This document shows, piece after piece, positions 1-64,000 of a DNA stretch of 64,000 nucleotides. The stretch's first letter is position 1, and every line of letters begins with the position of its first letter. The notes below the pieces were generated by a model. The model saw only the letters and a list, made by a program, of their open reading frames with translations, had not been told where the DNA came from and did not search any database. A program made the translations under genes and the position numbers. Source of the DNA: Myroides sp. JBRI-B21084 (GTDB taxonomy: Bacteria > Bacteroidota > Bacteroidia > Flavobacteriales > Flavobacteriaceae); the NCBI RefSeq assembly GCF_030545015.1, contig NZ_CP120653.1, positions 1,426,001 to 1,490,000 of the forward strand, given 5' to 3'.

Positions 1-896
1 ATTTGATAGTGATAATTTAAAGCAAAAATTGTCCCTGTAAATAGCACACAAAAGAAAGAATGTAAAATACTAACTTGTCTGTCTGAATACCTTTTAATGT
101 GGTCGCCTTTAAGTTCTTTTAAGTCTCGAAAGTATTGTGCATTGAAAAAAGTCCCTTTACCTGGCAGAAAACCCATAAGCATAATGAAATTTTGGATTAT
201 GTAAATACAAGAAACTCCTAATAAAAAAAACTGAAGTCCGATGTAAAGTCCGTGAGTTATGTCTGCCGTATTTTCAATTTGTTCATTTTGATAAACTCTG
301 TAAATATTGTCTGAAGCGAACAACATCATAATTATTGAACTCCAAATACTTAAAGTAAGTCTGCTTGTCCGTGATAAAATAGCATGAGTAAAAGCATGGA
401 ATACTGAATAAAGTGAAAACAAAAGTCCAATAATCATTACGGATTTTAACAATATACTATTGGTGTCAATAAAACCATAGTCCACAACCCAATAGATTAC
501 GGCTATAGATTGTAAAAGTGTAATTCCTTCTGTCAGCTTTGGAATAACTTTGTCGCCATGAAAAGCAATTGAAAATATAGCAAACAAAATAATGAACCAA
601 TAAGGAAACGCTTCAATATGATTTTCAAAATTGTAGCCATGTTCTCTTTTGCCAGGAAGAAATGCAAAAAAGCTAAATATAAATGAAGCCAAAGCTGTCA
701 ACAAAACTGTCGACCACTTGTCGGAAAGTCTCTTGCCCTCAAAAATTACTCCTGCAATAATTGCGATGACACTTATTGGTATTAATCGTCTGTCCGATGA
801 ACTTATGCGATAACCAACATAACTTGTCAATGCAAGAACTAAAAGTCCTATAAAAATCAACAATAAGTTTATATTTCTTTGTGCGTTTTTACTCAT
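1..896 (-). CDS. Multi-pass membrane protein of unknown function, C-terminus off the left edge
   Basis: ATG is at 894-896 and the frame stays open to base 1, giving at least 298 residues. I do not recognise the family. Hydrophobic stretches near residues 9-28, 38-52, 61-80, 98-113, 122-140 and 148-165, with more after residue 175, indicate about eight or more membrane spans. The start lies 54 bases inside the attC-like site ending at 950, so this is the gene of array cassette 4. It points the same way as the other cassette genes. No enzyme motif is visible. Confidence 0.7.
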   Translation of the reverse strand, partial: MSKNAQRNINLLLIFIGLLVLALTSYVGYRISSSDRRLIPISVIAIIAGVIFEGKRLSDKWSTVLLTALASFIFSFFAFLPGKREHGYNFENHIEAFPYWFIILFAIFSIAFHGDKVIPKLTEGITLLQSIAVIYWVVDYGFIDTNSILLKSVMIIGLLFSLYSVFHAFTHAILSRTSRLTLSIWSSIIMMLFASDNIYRVYQNEQIENTADITHGLYIGLQFFLLGVSCIYIIQNFIMLMGFLPGKGTFFNAQYFRDLKELKGDHIKRYSDRQVSILHSFFCVLFTGTIFALNYHYQ

Positions 897-943
897 TCTT
901 TTTGTCTGGTCGTTGTCTTTTATGTGGGTCGTCCAAAAATTAC

Positions 944-1080
944 AGCTAACGGGGCGGCGGCTTTGCGAAGTTCTTTTTCCGAGCAAGCTCGGAGAAAGGA
1001 TTTAGCAAAATCGCATGATGTGCGAAGTTCGCGAAGCGACAAGCGCATCGTGCGGTGTAGGCGCCGCCCCGATGTGGCGA
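944..1080 (-). repeat. attC-like site A1 (distal half of the composite site)
   Basis: A half-site reading AGCTAAC (944-950) is followed by a perfect 10-bp outer stem, 950-959 with 1062-1071. Inside it are further GC-rich pairings and a small hairpin around 981-998. The site ends in a degenerate half-site GTGGCGA (1074-1080), where GTG replaces GTT. On the minus strand it closes the gene-less mini-unit at 1074-1105 and opens cassette 4. Any reading frame across it is a by-product of its low stop-codon density. Confidence 0.6.
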
Positions 1081-1096
1081 AAGGAGCGAAAGCGGA

Positions 1097-1234
1097 TTTC
1101 GCCACATCGGTTCGGGGCTTGGCGTAGTGGCGGCATTATAGCACTGCCGTTGATACGAAGCACCAAAGTTCAAATTTAGCACAAATGTTCATACGAAGCA
1201 CTTCGCCCGCCATTACGCCAAGCCCTTGTTATAG
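1097..1234 (-). repeat. attC-like site A2 closing the efflux-operon cassette
   Basis: The stem GGGCTTGGCGTAGTGGCGG (1115-1133) pairs with 1207-1225 at 18 of 19 positions plus one G.T. The outer half-site GTTATAG (1228-1234) on the + strand is, on the minus strand, the opening half of the attC. It continues as GTTATAGCCAGTGG, complementary at 13 of 14 positions to the start of the same cassette (10042-10055). The loop shares the string AAATTTAGCAC and the flank TTCGCCCGC with site C at 11171-11302, so the two sites are related. Confidence 0.7.
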
Positions 1235-1457
1235 CCAGTGGTTCTTGTCCACCGTCCTTGTGAACCATTGTCAATACTGCATTTCTCCGTCTTTGTCGTG
1301 TCGGGATGTGCGGTTGCGTATTTTTTATTTTCAGAAAGGGTGGAGCTTTTTTTTAATTCAATTTTGTTTGGGCGGAAAAGGGATAAGCTCTTTTGCAAAC
1401 TTTGGATTGTGTTTCGGCTTGTGCGGTTTGCAAATGTGCTTACACCTGTGTCGGGGC

Positions 1458-1907
1458 TTACATATAAATTATCCTTACACTAATCGTTTTGTCTGTGTTC
1501 AATTCAAAACTTGCTTTGGAAAAATTAGGCCTGTTTCGCAAACCTATTGACTGATAATTAGAAAATCCAATTCCTTCTTTGGGCAAAAGAAAGCCTTTAT
1601 CAACCTTACCGTTGCTGTTTTCATCGTGTAAAATATTCACGGCATATTTCCCTTTGGGCAGATTTTTAAAAGTAATTTCAGATTTGCCATTTACAATTTT
1701 CGCTTTCTCTAATCGGTAATATTTTTTGTAATCTTCATCGGGGATTGAATTATCTTTGTTATAGAGGGCGAATTGAACAACACCCTTTGAATTTCGTAAA
1801 TTTTCTACCTTAACGGTCAAGATGTAGGTTTCTGCCTGATTTTCCGAAAACGAACAGAGAAAAAAACATAACCCAACTGTCAGTATAATAAAAATTGTTG
1901 CTTTCAT
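1458..1907 (-). CDS. DUF2141 family exported protein
   Basis: This 149-residue protein has an N-terminal signal peptide (about residues 1-25, hydrophobic core IFIILTVGLCFFLCSF). The remainder matches the DUF2141 pattern of a small beta-rich domain: an initial segment with LRNSKGVVQFALYN, a central LPKGKYAVNILHDENSNGK and a late GFSN. Its biochemical role is not established. The start is adjacent to the stop of the RND pump gene, so it is the last gene of the efflux operon and of array cassette 3. It probably acts in the periplasm or on a membrane surface. The family call is firm; the function is unknown. Confidence 0.85.
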   Translation of the reverse strand: MKATIFIILTVGLCFFLCSFSENQAETYILTVKVENLRNSKGVVQFALYNKDNSIPDEDYKKYYRLEKAKIVNGKSEITFKNLPKGKYAVNILHDENSNGKVDKGFLLPKEGIGFSNYQSIGLRNRPNFSKASFELNTDKTISVRIIYM

Positions 1908-4900
1908 TTATTGTTGTTTTTTATTTGAACCCAATTTTTCTTTTATTCTATCTACTCCGTAGTAAACCATTGGCACTAAATAAACCGTCAATGCCAATGA
2001 AGAGAGCAAACCGCCAATAATTACCCACGCCAAACCGTTTTTCCATTCGGCTGCTGTTCCGCTGGCTAATGCTATGGGCAACATTCCTATTGCCATAGAT
2101 AAGGTTGTCATCAAAATGGGTCGCATTCGTTCTTTTCCTGCGGTAATCAATGCTTCTTTGTAATGTTTGCCCTCGGCTTTGAGCTGGTTGGTAAAGTCCA
2201 CAATCAAGATGGAATTTTTTGTTACCAATCCCATTAACATAATCAAGCCGAGCAAAGCAAATAAGCTCAAATTGCTTAACGATAAATTCAAGGCTAAAAA
2301 TGCTCCGATAGCTGCAACGGGTATGGCAAATAAGGCAACAAAAGGATAAATGTAACTGTCGTATAAGGCTACCATAATCAAATAAATCAGTAAGAATGAA
2401 ATCAGCAATACCGAACCCAAAGCCCCGAAACTGTCGTTTTGCCGTTTAATATCGCTTCCCCAAGTCATTTGTATGCCGTTTGGTAAGGGATTGTTTTTGA
2501 GATATGCCACAACATCGTCTGCTACTGTTCCCGAAGGTCTGCCGAGTGCATCGGAAGTTAATGTAACGGCAGGTTGTCGGTCTTTTCGTTCTAAAAGCGA
2601 AGGCGAATTATCTCTTTCAATAGTTGCAAACTGTGAAACTTCAATCGGAATGCCCATTGGATTTATAATGTTGAGTTGGTTTACATCATCATAATTTTTA
2701 CGGCTGAATTTATCCAACCAAATCCGTACAGGATATTCTTTTCCGTTTTCCGTTAAAGTGGCATCGTCATTTCCTGTAAAAGCGGTACGCAAATTCATTC
2801 CCACATAAGCCGTGTTCAATCCTAAACGCTGCATTTTGTCTTTGTCAGGAATGACTTTTAATTCAGGGCTTCCTGCTTCTACCGAAATCCGCACATTATC
2901 TGCTCCGGGTATTTTTTCAATGACTGTTTTTAAGTCATTACCTGTCTGCATTACCTGGTCTAAGTCGCTTCCGCTTAATGTAATTTCTATCGGTGCAGAA
3001 CGTGGAATTAAGCCTAATGCTATCATTGAAAAATTGATGCCTGAATATTCTTTTTGCAAATCAGTTCTCAATTTTCGCATAAAGGTTTCGGTAGAGAGAT
3101 GATTTGTTTCTTTCTTGGATTTTAGCTGAATGGTAAATTCGGTTTTATTGGCAGAGCCAACTCCCAAACTTCCAATACCGGTGCTTGGTCCGCCCACATT
3201 ACTGAAAACTGTTGCAACTTCGGGTTGCTTCAAAATATAGTTTTCTATTTTTTCTGAAACCAAATTGTTTTGCTGAATGGAAGTACTTTTATCAAACTCT
3301 AATGCCAAACGGAATTTCCCTTGGTCGCCTGTGGAAATGAGTTCCTTTCCAATAATTCCCTGTTTCATCATTGCTGCCGTCCCTACGAACAGCAACAAAA
3401 CAAATCCTGTAAAAATGAGTTTGTGATGTAAAACCCAATTCAATGTTCTGCCATACCAATTGATAAATTGGTCTAACTGATGTTCAAACCAAAGCAAAAA
3501 ACGGTTGAAGATATTAGTCGGCTGCAAATCTTCTTTTTTCCCGATGCGTGAAGCCAGCCAAGGCGTTAAAGTAAAACCTACCAGTAAACTGGTAAGTGTA
3601 GAAGTGATAACCACCACCGAAAACTGTTTGAGCATATCGGCAACAAAAACCTGTAAGAATAAAATCGGCAGAAACACAACCACATCAACCAATGTAATAG
3701 ACAATGCCGAAAAACCGATTTCCATTCTTCCGTCCATAGCTGCCGTTCTTTTTTCTTTACCCATATCCAAATGACGTTGGATATTTTCTAAAACTACGGT
3801 AGCATCGTCCACCAAAATACCGATGATTAAAGACATCGCCAGCAAAGTCATCAGGTTGAGCGTATAGCCCAAAAGCCACATCACGGCAAAAGCGGTAATT
3901 AAGGAAGTAGGAATAGCGACCAACACAATCAGTGAGTTTCTGAAACTTCGCAGGAACAGCAACATTACTAACGACACTAAAATAACGGCTAAAATCAAGT
4001 CAAATACCACCGAATTAACGGCTGCAATGGTGTTATCGGTGCTGTCATCCGTAACTACAAATTTTACATCTGCATTGGCATTTTGTTTTTCAATGGACTG
4101 AAATTTTTCTCTAATCAGTTTTGAAACATCAACGGCATTGGCATCGCCTTGTTTTTTTATCATTAAACCAATACCGTTTTTACCATTGTAACGGCTGTAA
4201 GAAGCGGTTTCTTTAATACCGTCCGTTACTTCTGCAATATCTTTCACATAAACAGGGCTGTTTGGAAAAGGCATAGCAACCTGAACATTCTTTATGTCCG
4301 TAATGGTGTTGAACTTTCCTACCAAACGTACCGAAATACTTTCTGTATCGGTTTGCAATTTTCCGGCAGGTAAATCAATCCCCGAACGATTGACGGCTTC
4401 CACAACCTGGTACAAAGAAATTTTATAGAGCTTCAATTTTTCTTTGTCCACCTTGATTTGAATTTCCCTTTCTTCCCCACCTAAAATGGTTATCTCTGCC
4501 ACTCCTTTTAGCTGTTGGATTTGTGGCAGGTAATCGTCTTTCATTTTTTGATAAAACACTGTCGGCTCTAATTTGCTTGTTGCACTTACCGACATTATCG
4601 GCAAATCATTAGGCGATACTTTGCTCATTACAGGGTTTTGAATATCGTTAGGCAAGTCCTTTCGGATATTGTCAATATAGCGTTGAGCGTCCTGCATTGT
4701 TTTGTCCAAATCCGTTCCGTATTTCAGGTTGGCTATGATGATTGAAGCATTGGGTAATGATTTGGTAAGCAAATAATCTACACCCTCCAAATTGGAAAGT
4801 GCATCTTCAATTTTTCGGGAAACGGAAGTTTCCACTTCGTTGGGTTCTGCACCGGGATAAACCGTTCGGATTACTACAACAGGCTGATTAAAATCGGGCA

Positions 4901-5009
4901 TCAGTTCATAGCTCAAATTCTTGTAGCCGATAATTCCCAACAGGGCAAATACGCTGAAAAGTACGATAATCAGCGAGGGACGTTTGATTGATATTTCTGT
5001 AATATTCAT
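1908..5009 (-). CDS. RND-family efflux pump, inner-membrane subunit (AcrB/MexB type)
   Basis: At 1033 residues this is full length for a hydrophobe/amphiphile efflux (HAE1-type) RND transporter. It starts with MNITEISIKRPSLIIVLFSV, the usual cytoplasmic tip plus TM1. It has the TM4 motif GILVDDATVVLENIQRH with the paired Asp of the proton relay, and two symmetrical halves, each a large periplasmic domain followed by TM clusters (about 335-540 and 865-1015). It would export drugs or detergents by proton antiport with the HlyD and TolC partners encoded just upstream. The substrate cannot be read from sequence. The gene sits inside an integron-like cassette, which is unusual for a pump operon. 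Confidence 0.95.
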   Translation of the reverse strand: MNITEISIKRPSLIIVLFSVFALLGIIGYKNLSYELMPDFNQPVVVIRTVYPGAEPNEVETSVSRKIEDALSNLEGVDYLLTKSLPNASIIIANLKYGTDLDKTMQDAQRYIDNIRKDLPNDIQNPVMSKVSPNDLPIMSVSATSKLEPTVFYQKMKDDYLPQIQQLKGVAEITILGGEEREIQIKVDKEKLKLYKISLYQVVEAVNRSGIDLPAGKLQTDTESISVRLVGKFNTITDIKNVQVAMPFPNSPVYVKDIAEVTDGIKETASYSRYNGKNGIGLMIKKQGDANAVDVSKLIREKFQSIEKQNANADVKFVVTDDSTDNTIAAVNSVVFDLILAVILVSLVMLLFLRSFRNSLIVLVAIPTSLITAFAVMWLLGYTLNLMTLLAMSLIIGILVDDATVVLENIQRHLDMGKEKRTAAMDGRMEIGFSALSITLVDVVVFLPILFLQVFVADMLKQFSVVVITSTLTSLLVGFTLTPWLASRIGKKEDLQPTNIFNRFLLWFEHQLDQFINWYGRTLNWVLHHKLIFTGFVLLLFVGTAAMMKQGIIGKELISTGDQGKFRLALEFDKSTSIQQNNLVSEKIENYILKQPEVATVFSNVGGPSTGIGSLGVGSANKTEFTIQLKSKKETNHLSTETFMRKLRTDLQKEYSGINFSMIALGLIPRSAPIEITLSGSDLDQVMQTGNDLKTVIEKIPGADNVRISVEAGSPELKVIPDKDKMQRLGLNTAYVGMNLRTAFTGNDDATLTENGKEYPVRIWLDKFSRKNYDDVNQLNIINPMGIPIEVSQFATIERDNSPSLLERKDRQPAVTLTSDALGRPSGTVADDVVAYLKNNPLPNGIQMTWGSDIKRQNDSFGALGSVLLISFLLIYLIMVALYDSYIYPFVALFAIPVAAIGAFLALNLSLSNLSLFALLGLIMLMGLVTKNSILIVDFTNQLKAEGKHYKEALITAGKERMRPILMTTLSMAIGMLPIALASGTAAEWKNGLAWVIIGGLLSSLALTVYLVPMVYYGVDRIKEKLGSNKKQQ

Positions 5010-5020
5010 TTTCGCTGATT

Positions 5021-6076
5021 TTATTTAATCGTAATATTCGCTCCGTCAAACAGATTGATAAAGCCATTCGTTACCACAATATCGCCTGTTGCCAATCCGT
5101 CTGATACAATCGTTCTATTGCCGATATTTCCTGATATGGTAATAGATTGCAATACGGCTTTTCCGTTTTTTATGAGATACACTTTCGCTTTTCCATTTTC
5201 TTCTGTAATGGCAGATGTAGGGATAAGAATACCTTGCTCTTGCTTGCTTTCAGAAAGATTTACCTTGCCGAACATTCCCGATTTTATGGTTAAGTTTTTG
5301 GTGTTGGTAACCTGAAACTGTACCAGAAAGCTATTGCCCAGATTGGCTTTGCTTCCTGTTATTATTACTTTTCCCGAAAGGGAAATATCGGGATAAACAT
5401 CAGCATTGATTTTGTAGGTTTGATTGTTTTGAAACTGCACCAAATCATTTTCGGGAACATTAACCGTAAAACGTAAAGTGCTTATATCCGTAATTTGTAG
5501 CAACGGAATACCCGGTGCTGCAAAACCGCCCTCCTCATTGAACTTGGCAGTTACCACACCATTGAAAGGTGCTTTTATAGTGGTTTTACTGATTTGCTCC
5601 AATAAAGTCGCTTTCTGAACTTTTGCAGATTTCAATCCCAATCTTGCTTTTTCCAATTGTATGCCCTGAACGGCATCGGCTTCCGTTAAAATGGTGTATC
5701 GTTTTACATCGTCTTCCAAACCCTCAATCTGCACTTCAACCGTTTGCAGTTGTAACTTTAACAACGAATTATCCAACTGAATAAGTGTTTGTCCTTTGCT
5801 TACATAGCTTCCCATATCTACCAAAACGGCATTGATTTTCCCCTGTATGTCCGCACTGATTTTTGTTTCCTTATTCGGCTCAAAAGTACCTGTATAAGTA
5901 TTTGCATCATCAATAGTCTGCAAACGAATGGTGTCAGCATTTATAGTAATAGGTTTTTCTTTGTCATATTGATACACCTTGCTTTCGGTGGTTTCTTTAT
6001 TGTTTTTCAACTTAAAAAACACAAGTGCTATTACCGCAATCAAAGCAATTATCCCGATTATTTTTTTCCAATTCAT
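5021..6076 (-). CDS. RND efflux periplasmic adaptor (HlyD/MFP family)
   Basis: A 351-residue membrane-fusion protein that bridges the RND pump and the outer-membrane channel. Residues 5-22 are a single N-terminal membrane anchor. Next come a first lipoyl half (around 75-105, with GKINAVLVDMGSYVSKGQTL), an alpha-helical hairpin (about 105-160), the second lipoyl half (APFNGVVTAKFNEEGGFAAPG) and beta-barrel and membrane-proximal domains. It lies 11 bp from the pump gene and 24 bp from the TolC gene, so co-transcription is very likely. Confidence 0.93.
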   Translation of the reverse strand: MNWKKIIGIIALIAVIALVFFKLKNNKETTESKVYQYDKEKPITINADTIRLQTIDDANTYTGTFEPNKETKISADIQGKINAVLVDMGSYVSKGQTLIQLDNSLLKLQLQTVEVQIEGLEDDVKRYTILTEADAVQGIQLEKARLGLKSAKVQKATLLEQISKTTIKAPFNGVVTAKFNEEGGFAAPGIPLLQITDISTLRFTVNVPENDLVQFQNNQTYKINADVYPDISLSGKVIITGSKANLGNSFLVQFQVTNTKNLTIKSGMFGKVNLSESKQEQGILIPTSAITEENGKAKVYLIKNGKAVLQSITISGNIGNRTIVSDGLATGDIVVTNGFINLFDGANITIK

Positions 6077-6100
6077 ATTCTTGATTTTTTATCCGTTATT

Positions 6101-7459
6101 TTAATTCTTAATTGTTCCTGCCAGCTTTTTTAGCTCCAAATCCGCTTTCAGATAATCTATAACTGCCGACAGGTAATTTTGCTGTGCTTCACGAAGTGCA
6201 TTATCAGCCAATAAAACATCGGTAAGTGTTGTCGTACCTTGCTTTTGTTGTAAAATGGTTTGCTCATAAATAGATTGAGCCAAAGTGATTTGATTTTCGG
6301 TATTGATGACTGTTTGCTGTGCAATCTTTCTTTGCCTTAAAGCATTTTCAGTTTCCATTTTGTTTTTATCGCCAATCAGTTGAGCCTGCAATTCGTTATT
6401 GCTGATTTCCAGTTTTTTTTGATTTATTTTTCGCTGTGTAACTGTTCCGTTGAAAAGCGGGTAAGTCAGTTGCAAACCTGCAAAGCCTATGGGATAAAAT
6501 TTCAGAAAGTCATTTGGGGTTTTGTCGTAGCCAAAACCTGTTGTTCCGTAGGAAGCAATCAAATTAAGCGAGGGTAGAAATCGTGATTTGTTAAACGTAC
6601 TCAATTCACTGTTCAATAGTTTGTTTTGTGTCTTAATAATTTTCAAATCCAATATATTTTCTACATTATTTTCCGTCAAGGTTTGCTGTTCGATTTCAGA
6701 AACAACGGTAATATTTCGCTCCAATGGGATACCGATGTTCAGTTTTAGTGCATTTAGAATTGAAATGTATTTATTGTGAACGTTTTCCCTTTGGGTATTT
6801 AACTGCTCGGCTTGCAATTTCACTTTACTCACATCTGTTCCCTTTGCCAATAACTGTTCTTTCAAAAGTTCCATATTCTTTAAGAGCTTTTGGGTATTTA
6901 TCAGATTGCTTTCCAAAAAATCCAATTGATGTTTCAATATTTGAGCGTTATAATACAGCGTAGTGATGTCGTATAAAACCTGTTCTTCCGATTTTTGAAA
7001 TTGAAGCTGTGTCAGTGCATTGGCAATTCTTGTATTCTCAATCGCTCCATAAACCTGCGGATTATACAACGGCATTGCCAACTGCACATTTGCATTGATG
7101 TTGTGTGGAACACCAAATTGCAAATCTCTGAATTGCCCTTCGGGTGCTTGCGGATTGAGTGCATTCATCGGCATTAGCTGTGTAGGCAATTCCATAAAAT
7201 ATTTGTAATCGGCATTGGCTGTAACTTTCGGAATGAGATTGGCTTTTGCTTCTTTTTCCCTTTGTTCGCTGATGCGGATATGGTTTCTGTTGATTTGCAG
7301 GGTTTTGTTATAGACCTGTGCCGTATCAATACATTGTCTCAGTGTCCAGACTTCTTGTGCCTGAACAGTAATCCACCCGATAAATATCAACGGAATAATA
7401 AGTAGTTTGTGAGTGTTCACTAACATAATTGAGCAAATTTTTTTGTTTTCTATGTTCAT
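6101..7459 (-). CDS. TolC-family outer-membrane efflux channel
   Basis: About 452 residues from the ATG at 7459. A signal peptide with core LLIIPLIFIGWITVQA is followed by EVWTLRQCIDTAQ, the classic start of an outer-membrane efflux protein. Two repeated long helical regions follow, with QLNTQRENVHN in the first and ALRQRKIAQQTVINTENQI in the second. An upstream TTG at 7477 is in frame but lies inside the preceding gene; the ATG one base after that gene's stop is the better start. It forms the exit duct of the tripartite pump. Confidence 0.92.
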   Translation of the reverse strand: MNIENKKICSIMLVNTHKLLIIPLIFIGWITVQAQEVWTLRQCIDTAQVYNKTLQINRNHIRISEQREKEAKANLIPKVTANADYKYFMELPTQLMPMNALNPQAPEGQFRDLQFGVPHNINANVQLAMPLYNPQVYGAIENTRIANALTQLQFQKSEEQVLYDITTLYYNAQILKHQLDFLESNLINTQKLLKNMELLKEQLLAKGTDVSKVKLQAEQLNTQRENVHNKYISILNALKLNIGIPLERNITVVSEIEQQTLTENNVENILDLKIIKTQNKLLNSELSTFNKSRFLPSLNLIASYGTTGFGYDKTPNDFLKFYPIGFAGLQLTYPLFNGTVTQRKINQKKLEISNNELQAQLIGDKNKMETENALRQRKIAQQTVINTENQITLAQSIYEQTILQQKQGTTTLTDVLLADNALREAQQNYLSAVIDYLKADLELKKLAGTIKN

Positions 7460-7460
7460 T

Positions 7461-7757
7461 CTATTTGAAAAATTCAAATTTTATTTCCTTTGGCATAAAG
7501 TGAATTCCTTTATAATCGCTAACGGCTTTGATCTGATGTTTTACTAATGCCGGAATGGTTGCTGCTTCGCCAGATTTCAAAAAGATTTCTTTATTGTTGA
7601 TTCTCAAAATACACTCGCCTTCATAAATGAATAACATCGACTCCTGATCAGCGTGATGCAGAGGCATTACTTCCCCTGCATTGGCTTGCATCTGTTTAGT
7701 GGCAAAATCGGTACCCGTCGCAAGTACCGTAACATTTGGGATGACAGATTTTTCCAT
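7461..7757 (-). CDS. Small cupin-domain protein
   Basis: A single-domain cupin of 98 residues. It carries cupin motif 1-like residues (around PLHHADQESMLFIYEGE, residues 32-48) and motif 2-like residues (ATIPALVKHQIKAV, about 66-79). Metal-ligand His residues are present but no reaction can be named. It sits between the cytochrome-like gene and tolC, 3-4 bp from the former, so it belongs to the efflux operon. A second cupin at 8317-8643 in the same operon is related in architecture but not closely in sequence. Confidence 0.8.
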   Translation of the reverse strand: MEKSVIPNVTVLATGTDFATKQMQANAGEVMPLHHADQESMLFIYEGECILRINNKEIFLKSGEAATIPALVKHQIKAVSDYKGIHFMPKEIKFEFFK

Positions 7758-7760
7758 AAT

Positions 7761-8281
7761 TTAATTTTTGTTATTGTTGGGTGTATTATTTTTCATTTCA
7801 TCAAACCAACGAGTAAAATCCTGATTGCTATAAGAAGGAGTAGTGGGTATTTTTATCTTTATATACTCGTGTTTGGTAGCTTGGTGGCAGGTGTTACAGT
7901 TGTTGGTAAGCGTAATATATCCTCGTTTAAATTCCTCTTTATTTTGGTGTTCGATGGCATTGTCCACAGCCGCCATTCCTGGTTCTATCATCGGTATAGC
8001 TTTTGTTTCATCACGGTCGGGATGCATTGTTTTTATATCATCAAACAATTCTTCGAGTTCATGCATCGCAAAATCTGCCAATTCCCAATTTTCGTTGATA
8101 CCCGCAAACCATAGTTTATTGTGATGATTTTGGATGCTGCCCATAAAATCACCAAAACCGGGTTTATAGGCATTGTCTATTTTAGCCTCTAATTCATCAA
8201 TTTGTTTTTGCAGTTCTTGCTTGACTGCGAACAGGCAGAAATCATTAATAGTATTGTGATCGGGATAAATATCTTCCTCAT
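7761..8281 (-). pseudogene. Frameshifted lipoprotein with a c-type heme motif
   Basis: An ATG at 8279-8281 opens a lipoprotein signal (MRKIFIPITILLMISACS) whose frame stops after about 30 residues. The rest of the protein continues in another frame from about 8220 to 7761: ELQKQIDELEAKIDNAY, then helical segments and a CNTCH heme-binding motif. One missing base near 8215-8222 (an A in the AGCAAGAAC tract) explains the break. The ATG at 8144 gives a 127-residue protein but loses the export signal and coiled-coil start. It may be a real recent mutation, a sequencing error, or a programmed shift; the first two are likelier. The heme motif and position suggest a periplasmic redox or metal-linked role. 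Confidence 0.75.
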
Positions 8282-8316
8282 ATTTAATTATTTTTTGAGT
8301 TGTTTATTTTGTTGTT

Positions 8317-8643
8317 TTAAACATCGCGTATCATTGTCAGCAGCATTTTAAAGCGTTCAACCGCTTTCAGTGCATGGGGAACATTTGCCGGCATAATAAT
8401 ACTCTCGCCTTTCTTTAAAAGATGAAGCTTACCACCAATAGTAATCTCTGCTTCACCGTCCAAAATCAGCACAATGGCATCAAAAGGCGTTTTATGCTCG
8501 GATAATCCCTGTTCTTTGTCAAACGAGAACAAAGTCAAATTACCGCCTTTGCTTTTGATAACCTGTTTGCTGATTACACCGCCGCTTGTATATTCAATCG
8601 CATTTTCGAGATTGAAAATGCTTTCTTTTTCAAATGTTGCCAT
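8317..8643 (-). CDS. Cupin-domain protein
   Basis: This 108-residue cupin has the pattern KTPFDAIVLILDGEAEITIGG (residues about 52-72) and GESIIMPANVPHALKAVERF (about 80-99), which are the two conserved cupin motifs. The fold is clear and the substrate unknown. Small cupins of this type are common in Bacteroidota stress and metal gene groups. It is 10 bp downstream of the lipoprotein gene and 36 bp before the frameshifted cytochrome-like gene, in the same operon. Start ATG at 8643. Confidence 0.85.
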   Translation of the reverse strand: MATFEKESIFNLENAIEYTSGGVISKQVIKSKGGNLTLFSFDKEQGLSEHKTPFDAIVLILDGEAEITIGGKLHLLKKGESIIMPANVPHALKAVERFKMLLTMIRDV

Positions 8644-8652
8644 ACTCGTTGT

Positions 8653-9108
8653 TTAATTAAAATACTGATGATAGTGCTGATAAGAATATTGCAGTTGCGA
8701 AACAATTTCATTTGCTTTTGTTGCATCTGTTTCATTTTCCAACGTCTTCACTATTTCAAGATGTGGATGCAGCCATTTGTGCAGTTCATCGTGGCTTTTT
8801 CCGTCCATTGTACAGCTTTTTATGAGTTGGCTATTTTGGTCTTTTACCTGTTGAGCTAATGCTTTATAATCTGTGTGATTATTTTGGATATAAGAATTTA
8901 CCAGTTCTTCGCCTTTCAATACAAAGGGTTTCATTTCTTCGTTCACCAGCCATTTTTCACCATTGTTGAGTTCAATAGCTTCGGAACTCTCATCGTGTTG
9001 ATGTTCTGTGTGATTTTCTGTTTCCTGATGTGTAGTTGATTTTTCAGTGGAATTATTACAGCTCCACAAAAGCATAAGGCTCATTCCAAATACAATTACT
9101 TTTTTCAT
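8653..9108 (-). CDS. His-rich lipoprotein of unknown function
   Basis: A 151-residue lipoprotein with a lipobox ending in LLWSC (Cys17), followed by a His/Glu-rich linker (about residues 26-45, HTEHQHDESSE) that could bind metal. A helical domain follows with further His residues and CTMDGKSHDELHKWLHPHLE (about 105-124). I do not recognise a named family; the helical His/Met-containing domain resembles proteins found with heavy-metal efflux systems, which is inference. It is the second gene of the efflux operon, 7 bp after tetR, and should be anchored in an outer or inner membrane leaflet. Confidence 0.75.
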   Translation of the reverse strand: MKKVIVFGMSLMLLWSCNNSTEKSTTHQETENHTEHQHDESSEAIELNNGEKWLVNEEMKPFVLKGEELVNSYIQNNHTDYKALAQQVKDQNSQLIKSCTMDGKSHDELHKWLHPHLEIVKTLENETDATKANEIVSQLQYSYQHYHQYFN

Positions 9109-9115
9109 ATCTCAA

Positions 9116-9706
9116 TTATTTTTTTTCAATCATTTTTAAAATTCCCTCCAAAACTGCTTTCCCGTCTTTCATCAGGTTGGATTTATGCCCTGACAATTTC
9201 CATTTCAATACGGTCATTCTCATTCCTCCAAGTATAATAGTGGTAAGCGTGGAAGCATTGATTAGCTTGCCGTATTGCTCTGCTTTTTGTCCTTTTTCAA
9301 TGTTTGCATTGACATATTGGTGCATTAATTCCATTATTTCGGAAACTTTATAACTCAATCCCTCATCATAATGAAAAATACTTTCCGCAAAAATGACACT
9401 AACAATCGCAGGCTTATCTGTAAAGGTTTGCAGTTGCGATTTAAAAATATCCCTCAATTCATCTCCTGCCGTTGCGTTAGGATTTACAGGAATGTTACTT
9501 ATGCGGTTTTTCATTCCTGTTATGAAATAGTTGAGCAAACCAAGTAAAATATCATTCTTGCTTTTAAAATGACGGTATAAAGCCGGTTCGGATAAACCAA
9601 TATCGGCAGCCAGCGTTTTGATAGTCAGGTTTTGAATACCGTAAGCATCAATCCGAGCCGTTGCAGCTTCCATTATTTCTATTTGCCTATCTGTGAACTT
9701 TTCCAT
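9116..9706 (-). CDS. TetR-family transcriptional repressor of the efflux operon
   Basis: At 196 residues this is the normal TetR size. The N-terminal helix-turn-helix is clear (residues 5-50): IMEAATARIDAYGIQNLTIK, then LAADIGLSEPALYRHFKSKND. The C-terminal ligand domain is unassigned. It is the first gene of the operon, with a perfect inverted repeat just before its ATG (9719-9739), so it probably represses itself and the downstream pump genes until a ligand binds. Confidence 0.92.
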   Translation of the reverse strand: MEKFTDRQIEIMEAATARIDAYGIQNLTIKTLAADIGLSEPALYRHFKSKNDILLGLLNYFITGMKNRISNIPVNPNATAGDELRDIFKSQLQTFTDKPAIVSVIFAESIFHYDEGLSYKVSEIMELMHQYVNANIEKGQKAEQYGKLINASTLTTIILGGMRMTVLKWKLSGHKSNLMKDGKAVLEGILKMIEKK

Positions 9707-9718
9707 ATTATTTGTTTG

Positions 9719-9739
9719 CTAACTAATCACGTTAGTTAG
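9719..9739. promoter_or_regulatory. Candidate TetR operator
   Basis: A perfect 8-bp inverted repeat, CTAACTAA-N5-TTAGTTAG, lies 13 bp before the tetR start codon and just downstream of the promoter at 9750-9779. That is the position where bound repressor would block transcription. The match is seen directly; the binding by this TetR is inferred. Confidence 0.75.
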
Positions 9740-9749
9740 TATTCACTCG

Positions 9750-9779
9750 CAAAGGTAGAAATAGTTTTTTAAGTGACAA
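9750..9779 (-). promoter_or_regulatory. Bacteroidota-type promoter of the efflux operon
   Basis: On the minus strand, TTG (9777-9779) is followed after 19 bases by TACCTTTG (9750-9757), which fits the flavobacterial consensus TTG-N17-23-TAnnTTTG exactly. Transcription would start around 9743-9745, directly before the operator-like inverted repeat. The cassette thus carries its own promoter. Confidence 0.8.
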
Positions 9780-10048
9780 TATTTTCTTGAAAAAAGTTTT
9801 TCACTTCTTTCAAATCGTCATTAAAAGTGTTGGAAAAAAGTGGCTCTTTTGGTTTGCCAAGCGTTGGTTTTGTGTGTCGGGCAAAACCAAATGTGCCAAA
9901 TGCGTGTCGGCTAAAATTGAATTAAAAAAATGTGCGGTGGGAAAAATAAAAAATACAGAAAGGTAGGCAATGAGTGTCGGCTTACTTGCTGTTTAATTGT
10001 TAAAATGGTTACTGGCTGTTAATGTTCGGAGGGTTGTCCTACCATTGG
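9780..10048. other. Gene-free leader of cassette 3
   Basis: No plausible gene is seen here. The stretch contains several GTGTCGG-type words. Read on the minus strand, it shows interrupted similarity to 1228-1460 at the other end of the same cassette: GTTATAGCCA-TGG, then TATTTTTTATTTT, then TTTTTTTAATTCAATTTT in the same order. The two ends therefore look like diverged inverted copies flanking the efflux operon. Confidence 0.5.
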
Positions 10049-10243
10049 CTATAACGTTTTGCGGCTTTGCGAAGGAGCGGATTAGAAAGACTAAACTTTC
10101 AATTTTGAACTAACTTAAGCAAAACCATTTTTTCTATTTGCTAATTTACATTTTAAAAGCAAATAAAAAATGGTTTTGCGGATTAAATGCACAAACCTTG
10201 AATTAACCACTTAACCCGCTCTTTTGCAAAACCGATGTTGGCG
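10049..10243 (-). repeat. attC-like site B between efflux and nucleotidyltransferase cassettes
   Basis: Outer half-sites are CTATAAC (10049-10055) and GTTGGCG (10237-10243). Outer stems are GTTTTGC (10056-10062) with 10226-10232 and GAGCGG (10075-10080) with 10216-10221. A strong inner hairpin pairs 10119-10142 with 10158-10179, with only a 2-base bulge. The right edge GTTGGCGGTA (10237-10246) is the perfect complement of 11168-11177 at the other end of the nucleotidyltransferase cassette. That complementarity is what marks it as an attC rather than a generic palindrome. Confidence 0.75.
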
Positions 10244-10252
10244 GTAGTTTTT

Positions 10253-11023
10253 TTATCTTATTTTGTGTAGGATTTCTTTCAGTTTGGGTTCAATATTTAG
10301 TTCATCAAATAGTTTTTCCGATAAATTTAATGAGTTCTCAAAAGCCAAAATGATGTTTTTGGGATTTAAATCTGATGTTACTTTTTTATACGCTGAATAC
10401 CAAATCGTGTCAATGTCCTTTTCGAGACTTTTAGTCGGACTTTCCCAATGTTGCGTTTTGCTTGTTCTTGCTCTTATAAGCCAAAGCAAGTATTTCTGCA
10501 CATTTGATAAACTGTGATGAGCGTGAGCAAATTCTTCTCGTTTAATCAAGTTGCTTGTTGTCAGTACAACATTCAGTAATGATTGGCTTAACCACAAAAT
10601 ATTTTCATTTGTTATTCTTTCAGGCGATTTCGTTTTGATTTGATTAAGCGTTTTCCTTAAAAGTCCATCTTTGTCGGTTAGGTTCATTTGGTCAAAATCG
10701 CTAAATTCAACAATTCCGTCCCAAGATTTGATAATTTCAATTTCCTCCGTTTTTAAAAAATGGAATTCTCCTCTGACCATATTCTCGAAAATAGCAACTT
10801 CACTTCCATATTCGTTTGTAAAATATAAAGCCAAAGGATGAATTTGATTTACCCATTTTTCTGTCGAGAAATTTTCTTTATTTTTCAAGAAGATGTAAAA
10901 TTCGATGTCAGAATATTTGTCTCCTTCGTTTTTGGTAAATGAACCATACATAAAAACGGCGGAAACATTTTCGTCTTGTTGAGCTATATATTTTGTTTTG
11001 TCAATCATTTGTAACTGTGTCAT
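10253..11023 (-). CDS. Lincosamide nucleotidyltransferase-like protein (Lnu(F)/Lnu(H) group)
   Basis: About 256 residues from the ATG at 11023. The N-terminal nucleotidyltransferase domain has MYGSFTKNEGDKYSDIEFY, the GS...DxD-type motif that binds nucleotide and metal. Next come NEYGSEVAIFENMVRGEFHF and a helical C-terminal half with QKYLLWLIRARTSKTQHWESP. This layout matches Lnu(F)-like enzymes, which adenylylate lincomycin and clindamycin; lnu(F) itself is known as an integron cassette gene. Upstream in-frame codons to 11077 give an unlikely N-terminus. Substrate specificity is inferred. It is the only gene in cassette 2. Confidence 0.8.
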   Translation of the reverse strand: MTQLQMIDKTKYIAQQDENVSAVFMYGSFTKNEGDKYSDIEFYIFLKNKENFSTEKWVNQIHPLALYFTNEYGSEVAIFENMVRGEFHFLKTEEIEIIKSWDGIVEFSDFDQMNLTDKDGLLRKTLNQIKTKSPERITNENILWLSQSLLNVVLTTSNLIKREEFAHAHHSLSNVQKYLLWLIRARTSKTQHWESPTKSLEKDIDTIWYSAYKKVTSDLNPKNIILAFENSLNLSEKLFDELNIEPKLKEILHKIR

Positions 11024-11170
11024 TTTTCTAATTTTTAAATGTTGATAATAGAAATTTTCACTACTTTTCGAAAGCAATGAAAAAGTTTTACGTTGTTTAT
11101 TTTGGACAGTTACTTATAGCTTCATCGGATTATACTTTTTTATGTTCAACATTCTGTTTGGTAAAATTAC

Positions 11171-11302
11171 CGCCAACGGTAACGTATAAGCGTAGTGCGG
11201 GATTACAAAGCCAACACTTTCAACTTTATCAAAATGTTTGTTAATAGTTCATAAGTTTAAATTTAGCACTTTCGCCCGCATTACGCTTATACAATGTTGT
11301 GT
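11171..11302 (-). repeat. attC-like site C between nucleotidyltransferase and HsdR-N cassettes
   Basis: Half-sites are CGCCAAC (11171-11177) and GTTGTGT (11296-11302). The stem GTATAAGCGTAGTGCGGG (11184-11201) pairs with 11275-11292 at 17 of 18 positions plus one G.T. The loop shares AAATTTAGCAC and TTCGCCCGC with site A2. The right flank GTTGTGTGTAGGC (11296-11308) is complementary, with two mismatches, to 12507-12519 at the start of the next cassette toward the recombinase. Confidence 0.75.
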
Positions 11303-11310
11303 GTAGGCTT

Positions 11311-12525
11311 TTATTTATATGTTTTTCTAAATTCATCTCGGACAAATCCATAATCTATAAAATTAGCAATTAATTCATTTACATTCTTGTCTTTCCAGAC
11401 AAATGGTTTTGAATTGTCAATTGTTCCTAAATATATTCTGTCGTTTTTTATTAAATGTGGACTATGAACTTTTATAAAATCAATCACATCTTTGTTTTTA
11501 GCCCGTCCTTTGTTTCCAACTGTTAATGTTCCATCGTGCCAAAATGAATATTCATTATCGTTAATTTCCACAAATCTGTCTATTGAATATTCAAGGGACA
11601 TATGACTGTTTTCAAAATCGTCTATTGCTACATTGAAAAGTGTAAACCCATTACTGTTTTTCCATTTTGGGTGGTTTTTTGTCGAAATTTTTCCCATAAT
11701 TGAAATACTTACCAATTCGGTTTCTTGGTTGTCATTTTCTACAATGAAATATCTGTATTCTCCTGTAAAACTTCCTCCTGCTGCATTTCCAAATGTTGTA
11801 AATCTTATTCCACCATCACTAATGAAAGTTTTACTTTTTAAGTGAAGTTGATTTGCTTTTTCGCTATCATCATAAATCAGTCCGACCAAGTTTGTTATGA
11901 AAGGAACTAATTTTATATCTGTATCTTCTCCAAGATTATAATCAGCTAACAATATATCTCGGTTTTTTTCAATATTGTCTTTATGATTGGGTCTTTTCCA
12001 TTCGTTAACTATTTCTTCTTGAAATTCTATTCCTATTCCTTTGATTAAGTCAGAATATTTTGGAATTGTTACAATCTCGAGATAATCTCTAATTTCATTA
12101 TTCCAACTATACGAAATTGTTTCGTGTCCGTTAGTCATTACCATTATTTCTGGTTCTAAAAATTCGTCATAGTGCATTGTTTGTTCAAAAACTTTGTCAG
12201 TTAAGTGAACTGTTGGTGCTTTACATTCAATGACGATTAATGGAATTTTTTCGAAATTTTCTTTGTCGAATCCTGAAACAATAATATCTGCTCTTCCTCT
12301 TTTTCCCTTTTGATAATATGATAATGGAACTTCTACGTCAATCATTTCGATTGGAACATTAAATTCGGAAATTAGTTTTGATACAAATTCCTGTCGAATT
12401 ATTTCTTCAGGTGTTATTTGTATCAGTTTTTTTCTTGAATGGCACAGAACACATTCTTTTCCGTTTTTAATGTATCGTTTCAAATCTTCGTTCGGTTTTT
12501 TGGTCAGCTTGCACACAACACCCAA
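11311..12525 (-). CDS. HsdR N-terminal domain / PD-(D/E)XK-type protein (cassette 1)
   Basis: Up to 404 residues. Residues about 45-150 match the type I restriction enzyme R-subunit N-terminal domain: ITPEEIIRQEFVSKLI, then KGRADIIV and PLIVIECKAP, giving the D-x(n)-ExK nuclease core, then QTMHYDEFLEPEIMVMTNG. There is no helicase, so it is a stand-alone nuclease-like protein with an unrecognised C-terminal half; a defence role is plausible but unproven. A CVLC pair precedes the domain. The start is uncertain: no ATG occurs before residue 61. The TTG at 12525 lies upstream of the expected transcript start; GTG at 12516 or TTG at 12483 are alternatives. Confidence 0.75.
   Translation of the reverse strand: MGVVCKLTKKPNEDLKRYIKNGKECVLCHSRKKLIQITPEEIIRQEFVSKLISEFNVPIEMIDVEVPLSYYQKGKRGRADIIVSGFDKENFEKIPLIVIECKAPTVHLTDKVFEQTMHYDEFLEPEIMVMTNGHETISYSWNNEIRDYLEIVTIPKYSDLIKGIGIEFQEEIVNEWKRPNHKDNIEKNRDILLADYNLGEDTDIKLVPFITNLVGLIYDDSEKANQLHLKSKTFISDGGIRFTTFGNAAGGSFTGEYRYFIVENDNQETELVSISIMGKISTKNHPKWKNSNGFTLFNVAIDDFENSHMSLEYSIDRFVEINDNEYSFWHDGTLTVGNKGRAKNKDVIDFIKVHSPHLIKNDRIYLGTIDNSKPFVWKDKNVNELIANFIDYGFVRDEFRKTYK
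12507..12523 (-). other. attI-like recombination point
   Basis: On the minus strand the sequence GGGTG/TTGTGTGCAAGC holds the expected G/TT crossover (G is base 12519, the cassette starts at 12518). Cassette 1 begins with TTGTGTGCAAGC, mirrored by the half-site of its own attC at 11296-11308. No palindrome lies on the recombinase side, as expected for attI rather than attC. The site is about 180 bp from the recombinase start codon. Confidence 0.65.
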
Positions 12526-12551
12526 ATATACGAAAGTTTTTGTGTTTTCAA
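12523..12551 (-). promoter_or_regulatory. Promoter firing into the cassette array (Pc-like)
   Basis: On the minus strand TTG (12549-12551) and TATATTTG (12523-12530) are separated by 18 bases, an exact match to the flavobacterial promoter consensus. Transcription should begin around 12514-12518, at or just after the inferred crossover. Whatever cassette sits first would be expressed from its first bases. Confidence 0.75.
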
Positions 12552-12695
12552 AAAGAACTTAAAAAGTTTTAAAATAGTTAATTATATTGCTGATTTTTAA
12601 GTAAATTTAGTTTCGTGTTTTTAATAGATATAATAAAAAATACAGTTTTTGCTATATTAAATCTATTTGTTTTACGAACTAAATTTTCTGTATTT

Positions 12696-13763
12696 ATGGA
12701 TTTTAATGTTTACAATTTTAGCTTTGGCACTCACAATAACAAAGAAGTAATTTGGATACGTTTTGCTAAAAATTACTTACTTATTCAAAATCTTAAAAAC
12801 GCCTTTCCATCGGTAAAATTTAGCAATACCAATAAAGCATGGTATTTGCCCGATTTACCTAGCGTACGCACGGCTTTAAATCTTTCACAAAAAGATTTTG
12901 GTGCCACATTAATACAGCAAATAAATCAGGTAAATAGACAAGCTTTTATTAAATTTATTAATCAACTTAAATTAAAAGCGTATAGTAAAAATACAATGCG
13001 TACGTATGTTTCTGAATTTGCACATTTACTTAAAACATTAAATCATTTTTCTGTTGATAACCTTCCGCAAGAGCGCTTAAAAGACTATTTTTTATATTGT
13101 ATTGAAAAAGAAAAAATTAAAGAAAATCATTTAAACAGCCGTATTAATGCCATAAAATTTTATTATGAACAGGTTTGCCACAAGCCTAAAATGTTTTTTG
13201 AAATACCGCGTCCTAAAACCCCAAAAACATTACCAAAAATGCTTTCTAAGGTCGAAATTAAAAAGATATTTCAGCATACAACCAATCCTAAACATTTACT
13301 TATGTTGCAATTATGCTACGGAATGGGGTTGCGAGTAAGCGAAATTGTTCATTTAAAAATAGAACACATTAACAGTACCAATATGTTGGTTTTAATTGCA
13401 GGCGCAAAAGGTAAAAAAGATCGTTATACTAATTTGCCAGAATCGGTTTTACAATTATTGCGAAATTACTATGTAACGTATCGCCCAAAAATATACTTGT
13501 TTGAAGGTCAATACAGAGGTGCATATACTACCCGAAGTGTGCAAAATGTGTTTAAACAAGCTATGAAGCGGGCTAAAATAAACAAAAATATTGGGGTACA
13601 TGGCTTGCGACATTCTTATGCAACACATTTAATTGAAAGTGGTGCCGATATTAGGTTTTTGCAAGAATTGTTAGGACATAATTCTATAAAAACTACCCAA
13701 ATTTATACACATGTTACCGATGTTGCCAAGACAAAAGTGAAAAGTCCGCTCGATTTTTTATAA
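12696..13763 (+). CDS. Integron-integrase-like tyrosine recombinase
   Basis: 355 residues from the ATG at 12696; in-frame codons back to 12615 add a poor N-terminus. An extra N-terminal domain of about 90 residues precedes a SAM-like core-binding domain and the catalytic domain. Catalytic residues are visible: Arg in GMGLRVSEI, Lys in GKKDRYT, His/Arg in HGLRHSYATH, His in LGHNS and Tyr in IYTHV. The C-terminus KVKSPLDFL resembles the RSPLD end of IntI proteins and differs from the XerD at 22632-23531. The IntI-specific insertion between the second and third catalytic patches is short or absent. It is divergent from the cassette array. Confidence 0.85.
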   Translation: MDFNVYNFSFGTHNNKEVIWIRFAKNYLLIQNLKNAFPSVKFSNTNKAWYLPDLPSVRTALNLSQKDFGATLIQQINQVNRQAFIKFINQLKLKAYSKNTMRTYVSEFAHLLKTLNHFSVDNLPQERLKDYFLYCIEKEKIKENHLNSRINAIKFYYEQVCHKPKMFFEIPRPKTPKTLPKMLSKVEIKKIFQHTTNPKHLLMLQLCYGMGLRVSEIVHLKIEHINSTNMLVLIAGAKGKKDRYTNLPESVLQLLRNYYVTYRPKIYLFEGQYRGAYTTRSVQNVFKQAMKRAKINKNIGVHGLRHSYATHLIESGADIRFLQELLGHNSIKTTQIYTHVTDVAKTKVKSPLDFL

Positions 13764-13769
13764 TCAATA

Positions 13770-14687
13770 TCAAACCAATAAAAAATCTACCAAAAAATAC
13801 CAAGCGGCAATAGTTACAAACGATAGGGGTATGCCGTAACCAACCATCATGTTGCTTAATTCGGGTTTTAGTCCGTAGGTCGATGCTAAAATGGCGCCAG
13901 TAATCATAGGTGCCATGGCAGCTTCAATAATACAAACTTTTGTAGCCAAATCGGTTTTACCTAAAATAAAATAGTACAAACATAGTATTACAAACGGAAG
14001 TAAAATTAATTGAAACGATAACCCCAACAATAAATACCTAAAATGCTTGCCATAGGTTTTAAATTTTAATTGATAACCTACCGAAATTAATGCAACGGGT
14101 GATATAGTTGCAGCCAATTGCTTAAAAGTAGTACTAAGTGCTTCGGGGAAATCAATTTGAAGTAAAATCATGAACAAACCTACCAAAAATGCCAATAAAG
14201 GCGGAAACGTAACCATTTTTTTTAGAATAGATTCGTTTTGCTTTTTTTGATTTGAATATAAAGTAGCAACTAAAACCCCTACGGTTGAAAGTACCACAAA
14301 AGTTCCAGGTAAATCTACAATAATAAGGGTATTTAAGCCTTCATCGCCATACAAAGCTTGTATAATGGGTATGCCTACAAACGATGTGTTGCCTAAACCA
14401 GCAGTTAGTATTAAACACCCCGTAAGTTTTTTTGACCAATGGAAGGTTTTTCCTAAAAAGTTGAATAACACAAACGATAAACCAAAGGCTATCCAAGCAA
14501 CTAAAGCTGGTAAAAGCAAATCCCAACTTAGTTTAATTTTGGGTAAATAGTGTAATGCCATGGCGGGTAATGCCACAAATAATATGTATTGATTTAATAC
14601 AACAGCCGTATTTTTAGGAAAATTTTTTAACCGTTGAATAGCAATTCCTATAAATAAACAAATAAAAAGTAAAAGTATGCTTGACAT
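13770..14687 (-). CDS. AEC-family transporter (auxin efflux carrier type)
   Basis: About 305 residues from the ATG at 14687; an upstream TTG at 14699 is also in frame. Roughly ten hydrophobic segments cover the length in two halves, with AGLGNTSFVGIPIIQALYG (about residues 100-120) typical of membrane-transport (AEC) proteins. The family moves small organic acids or other anions; the substrate here is unknown. It is convergent with the recombinase (6 bp between stops) and lies downstream of rimO, separated by a terminator hairpin. Confidence 0.88.
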   Translation of the reverse strand: MSSILLLFICLFIGIAIQRLKNFPKNTAVVLNQYILFVALPAMALHYLPKIKLSWDLLLPALVAWIAFGLSFVLFNFLGKTFHWSKKLTGCLILTAGLGNTSFVGIPIIQALYGDEGLNTLIIVDLPGTFVVLSTVGVLVATLYSNQKKQNESILKKMVTFPPLLAFLVGLFMILLQIDFPEALSTTFKQLAATISPVALISVGYQLKFKTYGKHFRYLLLGLSFQLILLPFVILCLYYFILGKTDLATKVCIIEAAMAPMITGAILASTYGLKPELSNMMVGYGIPLSFVTIAAWYFLVDFLLV

Positions 14688-14702
14688 ATTTGTGTTCAAT
14701 AA

Positions 14703-14733
14703 AAAACCGAAAGAATTGTAAACTTTCGGTTTT
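14703..14733 (-). terminator. Rho-independent terminator after rimO
   Basis: Stem AACCGAAAG/CTTTCGGTT with a 9-base loop and a T-run in the minus direction, just after the rimO stop. A T-run on the + strand too makes it potentially bidirectional. Confidence 0.8.
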
Positions 14734-14739
14734 TGTTAT

Positions 14740-16056
14740 TTATTTAGCAACGGGAGTTCCGTATAAATCAAATTCGGTGGCATCGTAAATTTCAATAGCT
14801 ACAAAGTCGCCAGTTTTTAAATAATGTTTGGTAGCATCAATAAGCACTTCATTATCTACATCGGGCGAATCAAATTCGGTTCTACCAATAAAATGAGTAC
14901 CTTCTTTTCTATCGATAATGCAACGGAAGGTTTTACCTATTTTTTCTTGATTTAATTCCCATGAAATTTGGGCTTGAATATCCATAATTTCATTGGCACG
15001 GTTTTGTTTTACATCTGCAGGTACATCGTCTTCTAACAAATAAGCGTGGGTGTTTTCTTCGTGCGAATAAGTAAAGCATCCCAAACGTTCAAAACGCATT
15101 TCTTTTACCCAATTTTTAAGTATTTCAAAATCTTCTTCGGTTTCGCCAGGATATCCTACAATTAAAGTAGTACGAATGGTCATACCAGGTACAGCTGCTC
15201 TAAAATCTTTTAATAATTGGGTGGTTTTAGCATATGTTGTACCACGTCGCATTGATTTTAAAACGTTGTCTGCAATGTGTTGTAATGGAATATCAATATA
15301 ATTACAAATTTTAGGTTCGCGTTTCATTAATTCCAACACATCCATTGGAAAACCAGTAGGGAAGGCGTAATGCAAACGAATCCATTCTATACCATCAACC
15401 TTAGCTAATTGTTCAAGTAATTCTGCTAAATTGCGTTTTTTGTAAATATCTAAACCGTAGTAAGTTAAATCTTGCGCTATTAAAATAAGTTCTTTAACAC
15501 CATCTTTTGCTAAAGTTTCGGCTTCTTTTACTAATTTTTCAATAGGTTGCGATACGTGTTTGCCACGCATTAATGGTATAGCACAAAAAGAACACGGACG
15601 GTCACAACCTTCAGAAATTTTTAAATACGCGTAATTTTTTGGCGTAGTTGTTAAACGTTCGCCAAGTAATTCATGGCGGTAATCTGCGCCTAAAGCTTTT
15701 AATAATAAAGGCAAATCGGTAGTGCCAAAATACTGATCTACGTCTGGTATTTCTGCTTCTAAATCGGGTTTGTAACGTTCAGATAAACATCCGGTTACAA
15801 AAATTTTATCTACTAAACCTTGCTCTTTCTTATCAACGTATTCTAATATAGTATTTACCGATTCTTCTTTGGCATTGTTAATAAAACCGCAGGTGTTAAT
15901 CACCACAATATTAGCTTCATCATTGGTAGCTTCATGGGTTACATCTTTTCCGCTTGCTTTTAATTGTCCCATTAAAACTTCGCTATCGTAAACGTTTTTA
16001 GAACAGCCAAGGGTAACTACGTTTATTTTGTTCTTTCTTAAAGATTTAGTTCTCAT
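14740..16056 (-). CDS. rimO: Ribosomal protein S12 methylthiotransferase RimO
   Basis: A 438-residue radical-SAM methylthiotransferase that converts an Asp of ribosomal protein S12 to its beta-methylthio form. The N-terminal UPF0004 domain starts at NVVTLGCSKNVYDSEV with a cluster-binding Cys. The radical-SAM motif CDRPCSFC is near residue 150. The C-terminal TRAM domain runs from about 375. GCSKN and IPLMRGKHVSQP favour RimO over MiaB. A monocistronic layout is suggested by a terminator directly downstream. Confidence 0.95.
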   Translation of the reverse strand: MRTKSLRKNKINVVTLGCSKNVYDSEVLMGQLKASGKDVTHEATNDEANIVVINTCGFINNAKEESVNTILEYVDKKEQGLVDKIFVTGCLSERYKPDLEAEIPDVDQYFGTTDLPLLLKALGADYRHELLGERLTTTPKNYAYLKISEGCDRPCSFCAIPLMRGKHVSQPIEKLVKEAETLAKDGVKELILIAQDLTYYGLDIYKKRNLAELLEQLAKVDGIEWIRLHYAFPTGFPMDVLELMKREPKICNYIDIPLQHIADNVLKSMRRGTTYAKTTQLLKDFRAAVPGMTIRTTLIVGYPGETEEDFEILKNWVKEMRFERLGCFTYSHEENTHAYLLEDDVPADVKQNRANEIMDIQAQISWELNQEKIGKTFRCIIDRKEGTHFIGRTEFDSPDVDNEVLIDATKHYLKTGDFVAIEIYDATEFDLYGTPVAK

Positions 16057-16111
16057 AGATTTAAAATTCAGGGTGCAAAATTACAATTTTAATTAATAAC
16101 TAAGCGTTAAA

Positions 16112-16960
16112 TTAAATTTTAAAAATGCCACCTACTGCAAAAACACCTTGGTTAAAAGTAAACCTATGCGATGCGTAAGCGTTGTTGTTTAAAATAATAG
16201 GTGCCTTTACTACGTGTATGTAGCCAAATTTCCACTCGTACTGCACAAAAAAGTGTTTTAAAAAGGTTGCGTTTACACCAGCTTTTACATTTGCACCCCA
16301 ACCAGCTACTTTAAAATCATCGTAACGTTCGCGGCCAAGTACGGTTGCGTTGGTTTTAGGATACAAAATACCTACACCACCACCTAAAAAGGCATTTATT
16401 TGTAATTTATCTATTTTTGTAATGCCTAAATATTTTGACATATCTTCGTAACGTGTAAGTTCGGTATTTATATAATTCAACCCATCGGTATGTTCAAACT
16501 TTAAAAAATCTTCGGTTAGTTTGGTTTTTCCGTTAGGTAAAACTTCGCCATAACTACCTAAATTGGGGTAATTACCCGTTACGGTTGCTTCTTGATTTTG
16601 CGTCATCACATATTTCATATGATCTACCCCAATAGAAACATTATATTTATCAGTTACAAAATACCCTATACGTAAATTTGTTTGTGGAATGGTCATTTTT
16701 GTAGGGTTGATATAATCGATATGCCACCCTTTAGGTTTATCGTGTGCTGTGGCGTTTTTTACGGTAAAATCAAAATCGTTGCCCTGAAAATGTAAATCCG
16801 ATTTTGAATAATAGCCTCTATTTCCTCCCCAATAAACAAAGAATTTACCTTTGTTACTTGCTGTATATGGTTTTGGTTTAAGTTTTGTTTGTTGTGCAAA
16901 ACTACTTAAGGTTGTTAGGGTTAAACTGCTTAATAAGATCAGTTGGCGTAGTGTTTTCAT
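16112..16960 (-). CDS. Outer-membrane beta-barrel protein, unknown function
   Basis: 282 residues with a clean signal peptide (MKTLRQLILLSSLTLTTLSSFA, then Q). It shows alternating beta-strand patterns rich in aromatic residues and a C-terminal strand VFAVGGIFKI typical of barrel proteins. No enzyme motif is visible. It may be a porin-like or assembly-related barrel conserved in flavobacteria, but I cannot name it. It lies 55 bp upstream of rimO in the same direction, so some read-through is possible. Confidence 0.75.
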   Translation of the reverse strand: MKTLRQLILLSSLTLTTLSSFAQQTKLKPKPYTASNKGKFFVYWGGNRGYYSKSDLHFQGNDFDFTVKNATAHDKPKGWHIDYINPTKMTIPQTNLRIGYFVTDKYNVSIGVDHMKYVMTQNQEATVTGNYPNLGSYGEVLPNGKTKLTEDFLKFEHTDGLNYINTELTRYEDMSKYLGITKIDKLQINAFLGGGVGILYPKTNATVLGRERYDDFKVAGWGANVKAGVNATFLKHFFVQYEWKFGYIHVVKAPIILNNNAYASHRFTFNQGVFAVGGIFKI

Positions 16961-16989
16961 TATTAATGATTTTTTGCAAAGATACTATA

Positions 16990-17022
16990 AAAAAAATCCT
17001 TACATGAATTTTGTAAGGACTT
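16990..17022 (-). terminator. Terminator after the FadL-like gene
   Basis: Minus-strand hairpin with stem GTCCTTAC/GTAAGGA and loop AAAATTCAT, followed by eight T residues. It lies about 20 bp after the stop at 17043. Confidence 0.8.
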
Positions 17023-17042
17023 GTGTTTTATAAAATTTGATG

Positions 17043-18578
17043 TTAAAAACTTGCCGAGTAACTAATGCTTATATTATGGTTGTTACCTTGGTTTTTTGCA
17101 AATTGGGTAGTGCCAGAACTAATCATTTGGCTTTGACTGTTTTGTTGCCAGAATTGATAACCTAAATCAAGGCGAGATGCTCCAAAGCTGTAACCAATTC
17201 CGCCGCTATAACTTGTTAAATCGTCTAAAATAGCTTTGTTTTTGTACGGACTGTTTGCAAAACGGTAGCCTGCGCGTAAACTTACTTTGTTTAAACGGTA
17301 TTCACCACCAATTCTAAATTCGTTTGTTGCTTGTAAATTATTTTTATAGTAGTTGTTAACTGCATCATAATTTGCACCATCGGCTTTATAAGTTATGGTA
17401 CTATAATCTTTACGAGTGTAATCTATACTTAACAAACCTTTTTTACCAAATAAATAAGCAAAACTACCTGTTAATGAACCTGGATTTTTTACCGAATATT
17501 TATCATATAAAGTTGTTATAGCAGGATCTACATCATACAACTGAAAGCTGCCAGCTGTGCCAATGCTTGTTTGTAAACTTTGGGTAAATTCGTCTTGTAA
17601 ACGCATCCAAGTTGGCGATTGGTAAGCCGCGCCTAAGCGTATATCTTTATTAACTTTGTAAATACCACCTATGTTAAATGAAAAGCCAGATCCATAAGTG
17701 TAGGTTTCATTTCTAAATAAAAGTTCTTTATAACCATCGGTAACCGCTGCACGATTTTCTTCGTAAATAGCTGTGCTTGTTAAGTAATCAATAAAATGCA
17801 AGTTTAAATTAGCACCTACATAAAGTTTTTTGTTAAAATCAAACGCAACGTTTCCTGTTAATTGGTTGTTAAAGCCAGTAGTATAGGTTTCGTTTTCTTG
17901 ATAAAAACTGTTTCCGCTGCCGTTTAAAACGTAACCAGTGTCACTACCGTTGTCGTTAATTAAATACGCTTGATAGGCTAGCATGGCTTGTTGAGCCGAA
18001 AAACCATTAGGTATGGTATTTAAATAATCGTACAAATCAGTAATAGTTTCGTTTGGTAAAGTTTGCACCAAATCTAAAGGTATGCTGCTGCCGTTGTTTC
18101 CGTAATTTGCATGTCCTAAAAAATAATTGGTAACCGATTGGTTGCTAACGCCACTGGCAAATGTGCGGTTATTAAAACGTGCGTTGGTTTGGTACGCTAA
18201 ACCTATTGTAGTTTTCTTTAGCGCTTGATCGGCTTTTTTAGAATCCATTACAAAAACAGCTCCAAAGTTAGATAAATTCAAATCACTTTCTTTAGCGGTT
18301 GATTCATTTCCATTAAAAATAGATTTGTTTTTTTGCCATTGTACATTACCTGTAAAACTAAAATGGTTGTAATTAAATAAGGCGCTACCTGCAGGGTTTA
18401 TTTGCAATGCCGATAAATCGCCGCCTAAAGCACCAAAAGCACCGTTTAAGGCGTTGAAACGCGCCGAACCGTTTATTTGTTGGGTGCCAATTGTTACGGC
18501 ATCATTAGGGTTAAATTCTTGAGCTTGTGTTTGTAAAAATCCGCATACAGCAAGCAATGGTAAATATATTTTTTTCAT
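17043..18578 (-). CDS. OmpP1/FadL-family outer-membrane transport protein
   Basis: 511 residues with a signal peptide (about 1-19, ending LQTQA before QEF). The N-terminal plug-like segment FNALNGAFGALGGDLSALQI followed by NPAGSALF is the hallmark of FadL/TodX-type proteins that take up hydrophobic compounds such as long-chain fatty acids. The remainder is strand-rich with a terminal aromatic strand (SISYSASF). Length fits the Bacteroidota members. The substrate is inferred from family only. Confidence 0.88.
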   Translation of the reverse strand: MKKIYLPLLAVCGFLQTQAQEFNPNDAVTIGTQQINGSARFNALNGAFGALGGDLSALQINPAGSALFNYNHFSFTGNVQWQKNKSIFNGNESTAKESDLNLSNFGAVFVMDSKKADQALKKTTIGLAYQTNARFNNRTFASGVSNQSVTNYFLGHANYGNNGSSIPLDLVQTLPNETITDLYDYLNTIPNGFSAQQAMLAYQAYLINDNGSDTGYVLNGSGNSFYQENETYTTGFNNQLTGNVAFDFNKKLYVGANLNLHFIDYLTSTAIYEENRAAVTDGYKELLFRNETYTYGSGFSFNIGGIYKVNKDIRLGAAYQSPTWMRLQDEFTQSLQTSIGTAGSFQLYDVDPAITTLYDKYSVKNPGSLTGSFAYLFGKKGLLSIDYTRKDYSTITYKADGANYDAVNNYYKNNLQATNEFRIGGEYRLNKVSLRAGYRFANSPYKNKAILDDLTSYSGGIGYSFGASRLDLGYQFWQQNSQSQMISSGTTQFAKNQGNNHNISISYSASF

Positions 18579-18612
18579 AAAATGTAAAATCTTTTAAGTG
18601 TAAATTTAATAA

Positions 18613-19470
18613 TTAACGTCGGCCACCACCTGTGCGCATGCCACCACCTGTGCGCATGCCACCACCCATACTGCCACCGCTTCGTGAACCGCCAAAACTA
18701 CCACCAGATTGCATTCTGCTGTTGCTTGATGGGGTGTAAGTAGGTCGATTTATCGATTGTGATCTATTACTTTCTATTCGATTGCTGCGTGAGGAACGGT
18801 TTAAAGAATTGTTCTCAAATCTAGAATTAGAACTATTCATACGATTTGCTTTTACTGTTTCACGTGCAAAAGTTGTTGATAAATTAAAGTTTCGTTTTGT
18901 GCCAATCAATGGGTTACGTCCCATGTTTTGTGCAACGTTTGCTTGATTCATTTGACGCGATGTGAAGGTGCGTACCGAATGGTTGCGCGATATGCTTCGG
19001 TAACTGTAATGCGGGTAGCCCCAACCCCAATACGGATTGCCCCAACCATAATACGGATAGCCCCAATAGCCACCCCAACCAAAACCGTAGCCATAACCCA
19101 TAGCCCAGCCAAAATTCCAACCATTCCACCCCCAATACGGATAGCCCCAACCGCCTAAGTTGTAATTGTAAACGAATGTTGTATCAGTAGTTGCATCGCC
19201 CCAACCACCATTTTGGTTGTTGTAGCCCGATGTGTACTCATCAACGTTTGTAAAATACCCATCGCTGTTTTCAGTAGTTTCTTTAAAATATTCGGTATAG
19301 TAAGCGCCTTTTTCATGGGTGTCTGCAACTTGTATTTTATCGCTGTAATACACGCCATCAATATCATATGGTTGTTGGTTTAAACTAGAACAACCCGTAA
19401 GGGCCGTACTTACACATGCCACCAAGCCAATGCCTAGTACATGGTATTTTTTAAAGGGTATACGTAGCAT
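18613..19470 (-). CDS. Gly/Trp/Tyr-rich lipoprotein
   Basis: 285 residues with a lipobox (TALTGC, Cys27) and a very unusual middle section (about residues 105-155) of repeated GWG/YPYWGW words, followed by a Ser/Arg/Asn-rich stretch. The C-terminus is Gly-rich with GGGMRTGGGMRTGGGRR, encoded by near-identical 18-base direct repeats at about 18621-18660. Similar low-complexity lipoproteins are common in flavobacteria, but no function is established. It sits 34 bp upstream of the FadL-like gene, a possible two-gene unit, and is divergent from proS. Confidence 0.8.
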   Translation of the reverse strand: MLRIPFKKYHVLGIGLVACVSTALTGCSSLNQQPYDIDGVYYSDKIQVADTHEKGAYYTEYFKETTENSDGYFTNVDEYTSGYNNQNGGWGDATTDTTFVYNYNLGGWGYPYWGWNGWNFGWAMGYGYGFGWGGYWGYPYYGWGNPYWGWGYPHYSYRSISRNHSVRTFTSRQMNQANVAQNMGRNPLIGTKRNFNLSTTFARETVKANRMNSSNSRFENNSLNRSSRSNRIESNRSQSINRPTYTPSSNSRMQSGGSFGGSRSGGSMGGGMRTGGGMRTGGGRR

Positions 19471-19569
19471 ATTTTAAGTTTTTATTGTTGAACATTACAA
19501 ATTTAAGTAGATTTGCATAAAAATAATTGTTAATATTGTTTAATCAAAATACATACCAATATACAAAAA

Positions 19570-21048
19570 ATGAGCAAGAATATTACTACTAGGGCAGAAG
19601 ATTATTCAAAATGGTATAATGAATTGGTTGTGAAAGCCGATTTAGCCGAAAATTCAGGCGTACGCGGTTGTATGGTTATCAAACCTTATGGTTATGCTAT
19701 TTGGGAAAAATTACAAGGCGAATTAGACCGTCGATTTAAAGAAACAGGCCATAGTAACGCTTATTTTCCGTTATTTGTTCCAAAAAGTTTATTTGAAGCG
19801 GAAGAAAAAAATGCCGAAGGTTTTGCTAAAGAATGTGCTATTGTTACACATTATCGTTTAAAAAACGATCCTAATAACCCAGGCAAATTAATGGTGGATC
19901 CCGATGCGAAATTAGAAGAAGAATTAATTGTTAGACCAACTTCTGAAGCTATTATTTGGAGCACTTATAAAGGGTGGATTCAATCGTACCGCGACTTACC
20001 AATATTAATCAATCAATGGGCAAATGTGGTTCGTTGGGAAATGCGTACCCGTTTGTTTTTAAGAACGGCCGAATTTTTATGGCAAGAAGGTCACACGGCA
20101 CATCCAACTAAAGAAGAAGCTTTAATTGAAGCTAAAAAAATGCAAGAGGTGTATGTTGATGTGGTTGAAAATATTATGGGTATTCCTGTAATTAAAGGAG
20201 TTAAAACAGAAACCGAACGTTTTGCTGGTGCCGATGATACCTATACTATTGAAGCTTTAATGCAAGACGGTAAAGCATTACAAGCAGGTACATCGCACTT
20301 TTTGGGTCAAAACTTTGCCAAAGCATTTGATGTGAAATTTACTAACAAAGAAGGTAAGCAAGAATATGTTTGGGCTACTTCTTGGGGGGTTTCTACTCGT
20401 TTAATGGGGGCGCTTATTATGACGCATTCTGATGACAACGGATTGGTACTTCCTCCAAAATTAGCGCCAATACAAGTGGTTATTGTGCCTATTCATAGAA
20501 CCGATGAGCAATTGCAACAAATTGGGGATAAGGCTGATGAGTTAATTGCTGAATTTAAAAAGAAAGGAATTTCTGTTAAATACGACGATCGTGATACCCA
20601 AAAACCAGGTTTTAAATTTGCTGAATGGGAATTAAAAGGAGTGCCTGTGCGTATTGCTATTGGTCCTAAAGATTTAGAAAATGGAACGTTTGAGGTGGCA
20701 AGAAGAGATACCTTGTCTAAAGAAGTAGTGGCTGCTTCTGATGCGGTGAATTATATTGAAAATTTATTAAATGAAATTCAAAATAATTTATTTTCTAAAG
20801 CATTGAATTTTAGAGAAGAAAATATTACAGAAGTAAATTCATTTGATGAGTTTAAAGAAGTTTTAAATACCAAAGGAGGGTTTTTGTTAGCTCATTGGGA
20901 CGGAACTGCTGAAACAGAAGAACGTATAAAAGAGCTTACCAAAGCAACCATACGCTGCATTCCTATGGATCAAAAACCCGAAGAAGGAAAGTGTGTGTTT
21001 ACAGGCAACCCTTCAAAAGGTAGAGTGTTATTTGCAAAAGCTTATTAA
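19570..21048 (+). CDS. proS: Prolyl-tRNA synthetase (archaeal/eukaryotic type)
   Basis: 492 residues, class II synthetase charging tRNA-Pro. Motif 2 is visible at [20 protein letters not shown], and the anticodon-binding domain starts near residue 290 ([11 protein letters not shown]). The C-terminal zinc-like domain ends with VLFAKAY, typical of the short type without the INS editing insertion, which Bacteroidota use. Start ATG is in a 99-bp gap divergent from the lipoprotein gene. It is followed by a strong hairpin shared with the convergent aroQ. Confidence 0.97.
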
Positions 21049-21077
21049 AAAAACCGGTTTTAAACCGGTTTTTTTAT
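21046..21077. terminator. Bidirectional terminator between proS and aroQ
   Basis: An A-run, stem AACCGG/CCGGTT with a short TTTAA loop, then a T-run, in the 11-bp gap and start of the convergent gene. It is symmetrical, so it serves both strands. Confidence 0.85.
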
Positions 21078-21485
21078 GAATGCTTCTATTGCTAAGTGGT
21101 AAGAATTTAATCCAAATCCACTAATCACACCTATAGCAGCAGCAGCAAGATATGAATGGTGCCTAAACGTTTCGCGTTGGTAAACATTGCTAATATGTAC
21201 TTCAATTACAGGGGTGGTGATAGCCCTAACAGCATCGGCAAGGGCAATGGATGTATGGGTATAGGCACCTGCATTAAGCACAATACCATCAAAACTAAAT
21301 CCTAATTCGTGTAGCTTATCAATAAGTGCCCCTTCGTGATTACTTTGAAAATACATTAATTCTACTTCTTTAAAAGTTTGTTGTAAGGTTTCAAAATAAC
21401 TTGTAAAGGTTGTATTGCCATAAATATTAGGTTCTCTAGTGCCTAATAAATTTAAGTTTGGGCCATTTACTATTGCTATTTTCAT
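21060..21485 (-). CDS. aroQ: Type II 3-dehydroquinate dehydratase
   Basis: 141 residues, the standard length. It catalyses the third step of the shikimate pathway. Signatures are NGPNLNLLGTREPNIYG (catalytic Arg and Tyr in the flexible loop), QSNHEGALID, NAGAYTHTSIALADA (Asn and His of the active site) and EVHISN. It is convergent with proS and appears monocistronic. Confidence 0.97.
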   Translation of the reverse strand: MKIAIVNGPNLNLLGTREPNIYGNTTFTSYFETLQQTFKEVELMYFQSNHEGALIDKLHELGFSFDGIVLNAGAYTHTSIALADAVRAITTPVIEVHISNVYQRETFRHHSYLAAAAIGVISGFGLNSYHLAIEAFIKKPV

Positions 21486-21758
21486 ATATATAATTCCGTT
21501 TTATGATTTGTAAAGATATAAAAGTTCGTAAAATGCTTTTTGTATAAAATAAAATTTAAGATGTATGAAGCTGCTTTTTTTTCAAACTTTCTAAGTTGTT
21601 TAAATCAACTTAATACATCATTTAATTACTTTTAATTGGGCTTTTTCCTTTAAAATAACATTTTTTTAAAAAAAATTAATAAAATTTTAAGAGCCTTTTA
21701 TTTTTTAATAGGCTTTTTTTATATCTTTAAGCCTTAAAATATATTTAAAGCTAAACTA
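21486..21758. other. Intergenic region aroQ / PorT-like gene
   Basis: No gene is seen. It holds divergent control sequences: on the minus strand TATCTTTAC near the aroQ start is a near match to the -7 box. A weak hairpin AGCCT/AGGCT followed by a T-run lies at about 21690-21720 on the + strand, with no obvious gene before it. Confidence 0.4.
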
Positions 21759-22562
21759 ATGAAGAAAATATTACTGTCAATCGCTTTTTTAGGGTTGTTA
21801 ACAACAAGTAGCTTTGCGCAACGCAATAACAGAAACCTAATTGAAACAGGTATTAAAATTGGACCTAACATGTCTAAATTAACCGGTGGTAACACACAAG
21901 AATTTAAGCCTGGTTTGCAAATTGGTGGTACAGTAGAAATTCCTTTGTCTTTTTACAAAAAATTTGCTGTACAAGCAGAATTGCAATATGCCGTGCAAGG
22001 TTATAAAGGAACAGAATATGATCAAATTGATATAATGACTGATGAAACAATCGAAACTAATAAGTTAGAGGATGTTACCATGCATTATATGTATTTGCCA
22101 ATTACGTTTAAATATTACACCAATAAAAACTTTTCGTTAGAATTTGGCGCACAAGTAGGGTATATGTTGCATGCAAAAGGTCAGTTTGATGCTAATAAAT
22201 ACAACACTGCACGCTCGTACTTGTACTTAACTGACCCGCGTTATACGGCATCGTTTTCTAAATTAGATCAGGCAGTATTTGAAGCTGGTTACCGCAGTAA
22301 AGATCCTTTTGATTATTACGAACGATTAGATTATGGTCTTACAGGTGGTTTTAGCTTTCATTTAGAATCAGGGGTTTTCTTTAACTTTAGATATTATATG
22401 GGTTTACAAGACGTGTATAAAATTGATAACGATTACCGTAAATTCACTATTCCAGATGCTGGAACAGAGTTACAACGCGAAATTGACTACATGAACAAAA
22501 ATTTAAAATTTGCACCTTTAACAAATACATCGGTTCAACTTTCTGTAGGATATAAATTTTAA
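21759..22562 (+). CDS. PorT-like outer-membrane beta-barrel protein
   Basis: 267 residues with a signal peptide (KKILLSIAFLGLLTTSSFA, then Q). The segment TGIKIGPNMSKLTGGNTQEF and the following strand-rich body match the PorT-type outer-membrane barrel family. In gliding Bacteroidota true PorT supports type IX secretion, but many paralogues exist; assignment to secretion is not supported here beyond the fold. The C-terminus SVQLSVGYKF is a typical last barrel strand. A terminator follows directly. Confidence 0.8.
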   Translation: MKKILLSIAFLGLLTTSSFAQRNNRNLIETGIKIGPNMSKLTGGNTQEFKPGLQIGGTVEIPLSFYKKFAVQAELQYAVQGYKGTEYDQIDIMTDETIETNKLEDVTMHYMYLPITFKYYTNKNFSLEFGAQVGYMLHAKGQFDANKYNTARSYLYLTDPRYTASFSKLDQAVFEAGYRSKDPFDYYERLDYGLTGGFSFHLESGVFFNFRYYMGLQDVYKIDNDYRKFTIPDAGTELQREIDYMNKNLKFAPLTNTSVQLSVGYKF

Positions 22563-22605
22563 AAATACAATTAGTTAGATATTTTAATTTTAAAACACTA
22601 TTTTT

Positions 22606-22631
22606 AGCCACCTAATTAAGGTGGCTTTTTT
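22606..22631 (+). terminator. Terminator directly before the xerD start codon
   Basis: Stem AGCCACC/GGTGGCT with a 7-base loop, then five T residues, ending on the base before the xerD ATG. It terminates the PorT-like gene and leaves almost no leader for xerD. Confidence 0.8.
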
Positions 22632-23531
22632 ATGGATTTAATTGAAAATTATACTTATTATTTAAAATTAGAACGTGGTGTTGCTGCCAACACCATTGTA
22701 AATTATTTGTACGATTTAGAAAAATTTCAAACATTTTTAAAAGATGATGTTCCTTTAGAACAAGCTACCGAAAACCATATTAGAGCGTTTATTTATTGTA
22801 TTGCTAATTTTTTAGCGCCTACAACTCAAGCACGCATCTTATCGTCGTTAAATCACTTTTATAATTTTTTAATTCTTCAAAATACCATTAGCCAAAACCC
22901 AGTTACGTTTATTGAACTTCCTAAAATTACGCGCAAATTGCCTGTGGTTTTATCGGTTGATGAAATTGAAGCGTTACAAAATGTTATTAATAAAAAGGAT
23001 GAATTAGGACTGCGAAACGATACTATTATTGAAGTATTGTATAGTTGTGGACTTCGCGTTTCTGAATTGGTACAATTAAAGTTATCCGATTTGTTTTTTG
23101 CCGATGGGTTTATACGCGTACTAGGTAAAGGCACAAAACAACGTTTAGTGCCTATTACACGCACAGCCATGCAAAAAATTACCACGTACATTACACAAGT
23201 AAGACAACATATTAAGGTAAAACCTCAAGCGCAAGATGTACTTTTTTTAAACCGTAGGGGCAATCAGCTTACCCGCGCAATGATTTTTACCATTCTAAAA
23301 AACCTTGCCATACAAGCAGGCGTAAATAAAAACATTAGCCCGCATACATTGCGTCATTCGTTTGCGACGCATTTACTTGAAAACGGAGCCGATCTTCGTG
23401 CTATTCAAATGTTGTTAGGGCATGAATCTATTACTACTACCGAAATTTACCTGCATTTAGACAAATCAAAACTGAAAGAAGAAATTGAAAAATATCACCC
23501 TTGGAACAACAAATCAGTTGGTTTGTTATAA
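22632..23531 (+). CDS. xerD: Site-specific tyrosine recombinase XerD
   Basis: 299 residues, the usual Xer length. It resolves chromosome dimers at dif with a Xer partner and FtsK. It has the N-terminal SAM-like domain (residues 1-85) and catalytic residues Arg in CGLRVSEL, Lys in GKGTKQR, HTLRHSFATH, LGHES and Tyr in IYLHL. It ends in KLKEEIEKYHP as XerD proteins do. This contrasts with the recombinase at 12696, which has an extra N-terminal domain and an IntI-like tail. Confidence 0.93.
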   Translation: MDLIENYTYYLKLERGVAANTIVNYLYDLEKFQTFLKDDVPLEQATENHIRAFIYCIANFLAPTTQARILSSLNHFYNFLILQNTISQNPVTFIELPKITRKLPVVLSVDEIEALQNVINKKDELGLRNDTIIEVLYSCGLRVSELVQLKLSDLFFADGFIRVLGKGTKQRLVPITRTAMQKITTYITQVRQHIKVKPQAQDVLFLNRRGNQLTRAMIFTILKNLAIQAGVNKNISPHTLRHSFATHLLENGADLRAIQMLLGHESITTTEIYLHLDKSKLKEEIEKYHPWNNKSVGLL

Positions 23532-23987
23532 TATGGGATATGTTTTTAAACTTTTAACTTCTTGTATAACAAACATACTATGTGTACTTTGTACTTCTTC
23601 CATTGTAGTTAATTTTGAAAGCATAAATTCTCGGTAAGCTTCCATATCGGCTACGCCAATTTTTAAAATATAATCATACTCGCCACTTACGTGAAAACAT
23701 TCTAAAACTTCAGGTATTTGATGGATTTTTTTTTCGAATTGTATAATGGCGTCTTTTGAATGTGATTTTATTTTAACATGCGATATCGCCATAAAACTGC
23801 GGTTAATTTTGTCTTTATTTACAACCGCAACATAATCGGTAATGATTTGTTGCTTTTCTAATTTTTTAATACGTTCGTAAACCGCTGTTGTAGAAAGTGT
23901 TAATTGGTCGGCCAATTCTTTGGTAGTTTGCTTGCAATTTTTTTGTAATAAAGCAACTAGTTTTAAATCAATAGCATCAAGTTTCAT
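23526..23987 (-). CDS. Lrp/AsnC-family transcriptional regulator
   Basis: 153 residues. The N-terminal helix-turn-helix (LADQLTLSTTAVYERIKKLE, about 22-41) is followed by a RAM/AsnC ligand domain containing GEYDYILKIGV. Lrp-type proteins sense amino acids and act as multimers. It is divergent from the methionine-gamma-lyase-like gene 156 bp away, which suggests local control of sulfur amino-acid breakdown. Its 3' end overlaps xerD by 6 bp, tail to tail. Confidence 0.92.
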   Translation of the reverse strand: MKLDAIDLKLVALLQKNCKQTTKELADQLTLSTTAVYERIKKLEKQQIITDYVAVVNKDKINRSFMAISHVKIKSHSKDAIIQFEKKIHQIPEVLECFHVSGEYDYILKIGVADMEAYREFMLSKLTTMEEVQSTHSMFVIQEVKSLKTYPIL

Positions 23988-24143
23988 ATGTAAATTTTAA
24001 TTTATTTTTTATTTTAGTAGAATTATATTCGGCTAAAATACAAGATTATTAGATTTGTTTTCTAATTTATAGTGATTTATTTGTAAATACACAAGTGGGT
24101 TGTTATATTTAAACAATCAAATATGCAATCAAAAATATAAAAT

Positions 24144-25340
24144 ATGTTTAAACCAGCTGATAAAATTCAAGATTTACAATTTTTTGGAGAGTTTGGTGGA
24201 GTAAATCCATCAATTTCCGATTCTTCTACCTATACATTCTTAGCCGCTAAAACAATGTTCGATACATTTGAAGGCAATACCGATGGCTGTTATTTATACA
24301 GTCGCCACAGTTCACCTTCTAATTTATATCTGGCACAAGCATTAGCGCAGTTAGAAAACACACAAGATGCCAATGTAACCGCTTCGGGTATGGGAGCTAT
24401 CACCGCTACTTTAATGCAATTGTGTAAAAAAGGCGATCATTTAATTGCTAGTCGCACCATTTACGGTGGTACATATGCTTTTTTAAAGAATTTTCTACCC
24501 GATTTTGGTGTAGAAATTGATTTTGTTGATATTACAAATATCGATAAAATTAAAACGCTTATTAAACCAAATACCAAAGCCGTGTATTTTGAAACGGTGA
24601 GTAATCCATTATTAGAAGTAGCCGATGTTGCTACAATTGCTACAATTTGTAAACCACTTGGTATTCAGGTAGTAGTTGATAATACTTTTTCGCCTTTAAG
24701 TGTAACACCTGCAAATTTAGGTGCCGATATTGTTATACACAGCTTAACAAAATACATTAACGGTAGTAGCGATACAGTAGGTGGTGTGGTTTGTGGCAGT
24801 ACTGATTTTATTAATAGTTTAAAAAACGTAAACAACGGTGCATGTATGTTGTTGGGTTCTACTATGGATAGTTTCAGGTCGGCTAGTATTTTAAAAAACA
24901 TGCGTACGTTACATTTGCGTATGAAACAACACAGTGCAAATGGTTTGTATTTGGCACAAGCGTTACAAAATTTAGGTGTTAAAACGGTTTATCCAGGTTT
25001 AGAGCAACATCCATCGCACCAAATATTTAAAAGCATGTACAATGCCGAGTTTGGTTTTGGTGGAATGTTAACTATTGATGTAGGGTCGTTAGAAAATGCA
25101 AATGCAGTTATGGAATTAATGCAAGAGCGCAACATTGGGTACTTAGCCGTTAGTTTAGGTTTTTATAAAACGTTGTTTAGCGCACCTGGTACTTCAACAT
25201 CATCAGAAATTCCTGAAGACGAACAAAAAGAAATGGGCTTATCTAACGGATTAATTCGCTTTTCTATTGGTTTAGACAACGATATAGAACGCACCTTTCA
25301 ATTAATCAAAAGTTGTTTGGTAGATTTAAATATTCTTTAA
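24144..25340 (+). CDS. Methionine gamma-lyase-like PLP enzyme (Cys/Met metabolism family)
   Basis: 398 residues of the trans-sulfuration PLP family. The PLP-binding Lys lies in HSLTKYINGSSD (about residue 203), and YSRHSSPSNLYLAQALAQLE and SGMGAITATL are the expected cofactor-binding segments. Members cleave methionine, homocysteine or cystathionine or act as sulfhydrylases; methionine gamma-lyase is the best guess, supported by the divergent Lrp gene, but residues alone do not settle it. A strong terminator follows. Confidence 0.85.
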   Translation: MFKPADKIQDLQFFGEFGGVNPSISDSSTYTFLAAKTMFDTFEGNTDGCYLYSRHSSPSNLYLAQALAQLENTQDANVTASGMGAITATLMQLCKKGDHLIASRTIYGGTYAFLKNFLPDFGVEIDFVDITNIDKIKTLIKPNTKAVYFETVSNPLLEVADVATIATICKPLGIQVVVDNTFSPLSVTPANLGADIVIHSLTKYINGSSDTVGGVVCGSTDFINSLKNVNNGACMLLGSTMDSFRSASILKNMRTLHLRMKQHSANGLYLAQALQNLGVKTVYPGLEQHPSHQIFKSMYNAEFGFGGMLTIDVGSLENANAVMELMQERNIGYLAVSLGFYKTLFSAPGTSTSSEIPEDEQKEMGLSNGLIRFSIGLDNDIERTFQLIKSCLVDLNIL

Positions 25341-25348
25341 AAACATAT

Positions 25349-25380
25349 TAAAAACCATTGTTTTACAATGGTTTTTTTTT
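25349..25380 (+). terminator. Terminator after the PLP lyase gene
   Basis: Stem AAAACCATTG/CAATGGTTTT with loop TTTTA, then a T-run. Confidence 0.88.
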
Positions 25381-25510
25381 GTTTTCTATTTATATGTAAT
25401 TCAAAATAAATACGTTTGTTAAAATTTTAAAAAAGGAAACACCAACATATATCAATTATTTTGTAACTTTCGGCAATACTTTCTAACTACAAAAATAGTT
25501 TGCCCAAATA

Positions 25511-26914
25511 ATGAAAAAAATCTTAATAATTGAAGACGATGTGTCTTTTTGCTTAATGATGAAGACCTTTTTGTCTAAGAAAGGTTTTCAGGTTTTTAAT
25601 GCTTTTTCATTTAAAGAAGCAGCTGTTTTGCTAAATACAGAAACAGTAGATTTGGTATTGACCGATGTACGTTTACCTGATAGCGACGGTATTGAGATTC
25701 TTAAATTTATAAAAAATATTAACCCTGCCATTCAAGTAATTTTAATGACTGGGTATACCGACATAAAAACGGCAGTTAATGTGATGAAAATGGGTGCTTA
25801 TGATTACGTTTCTAAACCCATTAACTCCGAAGAAATGCTGCATACCATTGATAAAGCTTTAAATGAAAAAGTTCAAAATACAGTTACATCTGAAACAAAT
25901 CATATAAATGTAAATAGTGTAGCTACAGCTCCTAACAACTTAAAGTTTATTAAAGGATCCAGTAAAAAATCAAAGCAACTACACGAATTTATAAACGTGG
26001 TGGCACCTACCAATATTTCGGTGCTTATTATAGGTGATAGCGGTACGGGCAAAGAAAACATAGCATCTACCATTCATCAATTAAGCAAACGCAGCAGCAT
26101 GCCTTTTATAGCGGTTGATTGTGGTGCTATACCAAAAGAATTAGCTGCAAGTGAATTTTTTGGTCATGTAAAGGGATCGTTCACAGGTGCTATTGGCGAT
26201 AAAATTGGTCATTTCGAAGCAGCTAACGGAGGTACTGTTTTTTTAGATGAAGTAGGCAATTTATCGTACGATGTGCAAGTGCAGTTGTTAAGAGCCTTGC
26301 AAGAACGTAAAGTAAAACCAATTGGTAGCAGTAAAGAAGTTAATGTAGATATACGCATTATTGCTGCTACAAACGAAGATTTATTAAAAGCGGTTCGTGA
26401 AGGTCATTTTAGAGAGGATTTATACCATCGTTTAAACGAATTTTCTATACAAGCCCCTCGCTTAAACGAACGTGGAAAAGATATTTTAGAATTCGCAAAT
26501 TTGTTTATTCAACAATCTAATAACGAATTAGAACGCCAAATTGATGGTTTGTCTAACGAAGTGATAGACCTTTTTTTACAATACGAATGGCCTGGAAACC
26601 TACGTGAAATGCGCAACGTAATTAAGCGTGCTGTGTTGCTAAGTACAACTTCTTTGATTGAAAAAGATGTATTGCCCGAAGAAATGTTTCAATCAACAAT
26701 TAGTAAAAGTATGATACAAAATGCATCGGCGTCTACATCTAACAACATGCATTTTAATCACGATTTAAAATTGTATTCTTCTCAAAACGAAGAGCATCTT
26801 ATTCGTTTAGCGTTAGAAAAAGCAAAATACAATAAAACCAAAGCAGCACAAATATTAAGCATCGACAGAAAAACCTTGTACAACAAATTAAAGTTGTACA
26901 ATATAGATTTATAA
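25511..26914 (+). CDS. NtrC-type sigma-54-dependent response regulator
   Basis: 467 residues in three parts. The receiver domain (1-120) has phospho-acceptor Asp in LTDVRLPDSDG and Lys in DYVSKPI. The AAA+ domain (about 150-385) has Walker A GDSGTGKE, a sigma-54 contact loop and VFLDEVGNL. The C-terminal Fis-type helix-turn-helix is KTKAAQILSIDRKTLYNKLK. The sigma-54 loop reads GSFTGA rather than GAFTGA. No cognate histidine kinase is adjacent. It lies just upstream of the polysaccharide locus, so it may regulate envelope genes; this is inferred from position only. Confidence 0.93.
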   Translation: MKKILIIEDDVSFCLMMKTFLSKKGFQVFNAFSFKEAAVLLNTETVDLVLTDVRLPDSDGIEILKFIKNINPAIQVILMTGYTDIKTAVNVMKMGAYDYVSKPINSEEMLHTIDKALNEKVQNTVTSETNHINVNSVATAPNNLKFIKGSSKKSKQLHEFINVVAPTNISVLIIGDSGTGKENIASTIHQLSKRSSMPFIAVDCGAIPKELAASEFFGHVKGSFTGAIGDKIGHFEAANGGTVFLDEVGNLSYDVQVQLLRALQERKVKPIGSSKEVNVDIRIIAATNEDLLKAVREGHFREDLYHRLNEFSIQAPRLNERGKDILEFANLFIQQSNNELERQIDGLSNEVIDLFLQYEWPGNLREMRNVIKRAVLLSTTSLIEKDVLPEEMFQSTISKSMIQNASASTSNNMHFNHDLKLYSSQNEEHLIRLALEKAKYNKTKAAQILSIDRKTLYNKLKLYNIDL

Positions 26915-26974
26915 CAACTATTAATTACTTTTGGGGTAAAAACATTGTTTTTTACAACTTTAATCAAAAAAAAT

Positions 26975-28267
26975 ATGAATACTGCACCAGTAATTGCAAT
27001 CATAGGTTTAGGATATGTAGGTTTACCTTTGGCGTGCTTATTTGCGTCTAAATACAAGGTAATTGGGTTCGATGTAAACCAGCAGCGAATAAACGAATTG
27101 CAACAAGGTGTAGATCATACATTAGAAGTTTCAGAAAATGATTTAAAAGCGGTTATTCAAAATAAGGAGTCTTTGGTTGATTCACAATACGGTTTATGGG
27201 TAACTGCAAACGCCAATCAATTGCAACAAGCTACTGTTTTTATTATTACGGTTCCTACACCGGTAGACAAAAACAACACGCCCGATTTAACCCCTTTAAA
27301 AGATGCTTCAAAAACAATTGCTAATGTTCTTAAAAAAGGCGATGTAGTTATTTATGAATCTACCGTTTATCCGGGGGTAACCGAAGAAGAATGTGTACCT
27401 GTTTTAGAGCGCTATTCCAATTTAAAGTTTAACACCGATTTTTTTGCTGGCTATTCACCAGAACGTGTAAATCCAGGAGATAAAAATCGAACCATAGATA
27501 AAATTACGAAAGTAACCTCAGGTTCTACACCACAGGTTGCTCATTTTGTGAATGAATTATACGCGTCGGTAATTACAGCGGGCACCCATAAAGCATCGTC
27601 CATAAAAGTCGCTGAAGCTGCAAAAGTCATCGAAAACGCACAACGCGATATCAACATTGCTTTTGTAAATGAATTGGCTAAAATTTTTGCTTTAATGGGT
27701 ATAGATACTACCGAAGTGTTACAAGCGGCTGGTACTAAATGGAATTTTATGCCTTTTAAACCTGGATTGGTGGGCGGACATTGCATTGGGGTCGATCCTT
27801 TTTATTTGGCACAAAAAGCACAACAAATGGGATATTATTCCGAACTTATTTTATCGGCTCGTAGGTTAAATGATTCCATGGGGTCTTTTGTGGCATCGCA
27901 AGTAGTAAAGTTGATGATTCAAAACGATTTAAAAATTAAAAATGCAAACGTTTTAATTTTAGGCATCACTTTTAAAGAAAATTGCCCCGATATGCGTAAT
28001 TCAAAAGTAACCGATGTAATTGATGGATTAACCGACTTTGGTTGTAAAGTATCGGTTTTTGACCCTTGGGTATCTCCAAACAACGTTACAAAACACGCTA
28101 ACGTAACATTGATTGAACAGCCTGAAATGGAAGCGTATGATGCAGTTGTTTTAGCCGTAGCGCACCAACAGTTTTTACAGCTTAACTTACAACAGTTTTT
28201 AAAACCAATGGGTATTGTTTACGACGTAAAATCGGTTTTAAATCAATCAGTTAACGGTCGTTTGTAA
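26975..28267 (+). CDS. UDP-sugar (N-acetylhexosamine) dehydrogenase
   Basis: About 430 residues from the ATG at 26975; codons back to 26945 are in frame but unlikely. It has an NAD-binding Rossmann start IGLGYVGLPLACLFASKY, the central domain, and the catalytic Cys in GGHCIGVDPFYL. It oxidises a UDP-hexosamine to the uronic acid in two NAD-dependent steps (WbpA/WbpO/TviB group). Which epimer is used is not certain. It is the first biosynthetic gene of the polysaccharide region. Confidence 0.88.
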   Translation: MNTAPVIAIIGLGYVGLPLACLFASKYKVIGFDVNQQRINELQQGVDHTLEVSENDLKAVIQNKESLVDSQYGLWVTANANQLQQATVFIITVPTPVDKNNTPDLTPLKDASKTIANVLKKGDVVIYESTVYPGVTEEECVPVLERYSNLKFNTDFFAGYSPERVNPGDKNRTIDKITKVTSGSTPQVAHFVNELYASVITAGTHKASSIKVAEAAKVIENAQRDINIAFVNELAKIFALMGIDTTEVLQAAGTKWNFMPFKPGLVGGHCIGVDPFYLAQKAQQMGYYSELILSARRLNDSMGSFVASQVVKLMIQNDLKIKNANVLILGITFKENCPDMRNSKVTDVIDGLTDFGCKVSVFDPWVSPNNVTKHANVTLIEQPEMEAYDAVVLAVAHQQFLQLNLQQFLKPMGIVYDVKSVLNQSVNGRL

Positions 28268-28383
28268 TGCGTTGTTTGTATTCTCTTGTGTGCTTTTTTC
28301 TAAAATAAAACCTTGTTTGTTTCGTTAATTCTACAAAATGTAGTAAATTTCCACCTTAAATTTGTTTTTAAAATTAAAACAAG

Positions 28384-28818
28384 ATGCTTATGAAAATAGG
28401 AATTACTTTTAGCGCATTTGATTTGTTACATGCCGGACATATAAAAATGCTTGAAGATGCAAAACGCCAATGCGATTATTTAATTTGTGGTTTACAAACC
28501 GATCCAACATTAGATCGACCAGAAAAAAACCGACCAGCACAAACTGTTGTTGAAAGATACATACAGTTAAAAGGATGCAAGCACGTAGATGAAATTGTAC
28601 CTTATGCTACTGAACAAGATTTAGAAGATATTTTGCGCTCGTTTAAAATTGACGTACGTATTTTAGGAGAAGAATACCGTGATAAAAACTTTACCGGGAG
28701 AACATATTGTGAAGAAAAAGGGATTGAATTATACTTCAATACACGCGATCACCGTTTTTCTAGTTCGGGCTTGCGTAAAACAGTAGCCGAAAAAGAAGTG
28801 ATTAAATTAGCAAAATAG
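28384..28818 (+). CDS. Cytidylyltransferase-like protein (TagD/GCT family)
   Basis: 144 residues, or 142 if the second ATG (28390) is used, which gives the more usual MKIGITFSAFD start. It has nucleotidyl-transfer motifs HAGH (residues about 18-21) and SSSGLRK near the C-terminus, as in glycerol-3-phosphate cytidylyltransferases. Members activate polyol or amino-alcohol phosphates with CTP; the substrate is unknown. It is followed by galE after 13 bp. Confidence 0.82.
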   Translation: MLMKIGITFSAFDLLHAGHIKMLEDAKRQCDYLICGLQTDPTLDRPEKNRPAQTVVERYIQLKGCKHVDEIVPYATEQDLEDILRSFKIDVRILGEEYRDKNFTGRTYCEEKGIELYFNTRDHRFSSSGLRKTVAEKEVIKLAK

Positions 28819-28831
28819 CCTACCAAACAAC

Positions 28832-29845
28832 ATGAAAAATATTTTAGTAACCGGTGGGTTGGGGTATATTGGTTCACATACTGTGGTAGCCTTGCAACAA
28901 GCCGGTTTTAATGTGTTTATAATCGATGATTTATCCAATACAATCATTAATGTTTGGGAAAAAATAACCGAAATCACCAATATACAACCCATTTTTTACA
29001 ACATCGATTTAAAAGATTACAATGCGGTGAGCGTTTTTTTTCAATCGCATAAAATTGATGGCGTTATACATTTTGCTGCTTACAAAGCTGTAGGTGAATC
29101 AGTAACAAAACCGTTAATGTATTACCGTAATAATTTAGTAGGTTTAATCAATGTTTTACAAGCAATGGAGGAACATGACGCTAATAACTTCATATTTTCT
29201 TCATCTTGTACAGTTTACGGTCAGGCCGATGAAATGCCTATACACGAAAACACCCCTTTGAAAAAGCCCGAATCACCCTACGGAAATACAAAAAAAATGG
29301 GAGAAGAAATTATAGAAGATTTTGTGAATGCCACCAATAAAAATGCCATTGCGTTGCGTTATTTTAATCCGGTTGGTTCAAACATAAATGGTACTTTAGG
29401 TGATTTACAGCCCATTCCCACAAATTTAGTGCCCTATATTTTACAAATTGCAATTGGGAATAAGTCTAAATTGAACGTTTTTGGGAATGATTATAATACA
29501 AAAGATGGTACAGCCATTCGCGATTATATCGATGTGAACGATTTAGCCGATGCGCATGTAAAAGCAATACAACGTTTATTATTAAACCAAAACAAAACAA
29601 AAATAGAGTATTTTAATTTGGGTTCTGGAACCGGCTCAACGGTTTTAGAAATTGTTCAAGCTTTTGAAAACGCAAACCATATTAAAATTCCATTTGAAAT
29701 AAAACCACGCAGAGCAGGTGATATTGAGCAAGCGTATGCCGATTATTCTTTAGCTCAAAAAGAATTGAATTGGTGCCCTAAAACTCCTTTGCAAAAATCC
29801 ATGCAAACTGCTTGGAACTTTCAAAAACAACTTACAGAAATATAA
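28832..29845 (+). CDS. galE: UDP-glucose 4-epimerase
   Basis: 337 residues of an extended SDR. GGLGYIGSHTVVALQQAGF binds NAD, and the catalytic Tyr/Lys lie in YGNTKKMGEEI with Ser in SSSCTVYG. It interconverts UDP-Glc and UDP-Gal, and possibly the N-acetyl forms, supplying the polysaccharide locus. The stretch HAKAIQRL and the C-terminal RRAGDIEQAYADYSLAQKEL are typical of GalE. A terminator follows directly. Confidence 0.93.
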   Translation: MKNILVTGGLGYIGSHTVVALQQAGFNVFIIDDLSNTIINVWEKITEITNIQPIFYNIDLKDYNAVSVFFQSHKIDGVIHFAAYKAVGESVTKPLMYYRNNLVGLINVLQAMEEHDANNFIFSSSCTVYGQADEMPIHENTPLKKPESPYGNTKKMGEEIIEDFVNATNKNAIALRYFNPVGSNINGTLGDLQPIPTNLVPYILQIAIGNKSKLNVFGNDYNTKDGTAIRDYIDVNDLADAHVKAIQRLLLNQNKTKIEYFNLGSGTGSTVLEIVQAFENANHIKIPFEIKPRRAGDIEQAYADYSLAQKELNWCPKTPLQKSMQTAWNFQKQLTEI

Positions 29846-29870
29846 AAATCGGTTTTTAACCGATTTTTTT
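29844..29870 (+). terminator. Terminator after galE
   Basis: Stem AAATCGGTT/AACCGATTT with a 3-base loop and a run of T. Confidence 0.88.
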
Positions 29871-29902
29871 ATGGATACAACCAAGTAAAGTACCGTTTTA
29901 TC

Positions 29903-29938
29903 AATTCCCCCTTTGAAAGGGGAGGGGGTGAATGTTTT
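29903..29938. repeat. G/C-run palindromic repeat, copy 1
   Basis: AATTCCCCCTTTGAAAGGGG followed by AGGGGG and TGTTTT. Related copies lie at 30378, 34221 and 52658. The pattern resembles intergenic palindromes common in flavobacterial genomes. Confidence 0.75.
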
Positions 29939-30377
29939 AGCTTCATTAGTTAATAAAGTTAGATTTACAATTCACAATTTCACCAAATCTTCAAAAAACA
30001 AACGAAATAGTGAACTAATCACAATCTAAAGCGCCATTGGAAAGAAAGCGAACGTTAACTAATTGAAGAAAACGTAATCAAATAGGATTGGTCAGTGAGT
30101 TTATCGAACTGCGATACGGTAGCTTGTAAAACGCCATTTAACCTTTTTCTTTCCGCGGCAAGATAAAAAAAGACTTTTGCTTCTTTTAGTCATAAATCGA
30201 AAATTCACGACTTCCAAGCTGTAAAATAAAGCCTGGGCGTAAAAGAAGAGAAAAGCCGAAAAGGACTAATTAACCACAATGGAGATTAAATACTAGAATT
30301 GCCAATTAAACAATATTAAATCAAATTTGCAAATTTGCAAATTTTAAAATCATCAAATCTCTATTTCCCCATTTCCA

Positions 30378-30460
30378 CAATTCCCCCTTTGAAGGGGGGC
30401 AGGGGGATGTTTTCACCATATCACTACTTCACTATTTCACTACATCACCATATCCCCAAA
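30378..30460. repeat. G/C-run palindromic repeat, copy 2, with short TTCACTAC module
   Basis: CAATTCCCCCTTTGAAGGGG, then GGCAGGGGGATGTTTT, followed by TCACCATATCACTACTTCACT and an imperfect few-copy octamer tract ending in ATCACCATATCCCC. The same frame, with the octamer expanded to about 37 copies, is at 34221-34571. Confidence 0.75.
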
Positions 30461-30562
30461 TAACCATTTCATCAAATTTTCAAATCCGCAAATCACCTCA
30501 TCGACTCATCACAAATAAAAAAAAAAACATATCTTTGAAACCAAATACACTAAAACCATAAA

Positions 30563-31612
30563 ATGAATCACACCATTATCATAACAGGCGGAGCGGGTTT
30601 TATAGGTTCACACGTTGTACGTGAATTTGTAACAAAATATCCACATTATACCATAGTAAATTTAGATGCATTAACTTACGCAGGAAATTTAGAAAATCTA
30701 AAAGATATAGATCAACTGCCTAATTACTGTTTTGAAAAAGTAGATATATGCAATGCACAGGCGGTTCTAGATGTTTTTAAAAAATACCAACCAACGGGTG
30801 TTATACATTTGGCAGCTGAATCGCATGTAGATCGTTCAATAGCCGATCCCTTGGCTTTTGTAATGACTAATGTAATTGGAACGGTGAATTTATTAAATGC
30901 GGCGCGCGAAGTTTGGAATGGTGATTTTACAAACAAACGCTTTCATCATGTATCTACCGATGAGGTTTTTGGAGCATTAGGTAGTGAAGGTTTTTTTACC
31001 GAAGATACTAAGTATGATCCGCATTCACCTTATTCGGCATCAAAAGCGTCGTCTGATCATTTTGTACGTGCATATCATGATACGTACGGTTTACCTATGG
31101 TAATGACTAACTGTTCTAATAATTACGGACCTAATCATTTTCCAGAAAAATTAATACCGTTGTGTATTCATAATATCATTAACAACAAACCATTGCCTAT
31201 TTATGGCGATGGCAAATATACCCGTGATTGGCTGTTTGTGATTGATCATGCCAAAGCAATAGATTTGGTTTTTCATCAAGGAACAAACGGAGGATCATAC
31301 AATGTAGGTGGATTTAATGAATGGCAAAATATTGATTTAGTGAAAGAATTGTGTAAACAAATGGACGCTAAATTAAACAGAGCGCCAGGAACTAGCGAAC
31401 AATTAATCACCTTTGTAAAAGATCGCCCTGGACATGATTTACGTTATGCGATAGACGCTAACAAAATAAATAAAGAATTGGGCTGGTACCCAAGTGTTAC
31501 ATTTGAACAAGGTTTAGCTAAAACAATCGATTGGTTTATGGACAACCAAGAATGGTTAAACAATGTTACATCAGGCGATTATCAAAAGTATTACGAGGTA
31601 CAGTATAAGTAA
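30563..31612 (+). CDS. rfbB: dTDP-glucose 4,6-dehydratase
   Basis: 349 residues, extended SDR. It converts dTDP-glucose to dTDP-4-keto-6-deoxyglucose, step 2 of dTDP-L-rhamnose synthesis. TGGAGFIGSHVVREF binds NAD; HVSTDEVFGALG and YSASKASSDHFVRAYHDTYG carry the active-site Asp/Glu and Tyr/Lys. It ends at a short repeat-rich spacer before the broken four-helix-bundle gene. Together with rfbC, rfbD and rfbA it makes the complete set. Confidence 0.96.
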   Translation: MNHTIIITGGAGFIGSHVVREFVTKYPHYTIVNLDALTYAGNLENLKDIDQLPNYCFEKVDICNAQAVLDVFKKYQPTGVIHLAAESHVDRSIADPLAFVMTNVIGTVNLLNAAREVWNGDFTNKRFHHVSTDEVFGALGSEGFFTEDTKYDPHSPYSASKASSDHFVRAYHDTYGLPMVMTNCSNNYGPNHFPEKLIPLCIHNIINNKPLPIYGDGKYTRDWLFVIDHAKAIDLVFHQGTNGGSYNVGGFNEWQNIDLVKELCKQMDAKLNRAPGTSEQLITFVKDRPGHDLRYAIDANKINKELGWYPSVTFEQGLAKTIDWFMDNQEWLNNVTSGDYQKYYEVQYK

Positions 31613-31681
31613 GTAACTAAGTAACCGAGTGACAGGGTGACGAAGTGTGTGTAACATTGCAGAATAAAAAAATAAATTGTT

Positions 31682-32038
31682 ATGAAAAGTCATAAAGATT
31701 TGATTGTTTATCAAAGATCACTCTTATATGTTAAGTCAATTTATAATTTTACACAAGGTTTTCCGGTTGACGAACGTTACGGATTAACCAGTCAAATAAG
31801 ACGGGCTGCTGTTTCTATTCCTAGTAATATCGCTGAAGGAGCTGCAAGGCAATACCAAAAAGAATTTATTTAATTTTTGTATGTTGCCTTAGGTTCATTA
31901 GCAGAAGTTGAAACACAAATAGAATTAGCTTTTTTGTTAGGATTTAAGGAGCATTCCGATAAGACTGAGTTATTGAATGAAAATGCATCTATTAGAAGAA
32001 ATGTTGTTGAAATTAATTCAAAGTTTAAAATAAAGTAA
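31682..32038 (+). pseudogene. Four-helix-bundle protein, interrupted by an in-frame TAA
   Basis: A protein of the four-helix-bundle (23S rRNA intervening-sequence) family: KDLIVYQRSLLYVKSIYNFT, then YGLTSQIRRAAVSIPSNIAEGAAR. The frame stops at TAA 31871-31873 after KEFI and then continues uninterrupted with FLYVALGSLAEVETQIELAF to 32038. A Gln is expected at the stop (KEFIQFLYVALGSL), so a single C-to-T change (CAA to TAA) explains it. The intact paralogue is at 35612-35971. Confidence 0.85.
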
Positions 32039-32092
32039 TTAAATATAGCAGTGTCACTGGTTTACTATGTCACTGTGTTACCATATTATCAA

Positions 32093-32641
32093 ATGCAAAT
32101 ACACCCAACAAAACTAAAAGGTTGTTATATATTAGAACCGAGAAAATTTGAAGATGAACGAGGCTATTTTTTTGAAAGCTTCAACGAAAAAACCTTCAAT
32201 AATTTAACACAAACAAACACCCATTTTGTACAAGACAATCAATCGTTTTCAACAAAAGGGGTTATTCGTGGGTTACACGCTCAAGCAGGGGTACATGCCC
32301 AAGCTAAATTAGTTCGTGTTTTACATGGTGAAGTGATAGACGTGGCAGTTGATGCCCGACCTGATTCTCCAACATTCGGACAGCATGTTGCTGTAAAATT
32401 ATCTGCCGAAAATAACAAACAATTGTTTATTCCAAGAGGTTTTTTACACGGCTTTTCTGTTTTGAGTGAAACAGCTGTGTTTTTTTATAAATGCGATAAT
32501 TTTTACAACAAAGAATCAGAACAAGGCGTACTTTACAATGCACCTGAACTGAATATTGATTGGGGAATAGAACCAGGAAACGAAGTTGTATCTGAAAAAG
32601 ACATTATTTTACCAACGTTCAACGAATTGTTTAATCGATAA
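32093..32641 (+). CDS. rfbC: dTDP-4-dehydrorhamnose 3,5-epimerase
   Basis: About 182 residues from the ATG at 32093, the usual RmlC length; the in-frame codons back to 32051 run through a repeat-like spacer and are not credible. The cupin-fold epimerase has RGYFFESFNEKTF, HFVQDNQSFSTKGVIRGLHAQ (catalytic His) and LFIPRGFLHGFSVLSE. It performs step 3 of dTDP-L-rhamnose synthesis. The next spacer carries octamer repeats. Confidence 0.95.
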   Translation: MQIHPTKLKGCYILEPRKFEDERGYFFESFNEKTFNNLTQTNTHFVQDNQSFSTKGVIRGLHAQAGVHAQAKLVRVLHGEVIDVAVDARPDSPTFGQHVAVKLSAENNKQLFIPRGFLHGFSVLSETAVFFYKCDNFYNKESEQGVLYNAPELNIDWGIEPGNEVVSEKDIILPTFNELFNR

Positions 32642-32777
32642 GTCGATTAATCGTTTATTTGATAGGCAAATTCGCAAATTCGCAAATTCGCAAATTCGCA
32701 AATCTGCAAATCATCAGTTCATCAGTTCATCAGTTCATCAGTTCATCAGTTCATCAAATCATTACCTAATATAACTT
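32642..32777. repeat. Octanucleotide tandem repeats between rfbC and a four-helix-bundle gene
   Basis: About four copies of GCAAATTC (from about 32668) are followed by about five copies of ATCAGTTC (32713-32752). Both have 8-base periodicity. Similar words recur at 33237-33345. Confidence 0.85.
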
Positions 32778-33170
32778 ATGGAAAAGTATCGCGTTTATGC
32801 ATTTGAAAAGTTAGATATTTACAAACTGGCTTTATCTTTAAGCGTTGAAGTTAGAACAATTGTAAAGTCTTTCCCAAAAGAAGAACAGTTTGATTTAACA
32901 AGGTAATTAAAAAGGGCTGCAGATTCAATTGCTGCTAATTTGGCAGAGGGTTCAGGCAGGTCTACTAATTTAGATCAAGCTCATTTTACAAATATGGCTT
33001 ACTCATCAGGACTTGAAGTAATTAACCATTTAAATGTAGCTAATCAAATGCGATATATATCACAAGATTCGTATGAAACTATCCGAATAACAATGGGTGA
33101 AATTTTAAATAAACTCAATAGTTTATATAAATATCAAATCAATAAAAAAACAAATCTTAAAGATCAATAA
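32778..33170 (+). pseudogene. Second four-helix-bundle protein, also interrupted by in-frame TAA
   Basis: ATG at 32778 gives EKLDIYKLALSLSVEVRTIV, then FPKEEQFDLTR and TAA (32904-32906), then in the same frame LKRAADSIAANLAEGSGRST and an intact C-terminus to 33170. Family members read LTRQLKRAAD here, so CAA has become TAA. From 32940 the downstream part also opens with a non-ATG codon, but it would lack helix 1. It is the second Gln-to-stop lesion in this family within 1.1 kb. Confidence 0.85.
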
Positions 33171-33349
33171 AAAAAATAAACTATTTAGTTGATTAATTGT
33201 TTAATCGATAATTTGATTAATCGTTTATTTGATAAGCAAATTCGCAAATCTGCAAATTCGCTAATTTTCAAATCATCAAATCATCAGTTCAACAAATCAT
33301 CAGTTCAACAATTCAACAAATCATCAGTTCAACAAATAATCATCAAACA
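33171..33349. repeat. Repeat-rich spacer before rfbD
   Basis: Words GATTAATCGTTTATTTGATA, AAATTCGC/AAATCTGC and AAATCATCAGTTCAAC repeat with 8- or 16-base spacing. They resemble the spacer at 32642-32777. No gene is seen. Confidence 0.75.
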
Positions 33350-34198
33350 ATGAAAATAGTAGTAACCGGACGCCACGGACAATTAGGTTCAGAACTATAC
33401 GATTTAACAAGCAACAATTCACAGTTTCAAATGGTTTTTGTGGATAGAGAAGAAATGGATTTAAGCAATTCAGTAGAAATTAAAACAGTTTTAAATACCG
33501 AAAAACCAAATATAATTGTCAGTGCGGGTGCTTATACAGCAGTTGATAAAGCCGAAAGCGATCAGGATTTATGCAATGCGGTAAATCATTTAGCTGTTCA
33601 AGCAATAGGTGAGTGGGCGGCTGAAAATAACGCTAAAGTAATTCACATTTCTACTGATTATGTTTTTGATGGATTGAGCGAAATTCCTTTAAAAGAAACC
33701 GATATACCTAAACCATTAAATGTGTACGGAGCAACCAAATTAAAAGGAGAGCAAGCTTTGCAAAATTCAGGTGCAGCTTATGTTATCATTCGTACGGCAT
33801 GGGTGTATTCTACATACGGAGCCAATTTTGTAAAAACCATGTTGCGATTAATGAACGAGCGTGATGAAATAGGAGTGGTTGCCGATCAAATAGGTACACC
33901 AACTTACGCACGTGATTTAGCACAAGCTATTTTAGATATCATTCAGTCGACAGAGTTTACACAAGGGATATATCATTACAGCAACGAGGGTAGTATAAGT
34001 TGGCATGATTTTGCTGTAGCCATAAAAGAAATAAAAGGTTTTACCACAAAAGTAAACGCCATAAACAGTGATGCATTTCCCACACCAGCAAAACGACCGA
34101 ATTTTTCTTTATTAGATAAAACTAAAATAACAGAAACTTACGGAGTTAAAGTACCCAATTGGAAAATAAGTTTACAAGAAATGCTTTCAAAAATGTAA
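33350..34198 (+). CDS. rfbD: dTDP-4-dehydrorhamnose reductase
   Basis: 282 residues. Residues 1-20 form the NADPH-binding start with VTGRHGQLGSEL. The catalytic Tyr/Lys lie in YGATKLKGEQALQ, and HISTDYVFDGLSEIP is a typical RmlD segment. It carries out the last step, giving dTDP-L-rhamnose. The gene is isolated by repeat tracts on both sides, so it may have its own promoter. Confidence 0.95.
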   Translation: MKIVVTGRHGQLGSELYDLTSNNSQFQMVFVDREEMDLSNSVEIKTVLNTEKPNIIVSAGAYTAVDKAESDQDLCNAVNHLAVQAIGEWAAENNAKVIHISTDYVFDGLSEIPLKETDIPKPLNVYGATKLKGEQALQNSGAAYVIIRTAWVYSTYGANFVKTMLRLMNERDEIGVVADQIGTPTYARDLAQAILDIIQSTEFTQGIYHYSNEGSISWHDFAVAIKEIKGFTTKVNAINSDAFPTPAKRPNFSLLDKTKITETYGVKVPNWKISLQEMLSKM

Positions 34199-34220
34199 TT
34201 TTAATGGATTCATTAGTCCA

Positions 34221-34258
34221 CAATTCCCCCTTTGAAGGGGGGGCAGGGGGGATGTTTT
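34221..34258. repeat. G/C-run palindromic repeat, copy 3
   Basis: CAATTCCCCCTTTGAAGGGG, then GGGGCAGGGGGGATGTTTTC; directly followed by the large octamer tract. Confidence 0.8.
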
Positions 34259-34265
34259 CACCATA

Positions 34266-34564
34266 TCACTACTTCACTACTTCACTACTTCACTACTTCA
34301 CTACTTCACTACTTCACTACTTCACTACTTCACTACTTCACTACTTCACTACTTCACTACTTCACTACTTCACTACTTCACTACTTCACTACTTCACTAC
34401 TTCACTACTTCACTACTTCACTACTTACTACTTCACTACTTCACTACTTCACTACTTCACTACTTCACTACTTCACTACTTCACTACTTCACTACTTCAC
34501 TACTTCACTACTTCACTACTTCACTACTTCACTACTTCACTACTTCACTACTTCACTACTTCAC
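34266..34564. repeat. Large octanucleotide tandem repeat, (TTCACTAC) about 37 copies
   Basis: About 299 bp of an almost perfect 8-base unit, with one 7-base unit near 34421-34430 (a lost C). It is open in several frames because an 8-base unit has a 24-base translated period (HYFTTSLL), so apparent proteins here are artefacts. It lies between rfbD and the regulator at 34718, and is flanked on both sides by TCACCATATC. Confidence 0.97.
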
Positions 34565-34668
34565 CATATCCCCATTTTATCAAATTTTCAAATTTTCAAA
34601 TCGGTTTACCACCTCACCATTTCCCTCTTTTCCCATATCACCAAATTGTAAATTTTTTCCCCAATCAT

Positions 34669-34698
34669 TTGCATCATTTAAAAAAACGAGTACCTTTA
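34669..34698 (+). promoter_or_regulatory. Promoter of the winged-helix gene
   Basis: TTG (34669-34671), 19 bases, then TACCTTTA (34691-34698), one base off the flavobacterial consensus TAnnTTTG. It is followed by an inverted repeat ACTGCT-N6-AGCAGT (34698-34715) right before the ATG at 34718, a likely operator for the encoded DNA-binding protein. Confidence 0.65.
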
Positions 34699-34717
34699 CT
34701 GCTCATTATAGCAGTAT

Positions 34718-35221
34718 ATGTTAGAATCATTGATAACCTCAAAAACCCGAATAAAATTATTGGTAAAGTTTTTTGTAACTTCTGCAAATTCAGGACATTT
34801 ACGAGGTTTAGCTACCGAGTTTAACGAATCAACCAATGCAATACGCAAAGAGTTGAACCAGTTATCGGATGCAGGTTATTTACAAAAAAAAGAAATTAGT
34901 AATAAAATTGCGTATAACGCCAATACCAATCACCCAATGTTTGCGTTATTGCAGCAAGTGGTTCATAAATATTTAGGGCTTGATGTAATTGTTGAACACA
35001 TAGTTGATAGAATGGGAGATGTAGCGTACATAGAATTAATAGGCGAATACGCCCAAGGTATTGATAGCGGAGTAATTGAAATTAATATTGTGGGCGATGC
35101 TATTAATAGGGAATATACAGAAAACATCGTTCCCAAAATTAAAGAAATAGTTAAGCGAAATGTTGTTTTTCATTACAACAAACCTTTAACAGAACAGGGA
35201 ATCCTGTTGTTTGGTGAATAA
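34718..35221 (+). CDS. Winged-helix DNA-binding protein with a nucleotidyltransferase-like C-terminal domain
   Basis: 167 residues. The N-terminal winged helix (about 1-70) has KTRIKLLVKFFVTSANSGHL, RGLATEFNESTNAIRKELNQ and LSDAGYL. The C-terminal part (about 85-165) has IVDRMGDVAYIELIGEYAQG and IEINIVGDAINREY, resembling a degenerate nucleotidyltransferase-like sensor domain. Such proteins recur at flavobacterial polysaccharide loci. It probably regulates this locus or itself through the inverted repeat at 34698-34715; direct evidence is lacking. Confidence 0.75.
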   Translation: MLESLITSKTRIKLLVKFFVTSANSGHLRGLATEFNESTNAIRKELNQLSDAGYLQKKEISNKIAYNANTNHPMFALLQQVVHKYLGLDVIVEHIVDRMGDVAYIELIGEYAQGIDSGVIEINIVGDAINREYTENIVPKIKEIVKRNVVFHYNKPLTEQGILLFGE

Positions 35222-35303
35222 TTTAAAAAGAATCCGCGAATCCGCGCATCAGCAAATTAGCGAATAAGCAAATAAACAAATCCGCGCATCAGCAAAAAAA
35301 GTT
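35222..35303. repeat. Octamer-pattern repeat tract
   Basis: Units such as GCGAATCC, GCGCATCA, GCAAATTA, GCGAATAA and GCAAATAA follow one another in 8-base steps, pattern GC(A/G)NATNN. The same family fills 35478-35608 and 35972-36025. Confidence 0.8.
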
Positions 35304-35492
35304 ATGAAGCAATTTCTATCTAAATTACACACTATAAAATGCAACGATAGCATCGAATTTCGTTTGCGTTTTCATAAAAAGTGGTTAAAGTATATAGAAC
35401 ACCCAACACTCAACAACAAAGCCGATTTAGAACAAATGATGGAAGGTTATAATCAGTATATTGAAAACATAAATAAGCGAATAAGCAGATAA
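35304..35492 (+). CDS. Small protein of unknown function (62 aa)
   Basis: Not recognised. Residues 1-57 look like normal coding sequence, rich in Lys, His, Asn and aromatics and probably helical (LHTIKCNDSIEFRLRFHKKW). The last residues NKRISR and the stop are already formed from the octamer repeat tract that begins at about 35475, so the natural C-terminus may have been altered by repeat invasion. It lies between the winged-helix regulator and a four-helix-bundle gene. It may be a short real gene or a remnant. Confidence 0.5.
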   Translation: MKQFLSKLHTIKCNDSIEFRLRFHKKWLKYIEHPTLNNKADLEQMMEGYNQYIENINKRISR

Positions 35493-35608
35493 GCGAATAA
35501 GCGAATAAGCAGATAAGCAGATAAGCAAATCCGCGTATCAGCGAATAAGCAAATTAGCGCATCAGCAAATAAACAAATCCGCGAATAAGCAAATCCGCAA
35601 AAAGAAAA
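35475..35608. repeat. Octamer repeat tract (GCGAATAA / GCAGATAA / GCAAATCC)
   Basis: About 15 consecutive 8-base units with variable last letters, for example GCGAATAA, GCAGATAA, GCAAATCC, GCGTATCA, GCAAATTA and GCGCATCA. The pattern runs from the end of the 62-aa frame to 20 bases before the next gene. Confidence 0.9.
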
Positions 35609-35611
35609 GTT

Positions 35612-35971
35612 ATGAAAGAATTTTATTTTGAACGATTAGAAGTATGGCAACAAAGTCGTGTACTAGCTAAAGAAATATATACTATTTCTGTTTCATTTCC
35701 ATCAGAAGAAAAATTTGGATTAATAAGTCAAATACGCCGAGCAACATTAAGTATTTCAGCAAACATTGCCGAAGGTATGGCAAGAATAACTGAAAAAGAC
35801 AAAGCTCGATTTATAAATCAAGCATTTAGTTCAGCTATTGAAGTGGTGAATTTTTTAATTTTAGCTAATGATTTAAATCTCTTAACTAAAGAAGATTATA
35901 TGAATTTGAGAGATAGAATAGAAAAAATAACCAATCAACTCAATAGTTTATATAAAAAATTTGAAAAATAA
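35612..35971 (+). CDS. Four-helix-bundle protein (23S rRNA IVS family), intact
   Basis: 119 residues, standard family length. Core motifs are LEVWQQSRVLAKEIYTISVS, FGLISQIRRATLSISANIAE, GMARITEKDKARFINQAFSS and EVVNFLILANDLNLL. Such proteins form pentamers of four-helix bundles, and their biological role is not settled; they are frequently scattered inside polysaccharide loci in Bacteroidota. This is the only uninterrupted one of three in the locus, and octamer repeat tracts flank it on both sides. Confidence 0.9.
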   Translation: MKEFYFERLEVWQQSRVLAKEIYTISVSFPSEEKFGLISQIRRATLSISANIAEGMARITEKDKARFINQAFSSAIEVVNFLILANDLNLLTKEDYMNLRDRIEKITNQLNSLYKKFEK

Positions 35972-36028
35972 CAAATCCGCAGATAAGCGCATCAGCGAAT
36001 AAACAAATCCGCGAATAAGTAAATAAAA
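35972..36028. repeat. Octamer repeat tract before rfbA
   Basis: Units CAAATCCG/CAGATAAG/CGCATCAG/CGAATAAA in 8-base steps; same family as 35222-35303. Confidence 0.8.
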
Positions 36029-36034
36029 AAACAC

Positions 36035-36892
36035 ATGAAAGGAATCATCTTAGCAGGTGGGTCAGGAACCCGTTTACATCCCTTAACATTAGCAGTAAGC
36101 AAACAGCTAATGCCGGTGTACGATAAACCGATGATTTATTATCCGTTATCCACCTTAATGTTAGCAGGGATTAACGAGATTTTAATCATATCTACCCCTC
36201 ATGATTTACCCCATTTTAAAAAGTTATTAGGCGACGGTTCTCAAATCGGCTGCCGTTTTGAATATGCTGAACAACCCGAACCAAACGGTTTGGCACAGGC
36301 ATTTGTGATTGGTGAAGAATTTATTGGTAATGATAAAGTAGCCTTGGTGTTAGGAGATAATATTTTCTATGGCAGTGGTATGAGTAAGTTACTGCAAGAC
36401 TGTACCAAAGAAGAAGGCGGAGTGGTATTTGCGTATCCAGTACACGACCCAGAACGTTACGGGGTGGTGGAATTTGATAAAGATAATAACGTGTTGTCAA
36501 TAGAAGAAAAACCAACCCAACCAAAATCAAATTACGCCGTACCTGGTTTGTATTTTTACGACAATGCAGTAGTTGAAATTGCTAAAAACATTCAACCATC
36601 AGACCGAGGTGAATACGAAATTACCGACGTAAATAAAGAATACTTAAGACAAGGCAAGTTGCGTGTAGGTGTTTTTGATCGTGGAACTGCGTGGTTAGAT
36701 ACAGGCACTTTTTCATCATTAATGCAAGCAGGGCAGTTTGTGCAGGTCATCGAAGAAAGACAAGGAATGAAGATCGGAGCCATTGAAGAAGTAGCCTACC
36801 GTATGGGATATATCAATAAAGAACAATTAATAAAAACTGCCGAACCACTAAAGAAAAGTGGGTATGGAGAATATCTAATGAAAATTAAATAA
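36035..36892 (+). CDS. rfbA: Glucose-1-phosphate thymidylyltransferase
   Basis: 285 residues. The nucleotide-binding start is [20 protein letters not shown], followed by [18 protein letters not shown] and the metal-binding region [12 protein letters not shown]. It makes dTDP-glucose, the first step toward dTDP-L-rhamnose. Only 26 bp separate it from wzx, so it probably heads the downstream assembly operon. Confidence 0.96.
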
Positions 36893-36918
36893 AATATTAT
36901 AAAATTTCTTGACCTTAT

Positions 36919-38340
36919 ATGGACCTTAAAATAAATAAAAAAGATTTAGTTTGGGGGTATTTTGCTCAATTTTTTTCTATAGCTTCTGGTATAATAGTTC
37001 TTCCAGTCGTTTTAAAATTACTTAATGCTGAAGAAGTTGGTTTAAATTATTTGATGTTAACTACTGGTAGTTTAGTAACACTTTTTGATTTTGGTTTTGC
37101 TCCTCAGTTTGGACGCAATATTACTTACATTTTTAGTGGTTCTCAAAAACTCTTGAAGGAGGGAGTCTATGAAAACAATACACAGCAAGGAGTCAATTAT
37201 AAATTATTGTTTGTAATGATTCAAACAGCAAAGTTTTTATATAGAAGACTATCCATATTCATATTGGTAATTCTATTAACATTTGGAACCATTTATATCT
37301 ATAAAATCACAAATGGTTTTACAACAATTAAAAATTCTTTATTTATTTGGTTAACCTATTGTATATCCATATATTTTAACATGTATTATGCCTATTACTC
37401 TTCATTGTTAAATGGAAGAGGTATGGTTACTGAATATAGAAAATCGTTAGTGTACTCAAAAATTGCTTATACTGTTGTAGCGCTATCGTTGTTATTTATG
37501 AATTTTGGATTAATAAGTATTGTTATCGCTAATTTATTGACCCCATTTGTAGTTAAGTTTTTTTCTCATCGTTACTTCTTTAATAAAGATTTAATTAAAA
37601 GTTTAGAGAATTACACGGCTACTAAAAAAGAAAAGTTAGAATTATTAAGCATATTATGGCATAATGCTAAAAAACTAGGATTGGTATATATAGGTAGTTT
37701 TGCAATAACTAAAATAGGTATGTTTATTGCTGGTTTGTATCTTTCTCTTAATGACGTAGCTTCTTACGGATTGATGGTTCAATTAGTAAGCTTAATTGCT
37801 GTGGTTTCAACTACAATAAATACACTATATCAACCAAGAATATCTTCATTACGAGTTTTAAATCTAAAAGATGACTTATTAAAAGAGTTTTCATATACTG
37901 TTGTGATTTTTAAAATTTTGTTTTTAATAGGTTCGATTTTGTTTATAGTCTTAGGAAATGAAATGTTGGTACTTCTTGGATCTGATACTACTTTACCCAA
38001 TAACTTAATAGTTTTTTTATATTGTCTTGTTGTATTTTTAGAAACAAATCATTCTCTGTTTTCATCATTTTTAGTAACTAATAACGAAATTCCCTTTGTA
38101 AAAGCAACATTGGTTGCTGGAGGAATTATTACTTTGTTGTCTTACGTTTTTCTTAAATTTTTTGATTTCGGACTAATAAGTGTTATTATCGTGCCTTTAT
38201 TTGTTCAATTAGCTTATAATAATTGGAAATGGCCTTACGAAATTTGTAAGTTCTTTAAAATTTCATACTACGAATTTAATAAAGTTGGTTTTTTAAACTT
38301 AATTTCGCATATTAAAATCATAATAAAAAGACCTTATTAA
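36919..38340 (+). CDS. wzx: Polysaccharide flippase (Wzx type)
   Basis: 473 residues with about 12 to 14 hydrophobic segments spread over the full length, no cleavable signal and low GC. The N-terminal LVWGYFAQFFSIASGIIVLP and the LMVQLVSLIAVVSTTINTLYQ region fit MOP-superfamily oligosaccharide flippases. It would turn the lipid-linked repeat unit over the inner membrane. The stop overlaps the start of the next gene (TAATG), so translation is coupled. Confidence 0.85.
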   Translation: MDLKINKKDLVWGYFAQFFSIASGIIVLPVVLKLLNAEEVGLNYLMLTTGSLVTLFDFGFAPQFGRNITYIFSGSQKLLKEGVYENNTQQGVNYKLLFVMIQTAKFLYRRLSIFILVILLTFGTIYIYKITNGFTTIKNSLFIWLTYCISIYFNMYYAYYSSLLNGRGMVTEYRKSLVYSKIAYTVVALSLLFMNFGLISIVIANLLTPFVVKFFSHRYFFNKDLIKSLENYTATKKEKLELLSILWHNAKKLGLVYIGSFAITKIGMFIAGLYLSLNDVASYGLMVQLVSLIAVVSTTINTLYQPRISSLRVLNLKDDLLKEFSYTVVIFKILFLIGSILFIVLGNEMLVLLGSDTTLPNNLIVFLYCLVVFLETNHSLFSSFLVTNNEIPFVKATLVAGGIITLLSYVFLKFFDFGLISVIIVPLFVQLAYNNWKWPYEICKFFKISYYEFNKVGFLNLISHIKIIIKRPY

Positions 38341-39227
38341 TGATAGTAACTGAAATGATAAATAGAGTGTTTAATTTGATTTTGGATGTAGCGAAATATG
38401 CTATGACTAAAATAAAATATCGATTCCCAAAAGTTTTGTCAATTGAAGAAACACTTGATGTTGTATTGTCTGAAAAGAAATCTTTTGTAAGATATGGAGA
38501 TGGCGAGTTTAATCAGTTATCACAAATTTCGATAGGATTTCAGGATGGCGATGAAGCTCTATCTAAAAGATTGAAAGAAGTTCTAAATAGTAAGTCCACT
38601 ACTTGTTTAATATGTATTCCCGGTAGTCTACATACATTTACTGGAATGGAATGGAAATCAAGGTTAATGTGGATGCACCTTATTGGTAAATACTACAAAA
38701 ATTATTATTTAAATTTAAATTTTAATACAGTTTATCCTAATTCTCTAATAACGCGTCCATATATGGATTTGTCAAACAAAAATAGGGCGGTAACAATTTT
38801 TAACAAATTGAAGCAAATTTGGAACGGACGAGAAATTATAATAATTGAAGGAGAACATTCAAAACTTGGTATTGGAAATGATTTGTTTTCAAATGCAAAT
38901 TCAATTAAACGTTTGATTACAGCAAGTAAAAATGCATTTATTAAATATGATTTAATATTGTCTGAAGTGGCAAATTACGATAAAAATTCATTGATATTGA
39001 TAGCCTTAGGACCAACTGCAACTGTTTTAGCTTATGATCTCGCTAATAAAGGTTTTCAAGCTTGTGATGTTGGTCACATTGATGTTGAGTATGAATGGTT
39101 TTTACAACAAGCAACCAAAAAAACTGCAATAAATGGTAAGTTTGTTAACGAAGTAAGTACAAGCATACCAGAAACTCATATAAATGATGCTGCTTACGAA
39201 AGACAAATTATTTCAAAAATTTTATAA
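38340..39227 (+). CDS. GT-D-fold glycosyltransferase (DUF1792 type)
   Basis: 295 residues. The segment FVRYGDGEFNQL (about residues 51-62) is the hallmark of the GT-D/DUF1792 domain, in which the Asp/Glu act with the sugar nucleotide. GMEWKSRLMWMHL, IIIIEGEHSKLGIGNDLFSN and LIALGPTATVLAYDLANKGF, then DVGHIDVEYEWFL, support it. It adds one sugar to the repeat unit; donor and acceptor are unknown. It overlaps wzx by one base and is 11 bp before the next transferase. Confidence 0.85.
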   Translation: MIVTEMINRVFNLILDVAKYAMTKIKYRFPKVLSIEETLDVVLSEKKSFVRYGDGEFNQLSQISIGFQDGDEALSKRLKEVLNSKSTTCLICIPGSLHTFTGMEWKSRLMWMHLIGKYYKNYYLNLNFNTVYPNSLITRPYMDLSNKNRAVTIFNKLKQIWNGREIIIIEGEHSKLGIGNDLFSNANSIKRLITASKNAFIKYDLILSEVANYDKNSLILIALGPTATVLAYDLANKGFQACDVGHIDVEYEWFLQQATKKTAINGKFVNEVSTSIPETHINDAAYERQIISKIL

Positions 39228-39238
39228 ACAGTATCGTG

Positions 39239-40204
39239 ATGAGTAAGGTAGCTGTAATAATTCCTGTTTATAATACTGCAGAAAAAATTCTCAAGAGAGC
39301 ATTGGATTCTTGTATTAATCAATCTTATACCAATTTTGAAATTATTGTTGTAAATGATGGAAGTACTTCATCAATAACAAACGATACGTTAGTTTTTTAC
39401 CAAAAAAACTACGCACAGCTATTTAAAGTACATAAAATTGAAAATATTGGAGCATCTCTTGCTAGAAAGTATGGACTAAATAAGTGTACCTCTGAGTTTG
39501 TTTTTTTTCTGGATGCAGATGATTACATCGAAAAAAATGCTTTGCAAAAAATAGTAGAAACTCAAGCTGCGACTCAAGCTGATGTGGTTGTAGGTCAATT
39601 TTATTTAGTTGACGACAACACTAAAGTAGATGGAACAAACTATCAATTGATAGACGATAGTAATGCTATAATAAAATCTTTTTTAAGTAGTAAACTGCCA
39701 ATTACATTATGGCCAAACTTGTATAGAAAATCAATATTAGAATCGATACAATTTTATGAGTTTGTGGTTGGAGAAGATATGGTTATCAATGCTCAAATTT
39801 TTTCTAAGCCAGGTATAAAAGTAGAAGTAATACAAGATAAAATTTATAGTTATTATAGACATGATGCAAGTTTAACTCGCTCAGTTAGTCAAGAGAAAAC
39901 CACACAAGGGTATAATGCATTTCTAAAAAGTTTAGAAATTGTAGAGTTAAATCATAGGGGATTAGCTATTGATAATGAGCTTTGTTTATATAAATTAAAC
40001 ACATTTTATGCTGCTTTGATTTTGAATTTTAATAAATGCGATGAGTTGCTTGAAAATATTAATAATAGTAATAAATTAGTAATTTTGCAGGCGTTAAAAC
40101 AAATACCAAAGTCTAAAAAGATAATTTTGTATCCAGTAATACATTTTCCATTTTTATTAGAACTTGTAAAAGTCATTTTAAATTTTTTAAGACGAATTAA
40201 ATAA
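39239..40204 (+). CDS. Family 2 glycosyltransferase
   Basis: 321 residues from the ATG at 39239 (a GTG just before it is also in frame). The GT-A fold start VAVIIPVYNTAEKILKRALD is followed by FEIIVVNDGSTS and FVFFLDADDYIE, the metal-binding DxD. Residues near GEDMVINAQIF would hold the catalytic base. It transfers a sugar at the cytoplasmic face; donor unknown. Part of the tight wzx to capE series. Confidence 0.93.
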   Translation: MSKVAVIIPVYNTAEKILKRALDSCINQSYTNFEIIVVNDGSTSSITNDTLVFYQKNYAQLFKVHKIENIGASLARKYGLNKCTSEFVFFLDADDYIEKNALQKIVETQAATQADVVVGQFYLVDDNTKVDGTNYQLIDDSNAIIKSFLSSKLPITLWPNLYRKSILESIQFYEFVVGEDMVINAQIFSKPGIKVEVIQDKIYSYYRHDASLTRSVSQEKTTQGYNAFLKSLEIVELNHRGLAIDNELCLYKLNTFYAALILNFNKCDELLENINNSNKLVILQALKQIPKSKKIILYPVIHFPFLLELVKVILNFLRRIK

Positions 40205-40211
40205 ATATTTA

Positions 40212-41345
40212 ATGAAAAGTAAATTCATCAGTTTTATCGTATTGCTACTTTTTATAGTAGCACCATTTATTCAATCAGATACAAGTGATGAGTCGCAACC
40301 AGATGTTTTATTGAGTTTACCACCAATTATTAGTAGTGTTAGTTTTTACCTAAGATGGATAATTATTGGAGTTTTAGTACTGTATTTTTTTTTAAATAAA
40401 AATAAAGTTGCCGATTATTTTACAAAATATAATTTTCTGTTCGTTTTGTTTTATTTTTTTCCAATGCTCTATGCTGGCGCAACCTTAACCGATTTTCCTC
40501 GGTATATTTCATTGTTTTTACTGGCGTTAATTCTTCCAATTGTTATTACCAGCCAATTTCATAATAATAAATTTTTTTTTAAGCATAATAATTTAAAAAA
40601 AGTAATTCTATTTTTTATAATTATATCAATAATTGTAAGTTTTCAAACAGTGCTTTCGGGTTTAAGATTTCAAGGTATTTTAGGAAATGCTAACATGTAT
40701 GGTATCTCTGCTGTTTTTTGGATGTCTATATTACAACTAGGTAAGAAAACAAGATTCAATTTATTTTTAACTGTTATTACATTTATCACAATTATCTTAA
40801 GTGGATCAAGGGGGGCTTTATTAGCTGCTACACTAGTAATCTTCTTTTCTTATTTTAATTACATAAAAAAATTATTAATTGGAACAGTATTAATTTTATT
40901 TATTTTTACGATAATTTCAAGTTTTATAAATCTTGATTTTATTTTTAACAGATTTAATAATATCTCTGACTCAGCTAAAGAAAGTGGTAGGCAAGAGATA
41001 TGGAATAAAGCATTTCACTATATTGATCTAAATCCACTAGGAAACGGAATGAATGCACCATTAGAGTTAATAGATACTGGTAATATTCACAACTGTTATG
41101 TACGATTTTTATTAACAATGGGGTATCCTTTCACAATTTTAACATTACTTTGTTTGTTGATATTGATTGTTTTTGTTGTTAAAGATAAAAAAGTCCCTAA
41201 ACCATTAGTTGGATTCTTGTTTGGTTACGTATTAGCTAACTATGGTGAAGATTTCTTTATAGGTGTTGGCTCATCAATGTTTATTTATGTGGTAATGACT
41301 ATTGGATTGATTTCGTTTTATAGTCTTAAAAAAGAAGAATTATGA
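40212..41345 (+). CDS. wzy: O-antigen/polysaccharide polymerase (Wzy type)
   Basis: 377 residues with about ten or more membrane segments. The region ILSGSRGALLAATLVIFFSYF and the periplasmic loop RQEIWNKAFHYIDLNPLGNG, with NIHNCYVRFLLTMGYP, match the Wzy_C/O-antigen ligase-like superfamily. A ligase (WaaL) cannot be excluded, but the position among wzx and transferases favours polymerase. It overlaps the next gene by 4 bp (ATGA). Confidence 0.83.
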   Translation: MKSKFISFIVLLLFIVAPFIQSDTSDESQPDVLLSLPPIISSVSFYLRWIIIGVLVLYFFLNKNKVADYFTKYNFLFVLFYFFPMLYAGATLTDFPRYISLFLLALILPIVITSQFHNNKFFFKHNNLKKVILFFIIISIIVSFQTVLSGLRFQGILGNANMYGISAVFWMSILQLGKKTRFNLFLTVITFITIILSGSRGALLAATLVIFFSYFNYIKKLLIGTVLILFIFTIISSFINLDFIFNRFNNISDSAKESGRQEIWNKAFHYIDLNPLGNGMNAPLELIDTGNIHNCYVRFLLTMGYPFTILTLLCLLILIVFVVKDKKVPKPLVGFLFGYVLANYGEDFFIGVGSSMFIYVVMTIGLISFYSLKKEEL

Positions 41346-41839
41346 GAACCTCATTATTGTATTTGTATAACTTTTTAAATATTTTTTTACCTGATACAAA
41401 ATTCTTTAAATTTAAAGTTTTTATGTTAAAATTAGCTGGAGCAACTGTTGGAAAAAATGTAAGAATTTGTTCATCAACTAAAATACTAGGAAACGGAAAA
41501 CTAACAATAGGAAATAATACATGGATAGGTCATGAATGTATGATAATTTGTTCTTCCAGTATAACAATTGGAAATAATGTAGACATCGCCCCAAGAGTTT
41601 ACATAGGAACCGGAACTCATATTATTGATGTAAATTCAAAAAATATTGCGGGTGAAGGAATAAGTAAAGATGTCATAATCTGCAATGGATGTTGGATTGG
41701 TGTAAATTCTACTATTTTACCAGGTGTGATGTTAGAAGAAAAAGCGATAGTTGCTGCTGGTTCAGTTGTTACTAAAGATGTTTTAACTTTTTATTTAGTT
41801 GGTGGTGTTCCTGCTAAACCAATAAAAAAAATAACTTAG
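41342..41839 (+). CDS. Left-handed beta-helix acyltransferase
   Basis: 165 residues with hexapeptide repeats (IGNNTWIGHECMI, ITIGNNVDIAPRVYIGTGTH, then ICNGCWIGVNSTILPGVMLE) and a closing IVAAGSVVTKDV/GVPAKPI. This is the serine/galactoside-type O-acetyltransferase architecture. It probably O-acetylates a sugar in the repeat unit. It overlaps wzy by 4 bp. Confidence 0.88.
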   Translation: MRTSLLYLYNFLNIFLPDTKFFKFKVFMLKLAGATVGKNVRICSSTKILGNGKLTIGNNTWIGHECMIICSSSITIGNNVDIAPRVYIGTGTHIIDVNSKNIAGEGISKDVIICNGCWIGVNSTILPGVMLEEKAIVAAGSVVTKDVLTFYLVGGVPAKPIKKIT

Positions 41840-41842
41840 CCT

Positions 41843-42874
41843 ATGAAAGCCGTTTTTTTAATTATAGATTACGTACCGCATCAAGAGTTAACAATTAGAA
41901 AGTTAGCTGAAGAGCACAATTGTGAAATATTAGCTTACCATGTAGCAAGGTTTAATAAATCTGTTCCAGAAATCAAAAATTTTAAAACTTCTTTATATAC
42001 CGATAGTTCTAAAGAAATTATTCTTAACACTGTTATGCAATTTAAACCAGATGTTGTAGTTGTAGCAGGTTGGATGATTAAAGAATATATTTGGGTTGCC
42101 AAAAAACTAAGAAGTTCTCTAGATGTGCCTGTCGTTAGCTACTCTGATACGCAATGGTATGGTACAATTAGACAGAAAATTAATGCATTAATCAGTCCTT
42201 TCCACGTTAGAAAAGCATTCTCACATATCTGGGTTGCAGGTTTATATCAATTTGAATACGCAAGAAAATTAGGTTTTAAAAAAGAAAATATAATTTTAAA
42301 TTCTTTAACTGCCGACGTTGATTTGTTTCGAAAAATATGTCTTGAAAATAAAGAAAAAAAGTATCCAAAAAACTTTCTATATATTGGAAGATTTTCTCCA
42401 GAAAAAGGATTGGATGTCTTAGTTGCAGCTTGGAACGAAATATCAAATAAAAAAAATTGGACGTTAACATTAATAGGTGATGGGATTTTAAAAGAGAAAT
42501 TTTTAGGTGAAGACTCCATCATTGTTAAAGACTATATGAATCAAAAAGAGTTACTATTAGAAATTGAAAACTCAGGTTGTTTTGTATTGCCGTCAATTGT
42601 TGAGCCATGGGCGCTTGTACTTCATGAAGCGGCAGTTTCTGCTTTGCCAATTATATGTACTAATGTTTGTGGCGCTGCACCTCATTTTGTAATCGATAAT
42701 CACAATGGATTTAAAGTTAATCCTAATAATGTTAATCAGATGAAGGTAGCATTAGAACGTATTATCAGTATGGATAATAAAAAGCTTCTTGATTTTTCTC
42801 TTAAAAGTCGCGATTTAGGATTGCACATAACACCAGAAATTTCAATTAGCAGTTTAAAACAACTTGTAAGATAA
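41843..42874 (+). CDS. Family 4 glycosyltransferase
   Basis: 343 residues, GT-B fold. The C-terminal donor domain shows FLYIGRFSPEKGLDVLVAAW, then LPSIVEPWALVLHEAAVSAL (EX7E motif region). The donor and acceptor cannot be read. It lies 3 bp after the acyltransferase and 3 bp before the next transferase, so it is clearly co-transcribed. Confidence 0.9.
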   Translation: MKAVFLIIDYVPHQELTIRKLAEEHNCEILAYHVARFNKSVPEIKNFKTSLYTDSSKEIILNTVMQFKPDVVVVAGWMIKEYIWVAKKLRSSLDVPVVSYSDTQWYGTIRQKINALISPFHVRKAFSHIWVAGLYQFEYARKLGFKKENIILNSLTADVDLFRKICLENKEKKYPKNFLYIGRFSPEKGLDVLVAAWNEISNKKNWTLTLIGDGILKEKFLGEDSIIVKDYMNQKELLLEIENSGCFVLPSIVEPWALVLHEAAVSALPIICTNVCGAAPHFVIDNHNGFKVNPNNVNQMKVALERIISMDNKKLLDFSLKSRDLGLHITPEISISSLKQLVR

Positions 42875-42877
42875 TAT

Positions 42878-43882
42878 ATGATTCTATTAGATGCAATATA
42901 TATTAATAATAGCGGAGGAAAAATACTTCTAGATTATCTTATAACTAAATTTGAAAGTGAAAAACTTTCGGTTTTTTATTTGCTTGATAATCGGGTTAAA
43001 AATAATCATCCAAAAATAAATGATAGAGAGAACATTTTTTATTTAAATGCTAGTTTACTAGATAGACATAAATTTTACAAAAAAAATAAAAATAAATTTT
43101 TAAAAATTTTTTGTTTCGGTAACCTTCCTCCGTCAATTAGAACAAATGCTGTAGTTTACACTTATTTTCATCAAAAGCTTTTTTTGGAAATCCCAAAACG
43201 AATAACGTTTAAACAAAAGTTAGCTTTTATGTTGAAATCAACGGTTTTTACTTATTTTAAAAAGAATACTGATTTTTGGTTGGTTCAAACAAAAGCAATG
43301 GAAGAGAGTTTATCTAAAAAAATGAATTTTAAAAGTTCCATTTTAATTATACCCTTTTATCCAGAATTAATTAGTTCTGATATTGTTATTAGAGATTCTA
43401 ATTCTTTTTTATATGTTAGCTCTGGAAGTGATCATAAAAATCACAAAGTTCTTTTAGAAGGATTTAAACATTTCTATGATGAAAATAATTTAGGAACTTT
43501 GCATCTAACCATTGATGAAAGTTTTACAGAATTAAACCAAATCATTAATGAATTAATTAAAAGTGGATATCCTATTATAAATCATGGCTTTGTTGAGCAA
43601 TCAAAATTGATAAACTTATATAAATCATGTACATTTGTAATTTATCCGTCACTATCGGAAAGCTTTGGTCTTGGAATAATTGAAGCATTGGAAAATAATT
43701 GTAAGATTATAGGGGCAAATTTACCCTATACATTTGCAGTTTGCGAGCCTTCATTAATTTTTGAACCTAATAGTTTTGAAAGTATAAGTGAAAGTTTTAA
43801 AATTGCTTGCCATACTGATCTCAAGGTATCAAAACAATTGGTTTTTAATGAAATAGATAATTTAATAAAGTTGTTAAAATAA
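42878..43882 (+). CDS. Family 4 glycosyltransferase
   Basis: 334 residues, GT-B type. The N-terminus MILLDAIYINNSGGKILLDY is typical for this Bacteroidota group. YVSSGSDHKNHKVLLEGFKH and YPSLSESFGLGIIEALENNC provide the donor-site EX7E region. It is 5 bp upstream of capE. A rhamnosyl or fucosaminyl transfer is plausible but not shown. Confidence 0.9.
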   Translation: MILLDAIYINNSGGKILLDYLITKFESEKLSVFYLLDNRVKNNHPKINDRENIFYLNASLLDRHKFYKKNKNKFLKIFCFGNLPPSIRTNAVVYTYFHQKLFLEIPKRITFKQKLAFMLKSTVFTYFKKNTDFWLVQTKAMEESLSKKMNFKSSILIIPFYPELISSDIVIRDSNSFLYVSSGSDHKNHKVLLEGFKHFYDENNLGTLHLTIDESFTELNQIINELIKSGYPIINHGFVEQSKLINLYKSCTFVIYPSLSESFGLGIIEALENNCKIIGANLPYTFAVCEPSLIFEPNSFESISESFKIACHTDLKVSKQLVFNEIDNLIKLLK

Positions 43883-43887
43883 TTACT

Positions 43888-44922
43888 ATGAAAATCCAAA
43901 ATAAAACCCTATTAATAACTGGCGGTACAGGTTCATTTGGAACGGCTGTCCTTAACCGTTTCTTGCATACAGACCATTTTAAAGAAATTAGAATTTTTTC
44001 TCGTGACGAGAAAAAGCAGGATGATATGCGAAACCTTTACAAAAACGACAAAATTAAATATTACATTGGTGATGTAAGAGATTTTTCTAGTGTTGAACCA
44101 GCAACAAGAGGAGTGGATTATATTTTTCATGCGGCTGCGTTAAAGCAAGTACCATCTTGTGAATTTTTCCCAATGCAAGCTGTAAAAACGAATGTTGAAG
44201 GAACACAAAATGTTATTCGCGCAGCAGCTAGTAATAAAGTGCAAAAAGTAATTTGTTTGTCAACCGATAAAGCGGCGTATCCTATCAATGCGATGGGTAT
44301 ATCTAAAGCAATGATGGAAAAAGTAGCCGTTGCAGAAGCAAGAAATCTTACCGATACCGTAGTTTGCCTTACTCGTTATGGAAACGTAATGGCTTCAAGA
44401 GGTTCGGTAATTCCGTTGTTTTTAAATCAAATTCAAAAAGGTGAACCAATTACGATAACAGATCCGAATATGTCTCGTTTCTTCATGTCATTAGAAGATG
44501 CAGTAGACTTAGTCTTATTTGCTTTTGAACATGCGAACCCCGGAGATTTATTTGTAAACAAAGCACCTGCAGGAAGCATCGGTGATTTGGCAAAAGCTTT
44601 AATTGAATTAACAGGTAAAGAAGTTCCTGTAAAGGTAATCGGAACACGTCACGGCGAGAAATTGTATGAAACTCTTTGTACCCGTGAAGAGATGATAAAA
44701 GCCGAAGATATGGGAAATTTCTACCGTGTTCCTGCCGATAACCGAGATTTAAACTATGCAAAGTACTTTTCTGAAGGGGAAGAAGATGTTTCAAAGATTG
44801 AAGATTATCATTCTCATAATACAGAACAACAAGGAGTTGAAGGGCTTAAAAAGCTGATTTCAACTTTGCCTTTAATCCGTAAAGAAGTGTTTGGAGAAGA
44901 TGTGATGCAGTATCCTTATTAA
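43888..44922 (+). CDS. capE: UDP-GlcNAc 4,6-dehydratase/5-epimerase (CapE/FnlA type)
   Basis: 344 residues, short polysaccharide-biosynthesis SDR without the long membrane domain of PglF. It has NAD-binding TGGTGSFGTAVLNRFLHTDH, FSRDEKKQDDMR, DYIFHAAALKQVPSCEFFP and Lys in INAMGISKAMMEKVAVAEAR; note the Met in place of Tyr in MGISK, usual for this group. It makes the 4-keto-6-deoxy intermediate toward UDP-L-FucNAc. The CapF and CapG steps are at 45669 and 47666. Confidence 0.9.
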   Translation: MKIQNKTLLITGGTGSFGTAVLNRFLHTDHFKEIRIFSRDEKKQDDMRNLYKNDKIKYYIGDVRDFSSVEPATRGVDYIFHAAALKQVPSCEFFPMQAVKTNVEGTQNVIRAAASNKVQKVICLSTDKAAYPINAMGISKAMMEKVAVAEARNLTDTVVCLTRYGNVMASRGSVIPLFLNQIQKGEPITITDPNMSRFFMSLEDAVDLVLFAFEHANPGDLFVNKAPAGSIGDLAKALIELTGKEVPVKVIGTRHGEKLYETLCTREEMIKAEDMGNFYRVPADNRDLNYAKYFSEGEEDVSKIEDYHSHNTEQQGVEGLKKLISTLPLIRKEVFGEDVMQYPY

Positions 44923-45161
44923 TAAGGCGAAATTCTTTTAACGCCAATCTACGCAAAAACATTCGCATTCATCCGCGATAAAAGTAAAATTTATTTAACG
45001 CAGATGTCCGCAGACTAAATTTTAATAAGCGATATTTTTTAACCGCAGATTTACGCAGAAAATATTCGCGTTCATCAGCGATAAACAAAGAAAAATAAAA
45101 ATATTCGCGTTCATCCGCGAGAAATTAAAAACTTATCAGAAAGGAAACTAAAAGTGTGGAT
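44923..45161. repeat. CCGCG-type repeat spacer after capE
   Basis: Several copies of the words TTCGCGTTCATC(C/A)GCGA, CCGCAGATTTACGCAGA and TTTAATAAGCGATA-TTTTTT. Matching words lie at 46870-46910 and 47395-47655, so this short repeat family brackets capE, capF and capG. No gene is seen. Confidence 0.75.
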
Positions 45162-45578
45162 ATGCTATTAGAAGGTAAAAAACATCAAGATGAAAGAGGA
45201 ATCATTACCTATAATAATGATTTTGACGCTTCAAAAATTAAGCGGATTTATACTATCGAGAATCATTCTACAGAATTTATTCGAGGTTGGCAAGGCCACA
45301 AAATAGAACAAAGATGGTTTGCCTGTATGAAGGGAAGTTTTGAAATTTCGGTTATTCAAATAGATGATTTTGAAAAACCTTCAAAAGATGGAATCATAAC
45401 AAAATACTTTTTAGCAGAGGATGTTCTAACGTATCTGCATGTGCCAGCAGGCTGTATAACTGCCATTCAGGCAAAGGAAAATAACAGCAAGCTTTTGGTT
45501 TTATCCGATTATGCAATTGGTGAGATTAATGATGAATACAGATTTGAGGTGAATTATTTTGATACATATAATCAGTGA
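45162..45578 (+). CDS. WxcM-like/sugar cupin protein
   Basis: 138 residues from the ATG at 45162, with RBS-like AAGGAAA 16 bases before it. The single cupin domain has RIYTIENHSTEFIRGWQGHK (metal-ligand His), EQRWFACMKGSFEISV and YLHVPAGCITAIQA. The nearest known type is the WxcM/FdtA sugar-ketoisomerase cupin, though the exact reaction is unknown. It sits between capE and capF, where it may act on the 4-keto-6-deoxy sugar. Confidence 0.75.
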   Translation: MLLEGKKHQDERGIITYNNDFDASKIKRIYTIENHSTEFIRGWQGHKIEQRWFACMKGSFEISVIQIDDFEKPSKDGIITKYFLAEDVLTYLHVPAGCITAIQAKENNSKLLVLSDYAIGEINDEYRFEVNYFDTYNQ

Positions 45579-45668
45579 TTTGCAATAAGTTTTAATAATT
45601 CATTACAGAAAAATATAAAAATCTATTATTAGTTACGAATAATTAACGATTGTTAAGAAATATATAAT

Positions 45669-46823
45669 ATGAGTACCCAATCCCCAATTTCCAATCCCCA
45701 ATCTCTTAAAAAGATTGGTATCACCGGTCAAGATGGTTTTGTAGGAAAACATTTATACAATACATTAGGTTTAAAACCGGAAGAATTTGAACGTATTGAA
45801 TTCAATATCGCATACTTTCAGAATGAACAATTGATGGATGAATTTGTAGCTCAATGTGATGTTATTGTACATTTAGCTGCTATGAACCGCCATCCCGATC
45901 CTGAGGTTATCTACCATACCAATATTGAATTGGTAAATAAATTGATTCAATCTTTAAATAACACGGGTTCTAAAGCACATGTATTGTTTTCTTCTTCTTC
46001 TCAGGAAGAAAGAGATAATTTGTATGGAAGATCAAAAAAAGAGGGTAGGAAATTACTAATCGATTGGGCAGAACAATCGGGTGGTAAATTTACAGGATTA
46101 ATTATTCCAAATGTGTTTGGTCCATTCGGACAACCAAACTATAATTCTTTTATCGCTACTTTTTGCCACAAACTAACCCACGGTGAAACACCGTATATTG
46201 ATAATGATGGGGAAGTGAATTTAATTTATGTAGGTGAATTGGTGAAAGAAATCATCGATCAAATACAATCTAAAAAAAGCAATTATTTTTACGAAATCCC
46301 TTATACCGCTACTAAAACAGTGTCGGAAGTTTTGTCATTACTTTGTGATTATAAAACGAAATATTTTGATGGAGGTGAAATCCCAACAATCAATAATACC
46401 TTTGAGCACAACCTATTTAATACCTACAGATCTTATATCGATTATAAAACACATTTTCCAGTAAAATTTACCCAACATACAGATCCACGTGGCGCTTTTG
46501 TTGAAGTAATTCGTTTGGGGATTGGCGGGCAATGTTCTTTTTCAACCACTGTTCCGGGGATTACCCGCGGAAATCATTTTCATACCAGAAAAATTGAACG
46601 TTTTGCGGTAATCAAAGGAAAAGCTTTGATTCAATTGAGAAAAATCGATACCGATGAAGTATTGGATTTTTATTTAGATGGTAATGAACCGGCTTATGTA
46701 GATATGCCGATTTGGTACACCCACAACATCAAAAATATTGGAGAAGAAGAATTATATACCATTTTTTGGATCAACGAAGCTTTTAATCCTGAAACCGCAG
46801 ATACGTATTTCTTGGAAGTGTAA
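45669..46823 (+). CDS. capF: CapF-type bifunctional reductase/cupin (UDP-FucNAc pathway)
   Basis: 384 residues. The N-terminal SDR half (about 15-250) starts IGITGQDGFVGKHLYNTLG and has Tyr/Lys in YGRSKKEGRKL. The C-terminal cupin half (about 265-384) has GQCSFSTTVPGITRGNHFHT, a zinc/His motif. This fusion is specific to CapF/FnlB-type enzymes that epimerise and reduce the CapE product to UDP-N-acetyl-L-talosamine. The first residues (STQSPISNPQS) derive from a repeated CCAATCCCCAATTTCC motif, so the natural start may be slightly later. Confidence 0.92.
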   Translation: MSTQSPISNPQSLKKIGITGQDGFVGKHLYNTLGLKPEEFERIEFNIAYFQNEQLMDEFVAQCDVIVHLAAMNRHPDPEVIYHTNIELVNKLIQSLNNTGSKAHVLFSSSSQEERDNLYGRSKKEGRKLLIDWAEQSGGKFTGLIIPNVFGPFGQPNYNSFIATFCHKLTHGETPYIDNDGEVNLIYVGELVKEIIDQIQSKKSNYFYEIPYTATKTVSEVLSLLCDYKTKYFDGGEIPTINNTFEHNLFNTYRSYIDYKTHFPVKFTQHTDPRGAFVEVIRLGIGGQCSFSTTVPGITRGNHFHTRKIERFAVIKGKALIQLRKIDTDEVLDFYLDGNEPAYVDMPIWYTHNIKNIGEEELYTIFWINEAFNPETADTYFLEV

Positions 46824-46955
46824 ATAGAAATATTGTTAACTATGATTTTTCACGCTGATTTTATTTGTTTTTTTTAAGGCTCTAATCAACGCGGATTTAC
46901 GCAGATGGAATATAGGTCAAAAATTGTTATAATTGCAGATTCATAAATTTAAAAA

Positions 46956-47342
46956 ATGTTTATTATGCATGAAAACGATTTATCATATATAATTCGGGGA
47001 TGTATTTTCAAGGTTTATAATGCTACAGGACCTGGTTTATTAGAATCTGCTTATGAAATGGCTTTAGCTTATGAACTAAGAAAATCAGGACTAGAAGTTG
47101 AAACTCAAGTAGGATTACCCTTTCAGTACGAATCAATACAGCTAGATTTATGTTATAGGTTAGATATTTTGGTAAACAAAAAAGTAATCATAGAAATTAA
47201 ATCGGTAGAATCGCTTACTGACGTCCATTTTAAACAATTGACAACATATTTGAAATTGGCAGATAAAAGGTTAGGAATATTGGTTAATTTTAACACATCA
47301 AAAATTGATAGTTCTATCAAACGAATTGTAAATAATCTATAA
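46956..47342 (+). CDS. GxxExxY-family protein
   Basis: 128 residues. GPGLLESAYEMALAYELRK carries the family signature GxxExxY. The later part has DILVNKKVIIEIKSVESLTD, a D...ExK nuclease-like core, so it is related to PD-(D/E)XK proteins, and LTTYLKLADKRLGILVNF. Function is not known; the family is widespread in polysaccharide loci of Bacteroidota and in mobile DNA. It is flanked on both sides by CCGCG-type repeats. A second ATG at 46965 is possible. Confidence 0.9.
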   Translation: MFIMHENDLSYIIRGCIFKVYNATGPGLLESAYEMALAYELRKSGLEVETQVGLPFQYESIQLDLCYRLDILVNKKVIIEIKSVESLTDVHFKQLTTYLKLADKRLGILVNFNTSKIDSSIKRIVNNL

Positions 47343-47665
47343 TCAAAATCGTAAAGATAAAGTCGGTATTTGTAATGTATTAGATACATAAAATTTTATC
47401 AGCGGGAATTAGCGGAAAAAAATGAATATCCGCGTTTATCCGCGAGAAAAAAAAGATCAAGAAATGAAGATGTTAGAGTTGATCAGCGATAAAAAATAAA
47501 AATATCCGCGTTCATCCGCGAGAAAGAAAAAAATATTTCACGCAGATATCCACAGGCTAAATTTTAATAAACGATACTTTTTTCCGGAGATTTACGCAAA
47601 AATATCCGCGTTTATCCGCGAGGAAATAAAAAACATTCGAGTTCATCCGCGAGAAATAAAAAAAA
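47343..47665. repeat. CCGCG-type repeat region before capG
   Basis: 323 bp with at least five copies of words such as AATATCCGCGTTTATCCGCG and TTCATCCGCGAGAAA, plus TTTAATAAACGATA as at 45023. No gene is seen. It is the largest block of this repeat family in the window. Confidence 0.8.
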
Positions 47666-48838
47666 ATGAAAAAATTAAAAGTAATGACGGTGGTAGGAAC
47701 CCGTCCTGAAATCATCAGATTATCACGAGTATTAATGGCTTTAGATGCTTCGAATGCAGTAGAGCATATCATTGTTCATACTGGACAAAATTATGATTAC
47801 GAATTAAACCAAATCTTTTTTGAAGATTTAGGGCTTCGTAAACCGGATTATTTCTTGGAAGCAGCCGGAAAAACAGCGACAGAAACCGTAGGGAATATTT
47901 TAATTAAAATAGATCCATTATTAGAAGAATTAAAACCCGATGCATTTTTGGTGTTGGGTGATACGAACTCTTGTTTATGTGCGATTCCTGCAAAAAAACG
48001 TCACATCCCAATCTTTCACATGGAAGCAGGAAACCGTTGTTTCGACCAAAGAGTACCTGAAGAAACCAACCGTAAGATTGTGGATCACACCGCAGATATT
48101 AATTTAACATACTCTGATATTGCCAGAGAATATCTTTTAAGAGAAGGTCTTCCTGCCGATAGAATTATCAAGACAGGTTCGCCTATGTTTGAAGTTTTAC
48201 ATCATTATCTTCCGCAGATTGATGCGTCGAATGTTTTAGTAAAACTTAAATTAGAGGAAGGTAAATTCTTTGTAGTATCTTCACACAGAGAAGAAAACAT
48301 CAATTCTGAAAAGAATTTTAGAGGATTAATGGCTTCTTTAAATGCAATTGCAGAAAAATACCAATATCCGATTATCGTGTCAACACATCCGCGTACTCAG
48401 AATATGATTGATAAAATGCAGATAGAGATGCGACCTGAAATTCAGTTTTTAAAACCATTGGGTTTCCATGATTATAATGCATTGCAAAAAAGAGCCTTTG
48501 CCGTATTATCAGATTCGGGTACCATTTCAGAAGAATCTTCTATATTGAATTTCAGAGCTTTAAATATCCGTCAGGCACACGAACGCCCAGAAGCTATGGA
48601 AGAAGCAAGCGTAATGATGGTTGGTTTGTCTCCCGAAAGAATTTTACAGGGTTTGGTACAATTGGAAAAACAAATTGTTGGAGATAGAAGTTTACTAATT
48701 TCTAATTCCAAATCTCCAATCCCTAATTTTAGACCCGTTTCGGATTATTCGATGCCGAATGTGTCTGAAAAAGTGGTGCGTATCATTATTTCTTATACAG
48801 ATTATATTAAAAGAACCGTTTGGTCGGAAGAAATTTAA
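47666..48838 (+). CDS. capG: UDP-sugar 2-epimerase (CapG/WecB type)
   Basis: 390 residues, non-hydrolysing UDP-GlcNAc 2-epimerase fold. VVGTRPEIIRLSRVLMALD, HTGQNYDYELNQIFF, GDTNSCLCAI, FHMEAGNRCFDQRVPEETNR and SDSGTISEESSILN give the catalytic Asp/Glu/His set. Next to capE and capF it probably performs the last step to UDP-N-acetyl-L-fucosamine. It is directly followed by a transferase whose ATG is 3 bp after the stop. Confidence 0.93.
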   Translation: MKKLKVMTVVGTRPEIIRLSRVLMALDASNAVEHIIVHTGQNYDYELNQIFFEDLGLRKPDYFLEAAGKTATETVGNILIKIDPLLEELKPDAFLVLGDTNSCLCAIPAKKRHIPIFHMEAGNRCFDQRVPEETNRKIVDHTADINLTYSDIAREYLLREGLPADRIIKTGSPMFEVLHHYLPQIDASNVLVKLKLEEGKFFVVSSHREENINSEKNFRGLMASLNAIAEKYQYPIIVSTHPRTQNMIDKMQIEMRPEIQFLKPLGFHDYNALQKRAFAVLSDSGTISEESSILNFRALNIRQAHERPEAMEEASVMMVGLSPERILQGLVQLEKQIVGDRSLLISNSKSPIPNFRPVSDYSMPNVSEKVVRIIISYTDYIKRTVWSEEI

Positions 48839-48840
48839 AG

Positions 48841-50037
48841 ATGAACATACTGTTTTTAACTTTAGTTGAAATTAATTCTATAGAAGATAGAGGTATCTAT
48901 CATGATTTGTTACGTAAATTTCGTAACGAAGGTCATGATGTAAACATCGTTACTCCCGTTGAAAGAAGAAAAGGGATTTCAACAAATTTTTGTCAAAAAG
49001 AAGGTGTTTCAATTCTTCAAGTTAAAACTTTTAATATTCAAAAAACCAATATCATTGAAAAAGGTATCGGAACTTTGGCTATCGAATATCAATATCTTTC
49101 TGCGATTAAAAAACACTTTTCTAACAAAAAATTTGATTTGGTTCTATATTCTACACCACCTATTACTTTTGCTAAAGTTATTGAATTTGTAAAGAAAAGA
49201 GACCATGCAAAATCGTATTTGCTTTTAAAAGATATTTTTCCACAGAACGCTGTTGATATGTTTATGCTTAAAAAAAATAGTTTTTTGCATAAACAGTTTG
49301 TAAAAAAGGAAAAAAAACTTTATCAAATTTCTGATACTATAGGATGCATGTCTCCTGCAAATGCAAATTTTGTTTTAGAACATAATCCCGAGATTGAAGA
49401 AAGCAAAGTTGAGGTGAATCCGAACACTATTGAGCCCAAAGTTTTTATTAGTTCCAATGAACAAAAAAATGCTATGCGTAAAAAGTATGGAGTACCTATT
49501 GATAAAAAAGTATTAGTATATGGAGGTAATTTAGGAAAACCACAAGGTTTAGAATTTTTATTAGATACTATAAAAAGTACAATTAATAAACATGCTTATT
49601 TTTTAATTGTTGGTGATGGTACTGAATTTATAAGAATTAAAAAATGGTTTGAGAAAATAAATCCTACAAATGCAAAATTAATACAACGTTTACCGAAAGA
49701 AGATTATGATAATTTACTTGTAACTTGTGATGTTGGATTGATTTTTTTAGATAAAAATTTTAAAATACCTAATTTTCCTTCCAGATTACTTTCATATTTA
49801 GAGATGAGAATGCCGGTAATTGCAGCTACAGATTCTAATACTGATATTGGAGATATTATTGAAAAAGCTCATTGCGGATATAAGGTAATAGCTGGAAATC
49901 AAGAAGAAATGCAAAGAAAATTAAATTTCTTATTAAACCAAGATTTAAATAAATTAGGTGAGAATGCAGAGAAATTATTATTAGATGAATATACAGTTGA
50001 CAAATCATATAAATTGATTATAGAAAAAATAAAATAA
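48841..50037 (+). CDS. Family 4 glycosyltransferase (WbuB-like)
   Basis: About 398 residues from the ATG at 48841 (an earlier in-frame start overlaps capG). [20 protein letters not shown] and the GT-B donor domain with [40 protein letters not shown] match WbuB-type enzymes that transfer L-FucNAc. Its position directly after capG supports L-FucNAc as the donor sugar. The stop overlaps the next ATG by one base. Confidence 0.87.
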
Positions 50038-50642
50038 TGTACAAAAACTATTTTAAACGCCTTTTTGATTTTTTTGCAGCCTTTTTTGGGTTGTTATTAC
50101 TCAGTCCGATATTTATAGTAGTGATGATAGGTTTGTATATTGCCAATCAAGGTAAACCATTCTTTTTTCAAGCACGACCAGGTAAAGACGAGCGCATTTT
50201 TAAAATTGTTAAGTTCAAAACTATGAACGATAAAAAAGATGCACAAGGCAATCTGTTATCCGATGCCGACCGTTTAACACCGATAGGCGCATTTGTACGT
50301 AAAACCTCGTTAGATGAAATTCCGCAGTTGATTAATGTATTAAAAGGCGATATGAGCTTAATAGGACCACGCCCTTTGTTGCCACAATATTTACCTCTCT
50401 ACAATGAAACACAGAAACGCAGACATAACGTGCGTCCCGGTATAACAGGTTGGGCACAAGTGAATGGTAGAAATGCCATAACATGGAAAAGAAAATTTGA
50501 ATTAGATGTGGAATACGTAGATAATTTAAGTTTTATAATGGATGTAAAAGTGTTCTTGATGACCTTTAAAAAAGTTTTTAAAAGCGATGGAATCAGTCAA
50601 GAGGGGCAAGCAACAGCTGAGGCTTTTAATGGAAATAATTAG
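50037..50642 (+). CDS. Undecaprenyl-phosphate sugar phosphotransferase (PglC type)
   Basis: 201 residues, a minimal monotopic phosphoglycosyl transferase. One re-entrant/membrane helix (residues 8-33) precedes [20 protein letters not shown], catalytic D-E in [18 protein letters not shown], then [12 protein letters not shown] and [14 protein letters not shown]. It starts repeat-unit assembly on undecaprenyl phosphate. With PglD- and PglE-like genes next to it, the first sugar is probably a bacillosamine-type diNAc sugar. Confidence 0.92.
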
Positions 50643-50653
50643 AATATAATATT

Positions 50654-51301
50654 ATGAAAGATATAGCAATTTTTGGAGCTGGTGGTTTTGGACGTGAAGT
50701 TAAAACCATTATTGATACAATTAATCGTAAAATGCCCAATACCTATAACTTTATTGGTTTTTACGATGATGGCATTGACAAAGGAACTATTGTAAATGGT
50801 TATCCAGTCTTAGGGGGAATCAAAGAATTAAACGAATTACGGACTGCATTATGTCTAAGCGTTTCAATTGGAGATCCAAAAATTAAAAAGATTATTTTAA
50901 ATAAAATTGATAATCCTAATATCGTTTTTCCTGCAATTATTCATCCAAATTCATCAATTTCTAATGAAGATGTTGAAATTGGTAGAGGTTCAATTGTTTG
51001 TGAAGGAACAATACTTACTTGCAATATTAAAATTGGAGAGTTTGTTATTTTTAATTTAATGTGTACGGTAGGACATGATACGATTATTGATAGTTATTGT
51101 GCTTTTATGCCGTCTGTTAATATTTCCGGTGAAGTTCATATTAAAGATAGTGTCTATGTAGGAACAGGTGCAAAGATAATTAATTTGTTAAATATAGGCG
51201 AGAATACAATTATTGGTGCTGGGGCAGTTGTATCAAAATCATTACCTGCGAACTGTACTGCAGTAGGTATTCCGGCCAAGCCTATAAAATTTCATGAATA
51301 G
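50654..51301 (+). CDS. NeuD/PglD-type sugar O/N-acetyltransferase
   Basis: 215 residues. The N-terminal Rossmann-like part IFGAGGFGREVKTIIDTINR binds the UDP-sugar. The C-terminal left-handed beta-helix with HPNSSISNEDVEIGRGSIVC, FVIFNLMCTVGHDTIIDSYC (catalytic His) and IIGAGAVVSKSLP binds acetyl-CoA. It likely N-acetylates the 4-amino sugar made by the adjacent aminotransferase. The end overlaps a short frame with a second hexapeptide C-terminus. Confidence 0.9.
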   Translation: MKDIAIFGAGGFGREVKTIIDTINRKMPNTYNFIGFYDDGIDKGTIVNGYPVLGGIKELNELRTALCLSVSIGDPKIKKIILNKIDNPNIVFPAIIHPNSSISNEDVEIGRGSIVCEGTILTCNIKIGEFVIFNLMCTVGHDTIIDSYCAFMPSVNISGEVHIKDSVYVGTGAKIINLLNIGENTIIGAGAVVSKSLPANCTAVGIPAKPIKFHE

Positions 51302-51410
51302 GTGTACTATTGGTACTGGTGCAGTAATTATTAAAGATGTTCCAAATGGTGCAACGGTTATTGGCAACTCAGGAAAAATAATTAAAACTAAAGATGTCTC
51401 GCTTTTATAA
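51294..51410 (+). pseudogene. Remnant C-terminus of a second hexapeptide acetyltransferase
   Basis: A 38-residue frame (ATG 51294, TAA 51408-51410) overlaps the end of the PglD-like gene. It encodes CTIGTGAVIIKDVPNGATVI, then GNSGKIIK, the typical tail of a NeuD/PglD-type protein. It is too short to be an enzyme. The simplest reading is that a resident acetyltransferase gene was replaced up to its last 35 codons by the present one. Confidence 0.75.
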
Positions 51411-51440
51411 ATAACTAAATTTGCACAAAAGATAAACAAC

Positions 51441-52577
51441 ATGAGCACAAAAATATGGCTTTCTTCCCCACACATGGGCGGAAACGAACAAAAATATGTA
51501 AACGAAGCGTTTGAAGCCAATTGGGTAGCACCTTTGGGGCCAAATGTAGATGGTTTTGAAAAAGATTTAGAACATTTTTTAAATGCCGATGTGAACGTAG
51601 CAGCACTTTCGGCAGGTACGGCTGCTTTGCACTTGGCTTTGGTACAATGTGGCGTTGTACACGGAGATGAAGTCATTTGTCAAAGTATGACGTTTTCGGC
51701 TTCGGCTAACCCTATTGCGTATTGTGGGGCAACACCTGTTTTTATCGATTCAGAAATAGATACGTGGAACATGTGTCCAATTGCATTGAAGGAAGCCATT
51801 GAAGAGCGCATTGCAAAAAGCAAAAAACCTAAGGCGATCATTGTAGTACATTTATACGGCATGCCGGCTAAAATGGATGAAATTTTAGCAATTGCAAATC
51901 AGTTTGATATTCCGGTGATAGAAGATGCAGCAGAGGCTTTAGGTTCTACTTATAAAGGCAAAGCTTGTGGTACTTTTGGTCGTTTCGGAATTTTGTCGTT
52001 TAACGGTAATAAAATCATTACTACTTCGGGTGGTGGAGCTTTGGTTTGTCATACACAAGAAGATAAAGACAAAACCGTTTTTCTTTCAACCCAAGCGCGC
52101 GATAATGCACCTCATTACCAACACAGTGAAATTGGGTACAATTACCGTATGAGTAATATTGTAGCGGGAATTGGTCGCGGACAAATGGAGGTATTATCGA
52201 GTAGAGTAGCTGCACGTAGAAAAATGCACGATTTCTATACAGCACTTTTTAAAGATATGGATGGAGTACAAGTGCTTACGGAACCTTCTTCAGATTTCTA
52301 TTCCAATCATTGGCTTTCTGCAATTGTTGTAAATCAGGAAATCACAGGAAAAACGCGAGAGGATTTGCGTTTAGCTTTGTTGGAAGATAATATTGAATCA
52401 CGTCCGTTATGGAAGCCAATGCATCAGCAACCAGTTTTTGCAAATGCACCTTATTACGGAACCGATATTTCTGAAAAATTATTTAACAATGGACTTTGTT
52501 TACCATCGGGGTCAAATTTAACAGATGAAGAACGAGAACGCATTGCTTTAAAAATACAAGAATTCTTTTCAAAATAA
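51441..52577 (+). CDS. DegT/DnrJ/EryC1 aminotransferase (PglE-like)
   Basis: 378 residues, PLP-dependent sugar aminotransferase. The PLP Lys lies in LSFNGNKIITTSGGGAL (about residue 190); ALSAGTAALHLALVQCGV and IEDAAEALGSTYKGKACGTFG are the cofactor and Asp motifs. It adds an amino group at C4 of UDP-4-keto-6-deoxy-GlcNAc, the step between a 4,6-dehydratase and the PglD-like acetyltransferase. No PglF-type dehydratase is in the window. It is the last gene before a strong terminator. Confidence 0.92.
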   Translation: MSTKIWLSSPHMGGNEQKYVNEAFEANWVAPLGPNVDGFEKDLEHFLNADVNVAALSAGTAALHLALVQCGVVHGDEVICQSMTFSASANPIAYCGATPVFIDSEIDTWNMCPIALKEAIEERIAKSKKPKAIIVVHLYGMPAKMDEILAIANQFDIPVIEDAAEALGSTYKGKACGTFGRFGILSFNGNKIITTSGGGALVCHTQEDKDKTVFLSTQARDNAPHYQHSEIGYNYRMSNIVAGIGRGQMEVLSSRVAARRKMHDFYTALFKDMDGVQVLTEPSSDFYSNHWLSAIVVNQEITGKTREDLRLALLEDNIESRPLWKPMHQQPVFANAPYYGTDISEKLFNNGLCLPSGSNLTDEERERIALKIQEFFSK

Positions 52578-52585
52578 CCCACACC

Positions 52586-52613
52586 GACCGAAATAACCTT
52601 TCGGTCTTTTTTT
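52586..52613 (+). terminator. Terminator at the end of the polysaccharide locus
   Basis: Stem GACCGAAA/TTTCGGTC with a 5-base loop followed by seven T. Confidence 0.9.
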
Positions 52614-52657
52614 ACCCTAATTTAACTCCTTTAAGCGATACAGTTCTCCAATTCATA

Positions 52658-52730
52658 ATTTCCCCTCTAAAGGGAGGTAGTGGGGAATATTTTCAGCTTT
52701 CCCCATTTCACTTGTTCACTTGTTCACTTG
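52658..52730. repeat. G/C-run palindrome copy 4 with TTCACTTG octamers
   Basis: AATTTCCCCTCTAAAGGGAG, then GTAGTGGGGAATATTTTC; followed after a CCCCATT spacer by three copies of TTCACTTG (52707-52730). It has the same organisation as the copies at 30378 and 34221 with a different octamer. Confidence 0.75.
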
Positions 52731-52747
52731 TTCCCCATTTAACCAAT

Positions 52748-53479
52748 TCAACGCAAAACCACATCAATAAAAGTAATTACTCCAATTATTAATATAAGGC
52801 TAAGTGATATTTTTTTAAATTGTTCTTGTGGAATATAATTCAGAATTTTTTTACCAATTGCGGTACCTACTATTCCAATTACTATTAAAAAAGGTACATA
52901 AATTAAGTCGTGTTTATGAATATAACCGTTGTAGTAATAAACAAATGTTCGTGAAAAATCTATTAAGAAATCAATAAAAGCAGAGGTAGCAATAAAAACC
53001 GATTTTTCTAAATTAAATGCAGCCATTGTTAACCCTCTTATAGCACCTCCTGTTCCTAAAAGTCCTGCAGAAAACCCTGACAAACTACCGCCTATGAGTG
53101 CGTTTCGTTTTAACGGGGGTATAATCAATTCTTTTTTTATTAAAAACAAAAGTGCTAAAGCAACTAAAAATATACCTAGAAAAACTTTAAGGAACGAATT
53201 GTCAAATACCTTTGTGAGTAGTCCACCTATAATTACAAAGAGCACCGATGGAATTCCAATATTAATGAGAAGCTTTTTGTCGAGTCCTTTTTTGAACAAT
53301 ACAATTTTGCTTAAATTACTGGAAAGATGATAGATAGCGGTTAGTCCCAAAACCGATTCAAAATCGAAATAAAAATTGGCAATAGGCACAAAAAATACAG
53401 ATGAACCAAAACCACCTATCGTTCCAAATACTTCAGCAAGTAACGATAAAAACAGAAAAAAATAACTTATATTTTTCAT
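52748..53479 (-). CDS. TauE/SafE-family sulfite exporter-like permease
   Basis: 243 residues, slightly short but complete, with about eight hydrophobic segments. The N-terminal GTIGGFGSSVFFVPIANFYF and second-half GSLSGFSAGLLGTGGAIRGL are the duplicated family motifs. The family exports sulfite, sulfonates or other anions; substrate unknown. The gene faces the polysaccharide locus (convergent). A perfect palindrome lies about 100 bp upstream of its start. Confidence 0.9.
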   Translation of the reverse strand: MKNISYFFLFLSLLAEVFGTIGGFGSSVFFVPIANFYFDFESVLGLTAIYHLSSNLSKIVLFKKGLDKKLLINIGIPSVLFVIIGGLLTKVFDNSFLKVFLGIFLVALALLFLIKKELIIPPLKRNALIGGSLSGFSAGLLGTGGAIRGLTMAAFNLEKSVFIATSAFIDFLIDFSRTFVYYYNGYIHKHDLIYVPFLIVIGIVGTAIGKKILNYIPQEQFKKISLSLILIIGVITFIDVVLR

Positions 53480-53581
53480 TTGATTGTTTAGGTTTTTAGT
53501 ACTATTCTTAAGTTTAACACGAAATATGTATAGTATTTGGTTTTTAAAACAGGAACTTTAAGTTCAATTTTATCAAAATCT

Positions 53582-53597
53582 ATACTATTTATAGTAT
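53582..53597. promoter_or_regulatory. Palindrome upstream of the TauE-like gene
   Basis: ATACTAT-TT-ATAGTAT, perfect 7-bp arms. A related half-word TATAGTATTT occurs at about 53529. It could be an operator; no local regulator gene is seen. Confidence 0.45.
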
Positions 53598-53683
53598 CCT
53601 AATTTACTAAAAATAAGAAAACAAAACCTTATTTAATCAAACTAAAAATAGAAAGCAAACGTAGTTTATTAATTCACTTTAAA

Positions 53684-54793
53684 TTATTTAAATAGTTCAT
53701 CTATTGTAGCTTCTAAATCGGCACCTTTTAATCCCTTTGCAATAATTTCTCCTTTATCATTAAGTATAATAGTATAAGGAATGCTGGTTAGTTTAAATGT
53801 TTTTAATAAAGGTTCGTCCCATCCAATTAAATTTGAAAGGTGAAGCCACTTTAGCTGTTCTTTTTTAATGGTTTTAATCCATTGCTCTTTATCATTGTCT
53901 AACGAAACGCCGACAATTTTTAAGCCTTTACTTTTATATTTTTTATGCAGATTTACTAAAACAGGGTATTCTTCATTACAGGGTGCACACCACGATGCCC
54001 AAAAATCAACAATTGTATATTTACCAAGATTTTTGTATAGTGTTTTAGTTTTATTTTTAGTGTCTGGAAGTTCAAAATCTATAATTTTAGCACCAATTTT
54101 TATTTCTTCATATGCTTTTAAAAAATGTGCTAGTTTTTTACCTTCTTCACTGTTTTTTTGTTCATCATTTAAAACAGCATACAATTTACCCCAATGTGTA
54201 TATAGTTTTTCTTCAAAAACATGTTTTAATTTTTGTTTAATTAAAACATTTGTATAGTCGTTATTTTTATTGTTTACTATAAAATTAAACGTTTCTATAT
54301 CCTTTTCATCTTTAACAGCAGCAACTAAATTGTGATGGTTTGTATATGCGTAGCGTTCTTCAAAAGTTAAATGAGAAGGATTTTTAATTTGTGGTTTGTT
54401 TTCAATTAATTGTGCTAATTTATCATTTAAAGGTTGCATATGATTTTCAAAAGCAGCTAAACCTTCATTAATTGACGCTCCTTTAATAGTATAGGTATTA
54501 CTGCTTAATAAGTAATTAATTGTTGTTTTACCTTTAGTATTGTAAAGTTTTAAATTGAAATTAGGAGTTTCTTTACACGAAATATAAATAAGTTCATTTG
54601 TTTCGGGTAACGTAAAATTTATTTTGTTTTGATTTATTTGTACGCTATCGGTAGTAACCCATTCGTAGTTTTTAAGTTGTTTTAGGTAAAATGTGTTTAA
54701 ATTTTTGTTTTCTTGTAAATCAACTTGAATTACATGTTGGGCATTTATATAAATGGGTGATAGTACAAATAAATATTTAAAATAATTAGGCAT
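53684..54793 (-). CDS. Exported TlpA-like thioredoxin-fold protein with DUF4369 domain
   Basis: About 369 residues from the ATG at 54793; in-frame codons up to 54820 are unlikely. A signal peptide (about 1-19, ending INAQ) is followed by a DUF4369-like N-terminal half and, after residue about 230, a thioredoxin domain with VDFWASWCAPCNEEYP (CxxC active site) and a cis-Pro in SIPYTIIL. It reduces disulfides in the periplasm or at the outer membrane. It is a paralogue of the gene directly upstream. Confidence 0.9.
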   Translation of the reverse strand: MPNYFKYLFVLSPIYINAQHVIQVDLQENKNLNTFYLKQLKNYEWVTTDSVQINQNKINFTLPETNELIYISCKETPNFNLKLYNTKGKTTINYLLSSNTYTIKGASINEGLAAFENHMQPLNDKLAQLIENKPQIKNPSHLTFEERYAYTNHHNLVAAVKDEKDIETFNFIVNNKNNDYTNVLIKQKLKHVFEEKLYTHWGKLYAVLNDEQKNSEEGKKLAHFLKAYEEIKIGAKIIDFELPDTKNKTKTLYKNLGKYTIVDFWASWCAPCNEEYPVLVNLHKKYKSKGLKIVGVSLDNDKEQWIKTIKKEQLKWLHLSNLIGWDEPLLKTFKLTSIPYTIILNDKGEIIAKGLKGADLEATIDELFK

Positions 54794-54803
54794 AGGTATA
54801 AAT

Positions 54804-54838
54804 AATAAAGTCGGTAACAATGTACCGACTTTATTTTA
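54804..54838 (-). terminator. Terminator between the two TlpA-like genes
   Basis: Stem AATAAAGTCGGTA/TACCGACTTTATT (13 bp) with a 6-base loop, lying after the stop of the upstream gene and just before the start of the downstream one. It should separate their expression. Confidence 0.85.
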
Positions 54839-54852
54839 TATTTTCAAAAAAA

Positions 54853-56001
54853 TTATTTTAAAAGTTCTGCAATTTTAGCATCTAGCTCAGCTCCTTTTAA
54901 ATCTTTTGCAACAATTGTTCCGTTAGCATCTAAAATAAATGTTGCAGGAATTGCTTCTACTGCATATTGTTTAGCAATTGGATCTTCCCAGAATTTTAAA
55001 TTTGAAATTTGTAACCAAGTTAATTTATCATCGGCAATAGCTTTCATCCAAGCATCTTTTTCTTTATCTAAAGAAACGCCAATAATTTTTAAGCCTTTGT
55101 TTTTGTATTTGTTGTAAAGTGCAACTACATTAGGGTTTTCTTTACGACAAGGACCACACCATGATGCCCAAAAATCAATAATAGTAGCTTTTCCTAAGTT
55201 AGCTAATAACGATTCTGTTTTGCCATTTGGAGTGCTTGCAGAAAAATCAGGAGCTTTTTGCCCAACAGCTACTTTTTGTAAGTTTGCTTGACTTTCTTTA
55301 AGATTTGCTTCCATTTTTTTTAAATTGTCTGCAAATTCTTTTCCTTTTTTGGTGTTTTTTACATCAGAACTTAAATCGTTAAAATATTTTTTAATTTCTT
55401 CTTGTTTTAAAGCATCAGACATTGCTAATTGCGTTAACAACAATAATGAAATATACGAATCTTTGTTTGTTGTAATGAATTTTTTGTTTTGATCAACGTA
55501 TTTATTTTGGATTTTTGAAATTTGATCCATTAATGATTGCATAGTTGCTTGATCGCCTTTTTGTTGTGCGTCCATGAATTTAGCTTGATTTTGTTGCTGA
55601 AAATCCATGATTTCTTTTTGAATTTTATATGCTTCTTCGTTGTAAGAAGTCATTAAATCGTTATTTTTAGTACCCGTAACTTTTACTTCTTGTGGTTTAG
55701 CTTTGTCAAAAGTAAATGTAATTGAACCATTTTCTACAATGAAAGGAAACATAAACTCTTGTGTTTTTCCTAATTCAATAAAGTATAAATCGGTTTCTGG
55801 TGTTTTTTCACTTTTATATTCAAAAGTACCGCCTTTAATTTCTGTTGAATCTATTTTAGTAAAGCCGTTTTCGTTTTGTTTATTAATATAAACTTTTGTT
55901 CCGTCTACTAATCCTTTTACTTCACCTTTAATAGTGTATCCATCTTTGTTACATGATACTAAAGCTGCTGCAGTAAAAGCAAGTGCAAATAATTTTTTCA
56001 T
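54853..56001 (-). CDS. TlpA-like disulfide reductase lipoprotein with DUF4369 domain
   Basis: 382 residues. The lipobox ALVSC (Cys17) anchors it. The DUF4369 domain (about 20-130, with GYTIKGEVKGLVDGTKVYIN) is followed by a helical linker rich in Gln/Lys and a thioredoxin domain (about 245-382) with IDFWASWCGPCRKENP and cis-Pro in AIPATFIL. It keeps exported thiols reduced, often serving cytochrome maturation; the actual partner is unknown. Confidence 0.93.
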   Translation of the reverse strand: MKKLFALAFTAAALVSCNKDGYTIKGEVKGLVDGTKVYINKQNENGFTKIDSTEIKGGTFEYKSEKTPETDLYFIELGKTQEFMFPFIVENGSITFTFDKAKPQEVKVTGTKNNDLMTSYNEEAYKIQKEIMDFQQQNQAKFMDAQQKGDQATMQSLMDQISKIQNKYVDQNKKFITTNKDSYISLLLLTQLAMSDALKQEEIKKYFNDLSSDVKNTKKGKEFADNLKKMEANLKESQANLQKVAVGQKAPDFSASTPNGKTESLLANLGKATIIDFWASWCGPCRKENPNVVALYNKYKNKGLKIIGVSLDKEKDAWMKAIADDKLTWLQISNLKFWEDPIAKQYAVEAIPATFILDANGTIVAKDLKGAELDAKIAELLK

Positions 56002-56064
56002 TTAAAAATAGTTAATTTAATTTTGGTGTAAATGTATAAAATTTAATGTTAATAAAAATAAAAA

Positions 56065-56439
56065 TTAATTAATAGCGTTTAAAAATAGTAAAAACCATCC
56101 AACAATTAACAATAAACCCCCAATGGGTGTAATAGGGCCTAGTATTTTAATTTTTTTGTTTAAAGCGCTGCTAATGCACAACAAATAAATACTAAAACTA
56201 AATAATAATACGCCTAATGTTATTGTGTAATATATAAGTGTTTGGTATTTAGTTATATAGTTTGTGTTGAAACCAATAATTAAAAGTAGTAAGGCATGAT
56301 ACATTTGGTATTTTACACCAGTTTCAAAGTTTTTAAGTTGTTCTTGATTAAAAATTTTTTTTAGTGCATGTGCACCAAAAGCTCCAAAAACAATGGCTGT
56401 TGCACCAAATATAGTTGCTGTTGTTATAAATATGTTCAT
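56065..56439 (-). CDS. DUF423 family small membrane protein
   Basis: 124 residues with four hydrophobic helices. AIVFGAFGAHALKKIF (about 16-31), then FETGVKYQMYHALLLLIIG and the late LGPITPIGGLLLIVGWFLL, match the DUF423/YgdD family. No biochemical role is established. It is 2 bp downstream of the transglutaminase-like gene and co-transcribed with it. Confidence 0.92.
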   Translation of the reverse strand: MNIFITTATIFGATAIVFGAFGAHALKKIFNQEQLKNFETGVKYQMYHALLLLIIGFNTNYITKYQTLIYYTITLGVLLFSFSIYLLCISSALNKKIKILGPITPIGGLLLIVGWFLLFLNAIN

Positions 56440-56441
56440 AG

Positions 56442-57362
56442 TTAGTTTAAAGTTAATTCGCCCAAAATTTCTTCAGACATGAAAGGGCCTCCTGGATATT
56501 TAGCAGTATAATCTAAATTAAGCCATACTTGTCCGCGTTCATCAATGTGGTAATGTATGGTTTTGCCTTTTGCTTCTTTTACAAACAAAACTTCTTTAAT
56601 TAGGTAGATGATGTTTTCTAAGTCGTGTTTTTTTCCAATTAACATTTCGGGGTACATGTGTTCTTTTGTGTGAATAAGCCGTGGGGTACCACCAATTGCC
56701 CTAATGGAAGCTGCCATTAATATAGAGTGATCGTCACAATCGCCTGAAAAATGTTGTAACGATTCTGATGCCGTTGCAATATATTCTCGGTTTTTTGGAT
56801 CGTTTACATAGTTCCATTTATTTTGAATTTCTTTAAAAATGGCAAAACATTGCACTATTTGTCGGTATTCTTTTACATTCCTAAAATGTTTGGCAGTGGC
56901 ACCTACAGCAAAATTGCGCACGCGTGGATTATCGTATTCTATTGCATTTAAAATTTTTGATTTATTTGGAAAAGGTAAAAGTTTAGATACAATAATATCT
57001 TGTGGATTAGGATTATCACTCATAGCGTAAATCATGGATCTGTAATCTTCAAATACCGATTTAAAGCCATAGCCCGTAAATAATGTTCCAAACAATAAAA
57101 CAAAAAGGTAAACTACAATTGCAAAAAACAAAAAACGTTTAACGTAATGTAAAGCATAAGTAATGAAAGCAGTAATTAATACAAAAATTAAAACGCGATC
57201 TAAATGTAAAGGCCATTCAGGGTCAATTAAATTTTGATGCATTATAATAAATACCGGAATTAAAATTAAAACCGTTAACAATAAAATTATAATAGTAGCC
57301 CACGGCTTAGGTAAACTAAGCTGGTTTAATACGCGTAATAATTTTATGTTTGGTGCTTTCAT
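56442..57362 (-). CDS. Membrane protein with a transglutaminase-like domain
   Basis: 306 residues. Three or four hydrophobic segments lie within residues 20-110. A soluble part has FAVGATAKHFRNVKEYRQIV, then FSGDCDDHSILMAASIRAIG (the Cys of a transglutaminase/protease fold with Asp/His around it), and a C-terminus with EAKGKTIHYHIDERGQVWLN. Members may act as peptidases or as inactive scaffolds; the Cys is present, so activity is possible. It lies between the binding protein (9 bp) and the DUF423 gene. Confidence 0.8.
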   Translation of the reverse strand: MKAPNIKLLRVLNQLSLPKPWATIIILLLTVLILIPVFIIMHQNLIDPEWPLHLDRVLIFVLITAFITYALHYVKRFLFFAIVVYLFVLLFGTLFTGYGFKSVFEDYRSMIYAMSDNPNPQDIIVSKLLPFPNKSKILNAIEYDNPRVRNFAVGATAKHFRNVKEYRQIVQCFAIFKEIQNKWNYVNDPKNREYIATASESLQHFSGDCDDHSILMAASIRAIGGTPRLIHTKEHMYPEMLIGKKHDLENIIYLIKEVLFVKEAKGKTIHYHIDERGQVWLNLDYTAKYPGGPFMSEEILGELTLN

Positions 57363-57371
57363 TAATGTTTT

Positions 57372-58217
57372 TTAAACAACTACTTCTTCGTAATTAAGTG
57401 TTTGGTTTATGATATTATACTTAAGTAATTGATTTATAATTTCGGTAAACTGATTTTTTGTTGGTTTTTTTTGTGCCCATTTTGTAATTTGCAACCATTG
57501 CTGTATATCGTTTAACTGTTGGTTGTACTTAATAGCCAAGGTTTTATCAATACTTGGTATCATTTTAAATTCGGCAGTTGTTTGGTTTATAGTTTCTAAT
57601 AAATGTGCAACTAAAGCTTTGTTTTGATTGTAAAATTCTTTTCTAGCAACAATCATAAAACAAGGCCAAGGTGTTGGGCAAACGCCAATTCGCTTAAAAA
57701 TACCTTTATCTACAATGGGTTGTGTCATAAATTGTTCCCACATAAAATAATCGGCTTCACGATTAGTTAAAGCATCAACAGCTCCGTTTAAAGTGTTTAC
57801 AATTTGAAATTGAATGGAGTTAAAATCCCAATTTTGATTGGCCGCATTTACATACGTCATAAGTTCGGAACCAGAGCCATAGCGCGATATTGCAGCTTTT
57901 TTACCATATAAATCGGCAACCGTTTCAAAATTACTTTGTGCATTTACATGGATGCCCCATTGCAAAGGCGATTGTACAAAAGTTTGTAAAATAACAGCTT
58001 CATTACCATTTGCAATATCTTTTAAAATACCTTCGGTTAAAATAACGGCTAAATCGGTTTGGTTATTACGCAGCATTTCACACATTTTACCAGTGCCTTC
58101 GGGTATATCGTTCCATTGTAAATCAATTCCAACTTCGTTAAACAAGCCTTCGTCTATGGTTAAATGCCAAGGAAAATTAAAATGTTCAGGAACACCAACT
58201 ATTTTTACAGTTTTCAT
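57372..58217 (-). CDS. NMT1/THI5-like substrate-binding protein without signal peptide
   Basis: 281 residues. KIVGVPEHFNFPWHLTIDEG, then EGTGKMCEMLRNNQTDLAVI and GKKAAISRYGSGSELMTYV resemble type 2 periplasmic binding proteins of ABC importers (NMT1/SsuA type). There is no signal peptide or lipobox at the start, and no ABC permease or ATPase is next to it, so it may be a cytoplasmic sensor or enzyme-like member. The ligand is unknown. It is followed 9 bp later by the transglutaminase-like gene. Confidence 0.8.
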   Translation of the reverse strand: MKTVKIVGVPEHFNFPWHLTIDEGLFNEVGIDLQWNDIPEGTGKMCEMLRNNQTDLAVILTEGILKDIANGNEAVILQTFVQSPLQWGIHVNAQSNFETVADLYGKKAAISRYGSGSELMTYVNAANQNWDFNSIQFQIVNTLNGAVDALTNREADYFMWEQFMTQPIVDKGIFKRIGVCPTPWPCFMIVARKEFYNQNKALVAHLLETINQTTAEFKMIPSIDKTLAIKYNQQLNDIQQWLQITKWAQKKPTKNQFTEIINQLLKYNIINQTLNYEEVVV

Positions 58218-58244
58218 TTTTGCAATTTAATTTACGTAAAAGTA

Positions 58245-58448
58245 CTATTTTAATTTATTTTGTAACAATGTTAACAACGTTTCGTATTTTGTTAATTCAA
58301 TTAATTGTTCGTTGTTTGTTGCGTGGTCTATTAATTTATTGAGCAGATCTGTAGCTATTAACAATTTTTCTTTTGCTAACATAGGTTGTTTGTTGGCAAT
58401 TGCAGATATAACTTCTTGTGTTTGTTGGTGCAGCGTTTGTAAATTCAA
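58245..58448 (-). CDS. Small helical protein, unknown (67 aa)
   Basis: Not recognised. It starts with TTG at 58448; no upstream ATG exists and the first internal Met is residue 23. The sequence is consistently helical (QTQEVISAIANKQPMLAKEK, then LNKLIDHATNNEQLIELTKY), with normal composition for a gene. It precedes the binding-protein gene by 27 bp in the same direction. It may be a real small gene or a chance frame. Confidence 0.45.
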   Translation of the reverse strand: MNLQTLHQQTQEVISAIANKQPMLAKEKLLIATDLLNKLIDHATNNEQLIELTKYETLLTLLQNKLK

Positions 58449-58528
58449 AATAGTAAAATTTAATGATACAAAAATAAGCTTTATATATAGTTTATGTATA
58501 TTTGATTATCAAAATTAATTATTAAAAA

Positions 58529-58879
58529 ATGGCAAAAAAATTAACAAGTTTAGATGATTTAGGTGGATTTGTTTTTTCTACCAATAAAGATTTCGATCTA
58601 AACCAACATAACGAAACAGAGGAAACCTTGCCACCTAATGAACAATTACTAGAGGCACATTTAGATAAAAAAAACCGCGGAGGTAAAGTAGCAACTGTTA
58701 TTAAAGGATTTGTTGGTACTGCCGATGATTTAAAAAATTTAAGTAAAGATTTAAAAACGCTTTGTGGGGTTGGTGGTAGTGCCAAAGATGGCGAAATTAT
58801 TATTCAAGGTAATTTTAGAGATAAAATTATGGATTACCTTAAAAACAAAGGCTATAAAGTAAAAAGAGTAGGAGGTTGA
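58529..58879 (+). CDS. SUI1/eIF1-like translation factor (YciH type)
   Basis: 116 residues. The N-terminal 50 residues are a flexible, polar segment. The SUI1 domain follows with RGGKVATVIKGFVGTADDLK, then LKTLCGVGGSAKDGEIIIQG (the basic ribosome-contacting loop and GGS turn). Bacterial homologues affect initiation-codon fidelity; the role here is inferred. It is separated by 1 bp from the phosphorylase gene, so the two are likely co-expressed. Confidence 0.92.
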   Translation: MAKKLTSLDDLGGFVFSTNKDFDLNQHNETEETLPPNEQLLEAHLDKKNRGGKVATVIKGFVGTADDLKNLSKDLKTLCGVGGSAKDGEIIIQGNFRDKIMDYLKNKGYKVKRVGG

Positions 58880-58880
58880 T

Positions 58881-59753
58881 ATGATGGGTATAAAAGAATC
58901 GGAACTTATATTAAACGATGATGGCAGTGTGTACCACTTAAATATTTTACCTACCGATATTGCCAACGATATTATTTTTGTAGGCGATCAGGATAGGGTT
59001 GAAGCCATTACGAAACATTTTGATACCATTGAATTTACAAAACAAAAGCGTGAATTTAAAACCCAAACAGGTACCTATAAAGGCAAACGCTTAACGGTGA
59101 TATCAACAGGTATTGGCCCTGATAATATTGATATTGTTTTAAATGAATTAGATGCTTTGGTGAATATTGATTTTGAAACCAAAACGGTAAAGCCTAATGT
59201 AACTAGTTTAAATATTGTTCGTATTGGAACTTCGGGTGCGTTACATGATAGCATTCCGGTTGACTCCATTCTTATGTCGACTTTTGCAATTGGTACCGAT
59301 AATATGCTTAGAAGTTACAGTTTACAAAATGTTGTTGCGCATGAAATGGAAGAACGTTTTGTAAAACATACCAATTGGCAATTAACCAAAGGCTTGCCTT
59401 ATGCTATTGAAGCAAATCTAGAAATGGTTAATAAGTTTAAAAGCAAAGAAATGTTTGAAGGTATAACCATAACAGCGCCTGGTTTTTATGGTGCACAAAG
59501 CAGGGTTTTGCGTTTGCAACTAAGCGATGAACATTTTATGGATACAATTGATTTGTTTGAATACAACGGATTTAAAGCAACTAATTTAGAAATGGAAACC
59601 GCTGCCATTTACGGTTTATCAAAATTATTAGGTCACAAAGCAGTTTCGTTAAACGCTATTGTTGCAAACCGTAAATTGGGTAGTTTTAGTAAAGATCCTT
59701 ATAAAACGGTTGATTATTTAATTGATTATGCATTACAAAGAATAACTAGTTAA
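58881..59753 (+). CDS. Nucleoside phosphorylase (uridine phosphorylase-like)
   Basis: 290 residues, longer than E. coli Udp but typical for Bacteroidota. NP-I family motifs are IIFVGDQDRVEAITKHFD, VISTGIGPDNIDIVLNELDA, IVRIGTSGALHDSIPVDSIL (phosphate site) and ATNLEMETAAIYGLSKLL (ribose/Met-Glu motif). It cleaves a nucleoside to base and ribose-1-phosphate; pyrimidine preference is inferred. An ATG at 58884 is an alternative start. Confidence 0.88.
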   Translation: MMGIKESELILNDDGSVYHLNILPTDIANDIIFVGDQDRVEAITKHFDTIEFTKQKREFKTQTGTYKGKRLTVISTGIGPDNIDIVLNELDALVNIDFETKTVKPNVTSLNIVRIGTSGALHDSIPVDSILMSTFAIGTDNMLRSYSLQNVVAHEMEERFVKHTNWQLTKGLPYAIEANLEMVNKFKSKEMFEGITITAPGFYGAQSRVLRLQLSDEHFMDTIDLFEYNGFKATNLEMETAAIYGLSKLLGHKAVSLNAIVANRKLGSFSKDPYKTVDYLIDYALQRITS

Positions 59754-59755
59754 GC

Positions 59756-59785
59756 AAAAAACACTTGCCATGGCAAGTGTTTTTT
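59756..59785. terminator. Bidirectional terminator
   Basis: Perfect palindrome AAAAAACACTTGCC/GGCAAGTGTTTTTT between two convergent genes. Confidence 0.9.
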
Positions 59786-59786
59786 G

Positions 59787-60020
59787 TTATTCATCTTCTG
59801 CAAATCTTGTAATTTCTCTTTCGTAAAAAGCACCGGCTAAATCAATTAAACGATCCATTTCTTCTTTAATTTCTAATTCTTCCGATTCGTCTAACTCTTC
59901 TAAAAATTCAATATCTTCCGTTTCTAAATCAATTATAAAACGAGGGTATTCTAAGTGAATTACGAATAAATTATTTGGGAAGTCGGTATTGTCTGCTAAA
60001 ACAAATTTAGGTAAATCCAT
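59787..60020 (-). CDS. Small acidic conserved protein, unknown
   Basis: 77 residues, very acidic in the second half (EDIEFLEELDESEELEIKEE, then MDRLIDLAGAFYEREITRF). The start is ATG and its stop abuts the shared terminator. I recognise it only as a small protein type seen in flavobacteria; no function is known. It follows the MATE gene by 3 bp, so the two are co-transcribed. Confidence 0.75.
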   Translation of the reverse strand: MDLPKFVLADNTDFPNNLFVIHLEYPRFIIDLETEDIEFLEELDESEELEIKEEMDRLIDLAGAFYEREITRFAEDE

Positions 60021-60023
60021 TGT

Positions 60024-61400
60024 TTAAATATTAATGTTTGAATATCTTTTTGATAAATAGTGAAAGCGAAGATACGAAAAAATTGCGGCAACTGTTAACC
60101 CAGCCAATAATCCGTACCAAATACCTTCGGCTTGTAAATTGGTATATAAACCTAAGTAAATACAAAGCGGAAAACCAATTACCCAATACGATATAAATGT
60201 AATAATCATAGGTAAATTAACGTCTTGTAAACCACGTAAGGCACCTAAAGCTGTTACTTGTATACCGTCTGATATTTGAAAAATAGCAGCTATTAGTAAT
60301 AGTTTACCAGCAATTTGTATCACTTCTTGGTTTATTAATTGTTGATCTGGATTGCTGTTATCTAAAAACAATAAAGGAATATAGTTGTGAAATAATACAA
60401 AAAATAAAGCAAACCCTGTATACAAAATAAAGGTCATAAGCATGATAGATTTTGCTACGGTTTCCATTTTATTGTAATCTTTTAGTCCTTTTTGGTTGCC
60501 AACACGTATCATAGCCGCTACGCTTAACCCTGAAGCAAACATAAAGGTCATGGAAGCCATTGAAAGAGCAATTTGATTTGCTGCTTGCGACGTAGTTCCT
60601 AACATACCTGAAAGCCACACAGCACCTGTAAATAAAGCAACTTCAAACAACGATTGCATTGATGAGGGTACACCAATTGAAGTGATGTATTTACTCATTT
60701 TAAAATTGATGTCCTTTAAAGAAATGTTTTCTAAATACGGTTTAAAAATTGGTAAACGAAAAATAACCCAAACAAAATAGATAAGCATTACCAAACGCGA
60801 AATTAATGTGCCGTAAGCAGCCCCCATCATACCCATTTTGGGGAAAATCCACACACCATAAATAAGCAAATAATTAAAAAGTACATTTACAATATTTGCA
60901 ATTAAGGTAGCATGCATAGAATATTTTGTTTGCGATTTCCCGTCGGCAAATTGCTTAAATCCTTGGTAAATTACAAGCGGAATTAATGATAAACCAACAA
61001 TATCTAAAAAAGGTTTTGCCATTTCTGATACTTCTTTTGGTTGATTCATTATATCAATAAACGGTTTGAAAAAAAACAAAACAGCAAATAAAATAATTCC
61101 CAAAACGGTACATAAAAAAACACCATTTGCAAAAACGCTTCGTCCTTTAAGTGTATCATTTTCAGTGTCAGCGGCAGCAACTAACGGAGTTATAGCAGTT
61201 GAAAATCCTATTCCCACAGACAATGCTATGAAAACAAAACTATTGGCTAGTGACGCAGCAGCTAATTCGGTAGCGCCAATTTTTCCAACCATAATATTAT
61301 CAATTATACCCACAATAGTGTGGCCTAACATAGCTAATATAATTGGATAGGCTAACTTAAAATTATAACCAAATTCTTGCGTATACTTTTTAAGAGTCAT
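60024..61400 (-). CDS. MATE-family efflux transporter
   Basis: 458 residues from the ATG at 61400; in-frame codons up to 61436 are less likely. Twelve hydrophobic segments form two halves. IILAMLGHTIVGIIDNIMVG (TM1), ELAAASLANSFVFIALSVGI and the second-half region VPSSMQSLFEVALFTGAVWL fit NorM/DinF-type multidrug and toxin exporters using Na+ or H+. Substrates unknown. It is divergent from the outer-membrane-like gene at 61470. Confidence 0.93.
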   Translation of the reverse strand: MTLKKYTQEFGYNFKLAYPIILAMLGHTIVGIIDNIMVGKIGATELAAASLANSFVFIALSVGIGFSTAITPLVAAADTENDTLKGRSVFANGVFLCTVLGIILFAVLFFFKPFIDIMNQPKEVSEMAKPFLDIVGLSLIPLVIYQGFKQFADGKSQTKYSMHATLIANIVNVLFNYLLIYGVWIFPKMGMMGAAYGTLISRLVMLIYFVWVIFRLPIFKPYLENISLKDINFKMSKYITSIGVPSSMQSLFEVALFTGAVWLSGMLGTTSQAANQIALSMASMTFMFASGLSVAAMIRVGNQKGLKDYNKMETVAKSIMLMTFILYTGFALFFVLFHNYIPLLFLDNSNPDQQLINQEVIQIAGKLLLIAAIFQISDGIQVTALGALRGLQDVNLPMIITFISYWVIGFPLCIYLGLYTNLQAEGIWYGLLAGLTVAAIFSYLRFHYLSKRYSNINI

Positions 61401-61469
61401 TTTATTTTTTTTGCAAATATACTTACTCATTGGCACAACAGTTGAATCTATTTTATAAAAATAGCTTAT

Positions 61470-61952
61470 ATGAAAAAGATTTTTTTAGTAGTTACAACAT
61501 GTTTTACATGTTTGTTTGCTTTTAGTCAAACGGAGTACAATAAAGGTTACAGACTTGGTTTAGGTTTAAATGCAGGTTTATTAACTAATGATTATTATGA
61601 TTACAGCTTAGGAGTTGATGTGCGTTTACAATATGATTTTTCTCAAAAAAAATCGATTACCTTAACCACAGGATACAATCATTTTTTTAATGAAATGGAA
61701 GATGAAGGAATGGTACCTGTGAAATTTGGTTTAAAATATTTTTTAGGCAATAAATTTTATTTAATGGGTGAAGCAGGTGCAGCCATAGGAGTTGTTGGCG
61801 ATTTAAATAATTCATTACTATTAGCGCCAACTTTTGGATATGCTACTAAGTACATTGATGCCAGCATAAGATATGAAAATTATAATGATTATGTAACCGA
61901 TCAAATTGCATTAAGATTAGCATATGGTTTTAAATTAAATAAGAAAAAGTAG
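61470..61952 (+). CDS. Small exported beta-barrel-like protein
   Basis: 160 residues with a signal peptide (KKIFLVVTTCFTCLFAFS, then Q). The body has alternating strands (YRLGLGLNAGLLTNDYYDYS, then LQYDFSQKKSITLTTGYNHF), ending IALRLAYGFKLNKKK. It is compatible with an eight-strand outer-membrane barrel. Function unknown. It is 18 bp upstream of the META-domain gene. Confidence 0.75.
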   Translation: MKKIFLVVTTCFTCLFAFSQTEYNKGYRLGLGLNAGLLTNDYYDYSLGVDVRLQYDFSQKKSITLTTGYNHFFNEMEDEGMVPVKFGLKYFLGNKFYLMGEAGAAIGVVGDLNNSLLLAPTFGYATKYIDASIRYENYNDYVTDQIALRLAYGFKLNKKK

Positions 61953-61970
61953 TATATTTGAAATAAAAAA

Positions 61971-62429
61971 ATGAAAAAAATTGTATCAATTAGTCTATTC
62001 TTTCTATTTAATTTAATTTTTATGTCGTGCGGATGTTCACAAAATTGTTTGAATTCCGAAAAAGCTACATCAACGCAAATCATGGAAAAATTAAATAACA
62101 CAACCTGGGTTTTATCTAAATTAGATATTCAAAACCGTGATTTTATTCCAACAGAAAATCAAAAGGAACTAGTATTAAATTTTTCTGATGGGCGTTACGG
62201 TTCTAACGACGGATGTAATACGTTAGGCGGCGATTTTAATGTTGAAGATAACAAAATTAGTTTTGTAAACGGAATTTCAACCATGCGCTTTTGTGGCGAT
62301 GAAATGAAACATTTAATTTATAGTGTGCCTTTTGGAAAAATAAAATCGCTAAAAATTAATAAAAATCAATTACAGTTTTTTGATGCTGATAAACAATTGA
62401 TTGCTACTTATTTAAAGAAAAATTTATAA
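61971..62429 (+). CDS. META-domain lipoprotein
   Basis: 152 residues. The lipobox IFMSC (Cys20) is followed by more Cys residues (CGCSQNC). The META/HslJ domain (about 40-150) shows NNTTWVLSKLDIQNRDFIPT, LNFSDGRYGSNDGCNTLGGD and MRFCGDEMKHLI. The family is linked to envelope and heat stress but without a defined activity. A terminator follows. Confidence 0.92.
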   Translation: MKKIVSISLFFLFNLIFMSCGCSQNCLNSEKATSTQIMEKLNNTTWVLSKLDIQNRDFIPTENQKELVLNFSDGRYGSNDGCNTLGGDFNVEDNKISFVNGISTMRFCGDEMKHLIYSVPFGKIKSLKINKNQLQFFDADKQLIATYLKKNL

Positions 62430-62453
62430 TTAATTAGTTTATATTTTTTTGTG

Positions 62454-62492
62454 AAAGAGTTTGGTTTTTACTAAACTCTTTTCTTTTTTTTA
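62454..62492 (+). terminator. Terminator after the META-domain gene
   Basis: Stem AAGAGTTT/AAACTCTT with a 10-base loop, followed by a T-rich run. Confidence 0.8.
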
Positions 62493-62553
62493 ATTTTTTT
62501 TGTATTATTAGCTTTTGTTTCAAACAAAAATAACTTTTTAATAAATAACGCCT

Positions 62554-63069
62554 ATGTTTCAGAACGAAACCATTTCATTACAAAATATACCGCAGTATCA
62601 AGAAGTTGAAACCCAAAAACTGCATCCTAATTATAAAAAAATAATTGTTTTTAATGCTATTTGTAAAATAGTGATTGCTATAGGTATTTGTTGTGCTATT
62701 TTTTTTACTTTTTCTAATATTGAAAAGTGGTATTTTATGGCACTGTTTGTATTAATTAGCTTTTTTATAATTATGTATCCCTTTTTATCGTTCAATAAAA
62801 AAAAGTACGCTTTTCGTGCACACGATGTAATTTTTAAAAAAGGATTACTATTTAAATCAACACATATATCGCCTTATATTCGTTTGCAACATGTGGTAAT
62901 TAAACAAGGATGGTACGAAAAAAAATTAGGTTTAGCTACGCTGGTTTTATACACAGCTGCAGGTAGCTTTTCGGATATTGCAATACCTGGATTAACTTTA
63001 GAAGATGCCGAACGTTGGAAGAACTTTTTAATGAACAGAATGGAAGATTTAAATAATGAATCAGAATAG
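62554..63069 (+). CDS. Bacterial PH-domain membrane protein (YdbS-like)
   Basis: 171 residues. Two membrane helices (about 31-50 and 56-78) are followed by a bPH2/DUF304 domain: KKYAFRAHDVIFKKGLLFKS, PYIRLQHVVIKQGWYEKKLG, then LVLYTAAGSFSDIAIPGLTL. Such proteins pair with a larger YdbT-like partner, and here the next gene is that partner, overlapping by 14 bp. Function is unknown, possibly envelope stress or antibiotic tolerance. Confidence 0.9.
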   Translation: MFQNETISLQNIPQYQEVETQKLHPNYKKIIVFNAICKIVIAIGICCAIFFTFSNIEKWYFMALFVLISFFIIMYPFLSFNKKKYAFRAHDVIFKKGLLFKSTHISPYIRLQHVVIKQGWYEKKLGLATLVLYTAAGSFSDIAIPGLTLEDAERWKNFLMNRMEDLNNESE

Positions 63070-64000
63070 TAACTATCATTTTAACGAACCTAATAGGTTA
63101 GATCGCAAAGCACTTTTTTTAGTTATTGCAACTTCTATTTTAAAAGTTGCTAGAGCAGCATGGCCCATTTTAGCTATAATTTTAGTTAAAGGCAGCGATA
63201 GAAATTTTTATTTAATAGGTGTTATTTTACTAATTACGGGTGCTACTTTTATAACTAAACTTATTGATTATTTTTATTTTACGTATCAAGTTATTCACGA
63301 TGAGTTAATTATAAAAAAGGGTTGGTTAAACAAATCAACAACTGTTGTAAGCTTAGATAAAATTCATGAAGTTAATTTAAATCAAAAGTTTGTACATAAA
63401 CTTATTGGTTTGTATGTTGTGAATATTGATACAGCTGGTAGTGCTAAAACTGAAATTGAAATTAACGGGATTGATTTTAAAAGAGCTTTGGCATTAAAAG
63501 ATAAACTAACATTTAAATCTGTCGATTTTCAAGATGATAATCAGATCGTAGAAAATGAACTTGCTACAGAAACACTTCATGAAGAACCTGTTAAAAATAT
63601 AACAATTAGCATATTAAGTTTAATAAAAATTGGTTTTACACGTAATTATTTTCAAACTTTTGGTTTGTTAATAGCGTTTTCTTTTCAAATCATTGATCAA
63701 ATTCAAGATTTTTTCTACACCGATAAATCAACAAATGTTTATAACGATATTTTTTCATCGTCGTACAAAAGTTATTTGGGTTTAGTAGGTGTGATTATGT
63801 TTTTAGCAGTTATTTTACTGGTAATTGTTTTTAATTTATTACGCACTTTAATTACTTATTACAATTATAAAATTCAATTAAAAAAAGAACACATTACAGT
63901 ATCGTATGGTTTAACAGATTCGCATATTGTAGCTGTAAAAGCTAATAAAGTGCAATTGTTTCTATATCAACAAAACTACTTTCAAAAGTTGATGAATTTG
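63056..64000 (+). CDS. Bacterial PH-domain membrane protein (YdbT-like), right end outside window
   Basis: ATG at 63056, open to the window end (315 codons). Two hydrophobic helices (about 20-60) are followed by a bPH2 domain (YQVIHDELIIKKGWLNKSTT, then SLDKIHEVNLNQKFVHKLIG, LYVVNIDTAGSAKTEIEING), a linker, two more helices (about 195-215 and 240-268) and the start of a second PH domain (IQLKKEHITVSYGLTDSHIV). The duplicated PH layout is that of YdbT. It is translationally coupled to the gene before it. Confidence 0.9.
   Translation, partial: MNQNSNYHFNEPNRLDRKALFLVIATSILKVARAAWPILAIILVKGSDRNFYLIGVILLITGATFITKLIDYFYFTYQVIHDELIIKKGWLNKSTTVVSLDKIHEVNLNQKFVHKLIGLYVVNIDTAGSAKTEIEINGIDFKRALALKDKLTFKSVDFQDDNQIVENELATETLHEEPVKNITISILSLIKIGFTRNYFQTFGLLIAFSFQIIDQIQDFFYTDKSTNVYNDIFSSSYKSYLGLVGVIMFLAVILLVIVFNLLRTLITYYNYKIQLKKEHITVSYGLTDSHIVAVKANKVQLFLYQQNYFQKLMNL

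What the first reader, a model, noticed from the sequence alone, without database searches (positions are those of the whole stretch)
944..13763. Chromosomal integron-like cassette array in a Flavobacteriaceae-type genome
Seen: three attC-like palindromes, minus-strand genes between them, and a divergent tyrosine recombinase with a KSPLDFL tail. The decisive pattern is that both ends of each unit are complementary to each other (12507-12519 with 11296-11308; 11168-11177 with 10237-10246, perfect; 10042-10055 with 1228-1241, 13 of 14). This is the rule for integron cassettes, where the cassette's first bases rebuild its own attC on excision. Known: integrons are well described in Proteobacteria, Spirochaetes and others; I know of no well-characterised Bacteroidota example with this architecture. 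Inference: the system moves cassettes by attI x attC recombination.
Basis: partly seen in the sequence, partly recalled or inferred. Interest (0 to 1): 0.95.

Follow-up and report, generated by a model that had tools for sequence, protein, structure and literature searches.

The report
Bacteroidota integron-like cassette array
This chromosome, likely of a flavobacterium, carries a 73-kb row of separate gene cassettes, most with ends that match each other and a foldable DNA site, next to a recombinase that is predicted to shuffle them the way integrons do; resistance genes such as tet(X) and lnu(H) sit in the same kind of cassette on plasmids, so this is likely a route by which Bacteroidota trade such genes.

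Summary
The window shows only the recombinase end of a 73-kb array (42 sites by covariance model, 50 by profile HMM with partial ones, all on one strand). Unit ends are complementary (102 of 115 units match at 6 or more of 10 positions; mean 7.7, permuted 4.4), the site stem covaries strongly, and a conserved attI-like block ends at G^TT beside the recombinase. A same-genus relative has the same locus with different cassettes. The window's lnu(H) cassette is 99.5% identical on an Empedobacter plasmid, homology ending at the crossover points. Plasmids of Empedobacter, Riemerella, Myroides, Bacteroides and Sphingobacterium hold resistance genes, tet(X), OXA and estT among them, in such cassettes, re-sorted at G^TT. 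The recombinase is not a canonical IntI: it lacks the ~42-residue IntI-specific insert, misses the TIGR02249 cut-off and has an unmatched N-terminal domain; IntI4 is its top Foldseek match, narrowly ahead of XerA. It occurs in 193 of 395 genomes of its class, IntI in 1 of 395. It works like an integron; I call it a new variant. Recombination was not measured here; a 2026 Riemerella paper reports homology-free capture of such a unit.

The parts
12696..13763 (+). Tyrosine recombinase (355 aa), predicted integrase; N-terminal ~70-residue domain, SAM-like domain, catalytic domain, SPLD tail; no IntI-specific insert
   Evidence: Pfam; NCBIfam; PDB sequences; alignments; model; Foldseek
12517..12542 (-). 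attI-like site CAAAAACTTTCGTATATTTGGGTG^TT, conserved up to the crossover and variable after it
   Evidence: 29-locus alignment; PWM (57 of 65 loci); letters
12523..12530 (-). TATATTTG, possible -10 of a cassette promoter inside attI (consensus TAnnTTTG recalled, not from a call)
11177..12518 (-). Cassette 1, gene 11311-12525 with HSDR_N-like N terminus (the listed TTG start lies inside attI; true start unsure)
11175..11298 (-). attC-like site of cassette 1 (AAC..GTT core)
10055..11176 (-). Cassette 2, lincosamide nucleotidyltransferase Lnu(H) gene 10253-11077
   Evidence: NCBIfam NF040958 577.8 bits, cut-off 540; same cassette on an Empedobacter plasmid
10053..10239 (-). attC-like site of cassette 2 (long form with an extra inner hairpin)
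1108..10054 (-). Cassette 3, operon of about nine ORFs: AcrB-type pump, TetR-like, cupin and DUF2141 by Pfam; TolC-like and adaptor proteins by eye
1106..1230 (-). attC-like site of cassette 3
950..1107 (-). Cassette 4, 158-bp unit without a gene; 14 near-identical copies in the whole array, each at a crossover point
948..1073 (-). attC-like site of cassette 4
1..949 (-). Cassette 5 (gene about 3-890, no Pfam family), runs about 100 nt past the left window edge

Best explanation
The window holds the recombinase end of a 73-kb, single-orientation array of gene cassettes that end in foldable attC-like sites, and the adjacent tyrosine recombinase is predicted to insert and excise them at G^TT through a conserved attI-like site, as an integron integrase does. 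Shown by sequence: the array, the end rule in most units, the covarying stem, the attI-like block that is conserved up to G^TT, cassettes shared between arrays and plasmids with borders at G^TT, and different array content at the same locus in a relative. Inferred: that this recombinase is the enzyme, that the substrate is a folded single strand (probably the bottom strand), that the first cassette is read from a promoter inside attI, and that the resistance plasmids were filled by this system. The recombinase belongs to a widespread clade that lacks the IntI-specific insert, so it works like an integron without being a member of the IntI family as defined.
For: Orientation: 143 sites in 17 of 24 contig stretches, each stretch with one strand only. 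End rule: 115 units mean 7.70/10, permuted 4.38; 54 units in 14 named-genome loci 7.98, permuted 3.87; 20 distinct plasmid units 7.05, permuted 4.05. Stem: 94.6% of cells paired against 62.5% shuffled, covariation 0.717 against 0.169, slid versions at most 0.123. attI: 57 of 65 divergent loci score over 10, shuffled 3 of 65; in 15 co-directional arrays the cassette-1 start predicted from the first attC was found after the recombinase stop, 13 of 15 at 8 or more of 11 against 5 of 210 swapped and 3 of 750 shuffled. Mobility: lnu(H) cassette; one OXA attC followed by four different sequences from the crossover on in the seven plasmids read, and two tet(X) copies with different neighbours on both sides. 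Specificity: the site profile has 0 hits at E<=1e-3 in 30 short canonical-IntI loci and 0 in the 50 kb right of the recombinase. Gene orientation: 103 sense, 6 antisense, 6 without ORF of 115. In print: R. anatipestifer captures a PCR fragment without homology, always with 27 bp 5' and an attC-like 140 bp 3' (PMC13148043, section 11 read).
Against: No recombination was measured here. 44 of 80 close-clade loci show no site with this profile, though many are cut by contig ends; 7 of 24 stretches around relatives have none. 8 of 65 loci lack a good attI score, and in 3 of the 57 good ones the block is followed by AT, not TT (L157, L181, L187); Riemerella L189 has no attI upstream and its only site lies on the other side. 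In one of the 13 good co-directional cases (G026) the bases before the start look like an attC end, not attI. 13 of 115, 4 of 54 and 4 of 20 units miss the end rule (11 of the 13 are the mini-cassette). Sites on the wrong strand exist: one in the genome's second array and one on Empedobacter L082. Arrays without the recombinase exist in the same genome, and ten plasmid stretches show none but one distant relative, 32% identical, in Myroides. Stretches were chosen because they hold the recombinase, so linkage in them is partly by selection. Fold energy favours the strand opposite to R''-to-R' in 63 of 85 sites, by only 0.9 kcal on average. Canonical IntI needs its extra helix for folded attC (recalled), which this protein lacks.
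Confidence: 0.88

Rival explanations
1. It is a canonical integron: the recombinase is an ordinary IntI and only the host is unusual.
For: Top Foldseek match is the Vibrio integron integrase 2a3v (E 8.8e-15; XerA 5hxy follows at 1.4e-14). An SPLD-like tail is found in 29 of 32 members, 8 of 28 IntI and 0 of 7 Xer by one regular expression. A VEB-1 cassette with a site of this type sits at what I recall as attI1 of a class 1 integron.
Against: TIGR02249 192.9 bits against a cut-off of 265; the two members' matched stretches leave profile positions about 177-238 out. Spacing KGxKDR to HxLRH is 64-65 residues in 30 of 30 measurable members against 106 in 21 of 24 measurable IntI. Separate clade from 28 IntI. 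Only 1 of 395 class genomes has an IntI over the cut-off.
Confidence: 0.05
2. The cassettes are moved by another recombinase acting in trans (for example XerC/XerD or an integrase elsewhere), and the neighbouring gene is a bystander.
For: A second array at 423.7-444.7 kb and small clusters have no such recombinase in the stretches read. Ten plasmid stretches searched by tblastn hold none but one 32% relative in Myroides.
Against: The attI-like block lies beside this recombinase in both gene orientations and ends at the crossover. Fragments of the same clade precede tet(X3) and blaVEB-3 in the place of a first cassette. In each of the 17 stretches with sites the nearest site lies within 4 kb of the recombinase, though the stretches were fetched for it.
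Confidence: 0.06
3. The palindromes are dispersed repeats (REP or MITE-like), and genes were shuffled between them by ordinary homologous recombination.
For: Repeats are many, foldable and partly similar; the 158-bp unit without a gene exists in 14 near-identical copies.
Against: Site arms differ in sequence but keep pairing. Borders fall at one point rather than anywhere in the repeat. Ends of a unit match each other (7.7 of 10), boxes of one site do not (4.0). Homology-free capture is reported in Riemerella.
Confidence: 0.03

Closest known systems
Integrons, especially large chromosomal (sedentary) integrons such as that of Vibrio cholerae
   Same: Recombinase beside attI, one-way cassette array, attC at the 3' end of the gene, R''/R' end rule, crossover G^TT, arrays without integrase (CALIN-like); integron features as recalled and in PMC9024848 and PMC3518468 passages
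   Different: Recombinase lacks the IntI-specific insert and has an extra N-terminal domain; end complementarity runs past the 7-base box, with A in 115 of 115 starts opposite C in 101 at one position; sites mostly 115-135 nt from AAC to GTT, some 150-160 or 170-195; the gene may be divergent from or co-directional with the array
IntI4/VchIntIA (PDB 2A3V)
   Same: Core and catalytic domains align, SPLD-type tail
   Different: IntI4 has 66 residues where this protein has 23, between query residues 257 and 281
XerA/XerC/XerD recombinases
   Same: Same superfamily; the XerA-type family model is the best NCBIfam score (202.2, cut-off 220)
   Different: Below the XerA, XerC and XerD cut-offs; sits beside attI and an array
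xerD-tet(X3)-ISCR2 module of Acinetobacter (PMC9784759, passages read)
   Same: The xerD-like gene is a 5'-truncated relative (46% over residues 120-355) and tet(X3) sits where cassette 1 would
   Different: Truncated recombinase, attC of tet(X3) cut short, moved by insertion sequences
blaVEB-1 cassette of class 1 integrons (PMC3518468, passages read)
   Same: Its attC matches the profile of these sites (E 3.5e-11); a VEB-3 copy follows a truncated relative of this recombinase and starts at the same G^TT
   Different: Sits at attI1 (recalled label); its attC is reported as inefficient for recombination there

Membership tests
Canonical integron (IntI family) | IntI-specific additional domain (~40-residue insert before HxLRH) | tested here: not met
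   profile gap; 23 against 66 residues; spacing 64-65 against 106
Canonical integron (IntI family) | Score over the curated integron-integrase cut-off TIGR02249 | tested here: not met
   192.9 (window) and 200.4 (G022) bits against 265
Integron as a functional type | Tyrosine recombinase with the catalytic R, K, H, R, H and Y in place | tested here: met
   R213, K238, H302, R305, Y337 invariant and H328 nearly so in 28 sequences; residue roles recalled
Integron as a functional type | Primary site attI beside the integrase, conserved up to G^TT | tested here: met
   57 of 65 loci; 13 of 15
Integron as a functional type | attC: AAC/GTT boxes, stem conserved in pairing not in letters | tested here: met
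Integron as a functional type | Cassette start pairs with the R'' box of its own attC | tested here: met
   102 of 115, 50 of 54, 16 of 20 and 16 of 20 units
Integron as a functional type | Cassette genes in one orientation | tested here: met
   Longest ORF 103 sense, 6 antisense, 6 without ORF of 115
Integron as a functional type | Promoter Pc reading into the array | tested here: inconclusive
   TATATTTG in attI; consensus recalled, no expression data
Integron as a functional type | attI x attC recombination and excised cassette circles | not testable with these tools
   Indirect only: shared cassettes and published homology-free capture
Integron as a functional type | Recombination of the folded bottom strand of attC | tested here: inconclusive
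   Other strand more stable in 63 of 85 sites, mean 0.9 kcal
XerC/XerD/XerA recombinases | Score over the XerD, XerC and XerA model cut-offs | tested here: not met
   176.1 of 329.6, 175.1 of 335.15, 202.2 of 220

The most novel reading that the evidence does not exclude
Bacteroidia have their own integron lineage, run by a recombinase clade that performs attI x folded-attC recombination without the IntI-specific helix; present in roughly half of the genomes of the class, it is the class's main cassette exchange and the source from which tet(X), blaVEB and other resistance cassettes left for Proteobacteria.
Probability: 0.6. Interest if true: 0.96.

Novelty: new variant of a known kind. Interest (0 to 1): 0.93.

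Why it matters
A large survey found complete integrons in Bacteroidetes only in Salinibacter ruber and called the lack of integrons in some clades intriguing (PMC9024848 section 16, read). If this reading holds, part of that gap comes from looking for IntI. It would explain how resistance genes line up on plasmids of Riemerella, Empedobacter, Myroides, Sphingobacterium and Bacteroides, why a xerD fragment precedes tet(X3) in Acinetobacter, why R. anatipestifer captures resistance units without homology, and why the veb1 attC works poorly with IntI1. It makes a mechanistic question testable: whether folded-attC recombination needs the IntI-specific helix. The main array includes phage-defence genes, so such arrays are a place to look for new ones.

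Tried and rejected
A strict AAC..GTT arm search found only one site of the window; a general inverted-repeat scorer barely beat shuffled sequence; a profile HMM seeded with seven sites solved it. Rfam has no match in 900-13800 at E<=1. The tree separates this clade, IntI and Xer, but with three groups rooted on Xer it cannot say whether IntI is the sister group; I make no claim on that. The N-terminal domain alone (pLDDT 83.2) has no Foldseek match at E<=0.001 and no Pfam hit over its cut-off. I first noted the gene-free unit as 169 bp; it is 158 bp, of which 157 were compared. The end rule fails for the Riemerella OXA unit (2 of 10), whose start and attC look like different origins; the tet(X3) attC is cut short.

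Literature: ten searches listed no paper that, from title, abstract or the passages I opened, describes this system; I opened eight papers, two with a whole section. The library holds no preprints and few subscription journals, so this is weak evidence of novelty. PMC13148043 already notes that one resistance unit of Riemerella has an attC-like 3' end; the word recombinase does not occur in it.

Rows dropped before counts: one search used units with both ends defined and under 12 kb; one search printed only pairs aligned over 220 nt or more; one search left out L094 (814-residue frame), and L096 and L121 gave no usable frame; motif spacing could not be measured in 2 of 32 members and 4 of 28 IntI, and 3 IntI gave a spurious motif; one search used 85 unique sites of 143 (core 120-128 nt); one search used 65 of 80 loci (320 nt or more upstream), 27 of them also in the matrix, scored leave-one-out; one search read seven of eight records with the OXA site, the query record included; one search collapsed identical plasmid units; searches used 15 of 16 relatives, the sixteenth (G032) having no site. 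The genome-wide model search scored 150 of 2737 candidates, so its 65 is a lower bound. The 193 of 395 count rests on E<=1e-45 alone; near-full members scored 168 bits or more and other recombinases about 117 or less; I did not check each.
Full report
1. What is in the window. Read on the minus strand from the recombinase outwards there is an attI-like block (12517-12542), then cassettes 11177-12518 (HSDR_N-like gene), 10055-11176 (lnu(H)), 1108-10054 (efflux-type operon), 950-1107 (no gene) and the start of a fifth. Each of the first four ends in a site with an AAC box, a long imperfect stem and a GTT box; at the gene-free unit the boxes are ATC and GAT.

2. The array is much larger than the window. 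A profile HMM from seven sites, iterated, finds 50 sites (some partial) in the array, all on the minus strand. A covariance model finds 65 in the whole genome, a lower bound (150 of 2737 candidates scored): 42 in this array, 1365460-1437313; 16 in a second array, 423669-444745, one of them reversed; seven in small clusters. No such recombinase lies in the stretches read around the latter. Over 24 contig stretches, 143 sites lie in 17 and each of these has one strand only; seven have none, several of them cut by contig ends. Shuffled sequence gives no hit at E<=1.

3. The end rule. In 115 units the ten bases after GTT match the reverse complement of the unit's own R'' box at 7.70 positions on average; permuting within arrays gives 4.38, never above 4.89 in 2000 trials. 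Boxes of the same site, which come from neighbouring units, match at 4.0. Eleven of the 13 misses start with the gene-free unit (10 in the window's genome, 1 in G022), whose own site the profile did not pick up there. One position is special: the cassette start has A in 115 of 115, the other end C in 101 (G on the reverse complement), a mismatch that could tell the two boxes apart (inference). The rule also holds in named genomes (50 of 54), plasmids (16 of 20) and the genome's other arrays (16 of 20).

4. The stem. On 35 sites from nine genomes the predicted helix pairs in 94.6% of cells against 62.5% after shuffling; 16 of 17 pairs change on both sides; covariation is 0.717 against 0.169, and no slid version exceeds 0.123. 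The structure was derived from this alignment, which favours it over the slid versions. Folding is more stable than mononucleotide shuffles (mean z -3.4, 85 sites).

5. attI. In the divergent group (the window's type) a block like CTTTCGTATATTTGnGTG lies upstream of the recombinase, is conserved up to G^TT and is followed by different cassette starts in all 29 aligned loci. Of 65 loci with enough sequence 57 score over 10, shuffled 3 of 65; in three of the 57 the next bases are AT. In a second group the array lies downstream on the recombinase's own strand (15 of 16 examined, the other having no site). There I predicted the first cassette's start from its attC and found the best match 81-228 nt after the recombinase stop: 13 of 15 match at 8 or more of 11, against 5 of 210 with swapped predictions and 3 of 750 shuffled; in one of the 13 (G026) the preceding bases look like an attC end. 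TATATTTG in the block fits the Bacteroidota -10 consensus as I recall it, so a cassette promoter inside attI is likely but untested.

6. Movement seen by comparison. (a) Genome G022 of the same genus has the recombinase (62%) beside the same right-hand neighbours and 21 sites, but shares no cassette alignment of 220 nt or more with the window's array. (b) The lnu(H) cassette is 99.5% identical on Empedobacter stercoris pLPY03; homology stops at the crossover at one end and within six bases of it at the other, where different neighbours follow. (c) One OXA site occurs in eight plasmid records; in the seven read, four different sequences follow it from the crossover on; two tet(X) copies in Riemerella pRCAD0416RA-1 differ in both neighbours at such points. 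(d) A 1037-nt stretch is 77% identical between cassettes of G022 and G055, of another family, starting at base 1 of both. (e) The gene-free unit stands in 14 copies of at most four differences from the first, each at a crossover point.

8. Distribution. 193 of 395 genomes of the window's class have a match at E<=1e-45 and 1 of 395 has an IntI over the cut-off; in the whole-phylum sample IntI is found in 84 of 296, 83 of them outside this class. Named carriers include Epilithonimonas, Chryseobacterium, Flavobacterium columnare (one copy with a stop) and covae, Winogradskyella, Tenacibaculum, Arenibacter, Balneicella, Proteiniphilum and Riemerella anatipestifer. Of the best 80 of 437 relatives, 36 show at least one site; 91 of 92 sites are 5' of the gene on the opposite strand, the exception being Riemerella. 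The site profile finds nothing at E<=1e-3 in 30 canonical-IntI loci of about 4 kb, and one edge hit in ten other recombinase loci, L031, which holds a fragment 44% identical to this recombinase.

9. Cargo. Of 46 proteins of the main array, at least one each matches type II restriction-modification, Kiwa KwaB, TmtA, GmrSD, AbiU and HEC-06 models. Plasmid cassettes carry tet(X), lnu(H), lnu(I), blaOXA, estT, ere(D), aadS and others.

10. Links outward. In Acinetobacter a 5'-truncated relative of this recombinase precedes tet(X3), and in Klebsiella michiganensis another precedes blaVEB-3, both in the place of a first cassette. On an E. coli plasmid the VEB-1 cassette starts at the same G^TT, after what I recall as attI1, and its attC matches this site profile (E 3.5e-11), the only hit at E<=10 in that 5.9-kb stretch, which includes the aadB and arr-2 cassettes. 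PMC3518468 reports that veb1 attC is inefficient and diverges from the consensus (passages). PMC13148043 reports capture without homology in Riemerella, always with the same 27-bp and 140-bp ends, and likens it to lnu(H) and blaRATA (section read). These fit the proposed mechanism; they do not prove that this recombinase is the agent.

11. Verdict. It meets the integron tests that sequence allows (promoter and strand choice inconclusive) and fails two defining tests of the IntI family. I file it as a new variant of a known kind.

Noticed in passing
L035 246-1301 and 10603-11658 (G022): Two identical transposase copies (IS110-like by eye, not searched) sit at the same place inside the 3' arm of two different attC-like sites, much like the IS1111-attC group (recalled).
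   Followed up: partly
window 950-1107 and 13 further copies in the main array: A 158-bp cassette without a gene, 14 copies, 7 distinct, at most 4 differences from the first; a relative of other length in G022; six more starts in the genome's other arrays.
   Followed up: partly
window 10119-10179; nine sites of 170-195 nt in the main array, five in G022: The window's long site carries a second inner palindrome (GCAAAACCATTTTTT / AAAAAATGGTTTTGC) in its terminal loop; a similar one is in a G022 site.
   Followed up: no
L205-L206, G000:C1:423669-444745: Second array of this site type without the recombinase in the stretch read, one site reversed.
   Followed up: partly
window 12696-12920: N-terminal domain (strand-strand-helix-strand-strand-helix) with no Foldseek match at E<=0.001 and no Pfam hit over cut-off; relatives L022 and L025 have frames of 609-610 residues with a much longer N-terminal part.
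   Followed up: partly
L196, L197, L198: 5'-truncated relatives of this recombinase directly upstream of tet(X3) and blaVEB-3 on Acinetobacter and Klebsiella plasmids.
   Followed up: partly
L200 965-1783 (Myroides plasmid): A recombinase 32% identical over 275 residues, divergent from the OXA-347 cassette array that starts beside it and next to an IS91-type transposase.
   Followed up: no
L035 13448-14777: A G022 cassette region holds a nucleotidyltransferase and a small membrane protein that look like a CBASS pair (by eye, not searched).
   Followed up: no
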